A stretch of 48,498 bases of DNA, from assembly GCA_017399945.1 (NCBI GenBank), contig JAFQAQ010000016.1, positions 1 to 48,498 on the forward strand, given 5' to 3'. Below, one piece after another: positions 1 through 48,498 of the stretch. The notes beneath the pieces were generated by a model that had not been told where the DNA came from, ran no database searches, and saw nothing but the letters and a program-made list of their open reading frames with translations. The first letter of the stretch is position 1. Every line of letters begins with the position of its first letter. The stretch comes from Clostridia bacterium (GTDB taxonomy: Bacteria > Bacillota > Clostridia > Christensenellales > Borkfalkiaceae). The translations under genes were made by a program, and so were the position numbers.

Positions 1-39
1 AAAAAAAACAAAAAAAAGAACTTAGGCATACCTAAGTTC
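1..39 (-). terminator. Intrinsic terminator of the permease operon
   Basis: A 9-bp perfect stem (GAACTTAGG at 18-26, CCTAAGTTC at 31-39) with a CATA loop is followed on the minus strand by a long T-rich tract (1-17 read in reverse). It lies just downstream of the stop of the minus-strand permease gene, so it most likely ends that operon. Confidence 0.85.
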
Positions 40-64
40 TTTTACTTTTAGTTTTAAGTTAGTT

Positions 65-1057
65 CTATACGGGGGAGAAAATACCCAAAAGAATAATACC
101 AACCATTGCAAGTGCAATTGTTATATAGTGTTTAACCGAAAGTTTTTCCTTTAAGAAAATTCTGCTCCATAAAACCGAAACTACGCAATAAGCTGAAATA
201 ATTGGCATACCAACTTCGTAATTGGCAAACATAACCGCCATATAGAAAACTTGACCGATAGTTTCGCAAAGACCACCAAGATAAATTGCGTTTCCGCTTT
301 CACCGCGTTTTGCAAACAATCTATCCTTTTTAACAAACTTAACCCAAATGAAAGCAAATATTGCAAGGAAAGCAAAGGTAAGTTCAAAAGCAGAGTTAGC
401 AGCGTAATCGGAAATATCAACGTAATGGAACAACACTTCGTCGCCAACCGTGCCCAACGCGTCTATAATAAGGTAAGCGATAGGGAGTAAGAAAGCTAAA
501 ATACTTTTGGTGTATTTACGGTTAGAATCTTTTCTTCTAAGTTCTTTAAGCTCTTGATTTTCCTTATTGTCAACGATGCCTAAACCAACGATACCCAAAG
601 TAATAGCCACAACGCCGATAATACTCATAACGTTAAGTTGGACTGCCTCTGCGCCGATAAGTGGGAAAATAATAACGCAAAGCAACAAAGCCAAAGAGCC
701 CGAACAGTTGCATATAGGCGAAGAAATAGATAGTTCGATATATCTAAGACCAACGTACCCGATAACCATTGCGAAAATATAAAGGAAAGCAACGGGAAGG
801 TAAGTGATAAAGTCCATAAACTTAAAGTCGGTATAGAAAAGACTAGCAACGAACTTTGGAACAGCGTCCGGACCACCGTTAGCGTCGATAATAGCGCCAC
901 CGATAAGGGTAATTAAAAAGTGAATACCCATAATTAGACCAACTGCGAAAGAAACTTTCCAGTGGCTGTTTTTATCTTTTTCGTCCGTTCCTTTTTTAGA
1001 AAAGAAATCAGAACCACTCCAACAAAGCAGAGCGATTATAGCAAATAAAAAATACAT
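65..1057 (-). CDS. EamA/DMT-like multi-pass permease
   Basis: The 330-residue protein is highly hydrophobic, with about ten predicted membrane segments and a charged loop near residues 165-185 (rich in K, E, R and N) dividing two halves. That two-times-five layout and the length fit the drug/metabolite transporter (EamA) superfamily, which exports or imports small metabolites; the substrate cannot be read. The start at 1057 has an AGGAGA ribosome binding site. It sits 29 nt downstream of the radical SAM gene and is probably cotranscribed with it, ending at the terminator at 1-39. The family call is from hydropathy and layout, not from a diagnostic motif. Confidence 0.7.
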   Translation of the reverse strand: MYFLFAIIALLCWSGSDFFSKKGTDEKDKNSHWKVSFAVGLIMGIHFLITLIGGAIIDANGGPDAVPKFVASLFYTDFKFMDFITYLPVAFLYIFAMVIGYVGLRYIELSISSPICNCSGSLALLLCVIIFPLIGAEAVQLNVMSIIGVVAITLGIVGLGIVDNKENQELKELRRKDSNRKYTKSILAFLLPIAYLIIDALGTVGDEVLFHYVDISDYAANSAFELTFAFLAIFAFIWVKFVKKDRLFAKRGESGNAIYLGGLCETIGQVFYMAVMFANYEVGMPIISAYCVVSVLWSRIFLKEKLSVKHYITIALAMVGIILLGIFSPV

Positions 1058-1086
1058 ATTAAATTATCTCCTGTGAATAAAAAACG

Positions 1087-1785
1087 TTAGAGGTCGTAAC
1101 CCCTTAAAAAAGTGTTTGGAACGCAACTAGAAAGCGCGTCCTTAAACTCTAAAACGGTTTTTTCATCCACGGGGGAAAGATGTGACTGGATACAGTTTTC
1201 GCTGTCCTTGAACTTCTGTAAAAAATACTTGTCTGCTCCTTTTATCCATTCGCCTATAAGACGAATATTTTCTATTGTATGAAACTCTTTTATTAAAGTG
1301 GTGCGAAACTCGTAAGGAATAGCGTCACTAAGCAAAAAGTCAACCGATTGCTCAACTTTTTTGGTGTCGTAATTGGGTATTCCGATAATTTCGCCATAGG
1401 CCTTTTTATCGTTTTTAACGTCCATAGCAACGTAATCGATAAGCCCGTTCTCCACAAGGCTTTTAAGTTTATAAGGGTTAGTGCCGTTGGTGTCTAACTT
1501 AATTGGATATCCCAAATTTTTAATATCTTTTAAAAGAAGGTCTAAATCGGGATTAAGGGTAGGCTCGCCACCTGAAACGCAAACGCCCTCTAAAATACCT
1601 TTGCGTTTTTCAAGGTAATCAAAAACTTCTTTTAACGAATATTCGGGCAGTTTGTCGACGTGCAAAACCAAAGGGGAATTGTGGCAAAAACCGCACCTAA
1701 AATTACACCCACCCGTAAAAATGGTGGCTGCAATCTTACCGTCAAAATCGACGAGAGATAGTTTTTCCATACCGAATAGTTGCAT
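1087..1785 (-). CDS. Radical SAM protein, anaerobic RNR-activating (NrdG2-like)
   Basis: The 232-residue protein has the radical SAM cluster motif CxxxCxxC near the N-terminus (GGCNFRCGFCHN, about residues 26-37), followed by the SAM-binding GGE motif (VSGGEPTLN) and a 'KLDTNGTNP' strand typical of short activase-type radical SAM enzymes. Its length and motifs resemble the NrdG2 group annotated as anaerobic ribonucleoside-triphosphate reductase activating protein, which installs a glycyl radical on the reductase. No reductase gene (nrdD) is in the window, so the partner is unknown and another glycyl-radical or radical-SAM role is possible. An AGAGG ribosome binding site precedes the ATG. It is first gene of an operon with the EamA-like permease. 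Confidence 0.8.
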   Translation of the reverse strand: MQLFGMEKLSLVDFDGKIAATIFTGGCNFRCGFCHNSPLVLHVDKLPEYSLKEVFDYLEKRKGILEGVCVSGGEPTLNPDLDLLLKDIKNLGYPIKLDTNGTNPYKLKSLVENGLIDYVAMDVKNDKKAYGEIIGIPNYDTKKVEQSVDFLLSDAIPYEFRTTLIKEFHTIENIRLIGEWIKGADKYFLQKFKDSENCIQSHLSPVDEKTVLEFKDALSSCVPNTFLRGYDL

Positions 1786-1808
1786 TTTTAACCTCTTAAT
1801 TGTCTATA

Positions 1809-1838
1809 ATTTTATCATAAAAAAGATTATTAAATCAA
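1809..1838 (-). promoter_or_regulatory. Promoter for the radical SAM/permease operon
   Basis: On the minus strand TTGATT (1833-1838) and TAAAAT (1809-1814) are separated by 18 nt, with an extended -10 TG one base upstream of the hexamer. It lies about 23 nt upstream of the radical SAM start codon. Confidence 0.6.
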
Positions 1839-1857
1839 TCGTTTTAAAAAAGTAATA

Positions 1858-2718
1858 CTAGTCTTTTTTATTATTTTTTATTAAGTTTGCCGAACTGCCG
1901 AAATGTTGTTTAAAACTTCTAGAAAAAGTGTGAACGGAAGAGTAATTGAGTTTTTCACTAACTTCCGTAACCGTAAGTCCCTCTTCGCTAAGCATTTTAT
2001 ACGCCGTTTTCATTTTTGCTTGAATAAAATAATCGTTGATAGAAATGTTCATGATTTTTTTAAAAACGGCAGACATATAGTTATAAGAATAATTAAATTC
2101 ATCTTCGAGTTGATAAAGATTTTTTATTTCCAAAAGATTGTTGTCTATATAGTTAGCGATATGAAAAACTAAAATATTATCGCCGTTAATCTTAACGGGA
2201 TATTTTTTTTGCGTTTTCTTTTCCATAGCCCTAATGATATCGATTAATATACAAGAAATCTCCATTGCGATAGCCTGATCGGCAAAAACGTGTCCGTTTT
2301 CAAGCTCGTTAAAAATACGTATAAACCTTTTATCAAGTTCGGGAACGTTAACCTTTCTTTGGCTGTCCGTTAGATATTGGTTTATGTGTCTAACGTAATC
2401 TTGCGTCTCGTCCGAAGTGGTGGAAAAAGCCAAAAACTTAAAACGCAAGGGCATATCCTTATCCGAACTTAACGAGTGCACGTCCCCCGAAATAGAAAGG
2501 TAGCAATCGTTTTTTTCTAAATCGCGAAAAACACCGTTAGCAGAAGCCTTGCCTTTTCCGTCCACCACGTAAGAAATCTCAAAACAATTTTGCTCGTGCG
2601 GGTGAATTACGGTGCTTTGGTCACAGTACATTTCGCCTGCTTGCATAAGCAAATATCCACCGCAAGGCATAGGATTTTTAAAAAAGGCGTTATTATAATG
2701 GTACTTAGGATTAGCCAT
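1858..2718 (-). CDS. AraC-family transcriptional regulator
   Basis: The protein has an N-terminal cupin-like sensing half (histidines in the 'IHPHEQNCFEISYVVDGKG' stretch) and a C-terminal double helix-turn-helix AraC domain ('YNYMSAVFKKIMNISINDYF' then 'TEVSEKLNYSSVHTFSRSFK'). Regulators of this type bind sugars or related effectors and control adjacent catabolic genes. An upstream in-frame ATG at 2775 would give 305 residues, but the start at 2718 (MANPKYHY, 286 residues) has a GGGGA ribosome binding site and starts at the expected cupin boundary, so it is preferred. It is divergent from the Gfo/Idh operon at 2863, its likely target. Confidence 0.88.
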   Translation of the reverse strand: MANPKYHYNNAFFKNPMPCGGYLLMQAGEMYCDQSTVIHPHEQNCFEISYVVDGKGKASANGVFRDLEKNDCYLSISGDVHSLSSDKDMPLRFKFLAFSTTSDETQDYVRHINQYLTDSQRKVNVPELDKRFIRIFNELENGHVFADQAIAMEISCILIDIIRAMEKKTQKKYPVKINGDNILVFHIANYIDNNLLEIKNLYQLEDEFNYSYNYMSAVFKKIMNISINDYFIQAKMKTAYKMLSEEGLTVTEVSEKLNYSSVHTFSRSFKQHFGSSANLIKNNKKD

Positions 2719-2730
2719 TTTTCGTCCCCG

Positions 2731-2769
2731 TTTAGCATTTTTATTAATCGTATCATAAAAAATGCTAAA
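2731..2769. promoter_or_regulatory. Inverted repeat (candidate operator)
   Basis: TTTAGCATTTTT (2731-2742) is mirrored by AAAAATGCTAAA (2758-2769) across a spacer of about 15 nt. It lies between the AraC start codon and the divergent promoter of the oxidoreductase operon. It could be a regulator binding site or an RNA hairpin in the araC leader. The dyad is directly visible; its function is inferred. Confidence 0.45.
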
Positions 2770-2794
2770 AAACAAGAGTTTTTTTGTTAAAGAC

Positions 2795-2823
2795 TTGAAA
2801 AAGAAAAAGTATTATTATATAAG
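2795..2823 (+). promoter_or_regulatory. Promoter for the Gfo/Idh operon
   Basis: TTGAAA (2795-2800) and TATAAG (2818-2823) are separated by 17 nt, each one base from consensus, and lie 39 nt upstream of the first oxidoreductase start codon. Confidence 0.65.
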
Positions 2824-2862
2824 CGTAAGGTAAAAACTATAAAAAACCTTACGGAGGTAATT

Positions 2863-3921
2863 ATGAAAAAGACAGTTGCAGTTATCGGTTGCGGAACTAT
2901 CGCAAACAACGCGCATTTCCCTGCGCTCACTTCTTTAGAAAACGTTCGTATTAAATATGCGTGTGACTTAATTATAGAAAGGGCTAACGCAGTAAAAGAA
3001 AAATGGCCTACTATCGAACAAGTAATAACCGATTATAAGGTTGCTCTTGCCGATCCCGAAGTAGACGCAGTTTACGTTTTAACTCCAAACTATTCTCACT
3101 ATACCATTACCATGGATGCTTTACAGGCAGGTAAACACGTATTCTGTGAAAAGCCTATCACCGTAAATTACAAGCTTTCCAAGGAAATGAAAGATCAAGC
3201 AGACAAGAGTGGTAAGATACTAAATATCGGTGTATGTAACCGTTATCACAAATCGGTTGAACTCTTAGAAGAATATAACAGACAAGGCAAATTCGGAAAG
3301 ATTTACCATGCGTATTGCTCGTTCAGAGCCTTCCGTTCGATTCCAGGTTTAGGCGGTGCTTTCACAACCAAATCTCAATCGGGTGGTGGTGTGTTAATCG
3401 ACTGGGGCGTTCACTTCCTTGATCTAGTATTATACATTTTAGGTGGCGCAAAACTAAAAACGGTTACTTGCGACGCTTATAACGAAATGGCAAAAGATAT
3501 GAAGGCTTATAAGTATAAATCTATGTGGGCGGAGGCATCTTCTGATAAAGAAAACGGCACCAACGACGTAGACGACTTTATTTCCGGTTACGTAAGAACG
3601 GATAAAGCAAGCATTGCTTTTAACGGCGCGTGGGCACAAAATATTGAACAAGGCGAAATGTACATTGATATCTTAGGAGATAAAGGTGGCGCAAGACTTA
3701 CTTACGGTGGACAATTTAAGTTTACCGACGCTGAGACTTTGGAAACCGTTACTAGCGAACACGAAATTCCAAACATGTACACTTGCGAAGACAAGGCGTT
3801 TATCGAATCTATCACTACTGGCGTTAAAGATAAGAACAATATCGACAACATTTTAGAAAGTGCAAAACTTTTAGATGCACTCTACACTTCTTCGGACGAG
3901 AAAAAGGAGCTTAGTTTCTAA
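2863..3921 (+). CDS. Gfo/Idh/MocA family NAD(P)-dependent oxidoreductase
   Basis: The 352-residue protein opens with a Rossmann fold fingerprint (VAVIGCGTIANNAH) and carries the family motif CEKPITVNY around residue 95, whose lysine contacts nicotinamide and substrate. The middle segment 'GGGVLIDWGVHFLDL' supplies the conserved D and H of the active site in the C-terminal sandwich domain. The family oxidises or reduces sugar, cyclitol or glycoside hydroxyls using bound NAD(P). Length is usual. The start follows a strong GGAGG ribosome binding site and a promoter. It is first of four genes ending with an isomerase, so it probably performs the first oxidation of a carbohydrate. The substrate is not readable. 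Confidence 0.9.
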   Translation: MKKTVAVIGCGTIANNAHFPALTSLENVRIKYACDLIIERANAVKEKWPTIEQVITDYKVALADPEVDAVYVLTPNYSHYTITMDALQAGKHVFCEKPITVNYKLSKEMKDQADKSGKILNIGVCNRYHKSVELLEEYNRQGKFGKIYHAYCSFRAFRSIPGLGGAFTTKSQSGGGVLIDWGVHFLDLVLYILGGAKLKTVTCDAYNEMAKDMKAYKYKSMWAEASSDKENGTNDVDDFISGYVRTDKASIAFNGAWAQNIEQGEMYIDILGDKGGARLTYGGQFKFTDAETLETVTSEHEIPNMYTCEDKAFIESITTGVKDKNNIDNILESAKLLDALYTSSDEKKELSF

Positions 3922-3922
3922 T

Positions 3923-4756
3923 ATGAAAAAGATAGGTTTTATTGATTATTATATAAGTGAATGGCATGCAAACAACTATCCCGCATGGATGAAAGCAGTT
4001 AGCGAACAAAAAGGTCTTGACTACAAAGTTTGCTACGCTTGGGCAGAAGAAAACGTTTCTAAGGTAGACGGAAAGACCACTGCTGAATGGTGCGAACAAA
4101 TGGGCATTGAACAATGCGCTTCGGTAGAAGAACTTTGCAAAAAGAGTGATTTTATCGTAATTTTAGCGCCTAGCGATCCCGAAACCCATCTTAGACTAGC
4201 TGAAAAAGCGTTTAAGTATGCCGACGGAAAGAGAATTTATATAGACAAAACCTTTGCCCCCGACTATGCAACTGCAAAAGCAATTTTTGATAGTGCAAAA
4301 GAAAACGGCGTGGAATTTTTCTCAACTTCTGCACTTCGTTACGCAACTGAAATTGCAAACGATATAAATGCTAACTCAACCGTAACGTACGGTGGTGGTT
4401 CTAACTACGAAGAATATATAATTCACCAAGTTGAAATGATAGTTAAGACCATGGGTGTTGGCGCTAAGGCTGTAAAGGTAAGTGAAGACGGCGAAAACTT
4501 GGTTACCGATATAGAGTTTAAGGACGGCAGAAAAGCCCAAATGAACTTTGGTAAATATGGATTTAAGGCAATCGTTGACGGCGTGGAAAAAACAATAGAA
4601 TCCGATTTCTTTATGGTTCTTATGGAAAAAATACTTAACTTCTTTGAAGGCAACCCCTCCGATTTTGAAGGCGAACAAACCCTAGAAGTTATGAAAATTA
4701 GAGAAAATGCTATAAAAGCAAAAGGCGACTTAAATAAATGGATAGCAATAGACTAA
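3923..4756 (+). CDS. Divergent Gfo/Idh/MocA-like protein
   Basis: This 277-residue protein is related to Gfo/Idh oxidoreductases by layout but departs from them: the N-terminus reads MKKIGFIDYYISEWHANNYP instead of a glycine-rich GxGxxG loop, and the EKP motif is replaced by 'YIDKTFAPDYATAK', keeping a lysine. It may bind a different cofactor, or act as a partner subunit of its neighbours. The upstream ATG at 3875 lies inside the preceding gene; the ATG at 3923 follows AGGAG with good spacing and is preferred. It overlaps the next gene by 19 nt, indicating translational coupling. Confidence 0.75.
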   Translation: MKKIGFIDYYISEWHANNYPAWMKAVSEQKGLDYKVCYAWAEENVSKVDGKTTAEWCEQMGIEQCASVEELCKKSDFIVILAPSDPETHLRLAEKAFKYADGKRIYIDKTFAPDYATAKAIFDSAKENGVEFFSTSALRYATEIANDINANSTVTYGGGSNYEEYIIHQVEMIVKTMGVGAKAVKVSEDGENLVTDIEFKDGRKAQMNFGKYGFKAIVDGVEKTIESDFFMVLMEKILNFFEGNPSDFEGEQTLEVMKIRENAIKAKGDLNKWIAID

Positions 4757-5766
4757 GAATAGGCGTTATAGGTTGTGGAAGAATTTCCGTAATGCATTTT
4801 TCAGCAACCCAATCGCTAAAAGATAAAGCAACGTTAATTTGTTGTTGCGATATAAAAAAGGATAGGGCGGACGCTTTTGCGAAAAAATACGACGTTAAAG
4901 CGTACTACGACTATAAGCAAATGTTGGACGAAGAACAACTAGACGCAGTTCACGTTTTATTACCACACTATTTACACGTTCCAGTTGCTTTATACGCGTT
5001 TGAAAAAGGCGTGGCAGTTCTTTCGGAAAAACCAATGTCGGTTGACTATGAATCAGCAAAAAAAACAGTTGACTTGGCAAAAGAAAAGGGTGTGTTATAC
5101 GGCGTAATTTTACAATGCAGATACAACAACTCTGCTCAACTAGTTAAAAAAGCTTATCAAAATGGAAAACTAGGCAAAATTATATCGGCACGTTCAACTT
5201 TAACTTGGGCAAGACCTGATTCTTATTATCTTGAAAGCGACTGGAAAGGCACTTGGGATAAAGAAGGTGGCGGTGTAGTAATCGACCAAGCAATACACTC
5301 TATCGACCTTGTTAATTGGATAGTAGATAGTCCCGTAAAAAGCGTAAGTTGCTCAATGGCAAATCGTGGTCACGATATCGTTAAAGTAGAAGATAGCGCA
5401 GAAGGTTTAATCGTATACGAAAACGGCGTAAAATACGGTTTTTATTGTATGAATAACTACGGTTGTGACGAACCGATAGAAATTAAACTTTATTGTGAAA
5501 ACGCAAAAGTGGTATTCGATTACGACGACGCGTATATTTACTATAACGACGGAACGAAGGAAGAAGCGCATCAATCTTCTAACGTAGAAACCGTTGAAGG
5601 TGGTAAAGATTATTGGGGTTTCCAACACGTTCGTCAAATAGAGCAATTCTACAACGCGTGTCTTAAAAAAGAACCACTCGATATAAGTGGTGAAGAAGCC
5701 TTAAAAACCCACAAATTAGTTTGCGATATCTATAAATGTGGCAAACCTACTATGAACAATAAATAA
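4738..5766 (+). CDS. Gfo/Idh/MocA family NAD(P)-dependent oxidoreductase
   Basis: The 342-residue protein has an N-terminal Rossmann motif (RIGVIGCGRISVMH), the EKP motif (LSEKPMSVDYESAK, about residue 97) and the active-site segment 'GGGVVIDQAIHSIDLV' with conserved D and H. It therefore looks like a complete, active family member, a paralogue of the gene at 2863. The start overlaps the end of the upstream gene by 19 nt. Having two intact and one divergent oxidoreductase in one operon suggests sequential oxidation and reduction of one sugar, as in 3-keto-glycoside chemistry; that is inference. Confidence 0.9.
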   Translation: MDSNRLRIGVIGCGRISVMHFSATQSLKDKATLICCCDIKKDRADAFAKKYDVKAYYDYKQMLDEEQLDAVHVLLPHYLHVPVALYAFEKGVAVLSEKPMSVDYESAKKTVDLAKEKGVLYGVILQCRYNNSAQLVKKAYQNGKLGKIISARSTLTWARPDSYYLESDWKGTWDKEGGGVVIDQAIHSIDLVNWIVDSPVKSVSCSMANRGHDIVKVEDSAEGLIVYENGVKYGFYCMNNYGCDEPIEIKLYCENAKVVFDYDDAYIYYNDGTKEEAHQSSNVETVEGGKDYWGFQHVRQIEQFYNACLKKEPLDISGEEALKTHKLVCDIYKCGKPTMNNK

Positions 5767-5798
5767 GTTCCAATTATATTAAGTTAAAAGGAGCAACT

Positions 5799-6641
5799 AT
5801 GAAAATAGGCGTAATTACCGATTGCTTTAAAAAATCGGCAAAAGAAGGAATATTAAAAGCAAGCGACTTAAAACTAGACGGCGTGCAAATATATGCAACC
5901 AGTGGCGAATTTTCGCCCGAAGTTTTAACCGAAAAGGATATTGCAGAATATAATGCGCTACTTAAAGAAAAGGGCTTGTCCATTTCTGCGTTATGTGGCG
6001 ATATGGGTGGACACGGCTTTGAAATTGCCCAAGATAACCCCGAAAGAGTGGTTAAAACCAAAGCAATTATAGACCTTGCGGAAAAGTTCGGCACTAAGGT
6101 TATTACCACGCATATCGGCGTAATTCCGGACGACGTGGACCATCCAAGGTTTAAGGCTATGCTAGACGCCTTAACTCAATGTGGCGAATACGCAAAATCA
6201 AAAGGCATTACCTTGGCGATAGAAACGGGCCCCGAAACTGCGCCCACTTTATACAACTTCGTTAGCAGAACTAACGGTGGTGTTGGCGTTAACCTAGACC
6301 CAGCAAACTTCGTTATGGTAACCGGTCAAAATCCAGCAGAGGCTGTGTATTTATTAAAAGATTATATCGTTCACACCCACTTAAAGGACGGCAAAATGCT
6401 TAAAAAGACCGATCCCAAAATCATTTACGATCACTTTGCCGAAGGTGGTATAGAAGCCCTTAACGTAGCAGACTTCTTTTTAGAAACTCCCTTAGGTCAA
6501 GGCGAAGTAGATTGGACTGCGTATATAAAAGCGCTTAAAGATATCGGATACGACGGTTATCTTACCATAGAAAGAGAAACTGGCGCTGATCCCGAAGCCG
6601 ACATTATCCACGCAGTAAACTTTATAAAAAAATATTTATAA
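5799..6641 (+). CDS. Sugar phosphate isomerase/epimerase-like TIM barrel
   Basis: The 280-residue protein fits the AP-endonuclease-2/xylose-isomerase-like TIM barrel family: 'KVITTHIGVIPDD', 'LAIETGPETAPTL', 'VGVNLDPANFVM', 'HTHLKDGKM' and 'GYLTIERETG' supply the acidic and histidine residues that usually bind a divalent metal. Members isomerise, epimerise, dehydrate or cleave sugars and keto-sugars. It follows the oxidoreductases by 32 nt with an AAAAGGAG ribosome binding site, is last in the operon, and is followed by a strong terminator. It probably acts on the keto-sugar made by its neighbours. Confidence 0.85.
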   Translation: MKIGVITDCFKKSAKEGILKASDLKLDGVQIYATSGEFSPEVLTEKDIAEYNALLKEKGLSISALCGDMGGHGFEIAQDNPERVVKTKAIIDLAEKFGTKVITTHIGVIPDDVDHPRFKAMLDALTQCGEYAKSKGITLAIETGPETAPTLYNFVSRTNGGVGVNLDPANFVMVTGQNPAEAVYLLKDYIVHTHLKDGKMLKKTDPKIIYDHFAEGGIEALNVADFFLETPLGQGEVDWTAYIKALKDIGYDGYLTIERETGADPEADIIHAVNFIKKYL

Positions 6642-6663
6642 ACAAAAAATATGCTAAACAAAA

Positions 6664-6692
6664 AACTCAACCGACGCAGGTTGAGTTTTTTA
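6664..6692 (+). terminator. Intrinsic terminator of the oxidoreductase operon
   Basis: AACTCAACC (6664-6672) pairs perfectly with GGTTGAGTT (6679-6687) around a 6-nt loop, followed by a T-run. Confidence 0.9.
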
Positions 6693-6705
6693 AATTAAAA
6701 AATAC

Positions 6706-6734
6706 TTGATAAAAAAGCGCTTTTATGATAAACT
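6706..6734 (+). promoter_or_regulatory. Promoter of the structured ncRNA
   Basis: TTGATA (6706-6711) and TAAACT (6729-6734) are spaced by 17 nt, with an extended -10 TG at 6726-6727. The predicted start at about 6741 coincides with the first base of the closing helix of the RNA below, which strengthens both calls. Confidence 0.6.
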
Positions 6735-6740
6735 AAACTA

Positions 6741-6952
6741 GTCACACAAATTTAATAGTCAAATTAAGGGATAACTCTTTAAATTTTTAAAGGGATATTT
6801 TTGTTTGCTGTTGTAAATCATTGAATTTGATAAAATGCAAATTCCACTTGATTTACAGCGGTAGGTTATCCTATATGGCTATGTTAAGATTTGTGTGACA
6901 ACAACGGAGTTTGCGTTTTAGTGCGTTAACTTCGGTTGGCGCACTTTTTTTT
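6741..6952 (+). ncRNA. Structured non-coding RNA with own terminator
   Basis: No ORF is present, but the stretch folds as a compact nested structure. Helix P1 is GTCACACAAAT (6741-6751) with ATTTGTGTGAC (6889-6899), extended by TTAA/TTAA and TAGTC (6756-6760)/GGCTA (6877-6881). P2 is GGATAAC (6769-6775) with GTTATCC (6865-6871). Inside P2 are P3 (CTTTAA 6777-6782 with TTAAAG 6787-6792) and P4, a 14-bp helix (6807-6820 with 6849-6862, some G-U), capped by P5 (GAATTTG 6823-6829 with CAAATTC 6838-6844). A UUCG-loop terminator ends it at about 6952. Length near 210 nt and a long closing stem allow a 6S-like or other Firmicutes ncRNA class, but I cannot assign the family. It precedes the TIR gene by about 20 nt. 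Confidence 0.65.
6920..6952 (+). terminator. UUCG-tetraloop intrinsic terminator of the ncRNA
   Basis: AGTGCGTTAAC (6920-6930) pairs with GTTGGCGCACT (6935-6945), two pairs being G-U, around a classic C(UUCG)G loop, followed by eight T. It separates the ncRNA transcript from the TIR gene 20 nt downstream, though partial read-through could make a joint transcript. Confidence 0.9.
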
Positions 6953-6972
6953 ATACCAGAGGAGAAAGTTAA

Positions 6973-8535
6973 ATGAAAACCCCATACGTCTTTATAAGTT
7001 ACTCAACGAAAGACCAAGAACACGCAGACAAGGTATATGAAACGTTAACCCAACAGGGAATAAACTGTTGGATAGCAACCCACGATATTCACGGAGGCGA
7101 AAGTTTTGCAGAAGAAATCACAAGCGCAGTAAACGGTTGTAAAGCGTTTGTGTTTATCGTATCCCAAAACTCGGATAATTCTCCACACGTAGGCAACGAA
7201 CTATCACTTGCGTTTAGCGCAAGAAAAAAGATAATACCTTTTAGACTACACGAATTTGAACTATCAAAATCGAACACCTACTTTTTACAACAAGCCCAAT
7301 GGATAGACTTGTTTGAAGACGAAGACCTAGCGTATAGCGAATTAATAAAGGCGGTAAACCAAGCGTTAGAGTCAAAGGACGCTGATTTTAGCACGGTAAA
7401 AATAAAAACGGGTGGCAACAAAAAGATAGAAAACCAAATAAAAAGGGCGTATCTATCCCTAGAAGACGGTGATTTTTTAGAAGCCAAAAAACACGCAAAC
7501 GAAGCCTTAGACGTTAGTGCCGAATGTGCCGAAGCCTATTTAATCTATACTTTAAGTGATTTTAAGGTAACTAACAAACAGTCTTTAATAAAACACAAAA
7601 ACGACCTTTTATCGGATAAAAACTTTGCAAAAGCAATAAGATTTGCACAAGGGGAATTAAAAACTCAACTAGAAGAAATTAAACGCACATGGGCATATAA
7701 CACTGCACTCCCTTTGTTAAAAGATTTAACGGACGAGAGCAACTATAAAAAAGCAAAAAGTTTGTTAGAAATAGCAGGCGAGTATAACGGCGCGGAAAAA
7801 GCCGTTGACTCACTTGATAACGAAAGGGAACTACAATTAAAAGAATATAACTATAACGCCGCAATAAAACTACTAGACAAACTAACCGACGAAAGAAACT
7901 ATTCTCTTGCAAAAGATTTGCTAACTCGCGCGTCTAACTATAAAGACGCTAATTATTTATTAAAGAAAATTGAAAGTGATAGAAAAATACAAATTAAAGA
8001 ATTTTATTATAATGAAGCGAAAAAGTTTTTAGAGAATGGAGCTTATAGTGCTGCCAAAAGTTCTTTTACTTGGGCTTCTGGTTATAAAGATGCGGATGAA
8101 ATTTTATCAAATTTTGATAAAATTCAGAAAGAAAAAGAAACAAAAAACGACCTTCAAAACTTAATAAAACAAGTAGACTTTTTAAAGAGTGAAATTTTGT
8201 TATGGACTATTGTTAGTAGCGTTTTTATTTTTATAGGATTAATTTTATCTATTATTTTCTTGACTACGAGCGGTGCGGGCGTTATACCATTTGGTGGAAT
8301 ATATTTATTTGTTTCGCTTATATATTTTCTCTTTTTTGTTATTAAACTTCTTCTTATCCCAACAATAGAAGCGACGAAAAAGAGTGTAAAAATAAAAAAA
8401 ATTACAAAAAAAACCTACAAGAAATTTAATTGCAGAATTCTTCTTGGATGGGTGGTTTTAATCTTGTTAGTAGCAATAATCGTTGCGGTAGCAATCTTGT
8501 TTGCAGTTAGATTATCTTTTTTGATGAAGCATTGA
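6973..8535 (+). CDS. TIR-domain protein with helical repeats and C-terminal membrane segments
   Basis: The N-terminal 120 residues form a TIR-type domain: 'YVFISYSTKDQEHADKVYETL', 'GINCWIATHDIHGGESFAEEI', 'CKAFVFIVSQNSDNSPHVGNE' (E76 is the candidate NADase glutamate) and 'RKKIIPFRL'. Residues about 145-400 are alpha-helical, with three tandem units of about 50 residues (pattern YNxAxxLLxxLTDExNYxxAKxLLxxAxxYKDA). The C-terminus carries about three membrane helices (near residues 407-430, 435-465 and 490-515). TIR domains in bacteria often cleave NAD or act as scaffolds in anti-phage defence; here sensing through the repeats and a membrane anchor are inferred. The start has a GAGGAGA ribosome binding site. 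From about 7960 onward codons become visibly more AT-rich. Confidence 0.85.
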   Translation: MKTPYVFISYSTKDQEHADKVYETLTQQGINCWIATHDIHGGESFAEEITSAVNGCKAFVFIVSQNSDNSPHVGNELSLAFSARKKIIPFRLHEFELSKSNTYFLQQAQWIDLFEDEDLAYSELIKAVNQALESKDADFSTVKIKTGGNKKIENQIKRAYLSLEDGDFLEAKKHANEALDVSAECAEAYLIYTLSDFKVTNKQSLIKHKNDLLSDKNFAKAIRFAQGELKTQLEEIKRTWAYNTALPLLKDLTDESNYKKAKSLLEIAGEYNGAEKAVDSLDNERELQLKEYNYNAAIKLLDKLTDERNYSLAKDLLTRASNYKDANYLLKKIESDRKIQIKEFYYNEAKKFLENGAYSAAKSSFTWASGYKDADEILSNFDKIQKEKETKNDLQNLIKQVDFLKSEILLWTIVSSVFIFIGLILSIIFLTTSGAGVIPFGGIYLFVSLIYFLFFVIKLLLIPTIEATKKSVKIKKITKKTYKKFNCRILLGWVVLILLVAIIVAVAILFAVRLSFLMKH

Positions 8536-8557
8536 TATTATAAACCGATAAATGGTA

Positions 8558-8587
8558 ATATCCCCTAAACAATAAGGGGATATTTTT
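8558..8587 (+). terminator. Intrinsic terminator after the TIR gene
   Basis: ATATCCCCT (8558-8566) pairs with AGGGGATAT (8575-8583) around an 8-nt loop, followed by TTTT. It stands 22 nt after the TIR stop codon. Confidence 0.85.
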
Positions 8588-8790
8588 CTTTTTTGGTAGA
8601 GTAATGTTTATAAACTATTAAACTTTATACCTGAGTGTGGTGTGTTTATGTTATACGAATTTTAGAGTAGCATTGTACAATTTTAAAACCTAAAAATATT
8701 TTGATTCGCTTGTAAAGTGAGAAAACATTACTAGTGTAGATTGTCTTGTAAAAGCACTGTATTTAAATTTGTATGATTGTCATAAAAAAC
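8588..8790. other. AT-rich intergenic stretch without gene
   Basis: No convincing ORF or ribosome binding site was seen on either strand. The only structure noticed is a distant 10-bp inverted repeat, AGTAATGTTT (8600-8609) and AAACATTACT (8723-8732). Low sequence complexity makes this weak. Confidence 0.4.
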
Positions 8791-8819
8791 TTGAAATAAA
8801 GCCTAAAAAGTGCTATTAT
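8791..8819 (+). promoter_or_regulatory. Promoter of dtd
   Basis: TTGAAA (8791-8796) and TATTAT (8814-8819) are spaced by 17 nt, with an extended TG at 8811-8812. It lies 29 nt upstream of the dtd start codon. Confidence 0.7.
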
Positions 8820-8848
8820 AAACCCGAGAAGCAAAGGAGCGATAAATT

Positions 8849-9295
8849 ATGAAAGCAGTTGTTCAAAGGGTTTTAAGGGCAGATTTAAAGGTCGATGGCC
8901 AACTTGTATCCGAAATAGGCAAAGGCTACGTTATATTTTTGGGCGTAGGAAAGGGTGATACCGAAAAAGACGGCGATTATTTTATAAAAAAAATTCCGTC
9001 GCTCAGAATTTGTGAGGACGAAAACGGAAAGATTAACAAAAATATATTAGACGACGGGGGAGAAATCTTGTTAGTTTCTCAATTTACCTTGTTTGCAGAC
9101 ACTTCGCACGGCAATCGCCCGTCTTTTATAGAGGCTGAGATTCCCGAAAAGGCAAACCAACTTTACGAATACGTTGTAGATGGAATTGCAAAAACGGGCA
9201 TAACCGTTAAAAAGGGTGTTTTTGGTGCTGATATGAAGATAAATCAAGTAAACGACGGACCTTTTACGGTTATTATGGAAAGCCCTAAAAAGTAA
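8849..9295 (+). CDS. dtd: D-aminoacyl-tRNA deacylase
   Basis: The 148-residue protein matches Dtd in length and motifs: MKAVVQRVLRADLKV at the start, the catalytic 'LLVSQFTLFADTSHGNRPSF' segment, and the C-terminal 'GVFGADMKINQVNDGPFTV' with the cross-subunit GP motif (NDGP). It hydrolyses D-amino acids mischarged on tRNA, and glycine on tRNA-Ala, in the cytoplasm. An AAAGGAG ribosome binding site precedes the ATG. It is monocistronic, with its own promoter and a terminator shared with the convergent TSCPD gene. Dtd is often next to relA or other housekeeping genes in Firmicutes; here it stands alone. Confidence 0.96.
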   Translation: MKAVVQRVLRADLKVDGQLVSEIGKGYVIFLGVGKGDTEKDGDYFIKKIPSLRICEDENGKINKNILDDGGEILLVSQFTLFADTSHGNRPSFIEAEIPEKANQLYEYVVDGIAKTGITVKKGVFGADMKINQVNDGPFTVIMESPKK

Positions 9296-9307
9296 ATAAC
9301 AAAACAA

Positions 9308-9335
9308 AAAAGCCAAGCGTTTCGCTTGGCTTTTA
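9308..9335. terminator. Bidirectional terminator between dtd and the TSCPD gene
   Basis: AGCCAAGCG (9311-9319) pairs with CGCTTGGCT (9323-9331), flanked by A-rich and T-rich tracts, so it can end both convergent transcripts. The minus-strand gene stops within it at 9339. Confidence 0.88.
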
Positions 9336-9338
9336 ATT

Positions 9339-9593
9339 TTATAGTCCGTGTTTTTGTTTGTATTTAATAAGGGCAGTTGCAAGCTGGTCGGAACAAGATG
9401 TGTTGCTTCTGCATTTAATACCTTTAAGTTTTTCAATAACTTGGTCGATATGCATACCTTCAACGAGTTTAGCGAGCGCTTGAAGGTTACCGCTACATCC
9501 ACCGATAAACTTAACTCCGGTTAAGGTTTTGTCTTCGGTAACTTCAAAAAAGATTTGTCTAGAACAAGTTCCATAGGTGTTATAAATTTCCAT
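9339..9593 (-). CDS. Small TSCPD-domain protein (TIGR03905-like)
   Basis: The 84-residue protein has the cysteine pattern of the small TSCPD family: 'TYGTCSRQIFFEV', 'KFIGGCSGNLQALAKLVEG', 'GIKCRSNTSCSDQLATAL'. The signature TSCPDQLA is TSCSDQLA here. The domain is related to the C-terminal zinc-binding region of adenosylcobalamin-dependent ribonucleotide reductase, and the free-standing form is common in Clostridia with no settled function; metal binding is likely. It lies 29 nt downstream of the DUF4364 gene, with an AAGGAG ribosome binding site, and is probably cotranscribed. Confidence 0.88.
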   Translation of the reverse strand: MEIYNTYGTCSRQIFFEVTEDKTLTGVKFIGGCSGNLQALAKLVEGMHIDQVIEKLKGIKCRSNTSCSDQLATALIKYKQKHGL

Positions 9594-9622
9594 AAATCAG
9601 GTCTCCTTAAAAAAGCAAATAA

Positions 9623-10147
9623 TTAGTCAACTAAATTTTCGTATAAATTACGATAAACGTCCACGGCTTTTTCGCCCCATTTTTTATAAATATCCTTAGC
9701 CGTTTGTCTATTTGGAACTACAAGTTTAAGTTCCAAAATAGGCTGTGCCGGCTCGATAATTTTAAGATACACGGTATAAGTGCCGTCCTTATTCATGTAA
9801 TAATCGGCAACGCACTCTTGTTTTCTGCGATATTTAGCGCGATTATTTTTAACGAATAGGGAAATTTCTTCTCTGGTAGAAGCGGGGATATTGATAAAAA
9901 AGTTAGCAAGACAAATTCTGCCGTCGGTAGTAATAGTGTAAAGTGGTTCGCCGTTTCCACCTATATCGTAAATCCAACCGCAATCTAAAAGTTGTTTTAA
10001 GATAGGTTGGCAGTCCATATAAGCAAGCCAGTTGTTAGAAGAACAGCACATATCAAGCACCGTATTTTCAGATAACGGCACTTCCATTTTGTCAAACACG
10101 AAAAGTAGTGTTAACTTATTTAGAGACGAATCCCCTTTAACTTGCAT
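9623..10147 (-). CDS. DUF4364 family protein
   Basis: The 174-residue protein resembles the DUF4364 family common in Clostridia: an N-terminal winged-helix-like half ('LNKLTLLFVFDKMEVPLSEN', 'ILKQLLDCGWIYDIGGNGEP', 'LYTITTDGRICLANFF') and a C-terminal beta-rich half. The wing-helix pattern suggests DNA binding, but no target is known. Start with AGGAGA at good spacing. It heads a two-gene minus-strand operon with the TSCPD gene and is divergent from the operon at 10340. Confidence 0.85.
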   Translation of the reverse strand: MQVKGDSSLNKLTLLFVFDKMEVPLSENTVLDMCCSSNNWLAYMDCQPILKQLLDCGWIYDIGGNGEPLYTITTDGRICLANFFINIPASTREEISLFVKNNRAKYRRKQECVADYYMNKDGTYTVYLKIIEPAQPILELKLVVPNRQTAKDIYKKWGEKAVDVYRNLYENLVD

Positions 10148-10244
10148 GATTTTCTCCTAAAAAACCGATTAAACGGCAAATACAAACGAAAAGTTGGCTA
10201 ATGATAGATTAACACTAAAAACCCTTTTTGTAAAGAACTTTGAT

Positions 10245-10260
10245 AAAATTTGCAAATTTT
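10245..10260. promoter_or_regulatory. 16-bp perfect palindrome in divergent promoter region
   Basis: AAAATTTGCAAATTTT is a perfect dyad located between the divergent DUF4364 and 10340 operons, and its last base is the first base of a TTGACT -35-like hexamer (10260-10265). It is a plausible operator, perhaps for the winged-helix DUF4364 protein; that link is speculation. Confidence 0.45.
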
Positions 10261-10301
10261 TGACTAAAAAAGTTTATAAATTATAAAGTATGTGTTATAA
10301 T
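10260..10301 (+). promoter_or_regulatory. Promoter region of the 10340-13504 operon
   Basis: TTGACT (10260-10265) pairs with TATAAA (10282-10287) at a 16-nt spacing, and a better extended -10, TGtTATAAT, lies at 10293-10301 without a clear -35. Either would give a leader of about 30-45 nt before the TTG start at 10340. Confidence 0.55.
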
Positions 10302-10339
10302 TAGATAGTTAAAAGACAAAAGCCTAAGGAGGAAATGTT

Positions 10340-11149
10340 TTGAACAAAAGTAAAGAACTTTGCGCTTTTATTGAAGCGTCTGAGGAGTTGATTAACGGTA
10401 AATATATCCTTGCCGACGTAAAAGTGGCAGGTCTACTTAAAACCATTGCTCAGTCGGAAACTCTTCTTGCATTGTTTGAAAACGCGCTTATGGGCTTTGA
10501 TTACGAACAAGCGAAAACTCGTTACTATATTAAAAGTAGTTTTTCGGCTGATAAAAAAGAATTCGTTTTACCACAAACGTCAAAACTTATACTTGCGTTC
10601 GTGCTAAACGTACTTATGGACGTAGATTCAAAAAAAATTGTGTTTGGCGAATACCTAAACAAATACTTTTTTGAAGACGGAAGCTTTTCGGCAGGATACC
10701 AAAACTTCGTGCAAAAGATGATAAAACCTTTCGTTGAACAGGTAAAAACTCTTATGAACGGCATAATTGACGGTAAGTTGCAAGACCCAAAGGAAGCGCT
10801 TGTTGAAGAAGAACAAAAACGAGAACGCGCTTTTATCGACGAGCAAGAGCGTATTAAAAAAGAAGAAGAACTTTCCAAAAAATCTTATGGAGAAAGTCTT
10901 AAAGCGTTAAAGGAACTGCTTATAGACGACAAGGCAAGAATAAAGCAATCCAAACTATCCCAACAAGAAATTAACTCGCTTAACCTTATCGTAGATACCT
11001 TTGCAAACGCGCTTGATATCGCCGATAAAGAAGCAATTACCTACGCGTTCGTGTCATACGGATACGCGTCCAAGGTGCACAGGTCGGTTTTGGGCAAAAA
11101 AGAAAAAAAGGTCGAGATTTTAGTAAAGGAAATCATAAATGGACTTTAA
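10340..11149 (+). CDS. Conserved-looking hypothetical protein, TTG start
   Basis: I do not recognise this 269-residue protein. It looks soluble and alpha-helical, with a charged segment of likely coiled coil around residues 150-185 (EEEQKRERAFIDEQERIKKE) and no signal peptide or membrane helix. The start is TTG at 10340: AAGGAGG sits 7 nt upstream, whereas the nearby ATG at 10335 is closed by a stop after two codons. It overlaps the following Nudix gene by 11 nt, so translation is coupled, and the three-gene operon with NudF and TypA suggests a housekeeping rather than accessory role. Confidence 0.8.
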   Translation: MNKSKELCAFIEASEELINGKYILADVKVAGLLKTIAQSETLLALFENALMGFDYEQAKTRYYIKSSFSADKKEFVLPQTSKLILAFVLNVLMDVDSKKIVFGEYLNKYFFEDGSFSAGYQNFVQKMIKPFVEQVKTLMNGIIDGKLQDPKEALVEEEQKRERAFIDEQERIKKEEELSKKSYGESLKALKELLIDDKARIKQSKLSQQEINSLNLIVDTFANALDIADKEAITYAFVSYGYASKVHRSVLGKKEKKVEILVKEIINGL

Positions 11150-11663
11150 GGAGCAAACGGTTAATAAAAACTACGTTTACAAAGGTAAAATAATCAACGT
11201 TAGAAAAGACGATATTTTGCTACCCGACGGCAATCCAGCCGTAAGGGAAATCGTTGAACATAGCGGTGGAAGTTCGATTCTTTGTATAAAAGACGACCAA
11301 GTGTATTTAGTTAAACAATTTAGATACGCATACGGCGAAGAATTATGGGAAATCCCCGCGGGCAAATTAAACGAAGGGGAGCATCCTAAAACTACGGCAA
11401 TTAGGGAACTAGAAGAAGAAACTGGGCTTATTGCCGACAAAATAGAACTTATTTTTAAGGTATATCCCACCCCAGGTTATACGAACGAAATCATTTGGAT
11501 TTATCGTGCAGAAGGGTTTACTAAAACTAGTATGCATTTGGATAAGGACGAGTTTTTGACGGGTGAATGGATAAAACTCGACAAGGCCAAACAAATGATA
11601 GAAAGTGGAGAAATTAAAGACGGAAAAACGCTTATTGCACTGCAAAGCGTGCTAAACGGTTAA
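11139..11663 (+). CDS. nudF: ADP-ribose pyrophosphatase, Nudix family
   Basis: The 174-residue protein has a complete Nudix box (GX5EX7REUXEEXGU): it begins at GKLNEGEHPKTTAIRELEEE and continues TGL, at about residues 76-98, with the metal-binding REXXEE glutamates intact. A proline- and glycine-bearing 'YPTPGYTNE' motif about 16 residues downstream is typical of ADP-ribose hydrolases, which split ADP-ribose to AMP and ribose 5-phosphate. It starts inside the upstream gene (11-nt overlap) and is followed by TypA. Exact substrate specificity is from family resemblance. Confidence 0.9.
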   Translation: MDFKEQTVNKNYVYKGKIINVRKDDILLPDGNPAVREIVEHSGGSSILCIKDDQVYLVKQFRYAYGEELWEIPAGKLNEGEHPKTTAIRELEEETGLIADKIELIFKVYPTPGYTNEIIWIYRAEGFTKTSMHLDKDEFLTGEWIKLDKAKQMIESGEIKDGKTLIALQSVLNG

Positions 11664-11680
11664 TATAGGAGAGACTTACT

Positions 11681-13504
11681 GTGAAAAGAACGGACATCAG
11701 AAACGTTGCGATAATAGCGCACGTAGACCACGGCAAAACGACACTCGTAAACGAACTTTTAAAGCAGGGTGGAATTTTTCGCGACAATCAAGAAGTAATG
11801 GATAGAGTTATGGACTCTGGCGATCTTGAAAGGGAACGTGGAATAACTATACTTGCAAAAAACACGGCGGTTAATTATAACGGCATAAAAATTAATATAA
11901 TCGACACCCCAGGTCACGCCGATTTCGGTGGCGAAGTAGAACGCGTACTGAAAATGGTAAACGGCGTATTAGTATTGGTCGACGCGTGCGAAGGACCTAT
12001 GCCACAAACCCGTTTCGTAGTTCAAAAAGCACTTGAACTAAACCAAAAATTAATTATAGTAGTAAACAAAATAGACCGTCCGGACGCAAGGCTTACCGAA
12101 GTTCAGGACGAAATATTAGAACTACTTTTCGACCTTAACGCAAACGACGATCAAATAGAAAGTCCCATCGTTTTCTGTTCTGGAAGGACAGGAACTGCAA
12201 CCTTAGATTTTAATAAACCGGGCAGTGACTTAACCCCGCTTTTCGATGCGATTATAAACCATTTCGAGCCACAAGAAGTGGACGAACAAGGTCCTTTCCA
12301 AATGCTCGTTTCGTCAATAGATTACAACGAATACGTGGGAAGAATTGGTATCGGAAGAATTGAACGTGGTGTTGCTAAGGTTAATATGGACGTTCAAACT
12401 TGCAACTATAATATTACGGGCAAAGAAGCAAGGGGAAAACTAGTAAGCATTTATCAAATAGAAGGCTTAAATAGGGTTGCCGTTGAAGATGCAAAAGCAG
12501 GCGACATAGTTTGTATAAGTGGTTTAGAAAACCTTTCAATCGGCGATACCGTTTGTGCGCCCGATTGCCTTGAACCCGTGCCTTTCGTCAAGATAAGCGA
12601 ACCAACCGTAGAAATGACCTTTTCGGTAAATGATAGCCCGTTTGCCGGCAAGGAAGGCAAGTTCGTTACCACTAGACATTTAAGGGATAGATTGTTTAAG
12701 GAAATGCTTAAAGACGTTTCTTTAAGAGTAGAAGAAACTGACTCGGCAGACTCTTACCGTGTGTGTGGTAGAGGGGAAATGCATCTTTCAATCTTAATTG
12801 AAACGATGCGTCGTGGTGGCTACGAATTTCAAGTAGGCGCGCCAAAAGTAATGTATAAGGAAATAGACGGCGTTTTATGCGAACCTATCGAAAGATTGGT
12901 AGTAGACGTTCCCGAAGATAAGACGGGTACCGTGTTTTCTAGTATGGGCGTAAGAAAGGGCGAACTAATCCATATGGAATCTATCGGCAGTAGAATTCGT
13001 TTAGAATTTAAAGTTCCTGCAAGGGGCTTGTTTGGATACAAAAGCCAATTCTTAACCGAAACTCGTGGCGAAGGCGTGTTCAACACTTTGTTCTACGGCT
13101 ACGAAGAATTTAAGGGAGATATCGAACGCCGAACGACTGGTAGTTTAGTTGCCTTCGAAACGGGCGAAGCAGTGACTTACGGACTGTTTAACGCGCAAGG
13201 TAGAGGACAACTATTTATAGGCGCAGGCACCAAGGTTTACGAAGGTATGGTCGTTGGCGTATCGCCTAAATCGGAAGATATAAGCGTAAACGTTTGCAAG
13301 AAAAAACACCTTACGAACACTCGTGCTTCGGGTTCTGACGACGCGCTTAGATTGGAAACTCCAAAACTTATGAGTTTGGAAGAAGCAATGGAATTTATTA
13401 ACGACGACGAAATGCTTGAAGTAACACCCAAAAACGTTCGTATTAGAAAGAAAACTCTCGATACTGAAATGAGATTAAAAAGAAAAGCAAAAGGCTTAGA
13501 ATAA
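11681..13504 (+). CDS. typA: Translational GTPase TypA/BipA, GTG start
   Basis: The 607-residue protein has the GTPase motifs G1 AHVDHGKT, G2/G3 '[11 protein letters not shown]' and DTPGHADF, and G4 NKID, followed by domain II, the EF-G-like domains III and V and the BipA-specific C-terminal domain ('[20 protein letters not shown]' and '[20 protein letters not shown]'). The length and end match BipA. It binds the 70S ribosome and helps large-subunit assembly, notably at low temperature or stress. The start is GTG at 11681 with an AGGAGAG ribosome binding site 12 nt upstream. Last gene of its operon. Confidence 0.97.
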
Positions 13505-13513
13505 GACAAAGCA

Positions 13514-13540
13514 AAAACCACTCGAAAGAGTGGTTTTTTT
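13514..13540. terminator. Bidirectional terminator between typA and the AraC gene
   Basis: AAAACCACTC (13514-13523) pairs with GAGTGGTTTT (13528-13537) around a GAAA loop, with T-run continuing to 13540 and an A-rich tract on the other side. The convergent AraC gene stops at 13539, inside it. Confidence 0.9.
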
Positions 13541-14339
13541 ATTTTCTGTGCGCACTTGGCGTAACGCCAAAACGTTTTTTATATTCTTTAATAAAAAAGG
13601 AAGTGGTTTTATACCCGCAATGAATTGCTATTTGCTCAATAGTTGCCGTTGTACTTAAAACCAAGTCTCTTGCTTTTTCAAGTCGCAAATCAATAATTAA
13701 TTCAAACGGCGTTTTGTTTAACGCCTTTTTAAACGCCCTTATAAGATAACTCTTGTCAACGTGACAATGGCTAGCAATATCTTCTAAACGAATATTTTCG
13801 TGGAACTTACTTTTAATAAATTTCACTGCTAAATCCACAATTGAGTTTTTAGTTTCTAAAGAATGATATGCAATTTTTCTACTTCTTGCAAGAGCAGTGT
13901 AAAGAAGTTCCTCAACGAGAATTTTAACGTTTTTGTCGTTTTTGTCGGCGTAACTTATTATTTCCTCATAAACGTTTTTTAGAGTTACGATTTCGTCAAA
14001 ACTAATCACGTTTGGCAAAGTATTTAAAAAATCGTATGGTATCGGCTGTTGAATTTGCCCTTTAATATTTCTCGTATAACCCTCGGGATTGGTTTTTTGG
14101 CTAAAATCCAAGGTTAAAATATAAGAATCTTGCCACCCCCTTGCGCTAAGAACTTGACCGGGGAATCTAATGCACATATCTCCACGTTTTATATGATAAC
14201 TTTTATCGGCAATTGAATATTCTCTCCCGTTGGAAAGTTCGATGTCTATTTCAAAGTCCTTAACTAAACGCGTGCAGTAATTGTAATTTAAACTTTTTGG
14301 CGCAGTAAAGCGTTTACATTCTAACACCTTAAATTGCAT
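13539..14339 (-). CDS. AraC-family transcriptional regulator
   Basis: The 266-residue protein has an N-terminal sensing half (about residues 1-160) and a C-terminal AraC domain with two helix-turn-helix motifs ('RLEDIASHCHVDKSYLIRAF' and 'IEQIAIHCGYKTTSFFIKEY', ending 'KRFGVTPSAHRK'). It has an AGGAG ribosome binding site and is divergent from the SDR/lactonase/dehydratase operon at 14475, which it probably activates in response to a pathway sugar or acid. The N-terminal half lacks an obvious cupin HxH signature, so the effector cannot be guessed. Confidence 0.88.
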   Translation of the reverse strand: MQFKVLECKRFTAPKSLNYNYCTRLVKDFEIDIELSNGREYSIADKSYHIKRGDMCIRFPGQVLSARGWQDSYILTLDFSQKTNPEGYTRNIKGQIQQPIPYDFLNTLPNVISFDEIVTLKNVYEEIISYADKNDKNVKILVEELLYTALARSRKIAYHSLETKNSIVDLAVKFIKSKFHENIRLEDIASHCHVDKSYLIRAFKKALNKTPFELIIDLRLEKARDLVLSTTATIEQIAIHCGYKTTSFFIKEYKKRFGVTPSAHRK

Positions 14340-14360
14340 GTTCTATCTCCTATTACGATT

Positions 14361-14389
14361 ATTTTAACTCAAAAATATCAAAAAGTCAA
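14361..14389 (-). promoter_or_regulatory. Promoter of the AraC gene
   Basis: On the minus strand TTGACT (14384-14389) and TAAAAT (14361-14366) are separated by 17 nt, about 21 nt upstream of the AraC start codon. Confidence 0.65.
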
Positions 14390-14420
14390 TATAGTTGTAT
14401 AATATAGCCAATTTTGTTGC

Positions 14421-14449
14421 TTGTTAGAGTGCTTTTGTGATGATATAAT
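14421..14449 (+). promoter_or_regulatory. Promoter of the SDR operon
   Basis: TTGTTA (14421-14426) and a consensus TATAAT (14444-14449) are spaced by 17 nt, with an extended TG at 14441-14442. A weaker -35 with a strong -10 is what an activator-dependent promoter often looks like. Confidence 0.7.
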
Positions 14450-14474
14450 TATAAAAAACGCATAGAGGTTTAGT

Positions 14475-15230
14475 ATGAAAACTGTTTTAATTACGGGTGG
14501 AAATAGAAACACTGGTTACGGCATTGCGAAACTTTTTGCCGAGCGTGGTTGGGCTGTGATTATTACTTCAAGAAATCAAGAAAGTATTGACCAAGCCGTA
14601 AAACAACTTAAAGAGCAAACTAACGGCGTGGTTTTTGGTTTTGCGCACGACGTTCGCCAAACGAACAAGGTTGATGAACTTTTGCAAAAGGTTATGCAAA
14701 CGGGATATATTCCAGACAGTATAATCTTAAACGGTGCAATGCTTGGCATTGGGGTTGACCCATTGACCGTTCCTATTGAAGAATGGGAAGAAGTTTTGCA
14801 TTGTAACGTGGTTGGTAATTTTGCCGTTGCAAGAACGTTTGCAAAAGTTATGGTTGAAAAGGGCGTGCAAGGAACTCTCGTTTTTCTAGGCTCTGTTAAC
14901 TATCAAGATTGTAACGAAGGAAGAAGTTCTTACAACGCATCAAAAGGTGCGATATTATCATTAACTAAATCACTTGCAGTTGACTTAGGAAAATTCGGAA
15001 TTAGGTCGAATTGTCTTATGCCGGGTCCTATTCGCACGGATAGATATGATAAACTAACCGAAAAAGAAAGAGAATATCGTGATAAGTCCTTGCCTATCGG
15101 CAGGGTGTCTACCATTGAAGAAGTTGCAAAAGGCGTTTACTTTTTAGCCTCTGACGAATCGGGAAATATGACTGGTTCAGGCGTTATATTAGACGGTGGA
15201 ATGGACTGCTTAAACTCAGGCAGATATTAA
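14475..15230 (+). CDS. Short-chain dehydrogenase/reductase (SDR)
   Basis: The 251-residue protein is a classical SDR: nucleotide-binding 'LITGGNRNTGYGIAKLF' (TGxxxGxG), the 'YNASKG' active-site YxxxK near residue 155 with the preceding serine in 'LGSVNYQD', and the C-terminal 'GVILDGGMD'. It uses NAD(P) to oxidise or reduce a hydroxyl, and family members in similar operons act on sugars or aldonates. It is first of five tightly spaced genes with a lactonase and dehydratase, so oxidation of a free sugar to its lactone is a reasonable guess. The second glycine of the loop is replaced (GGNRNTG), still within family variation. Confidence 0.9.
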   Translation: MKTVLITGGNRNTGYGIAKLFAERGWAVIITSRNQESIDQAVKQLKEQTNGVVFGFAHDVRQTNKVDELLQKVMQTGYIPDSIILNGAMLGIGVDPLTVPIEEWEEVLHCNVVGNFAVARTFAKVMVEKGVQGTLVFLGSVNYQDCNEGRSSYNASKGAILSLTKSLAVDLGKFGIRSNCLMPGPIRTDRYDKLTEKEREYRDKSLPIGRVSTIEEVAKGVYFLASDESGNMTGSGVILDGGMDCLNSGRY

Positions 15231-15231
15231 T

Positions 15232-16086
15232 ATGAAATGTAGCAAATTTATAAACTTAAACTTAACGGTTGGCGAAAACCCGTTATATAACCCTTTAGAT
15301 AAAAACTTGTATTTTGTAGATATCAGGGGCAAGTGTTTTTATAGTGCTGACGTTAAAGGAAAAGTGTTAAAAAAAGTTGACCTACCCGAACAAATAGGTT
15401 GCATGGCAATTTGTGAAGACGGAGATTTTCTTTTGGGTATGGAAACGGGCGTATATCTTCTAGATAAAAAGGGTGATATAAAATTATCACACGCCCCGCA
15501 AAAAATCCTAGGAAGGCGTTTTAACGATGGAAAGGTGGGCAAAGACGGCGCTTACTATTTAGGCACTACGGACGCTAATAGCAAAGGTGCTTTTTATCGC
15601 CTTAAAAAGGGCAAATTAACCAAACTTTTAGATGGCGTAAACTGTTCAAACGGCTTAGATTGGTCGCTTGACGGAAGAAAAATGTACTACGTTGATTCTC
15701 CCCTTAAAAAAGTGGACGTTTTTGATTTTGACGGCAGTTTAGAAAACCCACTTTCCAACAGAAGAACGTGTTGCGACTTAAAAGACATTATTCCCGAAAA
15801 CGCAGTGCCGGACGGAATGTGTATTGACCAAGAAGGCAATTTATGGGTGGCGATATGGAAGGGTGGCAAAGTATTAAAAATAGACGCTGAAAAATCACTC
15901 GTAGTAGACCAAATAGACGTGGAAGTTAACAAGCCGTCTTCGTGCGCTTTCGTGGGGGAAGGATACGATAAATTATTGATAACTTCGGCAAGTTTTAACG
16001 AGCAAGATGAAAACGCAGGTTCTCTTTATATAGCCGACGTGAAGGCCAAAGGCTTAAAGATAAACCTTTACAAAAAAGGAGAATAA
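15232..16086 (+). CDS. SMP-30/gluconolactonase family protein
   Basis: The 284-residue protein fits the six-bladed SMP-30/Gnl beta-propeller: 'VGENPLYNPLDKNLYFVDI' near the start (E for metal), 'RFNDGKVGKDGAYYLGTTD', 'GVNCSNGLDWSLDGRKMYYV' and 'PDGMCIDQEGNLWVAIWKGG', supplying the conserved E, N, N and D metal ligands. Such enzymes hydrolyse aldonolactones to aldonic acids. The start codon lies one base after the SDR stop, indicating coupling; the ribosome binding site is weak. Together with the SDR and the dehydratase it completes a dehydrogenase-lactonase-dehydratase series. Confidence 0.9.
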   Translation: MKCSKFINLNLTVGENPLYNPLDKNLYFVDIRGKCFYSADVKGKVLKKVDLPEQIGCMAICEDGDFLLGMETGVYLLDKKGDIKLSHAPQKILGRRFNDGKVGKDGAYYLGTTDANSKGAFYRLKKGKLTKLLDGVNCSNGLDWSLDGRKMYYVDSPLKKVDVFDFDGSLENPLSNRRTCCDLKDIIPENAVPDGMCIDQEGNLWVAIWKGGKVLKIDAEKSLVVDQIDVEVNKPSSCAFVGEGYDKLLITSASFNEQDENAGSLYIADVKAKGLKINLYKKGE

Positions 16087-16088
16087 AA

Positions 16089-17105
16089 ATGAAAATAATC
16101 TTAGGTGCTATAAAAGAATTTAACGACGATGCTCTTTTGATGGCAAGGCAGTTGGGGAGTGAAGGGTTTCATTTTAACACACCGCCAATAGCGACTAACG
16201 ACGAAGACTTTTGGACGGTAAGGGCGTTAAAATGGCTAAAAGAATACACGGAAAAGTTCGAACTAAAATTAGAAATGATTGAAAACGTCCCCATACGCTT
16301 TTTTGAAAGCATTATGCTAGGTGGAAAGGACCGTGACCAAAAGATAGATAACTACGTAAAAACTATCAAAAATATGGGTGAAGTCGGCATACCGATTTTA
16401 GGGCATCACTTTTGTCCCACTTGGGCTTGGAGAACTAGTATAAACGAGCCTACTAGGGGTGGAGCAAAAGCATCTTCTTACAATGCAGAACTTGCAAAAT
16501 CGGGCGTTAACGCATACGCAGTAAGCGCCCAACACATGGCAAAATTTGGAAGGGAAGTTCCTTTACCTACGGCAAAGGATTTATGGGAAAATTACGAATA
16601 TTTTATTAAAGCAGTTATTCCAGAAGCCGAAAAGGCAGGGGTAAAACTTATAATCCACCCGTCCGATCCCCCAGTAAAAAATATTGCCGGAGTAGATAGG
16701 ATTTTTATCTCGGTAGAAGATTTTGAAAAGGCGGAAAAAATAGCCGATAGCGACGCTTGGGGTATCAACTTCTGTATGGGTTCTTTTTCTCAACTAGGTG
16801 GGGAAGAAAAGGTGGTTGAAATGATAGAAAAATTCGTTTCAAGGGGCAAGGTCTATATGACGCATTTTAGGGACGTTCAAGGCAATATAGACGACTTTAA
16901 GGAATGCTTTTTAGGTGACGGAAGATACAACCCTGCAAAGATAATGTGTTTATTGCATAAATACGGATATAAAGGACTTATTTTAGACGACCACGTGCCC
17001 TTTATCAACAACGATACGAGGTGGGGGCATACTGCAAGGGCAAACGCTTTCGGGTATCTAAACGGCTTAAAGAAAATGCTAGAATATAACGGTGAAAATA
17101 GGTAG
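16089..17105 (+). CDS. Mannonate dehydratase-like TIM-barrel enzyme
   Basis: The 338-residue protein resembles UxuA-type mannonate dehydratases: 'LKLEMIENVP', 'LGHHFCPTWAWRTS', 'KLIIHPSDPPVKNIAGVDRI', 'GINFCMGSFSQLGG' and 'GHTARANAFGYLNGLKKM' parallel the metal-binding barrel strands and the C-terminal substrate loop of that family, although the usual HPDDPP reads HPSDPP. True UxuA converts D-mannonate to 2-keto-3-deoxygluconate. The substitution and the context (SDR plus lactonase) allow a different aldonate as substrate. GGAG ribosome binding site, 2 nt after the previous stop. Confidence 0.78.
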   Translation: MKIILGAIKEFNDDALLMARQLGSEGFHFNTPPIATNDEDFWTVRALKWLKEYTEKFELKLEMIENVPIRFFESIMLGGKDRDQKIDNYVKTIKNMGEVGIPILGHHFCPTWAWRTSINEPTRGGAKASSYNAELAKSGVNAYAVSAQHMAKFGREVPLPTAKDLWENYEYFIKAVIPEAEKAGVKLIIHPSDPPVKNIAGVDRIFISVEDFEKAEKIADSDAWGINFCMGSFSQLGGEEKVVEMIEKFVSRGKVYMTHFRDVQGNIDDFKECFLGDGRYNPAKIMCLLHKYGYKGLILDDHVPFINNDTRWGHTARANAFGYLNGLKKMLEYNGENR

Positions 17106-17115
17106 GTTTATTATT

Positions 17116-17715
17116 ATGAAAAAAGTATTGTTAATTGGCGATTCAATTCGTGGTGGATACCAACAAAAAGTTCAAGAAAAATTAGGCGAAAACTACCAAG
17201 TATTCGGCCCTAAAGAAAACTGCAGGTTCTCGGCGTATACGCTAAATAGCGTTCGTTTTTGGATTGGCTTACAACCCTTGCCCGAAGTAAAGGAATTTAT
17301 GACCGAACCCGATATAATTCATTGGAATAACGGCTTGTGGGATACTGCAAGACTGTTTGGTGAAAACAGATGTTTTTGCGATATAGAAGAATACCTTTCC
17401 AACATGGAAAGAACGTATGAATTTTTACGCAAACACACCAATGCAAAAATAATTTTAGCGACCACCACGCCCACTAGAAAGGAAAAGGAATTAGACGAAA
17501 AAGCAGGGCATTTCGTATCGGATATTGAAGAATATAATCGCAGGTTAATCGAAAGGCTTGGCGAGAAGGTGGATTTGGTTAACGACCTGTTTTCCGTGGT
17601 TATAAATGAACGTGAAAAGATTATCAAAGAAGAAGATTTGATACACCTTACCGAATATGGTAAAGAAGTGTGTTCAGATCAAGTAGTAAAAGCAATTTTA
17701 AGAGTGGATAAATAG
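17116..17715 (+). CDS. SGNH/GDSL hydrolase-like protein
   Basis: The 199-residue protein begins MKKVLLIGDSIRGGYQ, matching block I (GDS) of SGNH hydrolases with the catalytic serine; 'IHWNNGLWD' supplies a block III-like asparagine and 'DLIHLTEYGKEV' the DxxH of block V. Such enzymes are esterases, often deacetylating carbohydrates. An in-frame ATG at 17092 overlaps the upstream gene; the one at 17116 has AGGTAGG ahead and starts exactly at the family boundary. No signal peptide, so it acts in the cytoplasm, perhaps on an acylated sugar taken up by the cell. Confidence 0.85.
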   Translation: MKKVLLIGDSIRGGYQQKVQEKLGENYQVFGPKENCRFSAYTLNSVRFWIGLQPLPEVKEFMTEPDIIHWNNGLWDTARLFGENRCFCDIEEYLSNMERTYEFLRKHTNAKIILATTTPTRKEKELDEKAGHFVSDIEEYNRRLIERLGEKVDLVNDLFSVVINEREKIIKEEDLIHLTEYGKEVCSDQVVKAILRVDK

Positions 17716-17723
17716 GGGAATTT

Positions 17724-19322
17724 ATGGCAAATATTAAAATAACTAAACCGGCGCATAGATGGTTGTTTGGTGGTATAGGGTTTCATAATAGTGAAGCAAC
17801 CATGTCCGGAATTATGAGTGACGATTTCAAAAATCAAGTAGTGTTAAAATGTTTTAGGGAAATATCTCCTACTTACGCAAGGGTATTTACAGGATACGCC
17901 GATTGGTCAAAGGAAGATATGGACAGATTTGCAGATTATTACGACCAAACTTTTAGAAAGGCGAACACTACTTTATATCTTGTTCCGGGAAGAATGCCTT
18001 ATATGGACAAGGATTTTAACATGGAAGAATACGCCGAAAAAGTTGCTTGCAATTTAGAATATCTAATCAACCAAAGAAAATGCACCAAGATACGCCATTA
18101 TTGTTTAACTAACGAACTTGCCGTAGGCAAAGATAGGACGGTTCTAACTTACAATTTACCGTTGTTTAAGGAATTGCAGGAAATATTATACTCGGCATTT
18201 CGTCGCCATAAACTAAACGTTGGTTTGCTAGCGCTAGACTCGTCGGGTTTTGGTGATCCTTGGCCACAATTCGATTGGGCAGTCAACAATTTGGCAGACA
18301 CAACCGAGTGTTTTTGCCATCACCTATATTTTTGGGACGTAAAGACGGGAGATTCTGCCTTTTACGAGAGATTGAAATCAATGCTAGAAACTATGGTAAG
18401 TCGCAGTTTCTCCAAAGAAAAACGATTCGTGCTAGGCGAATTTGGTTTTAAGCAAAGTGGCAGAGTTCATAAAGCAATGTTTGAAGACAGCGCAAGCTAC
18501 GTAAACTTCCCTGAAATAGAAGGCGACGTTGCCTTGCAATATCCTGAAGTGTGTTGTGCGACTATAAATAGTGGTTGCCTTTCGGGTTGTGCTTGGACGT
18601 TGTTTGATTATCCGGACCCAATGTTATCCGAAGACGGTGACACCCAAGAAGAAAAGGCGTTGTTCGACGCAACGAGATTCTCTGGGCACGGAGTAAGCAC
18701 GAGATACAACAAAAATGGAATGATACGTTGGTGTGACGAAGAAAAAGATTATCGTGCATACGCACCGTATTACACCATGGGGCTTATGGCAAAGTATTTT
18801 AGAAAAGGTTCAAGAGTGCTTGTTCCCGAGTTTGACGATAAAGACCTACGTGTTACGGCAGTAACCAACTCAGACGGAAGTATGTCGCTTGCAATCGTCA
18901 ACTGGAAAGAACAAGACCAACAAATAACTTTAACTTGCGAACATAAAAACTCAAAACCTTTTAGAAAATATTCGTATAACGCCAAAAATCCACCTTACAA
19001 CGCCTTTAACGACTTGCAAGGGCATGACGGGCTAGTGGGCCAAAAAGACGGCGTGTACACCTTTATCGTTTCTGCTCGTTCAATGATTCTTTTAACAACT
19101 GATTATCAAGATAGAAAACCTTCTCAAATTGAGAAGGTGGTTGTCAAGGACGGAAAACTAAGGTGGAAAGCGTGCGACGATTTAGAACACGTTTATTATA
19201 GGGTTTATAAAAAGGACGTGCAAATTGCGTCAACCGTTGCCGAATATTTAACGGTAACCGACCAAACGGCTGATTACGAGGTGTATTCGGTTGATAAATA
19301 CGGCAACTGCCTAAAAAAATAA
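17724..19322 (+). CDS. Clan GH-A-like intracellular glycoside hydrolase
   Basis: The 532-residue protein shows a retaining TIM-barrel glycosidase pattern: 'RHYCLTNELAVG' offers an NE acid/base (E131) and 'KRFVLGEFGFKQSG' the nucleophile on strand 7 (E239), about 108 residues apart. Residues about 340-450 look like a beta-sandwich and 455-532 like a fibronectin type III-like domain ('GKLRWKACDDLEHVYYRVYK'). There is no signal peptide, so it hydrolyses an imported oligosaccharide or glycoside. It resembles GH39/GH5-like enzymes in general layout, but I cannot assign a GH family. Last gene of the operon, 8 nt after the SGNH gene. Confidence 0.75.
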   Translation: MANIKITKPAHRWLFGGIGFHNSEATMSGIMSDDFKNQVVLKCFREISPTYARVFTGYADWSKEDMDRFADYYDQTFRKANTTLYLVPGRMPYMDKDFNMEEYAEKVACNLEYLINQRKCTKIRHYCLTNELAVGKDRTVLTYNLPLFKELQEILYSAFRRHKLNVGLLALDSSGFGDPWPQFDWAVNNLADTTECFCHHLYFWDVKTGDSAFYERLKSMLETMVSRSFSKEKRFVLGEFGFKQSGRVHKAMFEDSASYVNFPEIEGDVALQYPEVCCATINSGCLSGCAWTLFDYPDPMLSEDGDTQEEKALFDATRFSGHGVSTRYNKNGMIRWCDEEKDYRAYAPYYTMGLMAKYFRKGSRVLVPEFDDKDLRVTAVTNSDGSMSLAIVNWKEQDQQITLTCEHKNSKPFRKYSYNAKNPPYNAFNDLQGHDGLVGQKDGVYTFIVSARSMILLTTDYQDRKPSQIEKVVVKDGKLRWKACDDLEHVYYRVYKKDVQIASTVAEYLTVTDQTADYEVYSVDKYGNCLKK

Positions 19323-19328
19323 AACACT

Positions 19329-19357
19329 GCCGACGAAGAAGTCTTCGTCGGCTTTTT
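19329..19357 (+). terminator. Intrinsic terminator of the glycosidase operon
   Basis: GCCGACGAAG (19329-19338) pairs with CTTCGTCGGC (19343-19352) around a 4-nt loop, followed by TTTTTGTT. Confidence 0.9.
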
Positions 19358-19405
19358 GTTAGGCTTGTTGCGAAAATATTTCGTTAAAAAGTTTACTTTT
19401 TACGA

Positions 19406-19435
19406 TTGACTAATCACGTATGAAAGTGTTATACT
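19406..19435 (+). promoter_or_regulatory. Promoter of the SIS/TIM/MFS operon
   Basis: TTGACT (19406-19411) and TATACT (19430-19435) are spaced by 18 nt, with extended TG at 19427-19428. The start codon follows 55 nt downstream. Confidence 0.7.
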
Positions 19436-19447
19436 AACCAAGTAGTT

Positions 19448-19463
19448 CGTAATAGATATTACG
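19448..19463. promoter_or_regulatory. Palindromic candidate operator
   Basis: CGTAATA (19448-19454) and TATTACG (19457-19463) form a 7+2+7 dyad starting 13 nt after the -10 element, where a repressor would block RNA polymerase. No regulator gene is adjacent, so the binder is unknown. Confidence 0.5.
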
Positions 19464-19489
19464 ACGTGTAAAAATTAAGGACGGATAAT

Positions 19490-20086
19490 ATGAAAGAACA
19501 AACTTTACAAGCTGTTAAACAAGCCTATAAAATAGAAGCGGAATGCATTTCACAAATGCTTGATTACTTAGATGAAGAAAGTTTTGCAAAAGCAGTAGAG
19601 CTTTTGAAAAACGCAGTAAGAATCGGCACTTGTGGGTGTGGGCATTCGGGCATAATTTGTCAACATATGGCGCATTTAATGTGTTGTATTGAACGTCCTG
19701 CAAGATTTATTTCTCCTGCCGAAGCAGTTCACGGCGCGTCTGGATATTTACAACAAGGGGACGTAATGATATTTGCTTCTCGTGGTGGAAAAACCAAAGA
19801 ACTTTTACCTATTATGGACATTTGTAAAAAGAAGGGCGTAAAAATAATAAGCGTTACCGAAAATATGCAATCCCCCTTAGCAGAGGGCGCAGACGTAGTA
19901 TTAAAGCAGTTTGTTAATAGGGAAACGGATAAATGGAACTCGCAAGGCACTACTTCTACTACGGCGCTTTGTATGATATTCCATGCGTTACAAACTGCGC
20001 TTATTGAAGAAACAAACTTTCAAAATGAACAATTTGCCTTAATTCATCCAGGTGGAGCAGTTGGCGAAAGATTAAATAACAAATAA
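19490..20086 (+). CDS. SIS-domain sugar-phosphate isomerase (KdsD/GutQ-like)
   Basis: The 198-residue protein is a single SIS domain: 'RIGTCGCGHSGIICQHMAHL', 'DVMIFASRGGKTKELLPIMD' (phosphate-binding S-rich loop) and 'FALIHPGGAVGERL', close to the HPGGALG ending of arabinose-5-phosphate isomerases of the KdsD/GutQ group. The C-terminal CBS pair of KdsD is absent. It interconverts aldose and ketose phosphates in the cytoplasm. First gene of an operon with a triosephosphate isomerase homologue and an MFS carrier, so it likely isomerises an imported phosphorylated or internally phosphorylated sugar. Confidence 0.85.
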   Translation: MKEQTLQAVKQAYKIEAECISQMLDYLDEESFAKAVELLKNAVRIGTCGCGHSGIICQHMAHLMCCIERPARFISPAEAVHGASGYLQQGDVMIFASRGGKTKELLPIMDICKKKGVKIISVTENMQSPLAEGADVVLKQFVNRETDKWNSQGTTSTTALCMIFHALQTALIEETNFQNEQFALIHPGGAVGERLNNK

Positions 20087-20104
20087 TTTTAAGGAGATTA
20101 AACG

Positions 20105-20809
20105 ATGTTTAAGGATTATAAAATCAGCGAACCATTTTTTGAATACGGCCCAAAATGTTATATGTACGGCGAAACTCTACTAGAAATTGCAAAAGGTTTA
20201 GACGCACTTGCAGAAAAGTACGGCGTAGACGTAATTTTAGACGTTCCTGATACCGAAATTTATAATATAGCAAAAAACACCAAAAGAATACACGTTTACT
20301 CTCAACATATGGACAGTATTCCCGTTGGTAAGGGCATGGGAAGAACTCTTCCGGAAGCGTTAAAAGCTGCTGGTGCGGTAGGGGTTATGCTTAACCACGC
20401 CGAACACAAACTTACCCTAGAAGAAATTGAAAAAGCAATTAAACGTGCAGACGAGTTAGGTCTTGCAACTATGGTATGTGCAGACTCTGTTGAAGAAGTT
20501 AAAGCAATTGCAAAACTCGGCCCAAACATTTTAGTTGCCGAGCCAAGCGAACTTATTGGAACGGGCAAGCCAGCTGATAAGGAATACGTTGACGAAGTTA
20601 TTAAGGTTATAAGGGAAGTTAACCCACAAATCAAACCTTTCCCATCTGCAGGCGTAAGTAAACCCGAAGATTGTTATAATATAGTAAAAGCAGGCGCTGC
20701 GGCATCCGGTTGTTCGTCGGCTATCGCTAAATCGGCAAACCCCTTAGGCTTAGCCGAAGAAATGATTAAAGCAGTAAGAAAAGCATACGACGAAAGAAAC
20801 GGCAAATAA
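20105..20809 (+). CDS. Triosephosphate isomerase family protein (archaeal-like)
   Basis: The 234-residue protein keeps the catalytic set of triosephosphate isomerase: K17 ('EYGPKCYM'), H98 in 'VMLNHAEHK' (canonical GHSERR) and E146 in 'VAEPSELIGTGKP'. The short length and the EPSELIGTG loop resemble archaeal enzymes rather than the standard bacterial TpiA of about 250 residues with YEPVWAIGTG. It probably isomerises a triose or tetrose phosphate in the cytoplasm. Being in a sugar operon suggests a specialised role, similar in idea to the extra TIM homologues of erythritol pathways. It overlaps the MFS gene by one base (taATG). Confidence 0.85.
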   Translation: MFKDYKISEPFFEYGPKCYMYGETLLEIAKGLDALAEKYGVDVILDVPDTEIYNIAKNTKRIHVYSQHMDSIPVGKGMGRTLPEALKAAGAVGVMLNHAEHKLTLEEIEKAIKRADELGLATMVCADSVEEVKAIAKLGPNILVAEPSELIGTGKPADKEYVDEVIKVIREVNPQIKPFPSAGVSKPEDCYNIVKAGAAASGCSSAIAKSANPLGLAEEMIKAVRKAYDERNGK

Positions 20810-22086
20810 TGGAAAAACGGTATTGTAAAAGTTTATCTAACAGGCTGATAATAGCAAGTTTTTTAGTGATAACTTTCATGATGGCGTCAAAATTAGTTTA
20901 CATAGCGCAAAGAACTGAGTTGATGCAAGTTTTTGCAATGGACGACGTTTCGGTGAATTTGGGAATGACCTTTTACTTCGTGGTCTACGCAATTACCCAA
21001 CTAGTGCTTTCCCTGTTTATGTCAAAACTAAACGTCAAAAAGTATTTAGTTTCGTCCATCTTAATTTCATGCGTGCTCACGGCGTCGCTAGCCTTTGCTA
21101 ATGGGAAGTTATATTTTTGGATAACTTTATCCTTAATAGGCATATTCCAAGCAGGCGTATGGGCAGGGTGTATGTATTTCGTAATAAAACACCTTCCATC
21201 AACCATGTTGCCAAAAGCTAATACCATGATGACTTGCGGATTCCCCGCGGGAACGATAGTCTCTTACGCGATAGCGTCTATATGTGTTGGGCTAAAAGCG
21301 TGGTGGTTGTCTTTTATTATCGTATCAGTGCTATTTTGTGCCGTATTGATTTTTTTCGTAATAACTCTTACGGCAATAGAAAAAATACCAAAATATTTAA
21401 CTTTACAAATAGACGAAGAGTATTACCAGTCTAAAAACGGATTTTCCACTGCAACCGTAAGAAAACAAACCAAGATAATTACTATTGACTCAAAGGCGTC
21501 GAAAGTGTTATACTACGTAATAGTAGGTGTGATTTGTTTTTTGGTATACGCTATATACAGTTCTATAATAGACTTTATACCGTCTATGCTAAAAACCGTA
21601 TATCAACTAGACGATTCTCTATCTATTTTATTTTCAGTAATAGTTCCGATAGGCGTAATCTTTGGTCCGATTGCAATGATACTCCTTTGCGAAAAGTTTA
21701 ACAACTACTATTTAGTTGGTCTAATCGGCTCGATTGTGTTGACGGTTATCGGATTAGTCGTGTATTTTGCGTATTCCATAAACGTAGTGCTAGCAATAGT
21801 ATTGCTACTAGTATACGCGTTAGTTTCAAGGGCGGTATGTTCAGTATTTGAAACGGTAATCGTTGCAAGAATGAAAGACCAGATAAATGCAGGTGGATTT
21901 GCGGCGTACACTAACGCAACGGCGTCAATAGGCGCGGCGGCGGCGCCTGCAATAATGGGTGTAACCATAAGCGCAGGATGGGGAATTACTTACGGCGTAA
22001 TTTTAGTTGAGATAATAGTACAAACCTTGCTTATTGGATTACTAATCGCGTTATTTACAAAAAAACAAAACCGAAAGGTTAAATAA
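20809..22086 (+). CDS. MFS transporter
   Basis: The 425-residue protein has about twelve membrane segments with a cytoplasmic loop near residues 190-225 (KIPKYLTLQI, then a charged stretch) splitting two six-helix halves, as in the major facilitator superfamily. The order 'QLVLSLFMSKLNVKKYLVSS' resembles the GxLxDRxG-like inner loop in a weak form. Its place directly after sugar-phosphate isomerase genes makes uptake of a sugar, polyol or organophosphate likely. Translation is coupled to the upstream gene by a one-base overlap of stop and start codons. Confidence 0.85.
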   Translation: MEKRYCKSLSNRLIIASFLVITFMMASKLVYIAQRTELMQVFAMDDVSVNLGMTFYFVVYAITQLVLSLFMSKLNVKKYLVSSILISCVLTASLAFANGKLYFWITLSLIGIFQAGVWAGCMYFVIKHLPSTMLPKANTMMTCGFPAGTIVSYAIASICVGLKAWWLSFIIVSVLFCAVLIFFVITLTAIEKIPKYLTLQIDEEYYQSKNGFSTATVRKQTKIITIDSKASKVLYYVIVGVICFLVYAIYSSIIDFIPSMLKTVYQLDDSLSILFSVIVPIGVIFGPIAMILLCEKFNNYYLVGLIGSIVLTVIGLVVYFAYSINVVLAIVLLLVYALVSRAVCSVFETVIVARMKDQINAGGFAAYTNATASIGAAAAPAIMGVTISAGWGITYGVILVEIIVQTLLIGLLIALFTKKQNRKVK

Positions 22087-22115
22087 AAATGAAACTATTT
22101 TAAGGAGAAAAAACC

Positions 22116-22742
22116 ATGGAATTTAAAGTATTTCAAAAAGAACTCAACGTACAATCAAAAGGTTGGAGACCTACCTTCCACGACGTATCGGCAGAAATCA
22201 TCGATATCGTTAAAGAATCTGGTATTAAAAACGGTACGGTAACCATCGCGTCTCACCACACCACTTGTTCGGTAATGATTCAAGAATGTTCTCACGACAT
22301 TGACGTGTACGATTTAGAATATTTACAACACGACCTATTAAAGATTATGCAAAAGTTTATTCCCGACTACTCGGAAACTAACGCATATATGCACCCAGGT
22401 CCAATTCACTCTCAATTTGGCAGATACGTAAATGAACCAGGTGACTACACTTCGTTAAATACCGACGGTCACTTACGTTCGGTATTCTTTGGAAGAAGCG
22501 AAGTTATGACCATTAAAGACGGCGTGTTAGACGGTGGCGAATTTGCTCACATCTATTTCGTTGACTGGGACCAAGTACGTGCAAGAAAACGTCAAATCAA
22601 CGTAACCGTTATGGGTACTGCAGAATCTGTTAACGACAGAACTTATAACGAAGGTAAGCCAATCGATACTTGGAGAAAATTCACCGACGAAGAAAAGGCG
22701 GACGACGTACACTACACCTTACAACAAACCAGAAGAAAATAA
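22116..22742 (+). CDS. YjbQ/UPF0047 family protein, long form
   Basis: The 208-residue protein contains the YjbQ core: 'TIASHHTTCSVMIQE' near the N-terminus, 'NTDGHLRSVFFGRSEVMTIK' in the middle and 'GEFAHIYFVDWDQVRARKRQ' near the end, with the conserved H, H and R. Usual members have about 135 residues; this one has an extra 'DLEYLQHDLLKIMQKFIPDY' to 'GRYVNEPGDY' insertion of about 45 residues and a C-terminal tail. YjbQ proteins have been linked to thiamine-phosphate synthase side activity, with unclear physiology. Strong AAGGAG ribosome binding site and an apparently high-expression codon choice. Confidence 0.85.
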   Translation: MEFKVFQKELNVQSKGWRPTFHDVSAEIIDIVKESGIKNGTVTIASHHTTCSVMIQECSHDIDVYDLEYLQHDLLKIMQKFIPDYSETNAYMHPGPIHSQFGRYVNEPGDYTSLNTDGHLRSVFFGRSEVMTIKDGVLDGGEFAHIYFVDWDQVRARKRQINVTVMGTAESVNDRTYNEGKPIDTWRKFTDEEKADDVHYTLQQTRRK

Positions 22743-22754
22743 TTATAAAAACGC

Positions 22755-22790
22755 GCGCTTTTGTCTTTTTAGGCAAAAGCGCTGTTTTTT
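22755..22790 (+). terminator. Intrinsic terminator after yjbQ-like gene
   Basis: GCGCTTTTG (22755-22763) pairs with CAAAAGCGC (22774-22782) around a 10-nt loop, followed by T6 at 22785-22790. It lies 12 nt before the next start codon, so it may attenuate rather than separate the CapA-like gene, for which no promoter of its own was seen. Confidence 0.8.
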
Positions 22791-22802
22791 AAAGGAAAAA
22801 AC

Positions 22803-24113
22803 ATGTCTAAAAAAACCTTGACGGTAACGGGCACGGGCGACGCGCTTTTCGTTGCTCCTTTCCCCGAATACTATTCGCAAGAAAAAAAGAAAGTTACTGA
22901 TTTTATTAATGCGCATCAAGTAAAAATAACTAATTTAGAAACCAATTTAAGTGATTTTGGAAGTTTTGCAAACGCATATTCGGGTGGCACTTGGATAAAC
23001 ACCAAAAAAGAACATTTTTCTCACTTAGCAAGTATGGGTTTTAACTTTTACGGCACGGCAAACAATCATTGCATGGACTATTCGTTTAAGGGTTTGTTGT
23101 CTACCATTGAACACCTAGACCAAATGAATTTAGCCCATGCGGGCACGGGCGCGACCTTAGACCAAGCCGAAGCCCCCGCAATTTTAACCGTTGACGATAA
23201 AAAGATAGCTATTTTTGCAGTCGATTGTATATATCAACCACCGTCAAAGGCTGGAAGGGCAACCAAAACGTTTGAAGGAAGACCGGGAGTAAACTTTTTA
23301 AGACACGAAAAATCTTATTTAGTATCTAAGGAACAACAAGAAACGTTACGACAAATAGCAAAAGATACGGGCATAAACTTCACTCGCGAACAACTTATAG
23401 CAACCGGCTATGCAACGCCCGATCCGGACGGGGTGTTTAAGTTTGGCGAAGTAACTTTTACTACTAATAAAGACCAACCTAAAACTATTTGTAACAAAAA
23501 GGATAAGAGGCGTTTACTCGACCTTCTAAAAAAGTCAAAAGAAGAAAACGATTACGTGTTTTTACAAATACATTGCCACGATAACGACGACGTAAGTCAT
23601 CGCAATCCCCCTGCCTACCTAACGGAATTTTGCAGAAGTTGTATAGACAACGGCGTATCGGCAATTTTTGGTGGTGGAGCGCACGAACTACGTCCAATAG
23701 AAATCTACAAAGGAAAGCCTATTTTCTATTCGCTAGGGGATTTTATATATCAAGGCCCACAAGTAGAATATCTACCGGCAGATTTTATGGAGCAGTATGG
23801 CGTGGATATAAACGCCACGGCAAAAGAAGCGTTAAACGTTCGTTCAAGAAACGGGAAAGTTGGACTTCATCTAGAAAAGAAAAACTATCAAACGGTATTG
23901 CCAAGTTTAAAATTTGAAGGCGAAAAAATGACCTCGTTTAAGTTATTGCCGTTAGAACTTAACTTTACAAAAACCGACCTAACCAACGGGTTGCCTTCCG
24001 TGGCAAATCGAGAAGAATCTCAACAAATAGTTGATTTATTCAACCAGATAAGCGCGCCCTTTGGCAGTCAATTTATGCTTGACGAACAAGGATTTATCCT
24101 GCTAAAAGACTAA
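22803..24113 (+). CDS. CapA-family metallophosphoesterase-like protein
   Basis: The 436-residue protein follows the CapA (poly-gamma-glutamate synthesis) pattern: 'LTVTGTGDALF', 'KITNLETNLSDFG', 'FYGTANNHCMDYSFKGLLST' with the ANNH metal/phosphate motif, 'NLAHAGTGATLDQAEAP' and 'FLQIHCHDNDDV', ending in 'AIFGGGAHELRPIEIYKGKP' and 'IFYSLGDFIYQG'. There is no signal peptide, so it may be cytoplasmic. The family is calcineurin-like and metal dependent; the substrate is unknown. It sits after the terminator at 22755, so expression probably comes from read-through. Confidence 0.85.
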   Translation: MSKKTLTVTGTGDALFVAPFPEYYSQEKKKVTDFINAHQVKITNLETNLSDFGSFANAYSGGTWINTKKEHFSHLASMGFNFYGTANNHCMDYSFKGLLSTIEHLDQMNLAHAGTGATLDQAEAPAILTVDDKKIAIFAVDCIYQPPSKAGRATKTFEGRPGVNFLRHEKSYLVSKEQQETLRQIAKDTGINFTREQLIATGYATPDPDGVFKFGEVTFTTNKDQPKTICNKKDKRRLLDLLKKSKEENDYVFLQIHCHDNDDVSHRNPPAYLTEFCRSCIDNGVSAIFGGGAHELRPIEIYKGKPIFYSLGDFIYQGPQVEYLPADFMEQYGVDINATAKEALNVRSRNGKVGLHLEKKNYQTVLPSLKFEGEKMTSFKLLPLELNFTKTDLTNGLPSVANREESQQIVDLFNQISAPFGSQFMLDEQGFILLKD

Positions 24114-24137
24114 AAATTTAAAAAATTTTTTAAATTT
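24114..24137. terminator. Perfect 24-bp A/T palindrome after the CapA gene
   Basis: An exact dyad of blocks AAATTT, A6, T6 and AAATTT begins directly after the stop codon at 24113. An RNA hairpin with an A-U stem is possible, and it may act as a weak two-way terminator or a DNA-binding site. No T-run follows it on the plus strand. Confidence 0.35.
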
Positions 24138-24148
24138 AAGCAAAAGTA

Positions 24149-24171
24149 GTCAATATTTTTATATATTTTAC
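24149..24171 (+). promoter_or_regulatory. Shared 23-bp element, copy 1 (before the AraC gene)
   Basis: This site starts GTCAATATTTT and ends ATATATTTTAC, and it is repeated at 26890-26912 with a single mismatch at the twelfth base. Copy 1 lies 37 nt before the AraC start. The repeat is visible in the sequence; that it is a regulator or promoter element is inferred. Confidence 0.55.
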
Positions 24172-24208
24172 CCCATTTGATGGAATACAATTGGAGTATA
24201 AGATTATA

Positions 24209-24580
24209 ATGGGGGACTTTGAAGTGCAAGGACTTCACGCTTCAAAAAAGACCTTACCACAAAAGGCGGTAAAACAGGTTTCTGAATATATTAGAAAGAA
24301 CTTTCGCAAGGACATAAAACTTGACGATATAGCCGAGGCTGTAAAGTACAACAAGTTTTATATTTGCAGAGTTTTTAAAGCAACTACTGGACAGACCGTT
24401 CAGAACTTTATACTTGAATTAAGAATCAATAACGCAAAGGCACTGTTAAAAAGAACGGCTATGCCACTTACCGAAATAGTGTATGGATGTGGGTTTTCTT
24501 CTCAAGCTTATTTTTGTCATATATTCAAAAGAAAAACGGGAAAAACACCATTGCAGTATAGGCACTCTGCCGACGAATAA
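24209..24580 (+). CDS. Short AraC-type DNA-binding protein
   Basis: The 123-residue protein is essentially a free AraC DNA-binding domain with two helix-turn-helix units ('KLDDIAEAVKYNKFYICRVF' and 'LTEIVYGCGFSSQAYFCHIF', ending 'KRKTGKTPLQYRHSADE'), without a sensing domain. A longer TTG start at 24191 has no ribosome binding site, so the ATG at 24209 is used (GGAG at 24193-24196, a little far). It is followed by a terminator and then the two solute-binding protein genes, which makes it the probable local regulator. It may be activated by protein partners rather than by a ligand. Confidence 0.8.
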   Translation: MGDFEVQGLHASKKTLPQKAVKQVSEYIRKNFRKDIKLDDIAEAVKYNKFYICRVFKATTGQTVQNFILELRINNAKALLKRTAMPLTEIVYGCGFSSQAYFCHIFKRKTGKTPLQYRHSADE

Positions 24581-24587
24581 AAAGCCC

Positions 24588-24617
24588 AAGCATATTGACC
24601 AATCAATATGCTTTTTT
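24588..24617 (+). terminator. Intrinsic terminator after the short AraC gene
   Basis: AAGCATATTGA (24588-24598) pairs perfectly with TCAATATGCTT (24603-24613) around CCAA, followed by a T-run. It lies 22 nt upstream of the lipoprotein start codon, so the next gene either has its own promoter or relies on read-through. Confidence 0.85.
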
Positions 24618-24639
24618 AATCTAAACGGAAAGGTATCGT

Positions 24640-26478
24640 ATGAAGAAACTAAAAGGACTAACCTTAATAACGTTATTATTAACGCTGATTTTTCAAGTCG
24701 GCTGTTTTAGCGTGAATAATAATTACGTAGTAAGGGAATATCCTTCGGTGGTTTATTTGCAAGTTTCTTCTGATAACGGCACCGATTTTTCGTGGTTAAG
24801 GACGTTGATAAGCGACTTTGAACAACTCCATCAAGAAGACCGTTATCACGACGGAAATAAAGGGGTGGATTTGAGATTAGAGATGGTTGATAAGATAAAT
24901 TTAGAAAGAGTTCCGTTTTTTGACGTTCATATGTATATGGACGATAGCGGAAGGTACCAAGACCTATCTAGACTAATTTCACAAAAATCTTTGGTAAAAA
25001 TATCCGACGTGGTAAACGCTCCTGCGGGTGATGAATCTACCGTAAAAATCTCCGATATGATACTAGACGAATATAAACCTTTATTAACCGACCAAAAAGG
25101 CGATTATTACGCCTTGCCGTGCGCAAGCGAACGTCAAGGAGTTATTTACGATAGTAAGGTTTTTCAAAAATACGGATTATATCTAGCCGACCCACAAAAA
25201 GCAACCGACCAAAACAGCGTTTTTTACTCTTGCAAATACGGAAAGGCAATTTTTATAAAAGAATACGATAGTCAAGCTCCCGTGACCACCTACAAAGCGT
25301 GTGGAAACGACGGAGTTTTCGGTACGATGGACGACGGTCTGCCAACTTCTTTAGAAGAACTTTTCGTGTTGTGTGATTATATGCGCAGTCAAGGCGTAAA
25401 TCCATTCACGTATACGGCGCAAAGCCCAAGAGATAAGGAGTATTTATACAACGCATTGTACGCAAGCCTATCGGGTAGGGAAGGTTATCAAACCCAATAC
25501 ACTTTTAACGGGGAAATAGACGTGGTGACGGGATTTTCCCAAACCCAAAACGCTTTTGACGGAATAGACTACGTAAAACAACCTATTACCGAAAAAACAA
25601 CTATCACGGAAGATAACGGATACCTAGCCAATTCCAACGTAAACAGATATTGGGGAATGTCCTTGTTAAAAATAATTAACGACGAAGGCTGGTATTCTCC
25701 CTTATGTAAAGATACAAGCCTAACTGAAACGCAAACTGTAGAAAGGTTTTTGCTCAACGGCATGAATATTGACGGTCTGCTTAACCCGACCTGTGGAATG
25801 CTTATTACTACCGATAGGTGGTATAACAAAAGCGTGCACTCGGGCAGTATAAAAAGATACCACTTATACACTAATCGTATAGGGACGGGTGAATTAACCG
25901 TTCGTTGGATGCCACTTCCCACCAAGGTTAAAGGTACGGTAACGCCCAACGCTGACGGCGAGCCAAACGCAACTTTTACCCATTGTGGTCTTGCAGGGAA
26001 TATGTTCTTAAACGAAAGAATGTCTCACGATATAGGTGGTATGCAAATTTGCAAAGAATTTATAAAATATATCTTTACTGAACGTGGACTTTCTACGTAT
26101 ACTGCAAAACAAGGGTTTACGAGAACTGCAATGAAATATACCGTTCAAGAACACTATTTAATGGAACTAAACCCCTATCAAATATCAGCAATGCAATGCT
26201 TTTTAGGGGAAGATAGGGTTATAAGCCCAATAATAACTAATTTATACAATACCGACGTCGACTATTACTACGATTACGACAAGGGTGTAGACGGATATCT
26301 AGGACAAATAATAAATAGCAATTCGTCAATGAGTTTATACCAATTATTCGACTATTCAACTACCACGCTAAAAGAATGGGAAATCTTTAAGTCGGGCGGA
26401 AAATTAGAATACGACCGTCCCGAACAAGACCAAGAACCAGAACAGGGTGGAGTATCGTCGCTTCCGTCAGTGTCGTAA
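24640..26478 (+). CDS. ABC transporter solute-binding lipoprotein, paralogue 1
   Basis: The 612-residue protein has a lipoprotein signal peptide (MKKLKGLTLITLL, lipobox ending FQVGC at about residue 22), then a carbohydrate type-1 binding-protein layout. It shares many blocks with the downstream protein at 26985: 'FEQLHQEDRYHDGNKG', 'GTMDDGLPTSLEELFVLCDY', 'DNGYLANSNVNRYWGMSLL' and 'NPTCGMLITTDRWYNKSV'. The length, over 600 residues, exceeds the usual 420-550. It should capture an oligosaccharide or glycan fragment at the outer face of the membrane. No permease directly follows, and it lies apart behind a terminator, so it may share the permeases at 28954-30924. Confidence 0.85.
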   Translation: MKKLKGLTLITLLLTLIFQVGCFSVNNNYVVREYPSVVYLQVSSDNGTDFSWLRTLISDFEQLHQEDRYHDGNKGVDLRLEMVDKINLERVPFFDVHMYMDDSGRYQDLSRLISQKSLVKISDVVNAPAGDESTVKISDMILDEYKPLLTDQKGDYYALPCASERQGVIYDSKVFQKYGLYLADPQKATDQNSVFYSCKYGKAIFIKEYDSQAPVTTYKACGNDGVFGTMDDGLPTSLEELFVLCDYMRSQGVNPFTYTAQSPRDKEYLYNALYASLSGREGYQTQYTFNGEIDVVTGFSQTQNAFDGIDYVKQPITEKTTITEDNGYLANSNVNRYWGMSLLKIINDEGWYSPLCKDTSLTETQTVERFLLNGMNIDGLLNPTCGMLITTDRWYNKSVHSGSIKRYHLYTNRIGTGELTVRWMPLPTKVKGTVTPNADGEPNATFTHCGLAGNMFLNERMSHDIGGMQICKEFIKYIFTERGLSTYTAKQGFTRTAMKYTVQEHYLMELNPYQISAMQCFLGEDRVISPIITNLYNTDVDYYYDYDKGVDGYLGQIINSNSSMSLYQLFDYSTTTLKEWEIFKSGGKLEYDRPEQDQEPEQGGVSSLPSVS

Positions 26479-26502
26479 CCATCTTAACTTAATAATTACA
26501 AA

Positions 26503-26530
26503 ACGCCCGTGTTTGTCACGGGCGTATTTT
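26503..26530 (+). terminator. Intrinsic terminator after binding protein 1
   Basis: ACGCCCGTG (26503-26511) pairs perfectly with CACGGGCGT (26517-26525) around TTTGT, followed by ATTTTGTT. The T-tract is interrupted, so efficiency may be partial. Confidence 0.75.
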
Positions 26531-26557
26531 GTTGCCAATTATACCAAAAAATACCTA

Positions 26558-26586
26558 TTGAACCAAAGACGAGCGTATGATATAAT
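26558..26586 (+). promoter_or_regulatory. Strong promoter of the binding-protein 2/permease operon
   Basis: TTGAAC (26558-26563) and consensus TATAAT (26581-26586) are spaced by 17 nt with extended TG at 26578-26579. Transcription would start near 26593, 390 nt before the next start codon. Confidence 0.75.
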
Positions 26587-26874
26587 ATAAAGGGAGAAAG
26601 ATTACCCCAAAAACGTTAAAAACCAAAACAAAAACCCTTGTCTTTCAAAAATAATCAAAAACAAGCGTTTTTACCCCAAAAAACGCTAAAAATCACCACT
26701 TTTTAATAGGTTGATTCAAAATAATCATATACTGACGAAAAAGCAATGATAAAGCCGACGTAAGCAATAAAAATCAAAAACCAAAAAATGCCAAAATAAC
26801 CAATAAAAGACTATTTTTTTGAAATATTGACCTTAAAAAAATAAACTTTTGCAAAATAATAACAAAATTTAAAA

Positions 26875-26891
26875 ACATTTTTCAAAAATGT
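26875..26891. promoter_or_regulatory. 17-bp palindrome next to the shared element
   Basis: ACATTTTT (26875-26882) and AAAAATGT (26884-26891) form an 8+1+8 dyad touching the start of the shared element copy 2. Copy 1 also has a palindrome (24114-24137) 12 nt upstream, though of different sequence. Confidence 0.4.
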
Positions 26892-26912
26892 CAATATTTT
26901 GATATATTTTAC
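26890..26912 (+). promoter_or_regulatory. Shared 23-bp element, copy 2 (before binding protein 2)
   Basis: It matches copy 1 at 24149-24171 in 22 of 23 bases and lies 72 nt before the start of the binding-protein gene at 26985. Such near identity between otherwise unrelated intergenic sequences implies selection, most simply as an operator of the AraC-type protein or a common promoter element. Confidence 0.55.
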
Positions 26913-26984
26913 AGCCGATATGTAGTAAAATTTTCAAAGTAAATATTCTATTGTGGGATTATTATACATTTTAGGAGGTACACA

Positions 26985-28859
26985 ATGAAGAAACTCAAAA
27001 AACTTTTATCAGTTGCGCTTTGCGGATTGATGGCGTTCTCTGCAGTTGGTTGCGGTGGCGGTGGCGGTGGTGAAGAAATTCCCGACGGCTACACCGGCAA
27101 GGAAACTGTTATCGACGTTACGATTTACGACGCAGGCGTTAACAAAAACTGGCTTGTAGACTTAGCTAAAGATTATGAACAACTTCACTTGGAAGACTCT
27201 TATGCTGATGGTCAAACAGGTCTTAGATTCAAAATAGACGGTGTTTACAGTACTTCTATCACTGCAAACTCGTCCACTCACTTCTACGTAGCACACGGTG
27301 ATATGGGTCACGAAACTGCAAGATCTTTAGCAAACTTAGGTTTAGTTGTTGATATTACCGACGTTGTTGAAGAAAAAATCGACGATAGAGACAGAGACGG
27401 TATTAACGAAACTTCTATTAAGGACAAAATTATTCCTTCTTACTACGAAAGAGTATTATGCGGTCCTGACGGAAAGTGCTACGGCTTACCTAGCTATGGT
27501 ATCAAAACCGGTTTAACTATCGACGCATACCACTTTAAGAGCAAGGGTTTATATTTTGCGCATCCTGACACTTGGGGTACTTTTGACAGTGAATTATACG
27601 AATCCAAGTTTGGCAACGCATACTTCATCCCAGGTTCTGGTGGTGCTGAAATCGTTGATGGCGCAAAACTTGCAGTTGGTAACGACGGAATCGAAGGCAC
27701 TGCCGACGACGGACAACCAACTTCCTTGCAAGAACTTCTTATTCTTTGCGACTATATGAAGAGTAAGGGTATTTCTCCTTTAACGGCATACGGCAACTCC
27801 GAATCTAAGAGGACTGAAATGCTCAGCAACCTTTGGGCTTCTATTGCTGGTTACGATGCTTATCAAGCGCGTTGGGACTACAATGGTAAAGAAGGTAAGG
27901 ATATGGAAATCGTTACCGGTGTTACTGCTGAAAAGTTCTTAGGATACGACACTATTTTCAATCCTAAAGTAGAAACCGTAAAGGTTAACCTTGAAAACGG
28001 TTATCTTGCAAACGATTCTATTGGTAGATATTGGGGAACTGCATTCCTTCATATTGCTCATAAAGAAGGTTGGTACTCCAAGATTTCTGCGGACGACCAA
28101 TGTTCTCACTTAGAAGGTGAAGAAAGATTCGTTCTTAACGGCGTAAAAATCGGTAAGGAAACCAACGAGCTTTGCGGTATGTTAATCGAAGGTGACTATT
28201 GGTATAACGAATCTAAAAAGAACGGCGCTATGGATAAATTTAAGAACTACGTTACCAACAAAACCGGCAGACAACTCGACCTTCAATGGATGAGCATGCC
28301 TACCTTAGTTACTGGCTACGTAACCGGCGTTGGTACTGCTGCTGATCTTGGTTCTAAAACGAATAGAACTACCGATCTTCCAATTATGAACAGCACTCAA
28401 ACTGCAAACGAACACGTTGACCCTATTTCTCAAGGTGCATCTATCTATATTAATAGCAGATATAAGAACAACACTTTAATCGTAAACATGCTTAAAGACT
28501 TTATGAAGTTCTTACATACCGACGACGCGCTTTCTTACTACACTGGAAGCCAAGGTGTATATCGTTGTGCAATGTCTTACGACGTTAAAGACGAACACGT
28601 AGCAAATCTTTCTGCTTTCCAAAAAACAACTCTTGCGTTAGTTTCAACTTCTGAAAGGCCTTTTGCTCCTGCAAATATTCCAGATTTATTCGATTACGAT
28701 ACCTTTAATGCAAAAAATGCAGACGGTTCTAAGAACGGCTGGTTGGTTTCTCCAAAGAATATCGGCTTAGATAACTATGGCAACAATTTCTATACGTTAT
28801 TTACTTACAGTTCACAAAAGCAAGCTTCTTGGAAAGGCGCTCAATATATGGGTGATTAA
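26985..28859 (+). CDS. ABC transporter solute-binding lipoprotein, paralogue 2
   Basis: The 624-residue lipoprotein begins MKKLKKLLSVALCGLMAF with lipobox SAVGC at about residue 23, followed by a glycine linker (GGGGGG). The binding-protein body shares blocks with paralogue 1: 'YEQLHLEDSYADGQTGL', 'GTADDGQPTSLQELLILCDY', 'ENGYLANDSIGRYWGTAFL'. A 'DRDRDGINETS' stretch looks like a calcium-binding loop. Strong ribosome binding site (TAGGAGG) and biased, high-expression codons. It leads the permease genes and probably is the abundant substrate receptor; the hairpin at 28880 separates it from the first permease gene. Confidence 0.9.
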   Translation: MKKLKKLLSVALCGLMAFSAVGCGGGGGGEEIPDGYTGKETVIDVTIYDAGVNKNWLVDLAKDYEQLHLEDSYADGQTGLRFKIDGVYSTSITANSSTHFYVAHGDMGHETARSLANLGLVVDITDVVEEKIDDRDRDGINETSIKDKIIPSYYERVLCGPDGKCYGLPSYGIKTGLTIDAYHFKSKGLYFAHPDTWGTFDSELYESKFGNAYFIPGSGGAEIVDGAKLAVGNDGIEGTADDGQPTSLQELLILCDYMKSKGISPLTAYGNSESKRTEMLSNLWASIAGYDAYQARWDYNGKEGKDMEIVTGVTAEKFLGYDTIFNPKVETVKVNLENGYLANDSIGRYWGTAFLHIAHKEGWYSKISADDQCSHLEGEERFVLNGVKIGKETNELCGMLIEGDYWYNESKKNGAMDKFKNYVTNKTGRQLDLQWMSMPTLVTGYVTGVGTAADLGSKTNRTTDLPIMNSTQTANEHVDPISQGASIYINSRYKNNTLIVNMLKDFMKFLHTDDALSYYTGSQGVYRCAMSYDVKDEHVANLSAFQKTTLALVSTSERPFAPANIPDLFDYDTFNAKNADGSKNGWLVSPKNIGLDNYGNNFYTLFTYSSQKQASWKGAQYMGD

Positions 28860-28879
28860 TTAACGATAACTGATTAATA

Positions 28880-28932
28880 GTCGTAACGCGCGTGTATTTA
28901 TACATTATATATAATACGCGTGCGTGTACGAC
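28880..28932 (+). promoter_or_regulatory. Intercistronic hairpin between binding protein and permease
   Basis: GTCGTAACGCGCGTGTATT (28880-28898) folds back on the arm ending GCGTGTACGAC (28932), giving an imperfect stem-loop of about 19 bp with G-U pairs. There is no T-run. Such structures after a binding-protein gene stabilise its mRNA 3' end and lower permease output, as in other ABC operons; here it would also bury the alternative GTG at 28924. Confidence 0.6.
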
Positions 28933-28953
28933 TTAAAAACTTTTGGTGAAAAA

Positions 28954-29952
28954 ATGGAAAAAACAGTAAAAAGTAACATTATTAACAATCCTAGATTGCG
29001 CAACAAACTGATTTTTTACGTTTTGATGCTAGCACTTCCCTTTATACAATTGTGCTTGTTCTACGTTTACGTAAATTTCAGCACCATCTACATGTCCTTC
29101 TTCAAAATGGTTGAACGTGTTGGTGTTCTTGGATTTGACATGCAGTTTGCTTTTCCCGATAACTTCGTTCACGTATGGAACGAAATTATCGTTGAACACG
29201 CGTGGAAAATAGGGAACTCTGCAAAAATGTATGCGATTGACTTCCCAATTGCTTTAACCTTGCAATTGATTTTCTCTTACTACATTTACAAAAAGTATCC
29301 TATGTCGGGCTTCTTTAAGGTTATACTTTATATGCCCGCCTTAATATCCAGTCTTGTTTTTGCAATCTTGTTTAACAGACTTATGTACGATGGATATATG
29401 GAACTTCGTTCTATAATCGATTTTGGCGATACGTCTCACGCAGGCGACTACGAAGGATTCTTATATGACGACAATACGGTATTCCTGGGAGTTATGGTGT
29501 TTAACATTTGGTGTCAATTCGGTGTTAACATACTTATGTATTCGGGTGCAATGTCTGGTATAGACGAATCTATTGTAGAATCTTGTCATTTGGACGGATG
29601 TAACTTAATACAAGAATTCTGGTATATTTCAGTTCCTTTGATATTCCCAACGCTTATAGCTTTAACCATAACCTCTATTACTGGTATCTTTAACAACCAA
29701 TTTGGTTTGCTAAGCTTGTACGGAGAACAACTCAGTGGTTTAAGTCAAGAAGCGGTAAGAAAGGTAAATACTATGGGATTCTATATGTATTTACAAACCA
29801 AACGTATTACCGACCTTAGAGAACAATTGTACGGTATCGAGCACACCGCGTCTGAACTTTGCGCATACGGTTTGTGTGTAACCTTAGTTGTTATTCCTAT
29901 CGTATTCGGTGTAAGACACTTGTTGTATAAGTACGGTCCAAGCGTAGATTAA
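28954..29952 (+). CDS. Carbohydrate ABC transporter permease (MalF/UgpA type)
   Basis: The 332-residue protein has about six membrane segments and the EAA-loop region 'ESCHLDGCNLIQEFWYISVP' (about residues 209-228), with conserved D-G and P positions that bind the ATPase. The alternative GTG at 28924 adds ten residues, but it lies in the hairpin and lacks a ribosome binding site; the ATG at 28954 with upstream GGTG is preferred. It forms the channel with the next gene. As in many Firmicutes sugar transporters, no ATPase gene follows; a shared MsmX-type ATPase elsewhere in the genome would power it. Confidence 0.9.
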   Translation: MEKTVKSNIINNPRLRNKLIFYVLMLALPFIQLCLFYVYVNFSTIYMSFFKMVERVGVLGFDMQFAFPDNFVHVWNEIIVEHAWKIGNSAKMYAIDFPIALTLQLIFSYYIYKKYPMSGFFKVILYMPALISSLVFAILFNRLMYDGYMELRSIIDFGDTSHAGDYEGFLYDDNTVFLGVMVFNIWCQFGVNILMYSGAMSGIDESIVESCHLDGCNLIQEFWYISVPLIFPTLIALTITSITGIFNNQFGLLSLYGEQLSGLSQEAVRKVNTMGFYMYLQTKRITDLREQLYGIEHTASELCAYGLCVTLVVIPIVFGVRHLLYKYGPSVD

Positions 29953-29967
29953 TAGGAGGGCAATGAT

Positions 29968-30924
29968 ATGAAATCTAAAAGTAAAATTGACTTGATATTT
30001 AAAATATGCGTTGCTAGCTTCTTGGTTTTCTATGCGTTAACTATATTTATCCTACTCGGTTGGGGTTTAATTCAATCGTTTAGATATATAGACGACTATA
30101 CCTATAACGGTGCGCTTTCCTTGCCTACCAAAATAGAAGGTTTTGAAGCTGAATTCTATAATGCTTTAAAGTTTGGTAACTATAAAACCATTATGGAACA
30201 CTTCTATTGCGAAAGTAAGGTATCATACTTTACCATGTTCGACTCGGTTAACGCCGTAAGCATTAACCACGGCGACGTTGGTGTAGGTGGATTATTATTT
30301 AACACCTTATACATGGCAGTAATTTGTAGCTTTGCGCAAGTGTTTATTACTTATTTAGTAGCATTCCTTTGTGCGAAATACAAATTTAAGTTTAGCGCCT
30401 TTATATACGGCTTAGTTATCTTTATGATGACGGTTCCAACCGTTGGTACGCAACCTGCAACCGTAAAGCTATTGCAAGACCTTAACTTGTTCGGTAGATA
30501 CGGTGGTATGTTACTAATGAGATGTTGTTTCGGTGGTATGTACTTCTTGGTATTCTACGGATTCTTTGAAGGTTTACCTGATTCCTACGTTGAAGCTGCT
30601 GAAATTGACGGTGCTTCACAACTTAACATCTTATTAACCATAATAATTCCTCTTGGAATTAAAACCATACTTACTATAACCCTTATCCTTTTCGTTGCTA
30701 ACTGGAACGACTACTCCATGTCGTATATCTACATGCCATCTATTCCTACCTTGGCATTAGCAGTTTATGAATTGGCACACATTGGTTATAAACACTCGTC
30801 GCTCACCGGTGACGTTTACAAAATTGCCGGCACCATGATGCTTGCTATCCCGATAACTCTTATCTTCGTATTATTCAGAGATAAGATTATGGGTGATATC
30901 TCTGCGGGTGGTCTAAAAGGCTAA
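29968..30924 (+). CDS. Carbohydrate ABC transporter permease (MalG/UgpE type)
   Basis: The 318-residue protein has six membrane segments and a consensus EAA motif, 'EAAEIDGASQLNILLTIIIP' (about residues 209-228). It pairs with the upstream permease. The start has TAGGAGGGC as ribosome binding site, 15 nt after the previous stop. The periplasm-side loop between helices 1 and 2 is longer than usual (about residues 30-100). The hairpin at 30951-30993 follows. Confidence 0.92.
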   Translation: MKSKSKIDLIFKICVASFLVFYALTIFILLGWGLIQSFRYIDDYTYNGALSLPTKIEGFEAEFYNALKFGNYKTIMEHFYCESKVSYFTMFDSVNAVSINHGDVGVGGLLFNTLYMAVICSFAQVFITYLVAFLCAKYKFKFSAFIYGLVIFMMTVPTVGTQPATVKLLQDLNLFGRYGGMLLMRCCFGGMYFLVFYGFFEGLPDSYVEAAEIDGASQLNILLTIIIPLGIKTILTITLILFVANWNDYSMSYIYMPSIPTLALAVYELAHIGYKHSSLTGDVYKIAGTMMLAIPITLIFVLFRDKIMGDISAGGLKG

Positions 30925-30950
30925 TTAACTCCTAAAACACAAAAAATTGA

Positions 30951-30993
30951 ACCTAAAGCCGATTTGACGTTTTTTGTCAAACCGACTTTAGGT
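30951..30993 (+). terminator. Strong hairpin after the permease genes
   Basis: An 18-nt arm (30951-30968, starting ACCTAAAG) pairs with 30976-30993 (ending CTTTAGGT) with two mismatches around a T6-containing loop. No T-run follows, so it may be a processing or stability element rather than a terminator; the next gene starts 40 nt downstream and may be read through. Confidence 0.5.
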
Positions 30994-31033
30994 GTCTTAA
31001 AAAGAAAATCTCTTACTGAAAGGAGAAATAAAG

Positions 31034-34000
31034 ATGTTGTTAAAATTAAAGAACAAATTAGTAGTTGTTCTAGCAATTATTGCATCTGCGCTCTTTTTAG
31101 CTGGCTCGATATTTCTGTTCTCAAATAGGGCAGGGGCAGAGCTCGGCTCGTTAGATAGCGCCACGATAGCTTCGTTGCTAGACAATTACTTGGTTGGCGA
31201 AAGACTAGTTGTTCCGCAGACTGCAAAAATCTCTGTTGGTAGCAACGAGTACGACGCAACCGAAGTGTATCTTTACACTGCAAGCGGAAACGCTTTGAAC
31301 GTGCAAGAATACGTATTTACTGGCGAAGGCGTATACAAATTAGTATACTCGGCAGTTACTCCCGAAGGAGAAGTTGTTACTGCTGAAAAATCCTTCACCG
31401 TTAGCAAGAAGATTTACGACGGCTCGCTAACCAAGGTTGAAAACGTATCTTTCCTTAAAACTATCTCCCAAAATATAGAATCTGAGAACAAAACTTCTGG
31501 TTTATCAGTTTCTGTTCCCGTGGACGATATGTTTAAATGGAATAACGTAATTGACTTAAAGGAAACCGGTCTTAATATTCCTTTCCTTTCTTTCTTGCCT
31601 TATCAATTTTCACCGGCTAACAAGGTTGACGGTGTTATTCAAGAGCAAGCAAGATTCATTTACGTTAGATTAACCGACGTTTACGACGCTAATAAATACG
31701 TTGATATAGAAGTAGAATACCTAATGGCTGGTAGAAACTATAACATTCCTAACCAAATGCCTAGTTTCCAAGCAGCCGCTGTAGGTCAATCTATGTCTTC
31801 GCTTACCACTGAATTAGGTGGAACGAAAGCAAACGGTAGAATTCTTACCTTTACTGAACCCGATTTGATGATTAACGGTTCTACCAGCTATAAATATTAT
31901 GCAAGCTATTCCGAACACCCAGGTAATCCTAGCGTAGGTGACGTTACGGAAAACGGTCAGTTAATAGATTTGTTCTATGACGTTGCTACTAACCAAGTTA
32001 GAGTATCCGAAGCAACTGCTGCAGGTGCTGTTGAAAAGGTTTTAGTTAACGACCTAGACGCAAAAACTCTTTATACCAATAACGCTTTCGAAGGCTTCAC
32101 CAACGGCGAAGTATACCTTTCCATTTTCTGTCAAAAATATGCGGACGTTAACGTAAACATGGAAATTGCTTCTATCGGTACTTTGTCTGGCGATGAACTT
32201 CATGATCCCTATTCCGTAGACGATAAAGCCCCCGTTATTGAACTTGACGTTTCCGAAGATCAAATTAAAAACGGTATCTTCGTTCCCATGGGACAAAGGG
32301 TAGACGTTATTGACGCTAGATTCTTAGATCCTAACCTTGCTTATTCTAACGTTTCAGTTAGTTATCAAGGTGCGCCTTATACTATCAACGGAAAGTCATT
32401 CCTTCCTTTATCTACGGGCGATTATCTAATTACTTATTATGCGAAAGACGCGTTTAATAACGAAAGTAAAGTTGAAATTACTTATAAGTCTATAGATTGT
32501 TCTGCGAACGGCAACAAACTTATCTCATACGATTTAGGCGAGGATAATATTTCGACCGTATACGCTGGCAAAGAATTTACTCTTCCTGAATATCAAGTTG
32601 TTTCTAACAATAAGTATATAGACGTTAAAATCTTTGCTTATTTCGACGGTGATTTATCTGACAAGATAGAAATCAATCCAGAGACTCGCAAATTATTCGT
32701 TGAAAACGTTGGCAAATACCACGTTGTATTCGAAATGTCCGACTTTATTGAAAGCGTAACCGCAGAGTACACCTTCAATTCGCAAGCGGGCAGTGATATT
32801 TCTTGGACTGACGTAGCGCTTCCTAAATACGTTATTAAGGGCGCTAAATATTCTTTCGATCCGGTATACGCAAACGTTTATACTAAAACTAGACCTTCTC
32901 AAGTAGAAGCTAAATACTTCATTAGTAAAGACGGTGGTTCATTTGAATCGGTTGCTAACTACGCAGACCTTCAAATTACTGCATCTAATACCGTACAATT
33001 TAAATACGTTTACGGCACCGAAGAAATCACTTCTAACGTGTTAGACGTCGTTGACGTTAACTTTACTCAAACCGCTCTATCCACTCCTTCCTACTTCGTA
33101 GGTAACGGTATGGTTTCAGAAGCATACGGCAGCACCGGTTTTGCTCTTGTTTCCGAAAAAGATACGGGCGTTGTTTCTGCTGATTTCGTTAACGTTTTAT
33201 CCTTATCAACTTTCTCGATAAACTTTAATATTCCAGAAACAATGAGAAACGTTGGCTACGTTAAGTTTATTATTACCGATTATTTAGATGCGTCTAACTC
33301 CTTAACCATTACTTATTCTCAACAAGGTTCTGGTTATTTAGTTGAACTTTCTAACGGTAGATCAACTTCCGCTAAGGCAGCTTTCTACGGTACGAACTTC
33401 GTTCTTTCGTTCAAGGCAAACTCCAACGAATTTAACGACCAAACCGCAGGTAGCGTTGGCTGGGACAACAACTTTAAGAGTGATAGAATTTTATTCTCCT
33501 TTGAATTAGGTGGCATGGTTGCTTCTGGAAACGAAGGCGTTACCAAAGCAGGTATCGTTATATCCAACATGCTTGGAACTCCTATGAATATGCAAAATCG
33601 TGATAACCAAGCACCTTTCGTTGGTTACGACACCACTTACATGGGTACCCAAGTTAAAAACGCAAAGGTAACTATTTCTGCGCTAGAAGGCTCCGACCTT
33701 TTCTCTCCTACCTATTATGGTAACGATGCGGCGCTATTAAGTGTTACCGACGTTGACAACAACCCAATCAAGACCGTTGACGGTTTAATTGCCGAAGATT
33801 TGGACGCAACTAGATCGTACGACTTTATTCTTTCAGAACTTGGCGAAGTTGTTGTAACTTATTCCTATAAAGACCAAAAGAACGCTAACAACGTTATTTA
33901 CGGTTCGTACTCAATTTACGTTGCCGACAACGTAAAACCGTCTATCGCAATCGCTGACGGATATAACGAATTAACCGTTGTTAAAGCGCAACTTGGTGAT

Positions 34001-34237
34001 CTTATCACTGCTAAGAATTTTACTTACAGTGATAACAACGACGAGAAAAAGGACCTTGTTGCATACGTTTACGTTATCGACCCCTTCTATCATATGTACG
34101 ATTTAATTGATAATGGTATTGAAATAGACGACATGAAGTTCGAATGTGAATACTGTGGCGTTTACACCGTACTCTATTACGTAGAAGACGTTTCCGGTAA
34201 CTTCATCACTGCAAGCTACAAGGTATTTGTACAATAA
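31034..34237 (+). CDS. Large secreted Ig-like/jelly-roll surface protein
   Basis: The 1067-residue protein has an N-terminal signal (KNKLVVVLAIIASALFLAGS, cleavage near RAGA-EL) and no lipobox, sortase motif or membrane anchor. The sequence is almost all beta-strand. Two regions (about residues 140-385 and 690-850) have a jelly-roll pattern, and several Ig-like segments lie around them ('DDKAPVIELDVSEDQIKNG', 'DYLITYYAKDAFNNESKVEI', 'GEVVVTYSYKDQKNANNVIY', 'CGVYTVLYYVEDVSGNFITA'). No catalytic motif was found. It may bind polysaccharide at the cell surface. Ribosome binding site AAGGAG. It is read with the transporter and the next lipoproteins. Confidence 0.75.
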   Translation: MLLKLKNKLVVVLAIIASALFLAGSIFLFSNRAGAELGSLDSATIASLLDNYLVGERLVVPQTAKISVGSNEYDATEVYLYTASGNALNVQEYVFTGEGVYKLVYSAVTPEGEVVTAEKSFTVSKKIYDGSLTKVENVSFLKTISQNIESENKTSGLSVSVPVDDMFKWNNVIDLKETGLNIPFLSFLPYQFSPANKVDGVIQEQARFIYVRLTDVYDANKYVDIEVEYLMAGRNYNIPNQMPSFQAAAVGQSMSSLTTELGGTKANGRILTFTEPDLMINGSTSYKYYASYSEHPGNPSVGDVTENGQLIDLFYDVATNQVRVSEATAAGAVEKVLVNDLDAKTLYTNNAFEGFTNGEVYLSIFCQKYADVNVNMEIASIGTLSGDELHDPYSVDDKAPVIELDVSEDQIKNGIFVPMGQRVDVIDARFLDPNLAYSNVSVSYQGAPYTINGKSFLPLSTGDYLITYYAKDAFNNESKVEITYKSIDCSANGNKLISYDLGEDNISTVYAGKEFTLPEYQVVSNNKYIDVKIFAYFDGDLSDKIEINPETRKLFVENVGKYHVVFEMSDFIESVTAEYTFNSQAGSDISWTDVALPKYVIKGAKYSFDPVYANVYTKTRPSQVEAKYFISKDGGSFESVANYADLQITASNTVQFKYVYGTEEITSNVLDVVDVNFTQTALSTPSYFVGNGMVSEAYGSTGFALVSEKDTGVVSADFVNVLSLSTFSINFNIPETMRNVGYVKFIITDYLDASNSLTITYSQQGSGYLVELSNGRSTSAKAAFYGTNFVLSFKANSNEFNDQTAGSVGWDNNFKSDRILFSFELGGMVASGNEGVTKAGIVISNMLGTPMNMQNRDNQAPFVGYDTTYMGTQVKNAKVTISALEGSDLFSPTYYGNDAALLSVTDVDNNPIKTVDGLIAEDLDATRSYDFILSELGEVVVTYSYKDQKNANNVIYGSYSIYVADNVKPSIAIADGYNELTVVKAQLGDLITAKNFTYSDNNDEKKDLVAYVYVIDPFYHMYDLIDNGIEIDDMKFECEYCGVYTVLYYVEDVSGNFITASYKVFVQ

Positions 34238-34249
34238 GGAGATATGAAT

Positions 34250-36475
34250 ATGAAAAAGTTATTAAAGTTTCTTAGTAAATCTCTTTGTTTAGTATTGTCA
34301 TTAATTATGTGTGTTGCAGTCGTTGGCTGTGACAAGGGTAACGAAGACACGGGCTCAAATGCTCCTGTTGAATTTATCAATACCGAAGATTACGTTAACA
34401 ACCCCGAAGATATGGGTTTAATTCAATTTGGTACTCATAAATATCTCGTATCCGAAACCGAAGATAAATGGCTTGTTAAAAACGGTGTAACCGAATACAA
34501 ATTGGTAGTTCAGGGTTCTACTGTTGAAGCTAACGATACCTATTATCGTTATGCTATTAACGAAATGGTTTATTTCTTCGAAATGGCTACTAACATTACC
34601 TTAGAGGTTGTTATTGATACCACTCTTCCTTTGGAAGATCAAGCACACAATCCAAACCAACATTATATTTCTTTGGATACTACCACGTTGTTCCAATCTA
34701 GTGGCATTACTAACACCGTAGATGAATTACAAATGTACGGTGGCAAAATCGTAACCAAAGATAACAATATCTATATCGTTGGTAATACCGATATCGGAAC
34801 TCTAAACGCAGTTTATACCTTCTTGGATTTAACGTTTAACTGGGAAGTTTACTCTGCAAACACTATCGTTATCGATAAAAACGTAAAAGACTTAAAGTTG
34901 TATAACTACAACGTTATCGATATTCCAGACGTTCCTTATCAACCCACCAGTTCATACGAACATTATTCTTGGGGTGAAGCACCTGACTATGGTGTAAAAC
35001 TTTACCACGCTACCGAAGATTCTAGAATGTATGGTACTCGTGTTAAAGCTTTCCAAGCTGCTAGTCTTCCTGCGGTAGAAATTCTTAAAGATAACCCTGA
35101 GTATATTCCTACTTCTACTGATCCAGAACAAATTGCTAAAAACGAAGCGTATATTAGAAAGTATGCCGATTCTAACGACCCAGAAGGCTATGCATTATAT
35201 AACGCTTTGTCTAAGCCGGGTGGACACAACTCCGTTCTCTTAGTTCCAGAAGAATTATGGGGACACAAGGCTAACTGGTATGGTGGCGTTCAACTTTGTT
35301 ATACTGCTCACGGCAATGAAGCTGATTTAGACGAAATTACTTCTCGTTTTGCAGATATGATTAAAATGCAACTTATCAGATTGCCCGCTGCAATTTATCC
35401 TTATAGCCGTTCGGTAGATATTACCATTACCGACGACCCCGGTATGTGTGGCTGTGATGAGTGTACGAGACAAAAGCAAGTTTATAAAGATTCTGGTCTT
35501 GTTGTTAAATACATGAACATCATTGCTGAAAAAGTTAAAAAGTGGATGGAATTACCAGGTAACGAACCTTATAGAAGAGACAACCTAGAAATCCGTCACT
35601 ATGCATACTTAGGTACCGAAGATCCGCCCGCAAAAATCGATCCTGAAACAGGTGAGTGGGTTGCTATCGACGAAACGGTTATGATGCATAAAAATACTTG
35701 TATTAAGTACGCTAACATTAACACCGACTTCCAACAAAGTCTTTTTGCTGAGGACAACGCTTGGGCGAGAGATATATTTGATGGTTGGGCAGCTGTTTCC
35801 GGTGGTAGAATTGGTTACTTTATGTATAACTATAACATAAATCACAACTACTTCTACGATGGTTTTGATCACTACGATACCAAGGGTATTAACTATTACC
35901 TTGCTGGTGGTAGATCTTATTACTACTCAGAAAATATACACGGTGCATCTCCAACGGAATTTGGTGGACTAATTAGCTATCTAAACGCAAAACTTTGCTA
36001 CAACTCTTTACTAGATTCTGGTAAGTTAATGCAAAAATGGTTTGACGCTTGTTATGGTCCTGCTTCGGGTATCATGATGGATTTACTTAACAGTATCAGA
36101 GCATTCAACCACAACGAAACGGTTAGAAACGATCTTTACAAGAGATTCTCTATCTATAACCAAGTTTATTTTAGATTCAATTGGAAACCCGTAGTATTAA
36201 AGGGCTGGATTGCTAAGGCAGACGAAGCACACGCGGCTATCGAACACTTAAAGCAAACCAACTACGATGAATGGTATAGAATTGCTTACAACATTGAACT
36301 TGAAGCATTTGATCCTATTCTACTTATGTTCAAACATAACAGTTCTTCTATGTCTGCGGAAGAATATAATTCTTATAAAGCACGTATCCTTTCCAACATT
36401 GCAACGTGGCCTGATTATTCAATGGTACACATTGTTAGTTCTGGATACGTTAAGACCTGGATTCAAACCATATAA
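34250..36475 (+). CDS. DUF4838-family lipoprotein, glycosidase-like
   Basis: The 741-residue lipoprotein (lipobox VVGC near residue 23) has an N-terminal domain of the type seen in alpha-glucuronidase and GH20 enzymes ('IVTKDNNIYIVGNTDIGTLN' then 'AVYTFLDLTFNWEVYS') followed by a DUF4838-like catalytic-type barrel with the signature cysteine cluster 'DDPGMCGCDECTRQ' (about residues 396-409). DUF4838 proteins are glycosidase-related but poorly characterised. The ATG at 34244 is too close to AAGGAG (34237-34241); 34250 has the right spacing and opens at MKKLLKF. Anchored on the outer face, it could cleave or sense an extracellular glycan bound by the surface proteins. Confidence 0.8.
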   Translation: MKKLLKFLSKSLCLVLSLIMCVAVVGCDKGNEDTGSNAPVEFINTEDYVNNPEDMGLIQFGTHKYLVSETEDKWLVKNGVTEYKLVVQGSTVEANDTYYRYAINEMVYFFEMATNITLEVVIDTTLPLEDQAHNPNQHYISLDTTTLFQSSGITNTVDELQMYGGKIVTKDNNIYIVGNTDIGTLNAVYTFLDLTFNWEVYSANTIVIDKNVKDLKLYNYNVIDIPDVPYQPTSSYEHYSWGEAPDYGVKLYHATEDSRMYGTRVKAFQAASLPAVEILKDNPEYIPTSTDPEQIAKNEAYIRKYADSNDPEGYALYNALSKPGGHNSVLLVPEELWGHKANWYGGVQLCYTAHGNEADLDEITSRFADMIKMQLIRLPAAIYPYSRSVDITITDDPGMCGCDECTRQKQVYKDSGLVVKYMNIIAEKVKKWMELPGNEPYRRDNLEIRHYAYLGTEDPPAKIDPETGEWVAIDETVMMHKNTCIKYANINTDFQQSLFAEDNAWARDIFDGWAAVSGGRIGYFMYNYNINHNYFYDGFDHYDTKGINYYLAGGRSYYYSENIHGASPTEFGGLISYLNAKLCYNSLLDSGKLMQKWFDACYGPASGIMMDLLNSIRAFNHNETVRNDLYKRFSIYNQVYFRFNWKPVVLKGWIAKADEAHAAIEHLKQTNYDEWYRIAYNIELEAFDPILLMFKHNSSSMSAEEYNSYKARILSNIATWPDYSMVHIVSSGYVKTWIQTI

Positions 36476-36494
36476 TTAAAGGAGGAACAATTAA

Positions 36495-39400
36495 ATGAAA
36501 AGTGTATTAAGAAAAATATCTTTTGTTTTATTAGCTATCGTTGCTGCGTTCTCCTTTAGTTTCCTTGTTGCAACCTCCACGGGTTGCAACAAAGGTTCAA
36601 GTAGTTCCGGCAGTGGAAATACTGGTTTACCTTCAATTCAGTTAATAAAATTTGAACAAACAGACGTTAGCATGATAGTCGGCGACGAGAAATACGTTGT
36701 TGCTGTTGCTAACGATACTTCAAACGAAGTAAAAATTACCTATAAGTCCTCTGATGAAAGTGTTCTTTCAGTTGACCAATTTGGTAAATTTACCGCAAAT
36801 AAAAAGGGTACTGCAGTAGTAACTGCTTCATATAGCTACTATTCAGCAACCTGTAACGTAACCGTTGGACACGGTAATTTCGTGCCTGTTCTTAATATCG
36901 ACAACGTAACGGATAACACCATTTCCGTTCCTAAGGGCACTGATTACGAGCTTAACCCTTACGTTATATTCAACGGCAAAAAGTTTACTAACGCAACTTA
37001 TAACTTTAAATACTCTGGCAACAAGATTAGCGTTAATAACTTAGGCAAGATTACTGCTAACGAAAAGGGCGAAGTTAAACTTACCGTTACCGCTTCTTGG
37101 GACGGATTTAACGGTATAAGTTCTTTAAGCAAGACTTTAACCGTAAAAGTTACTAACTTTATCTCTATTTTCGTTAACGAAGGTAACGGCGTTGAAACCC
37201 TTTATAACATGTCTCTTCCCACTTTAACCGGTTCTACTGCTGCAACCGTACCTTTCGTTGTTGGTGCTATCGACAACCAAGGTCAAGTTAACGCAAGCAA
37301 TATTCAGGTTGAAGTAGTTGAAGGATCAGACGTTGTATCCTATGCTGACGGAAAGTTATCTTCTTTAGGTTTAGGCGACGCTAAAATTAAAATTACCGTA
37401 TCCGACTTCGAAAACGAAATTCACGTTAAATACGTAGACGTTTCCGTTGAAAGAGCAATGGGTGACTATTCTCAAAACGGCGAATACATCGTTGTTGATA
37501 TGGATACCTTAACGGGTGACGGCATCAATCTTTCTGAAATTTTTGGTGAAGACGTTATCCTTACCGATGCATATCTTGGCAAAACCGAATTAGAAATTGA
37601 TAACAACAAGATAGTTGGTGGTGTAGAAGGTTTTGCATTCGGTACTCCCGCTCCCGTAGTTTTAACTCTTTACACTGCTGATCGTGGTTACAACGTTAAA
37701 GTTCTTCCATACGTTTATAAAAACGCTCAAACTCACGCAGAAAGAGTGGAATTCTCTTCTTACGACGGCGTGCTTCCTTTGGAAACCATTTTTGGTAACG
37801 ACGTAACCGTTAAAGAAGCATATCTTAAAACTGAGGACGGCGAAAGAAAATTAAATATCAGTGAAGACGGCAAAGGCATTCTTGGTGTTGATAGTGGCGC
37901 TAAACCCACTGAATTTACCATTGCAGTTGCTACCGATACTGAAATGAAATACGTTGACGTAACTGCTTATACTCTTATAATCGACGAAATGAGCGACTTT
38001 GATTATTTCGCTGTTAAACCAGGTACTTGGTCTTGGACTCCTAATAAGTACACCATTTACTCTGGTTTAGATTGGAATGGCTATTACGTATTAGCAAACG
38101 ATATCGACGCTTCTGAATATGCTTACTCTATGCACTCAATTCAAACTCTTCCCAACAACGATCCCGGTAAAGAAGGTGAATTCGTTACCGGTCGTGGTTA
38201 TTACTATCAATATTGGGGAAGCCTAAATTGGGGTTGGGCAAGATTTGGTATGATGCATGGTAACTTCTGGGAAAGTCAAGGTCCAGAAAAAATGGGCCTT
38301 ACGAACAAAGGTTTCCAAGGCACGTTCGACGGACGTGGACATACCATTTTCAACTATAATGCTAATATAGACGGTTTGTTTGGACCAATTAACGGTGGTG
38401 TAATCAAAAACGTAGCATTCAAAAATTCGGCTGTTCCTAGCGATGGTATGCTAGGCGGTGTCGCATTTAACGGCGCTATTTTCGAAAACATTTACGTTGA
38501 AACTAACCCAGATTATAATATTTCAAGATTATGGAGTGGTTCTTGCGTTGTAACAAGTGCTTCCAACACTTGTACTTGGAAAAACGTCGTTGTATACGTT
38601 ACCAGTAAAGGTAAGACTCCTGTTGGTCCTAACTATGGTATATTAGCAGGTACCTCTGGTTCTTCGTATAGTTCTTCTAACTCTGGTGTTTTTATTATCG
38701 CGGATAACCCGTTAGCAGCTTCGTATAATGCTGGCTCAATTACTTCCGTTACCTTTGAAGCTGAATACGTAGACGGTGTTAAACAAGAGGGTGGTAATAC
38801 GGCAAGCGGTATTCGTCGTTATAACTCCTTAGATGCAGTTGCTGCGGATAAAGAAGCAAATGCTGCGGCTTTAGCTAAGTTTAATCCTGATTTTTGGACT
38901 ATTCTTGGCGACGCTATTCCTGTATTCACAACTTGTCTTTCTGCTGACGAGTTGGAAATTTACATTGGTGACGAACTAGCTGACGGCGCAAATGCTCGTG
39001 TATTCCAAAATACAAGCAATTCAGTTAACGTAAGATACCAAGGCTTAGAAGTTAAAAAGGTTGACAGTGTAGAAATTATCTCTGGTGACACTGTCGTAGA
39101 AACCGTTGACAATTGTACTTTAAGTGGCTTAACCACTGGTAAAGCTACTATTAAAGTAACTTACTCCTTAAACGGCGTAACTCTTTCTAGAGAAATCGTT
39201 ATCAACTCCGTTCCAGAAGTTAAACCTTATGTAAACGTTTTAGAATTCTCTGCTAGACAAGGTTTATTTATGGACGATGAGTTCGACGTGGTTTCCTTAG
39301 AAGATATCTTTGGAAAAGAAGTTGAAATCTTCGCTGCTTACGATAAGGATAACAATCCTCTTACCATAGACAACGAAAACGGCTTAATCTTAGATCTTAT

Positions 39401-42400
39401 AACCGATGCTAAGGAAATTACTCACACCACTATCGATCTATATACTGATACTGAAGCGTATAGAGTTACCGTTAACGCATACGCAAGCGTTATCAAGGAA
39501 GCCGAAGATTTAGAAATATTCAAGATTACCGTTCCATGGAGCTTCCCACAAAAGGATGAAAACGGCAACGTTGTTACTTGGTCATATAACTTCGCTGACG
39601 GTGATTTCTGCTTCGACGGCTATTACTTATTAGCCAACGATATTGATGCTACTGGTTACGTTCACAACGTAATTAACGGTACTGCTCTTGCTGGTTCTAT
39701 CAATAGTGAACGTGCATGGCAAAACGAAATCTTCTCAACCGGTTTAGGTTCTGAAGCTTATCCTACGCACGGCTTTATCGGTACTTTTGACGGTAACGGT
39801 CACTTAATTAGTAATTTAACTACTAGATACGGCGGTTTATTCGGAATTATCAACAAGGGTACTATTAAGAATATCGGTATAGTTAACCATACTTCTCCAG
39901 ATAGTTATTCTGGTATCTTTGCTGACCAAGCAATCCGCAACGCAACCTTTGATAACGTTTATATTAGCAGTGAAATCAATTACACTTCTAGCGAAACTTA
40001 CTTAGGTATGCTTGTAAACGACCCATCTTCCGTTATCAACGTTTCTAACGTGGTTATTGAAGACTACAACACCTATACCGAAAGTAGTGCAGTTGGTTCT
40101 ATGTTCGGCTACTTCGCAAGAAGTAACGGAAACACCAATCCCTACATTAAGACTTACGGCAACTTCCAAGACGGTGCATTTAAGGACGTATACGTTATTT
40201 CTAAAAACGCTCTCTTCCAATCTGGTTGGTCAAAGAACAACCCCGTTTACACTGCAACGTGGGACGGCGAATACGTTGACGGCGTTAAAACTGAAAGCAC
40301 TTATACTAGAACTCCTAGCAAAGATCTTGGCGAAGTAACCTTCGACGTTGGTATTCCAGGCGTAAGACGTTATACCTCATCTGAAAAGATGATGGCAGAC
40401 GTTGCAAACGTTAATACCAGTGGATTTAACACTGAATATTGGAATATCGTTAACGGCTTACCTAAGTTTAAGGCAATTTCTATGTCTAACTACATTAAGG
40501 TATACTTAGGTGATCAAGCTGCTGAAGAAGGCTTAGTTACTATTAATAATGATACTTCTTATGAAGTTAACCTCAGAATCGACGGTATTATATACGACCA
40601 AGCAGACTTTACCGTAACTCTCACTAGTGGTAATTCCATCAGTGTAGATGGTAAAACGGTAACTTCTGGAAAAACTGCTTCTTCTGCATTATCTGTTCTT
40701 ACCATTACCGATAAGAACTTAGGCACGTTCGTGGTTAGTGTAGACGTAGTTGCACCTACCACCGAATACGGTGAAGAATTAGTATATTCTGCTAGAACCG
40801 GCGAATTCTTCAAGGGTGATACCCCAATTGAAATCTCTGACATCTTTGGTAAAGACGTAACTTTAATTAAAGCTTACGACAAAGATAACAATTTACTTTC
40901 TGTTGATAACAACGTAATTTCAGGAGTTGCAACTTCTAATATTGCTATCTTATCAGACGAATTAACTCTCGTTGCTGAAAGTGAATCTATAAAAGTTAAA
41001 GTAAAAGCAGTTGCTCTCGTAATTGACGAAGCAGAAGACCTATATTGCTTCCAAGCCGATTCTAACGCAATAGTTAATACCTCTACTTGGACTATCGACT
41101 TTGCTAGTGCAGACGCTCTAAAAGTAGAAGGTTACTACATGCTCGTTAAGAACATTGACGCAAGTGTTCTTGGAACTTATAGTTACTCTAACGGATATAC
41201 CGTAAACCTTGACTCCTTTAACGGATTCCCAAGAATGGATTATCTTGCTGCAGGTGGTGGTTGGCATTCTATGGGTGTTGGTAAACACGGCTTTATCGGT
41301 ACTTTAGATGGTAATGGATACACCATTTCTAACCTAACTACTGATCCTTGGGGTGGTTTACTTGGTGCTATTTATAGTGGTACCGTTAAGAACATTGCTT
41401 TCGTAAACTGTGGTACTACTAACGGTAGTAATGGTGCTATTGCTCTCGGTGCTGCCGCTAACGCTAAGTTCGAAAACGTTTACGTTTCTACTCCCGTTGG
41501 CGTTGCAGGTTCTAATTCTGCACCTCTAGTTGCAAGTTACGGTCACAAGACCACCTTCAAGAACGTTGTAATCGTTGATAATACTTCTCTTAACATTACT
41601 TCGAGAACAGTTGACGTAAATTACGGTTCTTTAACTCACGACGCTAGAAGATGGAGTGACAGAGACGTCCCGATAGCTCCTGCAACTTTCTATGATGCAA
41701 ACGTATCTAATTTATACGTAATCTCTGAAAAGCCTTTCGCAGGTACCGTTGCTAAGGGAACTACCGTTCTCACTACTATGATGGACGCTAGATACGTTGA
41801 CGGTCAATTAGTTGACGATTTATTGTTCACCGGTACTTATGGTACGGGCGGAACTGCGTTTGAGGAAAATGCAGACCTAACCGTTGCAAATTCTAAGCGT
41901 TATACTTCTGCGGCTAACATGCTTGCAGACGTTGACAATAACGATTTCACCGCGTTTGATACTTCAATTTGGGAAGTTGTTAACGGCGTTCCTAGATTTA
42001 AGTCTATAGATGCAAGCAACTTCGTAAAGGTTGCTGTTAACGGCGTTGAAATCGGTGGTAACTACAAAGCGTTGCTTGGCGACGAAATTACTTTATCTCT
42101 CGTACTAGACGGTGAAGCTTATGACCAAGCGTTTACCATTTCTGCAGTAGATACTTCTCTCGTTACTATCGATGGAACTAAGATTACTGCAAGCAACGTA
42201 ACCATTGGTTCTACCGTAATTAACGTAACCGTAGGCACTCAAGTAATTCCTTTCATTCTTGAAATTTGCGAACCTACTATTGTTGCCGATGGCGAAGAAA
42301 TTATTGGTTCAATCACTCTCCGTCTTGCAAAACAAGCTGAAATCGACTTCGTATATAACGGAAGCTCCGTTCAAGGAACGGTTACCGTACAAAGCGATTC

Positions 42401-45400
42401 ATCAGTAATTAGCATTAACGGAACTACTATCGTAGCTAGCACGTATGAAACGGGTAAGGCTGAAGTAACTGCAACTATTGTAACTGCTAACTATACAGTT
42501 ACTAAGACCTTCAGCGTTATTGTAAACGCTCCCGTAGTTCTAGCAGACGGCGTAGAAATCACTGATATCAATCTTGATATGAGTGAAGAAACAACTATTA
42601 CTTTATATTATGACAATACGGAAATTACCGACGGCATTACAATCGCTATTTCAAGCGAAATCGCAACTGCTTCTGGTAACGTAATTACCGCAAGCGCTAC
42701 AAACGGTGGTTTTGCTGAAGTAACTATTACTTATGACGGCTTGTCAATTACCTTAGGTCTTTCCGTTCTAGCATCTGACGTTGAAGACGTGCTTGTTAAC
42801 CCATACTTCTCGGCTGTTGACGGCGTATTCTTTAACGAATCACTAACCGAAGAAACTACCGTTGAAGACCTACTCGGCACTAGCGACCCAGTTATCGCCG
42901 CTGTTGCTGAAGACGGCACCAACCTAACTGTTTCTAACGGTAAGATTTTAGGTGTAGAAACTGTAAACACCGGTATCACTGATACCATCATTACGTTATA
43001 TACCGCAAATAAGGGTTATAACGTAAGCATTAAGGCTTATACCTTAATTATCGACCAAGCTTCTGATATGAGCTACTTTACCGTAAAAGACGTTGAAAAC
43101 TATGGTAAAGGTCATACTACCGGTACTGCAGGTAACTATAAATACATCGACTTTGCTAAGGGTGACGTTGAATGGGACGGCTACTATATCATGATTAACG
43201 ATATAGACTTCTTAGAAGAAGGTTATTCTCATAAGTTTGACGTTAATAATGTAGGCGTAAACTTTGGTTCTCACGGCTTTGCTGCATCTAACAAGACGAC
43301 CTTAGGTGGATTGTTAGGCAAGAAAGGTTTAATGGGTACCTTTGACGGTAACGGCTACACTATGAACAACGTAACCGTAGCGAAATCAGGTTTCTTTGGT
43401 GTAATTTCCGGTACTGTAAAGAACGTTAGAATGACTCTAGTTCAAAAATCTGGTCAAACTTCAAACCTCAACCCACAAGGCGACTCCTACTATGGTAAGT
43501 ATGATAGCGAGGGTATTCTTTGTGCATACGTTCTTGACGGTGGCTTAATTTCCGACGTTTATATTGACATCGTAAGTGGTTCTATGAACAGTGGCTATGG
43601 TACGTACATTCTTGCTAGTGAAGTTTCTGCTAACGCTACCTTAAGGAATATGATTATTAACTATTCCGATAACGGTTCGCAAGCCGACCTTACGGCTGCA
43701 GGTGGTCCTGCGTTCTATGACCGTGGTGCAACTATCGAAAACGTTTACTACATTTCACCATATCACATGAACCTTAATTACTATCAAGCTGAAGAAAAGA
43801 AATATTACGGCGTAGACGTAAACGGAACCACTAACAACCTTCAACTTATTACTCAAGACGCTAGATACGTAGACGGCGTAGATATGGGTGAAGGTAGCGT
43901 AGTTACTAAGACCGTATATCAGACCTATTTCCAAAATATTAGTTTTAATCTTGACAACGACGTTGTTACCTTAAAAGACGGAACTAGATTTACCTCTTAT
44001 GAATATACGACCATTAACGGTATCAAACGTTATTCTAACTATGCTAAGATGACTGCAGACTATGCTGCAAACGCAGAAGCATTCAAAAACTTTAACAAAG
44101 ACGTGTGGGAAATCGTTAACGGCGTACCCAAATTTGCAAAATCGCTCGGGGACAGCTACAAGCTGTTCCTCGGCAATGCAGAATTCGAAGGCGAATTAAT
44201 TGAAACTTCGATTAACAAGTCCTTTGATTTATCCGTAAGGGTAGATGGTTCTGCGTTAGAAGGTGCAACCTTAGTTGAAAACGGTGATACCAAACTTCTC
44301 ACCATCAACGGCACTACTGCGACTGCAAACGTTAAGGGTGAAACATCCGTAACTATTACTTATAAGAACTTTACTAAAACTATTAACGTTAAAGTATATC
44401 CCGAAACCGTAGAAAGTCTAAACACCTACAAGTTCTCAGCAGTAGACGGTTTGTTCTTCGATGGGGAAACCGAAGTTAAGTTAAACGATATCTTCGATCT
44501 TTCTGAAACTTCTATCGTTTCAGTATTAGATGCAGAAGGCAACGCGTTAACTTACGATGCTGAAAATGATTTAATCAAGGGCGTTTCTTCAAGCAAAGAC
44601 GGTTACGTGGACGGGTCAATTACCGTATATACTGCCGACGATAAAGCTTATAAAGTAAACGTTCAAATCGCAACTTTAATTATCAACGAAGTATCTGATT
44701 TAGAATACTTCAAAGCAAATGGTAAAGCAGACTATCCTAGAGACGGTAATGGTGCCGTAACCGCGTGGAACGTTGTGTTTGATAACGCCGAAACTAATAT
44801 GGTTTGGGACGGTTACTACGTATTGGCTAACGATATCGATGCAACCGGTTATACTCACGACTTACGTAACGGTTACACCGTAAACGCTAGTGCTTTCTTA
44901 CCTTCTCGTATGGATTACCTTGCAAACTCTGGTTGGTACCTTAATGCTCCAATGCACGGTTTAATGGGTACGTTCGATGGTCAAGGACATACCATTTCTA
45001 ACTTAACTACTATTAGTGGAACTGGTTTATTTGCAGTCGTTAACGGCGCAACCATTAAAAACGTTGGTTTCGTTAACTGTAATACTCAAAACTCTGCTGG
45101 TGGCTTCTTGGCATACGGCGCTATTGCAGGTACTAAGTTACACGACGTATACGTATCTACGGCATCCGTAACACCCTCAAGCGATTGGGCTCCTATCTTT
45201 ACCGGTATTGGTCATAAACAATTCGGTTGGAGCAACGTTGTTATTATCGATAACACTACCGACACGTATACTAACGGTAGATCTGCAAGCTCGTTTACCG
45301 ACGATATCGTAAGACATAGTGCAACTAGCCCAGCAACTTTCGGTCATACTAATATCAATATTCAACCATACAAGGGTGTATATATCGTTTCTAACAAACC

Positions 45401-48400
45401 TTTACAAGGTGAAGGAAACGGCACGTCTTACGTAGCAGGCTTAGAAGCAAGATACGTTGACGGTCAAGTTGCAACCTTAGTAGCAGGTGCTGGAATTGCA
45501 AACGTAGCAGAAGGTTCTGACCTTACCGTAGAAGGAATTTATCGTTACACCACGTACGCAAAATTCGTTGCTGACGCAGCAAATCGCGATTTCAGTGGAT
45601 TTAGCGACACTATGTGGACCATGATTGGTGGCGTACCTTCCTTCAACTCGGCAGTAAGCATTTCAAACGCACAAGTATATTTAGGTAATAGCCTTGTTGA
45701 CGAAAACGGCGCAATGCTACAAATTGATTCAAGTGCAGACGTAACCTTCCGTGTTAACGGCTATGCAATTGACGGTCAAGTAACCCTACAAGTAGTAGAA
45801 GGTACTTCCGTAACCGTAAGTGGGGCAACCGTAACGGCAGGAAATGTTGTTGGTGACACCGTTATTAGTGCAACCTTTGAAGGCGTAACCAAACAATTCA
45901 CCGTATCAGTGGTAAATCCCGTAGAAACTCTTGATATCGATCCAATAACCTTCTCGGCTATGGACGGCGTAATCGATTATGAAGAAGTTCTCGGAACTGC
46001 AAACCCAACAATATTAAAAGCAACCGATAAGGACGGCAACGTCCTTACGGTTGGTGCAAACAACCAAATTCTTGGTTTAGCAACTTCTGGCGACGCTGTA
46101 ACTGAAACTCAAATCGTTCTTTACATGTCCGATCGTACCGTTGCTATTCCAGTAAACGCATACAGCCTAATCATTGACGAAGTATCAGACTTTACTACCT
46201 ATACTACGTCAAACGGCAATGGATATTATTTACTTGCAAAAGATTTAGACTTTACCGATTACACCATCGAATACCAAGCAGATTGTGCTTTACTAGTAGA
46301 TGGTTTATCTGGTACCTTTGATGGAAACGGTTATACTATTTCTAACGTAACCTTAACTTCAAACTCCGTATTCCCCAAAGTAAACGCTGGTATCGTTAAA
46401 AATCTTGCTGTAACTAATCTTAAACACTCTGTTGAAACTGGTGGGTCTCTCAACGGTGGCAACAACGCACTTTTCGTTGGTGTTTTATCTAACGGTGCGA
46501 CCGTTACCGACTGTTCGATTGATATCACCCAAAAGAAATTCAACTCTGCATGGAACGGTAAATGGGTAGTATTCTCAGCAACCGAAGATTCCAAGATTTC
46601 TAACTCCGTAGTATATTGGGACGTATACTATGACAATACTGGTTCTCAACTTACTTATGGCTCCGGTACTGGTGCAGGTATGTTCGTTGATAACATAAAA
46701 TTAGAAAACGTTATACTTGTATCTCCATTTGAATTAAACTTTGGTGGTTACCAAGGTGCAACTATCAGAACGACTGAAACTGCTTCTGAAAAACTAGTTA
46801 AGCCAGTTACTCACGATGCGGCTTACGTTGATGGTGTTGTACCCAGTACTACAACTTCCGTTTACTACGATCCTTGGAACATGCAAAATGGATATAAATA
46901 CGATTTGGATAAATATCCGGAAATGCAAAGAAAATTAGGCGAAGAATGGGGCACTGCTGAATATACTATTACCTTAATTCAAGGTATCAAACGTTATAGT
47001 TCAGTTGACACCTTGATTAGCGATGCCGCTAACAACACCACCACGTTTGCAAACTTCAATCGTGACGTATGGGAAATTGTAAGTGGCGTACCTATGTTCG
47101 TAAAAGGCCTTGAAAACAGCTACAAGTTGTTCTATGGCAATGCAGAATTTGAGGACGAACTAATTGAAACTTCGGTAAACAAATCCTTTGACTTAACGGT
47201 TAGAGTAGACGGTGCAGCTATTTCAGGCGCTACCTTAGTTGAAAATGGCGAGACCAAACTTCTTACCATCAACGGCACTACTGCAACTGCAAACGCAAAG
47301 GGTGAAACTTCGGTAACTATTACTTACAGAAACTTCACCAAGACCATTAACGTTAAAGTATATCCCGAAGAAATAGTAGAAGAAAAGACCTACAAATTCT
47401 CAGCAGAAGACGGCTTGTTCTTCGATGGCTCTGACGAAGTTAAGTTAAACCAAATCTTCGATCTTTCTGAAACCACTATCGTTTCAGTAGTAGATGCTGA
47501 AGGTAACGCATTAACTTACGACGCAGAAAACGATTTAATCAAAGGCGTTTCTTCAAACAAAGACGGCTACGTGGACGGTTCAATTACCGTATATACTGCC
47601 GACAAATCGTATAAAGTAAACGTTCAAATCGCAACGTTAATTATCAACGAAGTATCCGACCTTGCTTACTTTAAGGCAAGCGCTAACTCCGCTTCTTATG
47701 GTAAACAATGTTTCGGTGTAGGCGGTTCTGCTGATAACGACTTGTGTGATTGTATCTATGCAGGTGCATCTTGTCCTGAGTGTGGTCACTCTGGTGCTGC
47801 AAACGAAGCATGGACTTACTATTGGTCAGCATGGTTTGATTCTGCCGACGATATGAAATGGCAAGGCTACTACGTGTTAGCAAACAACATCGATGCAACT
47901 GGTTATACTCACGACTTGCGTAACGGATTCACCGTAGGTACCGAAGCGTTCGTACCTTCTAGATACGACTACTTGGCAAACACCGGTTGGTATAATAACG
48001 GATACGTTCACGGATTTGGCGGTACCTTCGATGGTCAAGGCTACACAATTTCTAACTTACAAACTATTGCTAGCTACGGCTTGTTTGGTATAATTAACGG
48101 TGGTACCGTACAAAACGTAGGTTTTGTTAACTGTAACACCACTAGTAGCTCCAAGGGCTTCTTAGCACAAGCAGCTACTCAGTACTCTGTATTTAAGGAC
48201 GTATACGTATCTACTCCTGCAATCACTCCACAATCTCAATACACTCCATTAGTAACCGGTATTGGTCACTTTGGCTGGAACTGGGAAAGAGTAGTTATTA
48301 TTGATAACACTACGTTAGAAGTTGCAAATGGCAGATACTACGGCTCTATCACTGCCGACGCAGAAAGACACGTAAACAACAAACCTGCAACCTTCGGTTA

Positions 48401-48498
48401 TTCTTTAGAGAACGTTCAACCCTTCAAAGGCACCTACGTTGTATCTAACAAACCTATGAGTGCTCAGGGTAACGGAACTAGCCTAGTTGCAAGCTTAG
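36495..48498 (+). CDS. Giant modular lipoprotein, truncated at the window edge
   Basis: The frame is open from ATG 36495 (AAAGGAGG upstream) to the edge: at least 4,001 residues, with no stop. I checked the frame at five points. After a lipoprotein signal (MKSVLRKISFVLLAIVAAFS, lipobox STGC near residue 32) come Ig-like (Big_2) repeats, e.g. 'YKSSDESVLSVDQFGKFTAN', and then at least seven modules. Each has an 'FSAxDGxFF...DIFGKDV...AYDKDN' domain, then 'GYYVLANDIDATGY', a GLUG-type block 'GTFDGNGHTISNLTT...GLFG', and a 'YVDGxxxxxxxIKRYT...WEIVNGVPKF' ending. No glycosidase motif was recognised. Likely role: an adhesin or glycan-binding surface fibre of this locus. The 3' end and anchor are missing. 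Confidence 0.9.
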   Translation, partial: MKSVLRKISFVLLAIVAAFSFSFLVATSTGCNKGSSSSGSGNTGLPSIQLIKFEQTDVSMIVGDEKYVVAVANDTSNEVKITYKSSDESVLSVDQFGKFTANKKGTAVVTASYSYYSATCNVTVGHGNFVPVLNIDNVTDNTISVPKGTDYELNPYVIFNGKKFTNATYNFKYSGNKISVNNLGKITANEKGEVKLTVTASWDGFNGISSLSKTLTVKVTNFISIFVNEGNGVETLYNMSLPTLTGSTAATVPFVVGAIDNQGQVNASNIQVEVVEGSDVVSYADGKLSSLGLGDAKIKITVSDFENEIHVKYVDVSVERAMGDYSQNGEYIVVDMDTLTGDGINLSEIFGEDVILTDAYLGKTELEIDNNKIVGGVEGFAFGTPAPVVLTLYTADRGYNVKVLPYVYKNAQTHAERVEFSSYDGVLPLETIFGNDVTVKEAYLKTEDGERKLNISEDGKGILGVDSGAKPTEFTIAVATDTEMKYVDVTAYTLIIDEMSDFDYFAVKPGTWSWTPNKYTIYSGLDWNGYYVLANDIDASEYAYSMHSIQTLPNNDPGKEGEFVTGRGYYYQYWGSLNWGWARFGMMHGNFWESQGPEKMGLTNKGFQGTFDGRGHTIFNYNANIDGLFGPINGGVIKNVAFKNSAVPSDGMLGGVAFNGAIFENIYVETNPDYNISRLWSGSCVVTSASNTCTWKNVVVYVTSKGKTPVGPNYGILAGTSGSSYSSSNSGVFIIADNPLAASYNAGSITSVTFEAEYVDGVKQEGGNTASGIRRYNSLDAVAADKEANAAALAKFNPDFWTILGDAIPVFTTCLSADELEIYIGDELADGANARVFQNTSNSVNVRYQGLEVKKVDSVEIISGDTVVETVDNCTLSGLTTGKATIKVTYSLNGVTLSREIVINSVPEVKPYVNVLEFSARQGLFMDDEFDVVSLEDIFGKEVEIFAAYDKDNNPLTIDNENGLILDLITDAKEITHTTIDLYTDTEAYRVTVNAYASVIKEAEDLEIFKITVPWSFPQKDENGNVVTWSYNFADGDFCFDGYYLLANDIDATGYVHNVINGTALAGSINSERAWQNEIFSTGLGSEAYPTHGFIGTFDGNGHLISNLTTRYGGLFGIINKGTIKNIGIVNHTSPDSYSGIFADQAIRNATFDNVYISSEINYTSSETYLGMLVNDPSSVINVSNVVIEDYNTYTESSAVGSMFGYFARSNGNTNPYIKTYGNFQDGAFKDVYVISKNALFQSGWSKNNPVYTATWDGEYVDGVKTESTYTRTPSKDLGEVTFDVGIPGVRRYTSSEKMMADVANVNTSGFNTEYWNIVNGLPKFKAISMSNYIKVYLGDQAAEEGLVTINNDTSYEVNLRIDGIIYDQADFTVTLTSGNSISVDGKTVTSGKTASSALSVLTITDKNLGTFVVSVDVVAPTTEYGEELVYSARTGEFFKGDTPIEISDIFGKDVTLIKAYDKDNNLLSVDNNVISGVATSNIAILSDELTLVAESESIKVKVKAVALVIDEAEDLYCFQADSNAIVNTSTWTIDFASADALKVEGYYMLVKNIDASVLGTYSYSNGYTVNLDSFNGFPRMDYLAAGGGWHSMGVGKHGFIGTLDGNGYTISNLTTDPWGGLLGAIYSGTVKNIAFVNCGTTNGSNGAIALGAAANAKFENVYVSTPVGVAGSNSAPLVASYGHKTTFKNVVIVDNTSLNITSRTVDVNYGSLTHDARRWSDRDVPIAPATFYDANVSNLYVISEKPFAGTVAKGTTVLTTMMDARYVDGQLVDDLLFTGTYGTGGTAFEENADLTVANSKRYTSAANMLADVDNNDFTAFDTSIWEVVNGVPRFKSIDASNFVKVAVNGVEIGGNYKALLGDEITLSLVLDGEAYDQAFTISAVDTSLVTIDGTKITASNVTIGSTVINVTVGTQVIPFILEICEPTIVADGEEIIGSITLRLAKQAEIDFVYNGSSVQGTVTVQSDSSVISINGTTIVASTYETGKAEVTATIVTANYTVTKTFSVIVNAPVVLADGVEITDINLDMSEETTITLYYDNTEITDGITIAISSEIATASGNVITASATNGGFAEVTITYDGLSITLGLSVLASDVEDVLVNPYFSAVDGVFFNESLTEETTVEDLLGTSDPVIAAVAEDGTNLTVSNGKILGVETVNTGITDTIITLYTANKGYNVSIKAYTLIIDQASDMSYFTVKDVENYGKGHTTGTAGNYKYIDFAKGDVEWDGYYIMINDIDFLEEGYSHKFDVNNVGVNFGSHGFAASNKTTLGGLLGKKGLMGTFDGNGYTMNNVTVAKSGFFGVISGTVKNVRMTLVQKSGQTSNLNPQGDSYYGKYDSEGILCAYVLDGGLISDVYIDIVSGSMNSGYGTYILASEVSANATLRNMIINYSDNGSQADLTAAGGPAFYDRGATIENVYYISPYHMNLNYYQAEEKKYYGVDVNGTTNNLQLITQDARYVDGVDMGEGSVVTKTVYQTYFQNISFNLDNDVVTLKDGTRFTSYEYTTINGIKRYSNYAKMTADYAANAEAFKNFNKDVWEIVNGVPKFAKSLGDSYKLFLGNAEFEGELIETSINKSFDLSVRVDGSALEGATLVENGDTKLLTINGTTATANVKGETSVTITYKNFTKTINVKVYPETVESLNTYKFSAVDGLFFDGETEVKLNDIFDLSETSIVSVLDAEGNALTYDAENDLIKGVSSSKDGYVDGSITVYTADDKAYKVNVQIATLIINEVSDLEYFKANGKADYPRDGNGAVTAWNVVFDNAETNMVWDGYYVLANDIDATGYTHDLRNGYTVNASAFLPSRMDYLANSGWYLNAPMHGLMGTFDGQGHTISNLTTISGTGLFAVVNGATIKNVGFVNCNTQNSAGGFLAYGAIAGTKLHDVYVSTASVTPSSDWAPIFTGIGHKQFGWSNVVIIDNTTDTYTNGRSASSFTDDIVRHSATSPATFGHTNINIQPYKGVYIVSNKPLQGEGNGTSYVAGLEARYVDGQVATLVAGAGIANVAEGSDLTVEGIYRYTTYAKFVADAANRDFSGFSDTMWTMIGGVPSFNSAVSISNAQVYLGNSLVDENGAMLQIDSSADVTFRVNGYAIDGQVTLQVVEGTSVTVSGATVTAGNVVGDTVISATFEGVTKQFTVSVVNPVETLDIDPITFSAMDGVIDYEEVLGTANPTILKATDKDGNVLTVGANNQILGLATSGDAVTETQIVLYMSDRTVAIPVNAYSLIIDEVSDFTTYTTSNGNGYYLLAKDLDFTDYTIEYQADCALLVDGLSGTFDGNGYTISNVTLTSNSVFPKVNAGIVKNLAVTNLKHSVETGGSLNGGNNALFVGVLSNGATVTDCSIDITQKKFNSAWNGKWVVFSATEDSKISNSVVYWDVYYDNTGSQLTYGSGTGAGMFVDNIKLENVILVSPFELNFGGYQGATIRTTETASEKLVKPVTHDAAYVDGVVPSTTTSVYYDPWNMQNGYKYDLDKYPEMQRKLGEEWGTAEYTITLIQGIKRYSSVDTLISDAANNTTTFANFNRDVWEIVSGVPMFVKGLENSYKLFYGNAEFEDELIETSVNKSFDLTVRVDGAAISGATLVENGETKLLTINGTTATANAKGETSVTITYRNFTKTINVKVYPEEIVEEKTYKFSAEDGLFFDGSDEVKLNQIFDLSETTIVSVVDAEGNALTYDAENDLIKGVSSNKDGYVDGSITVYTADKSYKVNVQIATLIINEVSDLAYFKASANSASYGKQCFGVGGSADNDLCDCIYAGASCPECGHSGAANEAWTYYWSAWFDSADDMKWQGYYVLANNIDATGYTHDLRNGFTVGTEAFVPSRYDYLANTGWYNNGYVHGFGGTFDGQGYTISNLQTIASYGLFGIINGGTVQNVGFVNCNTTSSSKGFLAQAATQYSVFKDVYVSTPAITPQSQYTPLVTGIGHFGWNWERVVIIDNTTLEVANGRYYGSITADAERHVNNKPATFGYSLENVQPFKGTYVVSNKPMSAQGNGTSLVASL
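37747..39236 (+). repeat. Giant lipoprotein module 1
   Basis: Approximate bounds. It opens with a divergent 'VEFSSYDGVLPLETIFGNDV' domain, followed by 'WNGYYVLANDIDASEY' (from about 38073) and 'GTFDGRGHTIFNYNANIDGL'. The loop between the two strands is long and aromatic-rich ('GRGYYYQYWGSLNWGWARFG'). Confidence 0.75.
39237..40775 (+). repeat. Giant lipoprotein module 2
   Basis: Approximate bounds. Contains 'LEFSARQGLFMDDEFDVVSL', 'IFGKEVEIFAAYDKDNNPLT', 'FDGYYLLANDIDATGY' (about 39608) and 'HGFIGTFDGNGHLISNLTT' (about 39769), closing with 'GVRRYTSSEKM' and 'EYWNIVNGLPKF'. Confidence 0.8.
40776..42030 (+). repeat. Giant lipoprotein module 3
   Basis: Approximate bounds. Contains 'LVYSARTGEFFKGDTPIEIS', 'IFGKDVTLIKAYDKDNNLLS', 'VEGYYMLVKNIDASVLG', 'HGFIGTLDGNGYTISNLTT' (about 41287) and the closing 'SKRYTSAANM' and 'SIWEVVNGVPRF'. 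Confidence 0.8.
42031..42790 (+). repeat. Extra Big_2-like Ig segment between modules 3 and 4
   Basis: About 250 codons of short beta-rich repeats with the 'TISAVDTSLVTIDGTKITAS', 'VQSDSSVISINGTTIVAS' and 'AISSEIATASGNVITASATN' pattern, typical of Ig-like group 2 domains. It lengthens the spacing between modules 3 and 4 to about 2.0 kb against about 1.5 kb elsewhere. Confidence 0.7.
42791..44425 (+). repeat. Giant lipoprotein module 4
   Basis: Approximate bounds. Contains 'PYFSAVDGVFFNESLTEETT', 'WDGYYIMINDIDFLEEGY' (about 43171) and 'KGLMGTFDGNGYTMNNVTV', closing with 'GIKRYSNYAKM' and 'DVWEIVNGVPKF' before an Ig-like spacer that opens the first copy of the duplication. Confidence 0.8.
44090..45450 (+). 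repeat. Internal duplication, copy A (pairs with 47054-48498)
   Basis: From 'NKDVWEIVNGVPKF' on, both DNA and protein match copy B at an offset of 2,964 nt, e.g. ACGGCACTACTGC occurs in both Ig-like spacers and 'NAEFEGELIETS' matches 'NAEFEDELIETS'. After the B-specific insertion the offset is about 3,055 nt. Confidence 0.75.
44426..45942 (+). repeat. Giant lipoprotein module 5
   Basis: Approximate bounds. Contains 'YKFSAVDGLFFDGETEVKLN', 'WDGYYVLANDIDATGYTHDL' (about 44805), 'HGLMGTFDGQGHTISNLTT' and 'NVVIIDNTT', then 'YIVSNKPLQGEGNGTSYVAG'. It is nearly duplicated as module 7. Confidence 0.85.
45943..47387 (+). repeat. Giant lipoprotein module 6
   Basis: Approximate bounds. A shorter, more divergent unit: 'ITFSAMDGVIDYEEVLGTAN', 'GNGYYLLAKDLDFTDY', 'DGLSGTFDGNGYTISNVTL' (about 46300) and 'GIKRYSSVDTL', 'DVWEIVSGVPMF' at the end. 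Confidence 0.75.
47054..48498 (+). repeat. Internal duplication, copy B (edge-truncated)
   Basis: This copy follows copy A through the Ig-like spacer, FSA domain and GLUG-type block. It differs by a cysteine-rich insertion of about 30 codons and by scattered substitutions. The copy may continue beyond the window. Confidence 0.75.
47388..48498 (+). repeat. Giant lipoprotein module 7 (cut by the window edge)
   Basis: Approximate start. Contains 'YKFSAEDGLFFDGSDEVKLN', a cysteine-rich insertion (47690-47830), 'WQGYYVLANNIDATGYTHDL' and 'HGFGGTFDGQGYTISNLQT'. It runs into the window end within the 'GNGTSLVASL' segment that matches module 5. Confidence 0.85.

Follow-up and report, generated by a model that had tools for sequence, protein, structure and literature searches.

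A giant beta-helix lipoprotein as a putative surface glycan receptor in a sugar-uptake locus of a Clostridia bacterium

A giant lipoprotein gene behind sugar-uptake genes

The stretch of DNA analysed here (hereafter the window) comprises all 48,498 bases of contig C13 in a 29-contig draft genome of a Clostridia bacterium. Its right-hand end is occupied by a single uninterrupted frame that begins with ATG just behind an AGGAGG motif and runs for 4,001 codons to the window edge, which is also the contig end, without meeting a stop. Upstream lie genes for two permeases of the BPD_transp_1 family, solute-binding-protein-like lipoproteins, a regulator, an unnamed extracellular protein that we call P1067 and a member of the DUF4838 family:

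24191..24580, forward: AraC-family regulator
24640..26478, forward: solute-binding-protein-like lipoprotein 1 (weak likeness to sugar-binding NgcE/CPR_0540, far below cut-off; no Pfam match)
26985..28859, forward: solute-binding-protein-like lipoprotein 2 (detected by profile search with relatives of binding protein 1; without a Pfam match)
28924..29952, forward: ABC sugar permease (UgpA/MalF-like)
29968..30924, forward: ABC sugar permease (MalG/UgpE-like)
31034..34237, forward: P1067, conserved extracellular protein without a name, part of the cassette
34244..36475, forward: DUF4838 (GH163-like) lipoprotein-like gene directly upstream of the giant (66 bits against a cut-off of 26.6)
36495..48497, forward: giant lipoprotein gene, 5′ part (4,001 codons here; the rest on C10:1-1947, locus L044; 4,609 in total)
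36495..36587, forward: signal peptide with lipobox-like STGC, Cys31 (sequence and pattern match)
36648..36827, forward: N-terminal Big_2-like Ig domain, below the Pfam cut-off (Pfam scan)
37515..37718, forward: additional FSA segment ahead of module 1 (profile search)
37740..38939, forward: module 1 (FSA segment 37740-38000, GLUG-type helix, closing segment)
39228..40481, forward: module 2
40767..42011, forward: module 3
42012..42785, forward: three consecutive Ig-like linkers between modules 3 and 4, where other neighbouring modules have one between them (split by eye)
42792..44147, forward: module 4
44415..45656, forward: module 5
45933..47111, forward: module 6
47379..48494, forward: module 7, cut by the contig end (module 8 is on C10)
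48378..48498, forward: stretch common to the end of C13 and the start of C10, exact, 121 bases

The initial annotation had described an open frame reaching the window edge with a lipoprotein signal and a size above 4,000 residues. Both descriptions hold, and the second can be extended. The final 121 bases of C13 equal the opening 121 of contig C10, exactly and in frame, and a whole-genome search found this stretch at these two places only; we infer that it is the assembler's usual leftover between neighbouring contigs. Read across the join, the gene encodes a protein of 4,609 residues with eight modules, a mass of 495 kDa and a pI of 4.4, which terminates on its eighth closing segment with a stop codon at C10:1945-1947. 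Its N-terminus fits a lipobox-like signal peptide with cysteine, as expected of a lipoprotein, and the same lipobox pattern fits 36 of the 47 proteins scored (the window's own included and two genes counted twice).

Eight modules in a fixed order

Each module is composed, in fixed order, of an FSA segment, a GYYVLANDIDA strand, a GTFDGNGYTISN block and a closing RYT/W..VNGVPKF segment. The arrangement given in the initial annotation, seven modules in the same order every 1.4–2.0 kb (starts as listed above), was confirmed, and module 7 alone lacks its end within the window. An eighth module on C10 was matched at E 1.2e-65 by a profile of the seven, module 8 not being among the profile rows, and the 300 bases preceding modules 5 and 7 (44087-44386 and 47051-47350) are 79% identical; because of these two results, the repetition exceeds chance. 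The Ig-like segments of the initial annotation stood in part: Big_2 stays below its cut-off in the giant (19.7 versus 22.8 bits) and passes it in 7 of 8 related proteins scanned. Modules 7 (window 47709-47783) and 8 (L044) carry CxxC-rich inserts, which by eye resemble small zinc-ribbon loops.

A break within a gene of repeated modules, in a draft of 29 contigs, is what one would also see if paralogous GLUG genes had been falsely joined into a giant. We regard such an artefact as very improbable. The modules share 29–66% protein identity with module 5, which also makes a collapse of modules unlikely, the frame stays open over 12 kb, and a related genome, G016, independently holds frames of 3,321, 2,435, 1,697 and 1,625 codons built of the same modules (some cut by contig ends).

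A known helix class and its ending

The middle of the module is predicted to be a right-handed beta-helix of the GLUG/M26 type. A 58-row helix profile matched the solved structure 3n6z (E 1.8e-12) and the IgA1-protease beta-helices 6xja, 6xjb and 7jgj (5e-9), and among the 58 aligned members 23 have a Pfam Peptidase_M26_N match at E 0.01 and 10 a Glug match at E≤0.01 (best 1.7e-12). Module 5 alone reaches 22.3 bits against the Pfam cut-off of 27.7 in the M26-type helix test, Glug (PF07581) is unmatched in the 4,001-residue frame at E≤1 and in the seven modules at E≤10, and a seven-row module profile found nothing meaningful in the PDB. The helix would thus share its sequence class, including the GTFDGNGYTISN block, with GLUG motif proteins (PF07581) and the N-terminal beta-helix of M26 IgA1 proteases (PF05342), and the W..GxPxL-type ending seen in GLUG proteins recurs in the giant. 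In contrast to these proteins, the giant lacks both the HExxH metal site and the LPxTG sortase anchor motif anywhere in its 4,609 residues, and has the helix eight times over, each copy behind an FSA segment and with Ig-like linkers.

The closing segment had been put forward as an undescribed domain working as a unit with the FSA segment, a proposal that the comparison with other GLUG proteins did not bear out. Among distinct helix ends, a loose W...GxPx(L/F)-type motif comes after 24 of 47 where the protein has FSA, against 2.3 in shuffles, and after 31 of 155 where a GLUG protein lacks FSA, against 7.2 expected from shuffles; by eye, some of the 31 are not closing segments. The motif is present in 127 of 2,000 random windows of other ORFs. 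Endings without FSA occur, for example, in records titled Bacteroidales, Phycisphaerales, Balneolia and Candidatus Gastranaerophilales. Since the motif exceeds shuffles in GLUG proteins both with and without FSA, the closing segment reads as the normal end of the GLUG-type domain, and we rejected it as a domain of its own.

The FSA segment

The FSA segment, approximately 90 residues long, fared otherwise. As the initial annotation had supposed, it appears to be an undescribed domain, with no convincing match among families of Pfam, NCBIfam or the PDB. Searches with 42 members gave scattered single-member matches to 21 Pfam families (best E 0.0086) and 11 NCBIfam families (best 0.0087), none convincing, and a 42-row profile found nothing below E 0.23 in the PDB. 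When the seven modules were scanned against Pfam and NCBIfam, scattered weak matches likewise left the FSA segment not convincingly covered. An apparent likeness to the S-layer protein SlpX (PDB 7qfk; E 0.023 with an eight-row profile) vanished with the 42-row profile, and we put it down to chance.

An origin of FSA as a degenerate copy of the Ig-like linkers is not supported by profile comparison, in which hhalign gave a probability of 4.2% over 11 columns when FSA was set against the linkers (Big_2 Ig clan test). The two weak off-target matches of the FSA profile, in loci L261 and L183, both fall on Ig-like domains, that in L261 (E 8.9e-5) being a chance match, so a remote kinship with such domains is conceivable.

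As the initial annotation expected, FSA goes with GLUG-type helices in other proteins as well. After removal of repeats, so that distinct genes are counted, 63 of 68 FSA copies are followed within 250 residues by a GLUG-type helix, four are cut off by the end of a stretch and one is the chance match; in loci chosen by the FSA profile alone the corresponding numbers are 42, 5 and 1 of 48. In G016, too, the first module is preceded by a second FSA copy in tandem, as in the giant.

The 42-row profile matched 11 of 44 genus genomes and 47 of 301 in the family sample, the latter spread over 9 of 18 genera. In the order sample it matched 5 of 396, three belonging to this family and two being marginal cases from elsewhere, and in the phylum sample 1 of 398, the window's own, which is counted throughout. 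One copy comes from a record titled Bacilli (L061). On these counts the segment appears nearly restricted to one bacterial family, and this restriction together with its position suggests that FSA may serve the helix as an adaptor or N-cap. FSA is family-restricted and the helix, together with its ending, occurs widely, so the two do not form the 'pair' of the initial annotation; what stands of that interpretation is an unnamed FSA segment that precedes GLUG helices.

A conserved gene cassette

Comparing the neighbours in the window with fetched loci, we recognised a conserved gene order: binding protein, two permeases, P1067, DUF4838 (GH163-like) and a GLUG lipoprotein, the giant occupying the last slot. 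Of the 28 distinct FSA-type genes that have room for it (the window's included), 24 have DUF4838 immediately upstream, compared with 4 of 448 other ORFs and 11 of 68 GLUG ORFs without FSA. These counts were made with a home-made DUF4838 profile of 18 sequences, built from these loci, which detects more than Pfam's. With the Pfam model, DUF4838 lies within 5 kb upstream of only 24 of the 64 helix clusters drawn from lists for the genus, and a helix cluster lies downstream of 27 of 124 DUF4838 pieces. Numerous GLUG proteins and DUF4838 genes thus occur without the other, which counts against the cassette reading.

As the home-made DUF4838 and P1067 profiles were partly built from tested loci, a test anchored on P1067 is less circular. 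P1067 has approximately 1,000 residues, and one of eight homologues scanned exceeds a Pfam cut-off (Bact_surface_Ig-like). In a survey that scored at most two candidates per genome, near-full-length P1067 was found in 16 of 367 order genomes (the window's own included) from three families (f1, f18 and f32), and among 368 genomes of the phylum sample in the window's own only, the other 31 matching genomes giving short matches. Outside the window, P1067 has strong matches (E≤5.9e-65) at 22 places, of which 18 are covered by seventeen stretches; three of the stretches (L253, L262 and L263) overlap loci seen earlier. DUF4838 follows P1067 in all 17. Permeases precede P1067 in 15, the exceptions being L269, which has no room, and L253, where a second P1067–DUF4838–GLUG set without permeases comes after the first. 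A GLUG-helix ORF comes next after DUF4838 in 12 of the 16 stretches with room (L267 has none) and is missing from that position in the other four, L256, L261, L264 and L265. The GLUG genes of the f18 and f32 stretches have no FSA match, and therefore the slot extends beyond proteins with the FSA adaptor.

In L261, a 233-residue Ig-only lipoprotein-like ORF without a helix (L261:7046-7745) sits behind DUF4838; the slot can thus be filled by another gene type, or the GLUG gene there can be broken. Genome G002 has eight DUF4838 matches and no module match, from which the enzyme family is more widespread than the GLUG lipoprotein.

Repeat surface proteins of giant size are often adhesins, and 57 of the 68 GLUG ORFs without FSA have no DUF4838 directly upstream and so are often found apart from cassettes. 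The giant might accordingly bind host mucosa or neighbouring bacteria with its repeated helices, its position behind uptake genes reflecting co-regulation only. The 24 of 28 FSA-type genes directly behind DUF4838 argue against this, as does the fact that many FSA-type proteins are short, with one or two modules and poor reach, and we consider an adhesin unlikely.

Two further gene types were observed around the slot. GLUG genes without a lipobox and with a different N-terminus (Sec-type by eye) occur as the second and third in L263, in L045 at 10703, as the second in L049 and in L050, and may encode a second, secreted cassette component. Immediately after the giant, C10 carries a 231-residue Cys-rich lipoprotein-like gene (L044:2105-2800) without a Pfam match, and a homologue of its product (8e-30) also follows the giants of G016 (L045).

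Module number across relatives

In relatives, the same slot is occupied by one-module (approximately 650–710 amino acids) and two-module (approximately 1,250–1,390 amino acids) lipoproteins; giants were found here and in G016. In a tree of modules, module 1 groups with the first modules of G016, modules 5 and 7 of the giant are sisters, and seven modules of G016 fall into a separate group (100/99 in each case). From this tree, the giants here and in G016 appear to have had a common start followed by largely separate expansion. Weak GLUG-type matches also lie in two open frames (12,526 and 6,378 codons) on contigs C29 and C28 of G051, a genome from another family of the same order.

These numbers bear on two other readings. 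The nearest solved relatives of the helix are 3n6z and the IgA1-protease beta-helices, of which the pneumococcal one is described in part of PMC7695701 as a gating domain, and an excerpt of PMC9637739 has beta-helices widely used as scaffolds; with the enzyme gene adjoining that of the giant, its helices could by analogy position or cover the DUF4838 enzyme and bind no glycans. Against such a scaffold or gate, which seems to us improbable, the giant is a separate polypeptide in which HExxH is absent, and module number varies from one to eight while one or two DUF4838 genes stay constant. An acidic (pI 4.4), very long protein could also be a structural surface coat or biofilm fibre with no specific ligand. 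One-module relatives in the same slot and the tie to a sugar-uptake cassette make this quite improbable, and for the 'fibre' of the initial annotation we found nothing in support.

A candidate glycan-capture system

How large glycans are held at the cell surface by Gram-positive gut bacteria lacking SusD is a standing question. The MalG/UgpA-like permeases, AraC regulators and DUF4838 protein beside the giant point to sugar uptake, and the neighbours further upstream include mannonate-dehydratase-like, SMP-30 and SIS proteins and a protein at 17724 with a weak match to a xylanase, 1nof (family GH30). The reading that we favour, with somewhat better than an even chance of being right, is that the giant is a membrane-anchored surface glycan receptor with eight modules in a Gram-positive polysaccharide-utilisation locus; module order, helix family, anchor signal and the gene order with its conservation are read from the sequence, and binding would follow from the context. 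Glycan binding by the modules is plausible, backed by gene context, and the protein probably catches sugar chains at many points. Its eight working units would be the beta-helices, each entered through an FSA adaptor and spaced by Ig-like linkers. Outside the cell, they would bind glycans that are polymeric or attached to protein and keep them close to the DUF4838 enzyme, with which the giant would cooperate, and the products would be imported by the binding protein and permeases. Repetition of the module would add reach and multivalency.

Passages of PMC5320581 define Gram-positive polysaccharide-utilisation loci (gpPULs) as bringing together a polysaccharide-degrading enzyme, a carbohydrate transport system and a transcriptional regulator. 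The window locus likewise has carbohydrate transport (the two ABC permeases), a regulator (AraC) and, in its DUF4838 family match, a candidate degrading enzyme; in contrast to the gpPULs of those passages, it has two additions in set positions, P1067 and a GLUG beta-helix lipoprotein. The same passages assign glycan binding in Roseburia, as likely, to carbohydrate-binding modules of enzymes and to transporter parts; a beta-helix lipoprotein devoted to binding would vary this scheme. Pfam recognised no carbohydrate-binding module in the giant, and a Pfam scan at E≤1 no match to SusD. In Bacteroidota, SusD-type and other surface glycan-binding lipoproteins capture glycans; the likeness of the giant to them lies in its proposed job only, surface capture beside an enzyme and importer, since SusD belongs to a fold class different from the beta-helix and its loci have a TonB transporter where the window cassette has ABC permeases.

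The DUF4838 match would suggest a GH163-type endo-beta-N-acetylglucosaminidase, although the window's protein found no convincing solved relative and matched no GH163 structure. Downstream of the giant, a Gfo/Idh protein (L044:2707-4155) has a GH109_C match of 163 bits and is a possible alpha-N-acetylgalactosaminidase. GH109 enzymes are easily mistaken for oxidoreductases (PMC5320581, in part). Partial texts also list a Polaribacter DUF4838 protein as GH163 (PMC9870897) and describe one GH163 example that cuts the antennae of complex N-glycans (PMC10154615). According to record titles, relatives come from the colon, caecum, rectum or faeces of animals including sheep, deer, horse and yak. Because of the GH163-like gene upstream, the GH109-like gene downstream and these gut sources, we lean, with low confidence, to N-acetylated host-type glycans as the ligand.

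More broadly, and tentatively, as we would put the chance at somewhat under even, the six-part cassette may be an unnamed Gram-positive glycan-capture system, with the GLUG beta-helix lipoprotein as dedicated surface receptor and functional counterpart of SusD, P1067 as an unnamed partner, and receptor length tuned by module duplication, here to a 4,609-residue tether with eight sites. Judged by titles and abstract openings alone, none of the papers listed in literature searches, a scope with most subscription papers and bioRxiv preprints outside it, describes the cassette. If the proposal is true, the receptor has a defined gene slot beside a named enzyme family and a transporter, and natural versions with one, two and eight modules permit a direct test of the effect of module number. 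FSA and P1067 offer two undescribed, testable protein families.

Elsewhere in the window, a gene at 6973-8535 encodes a TIR-domain protein (TIR_2 at 2.4e-26; CAP12/Pycsar TIR at 2.7e-5, just below cut-off) with membrane segments recognised by eye.
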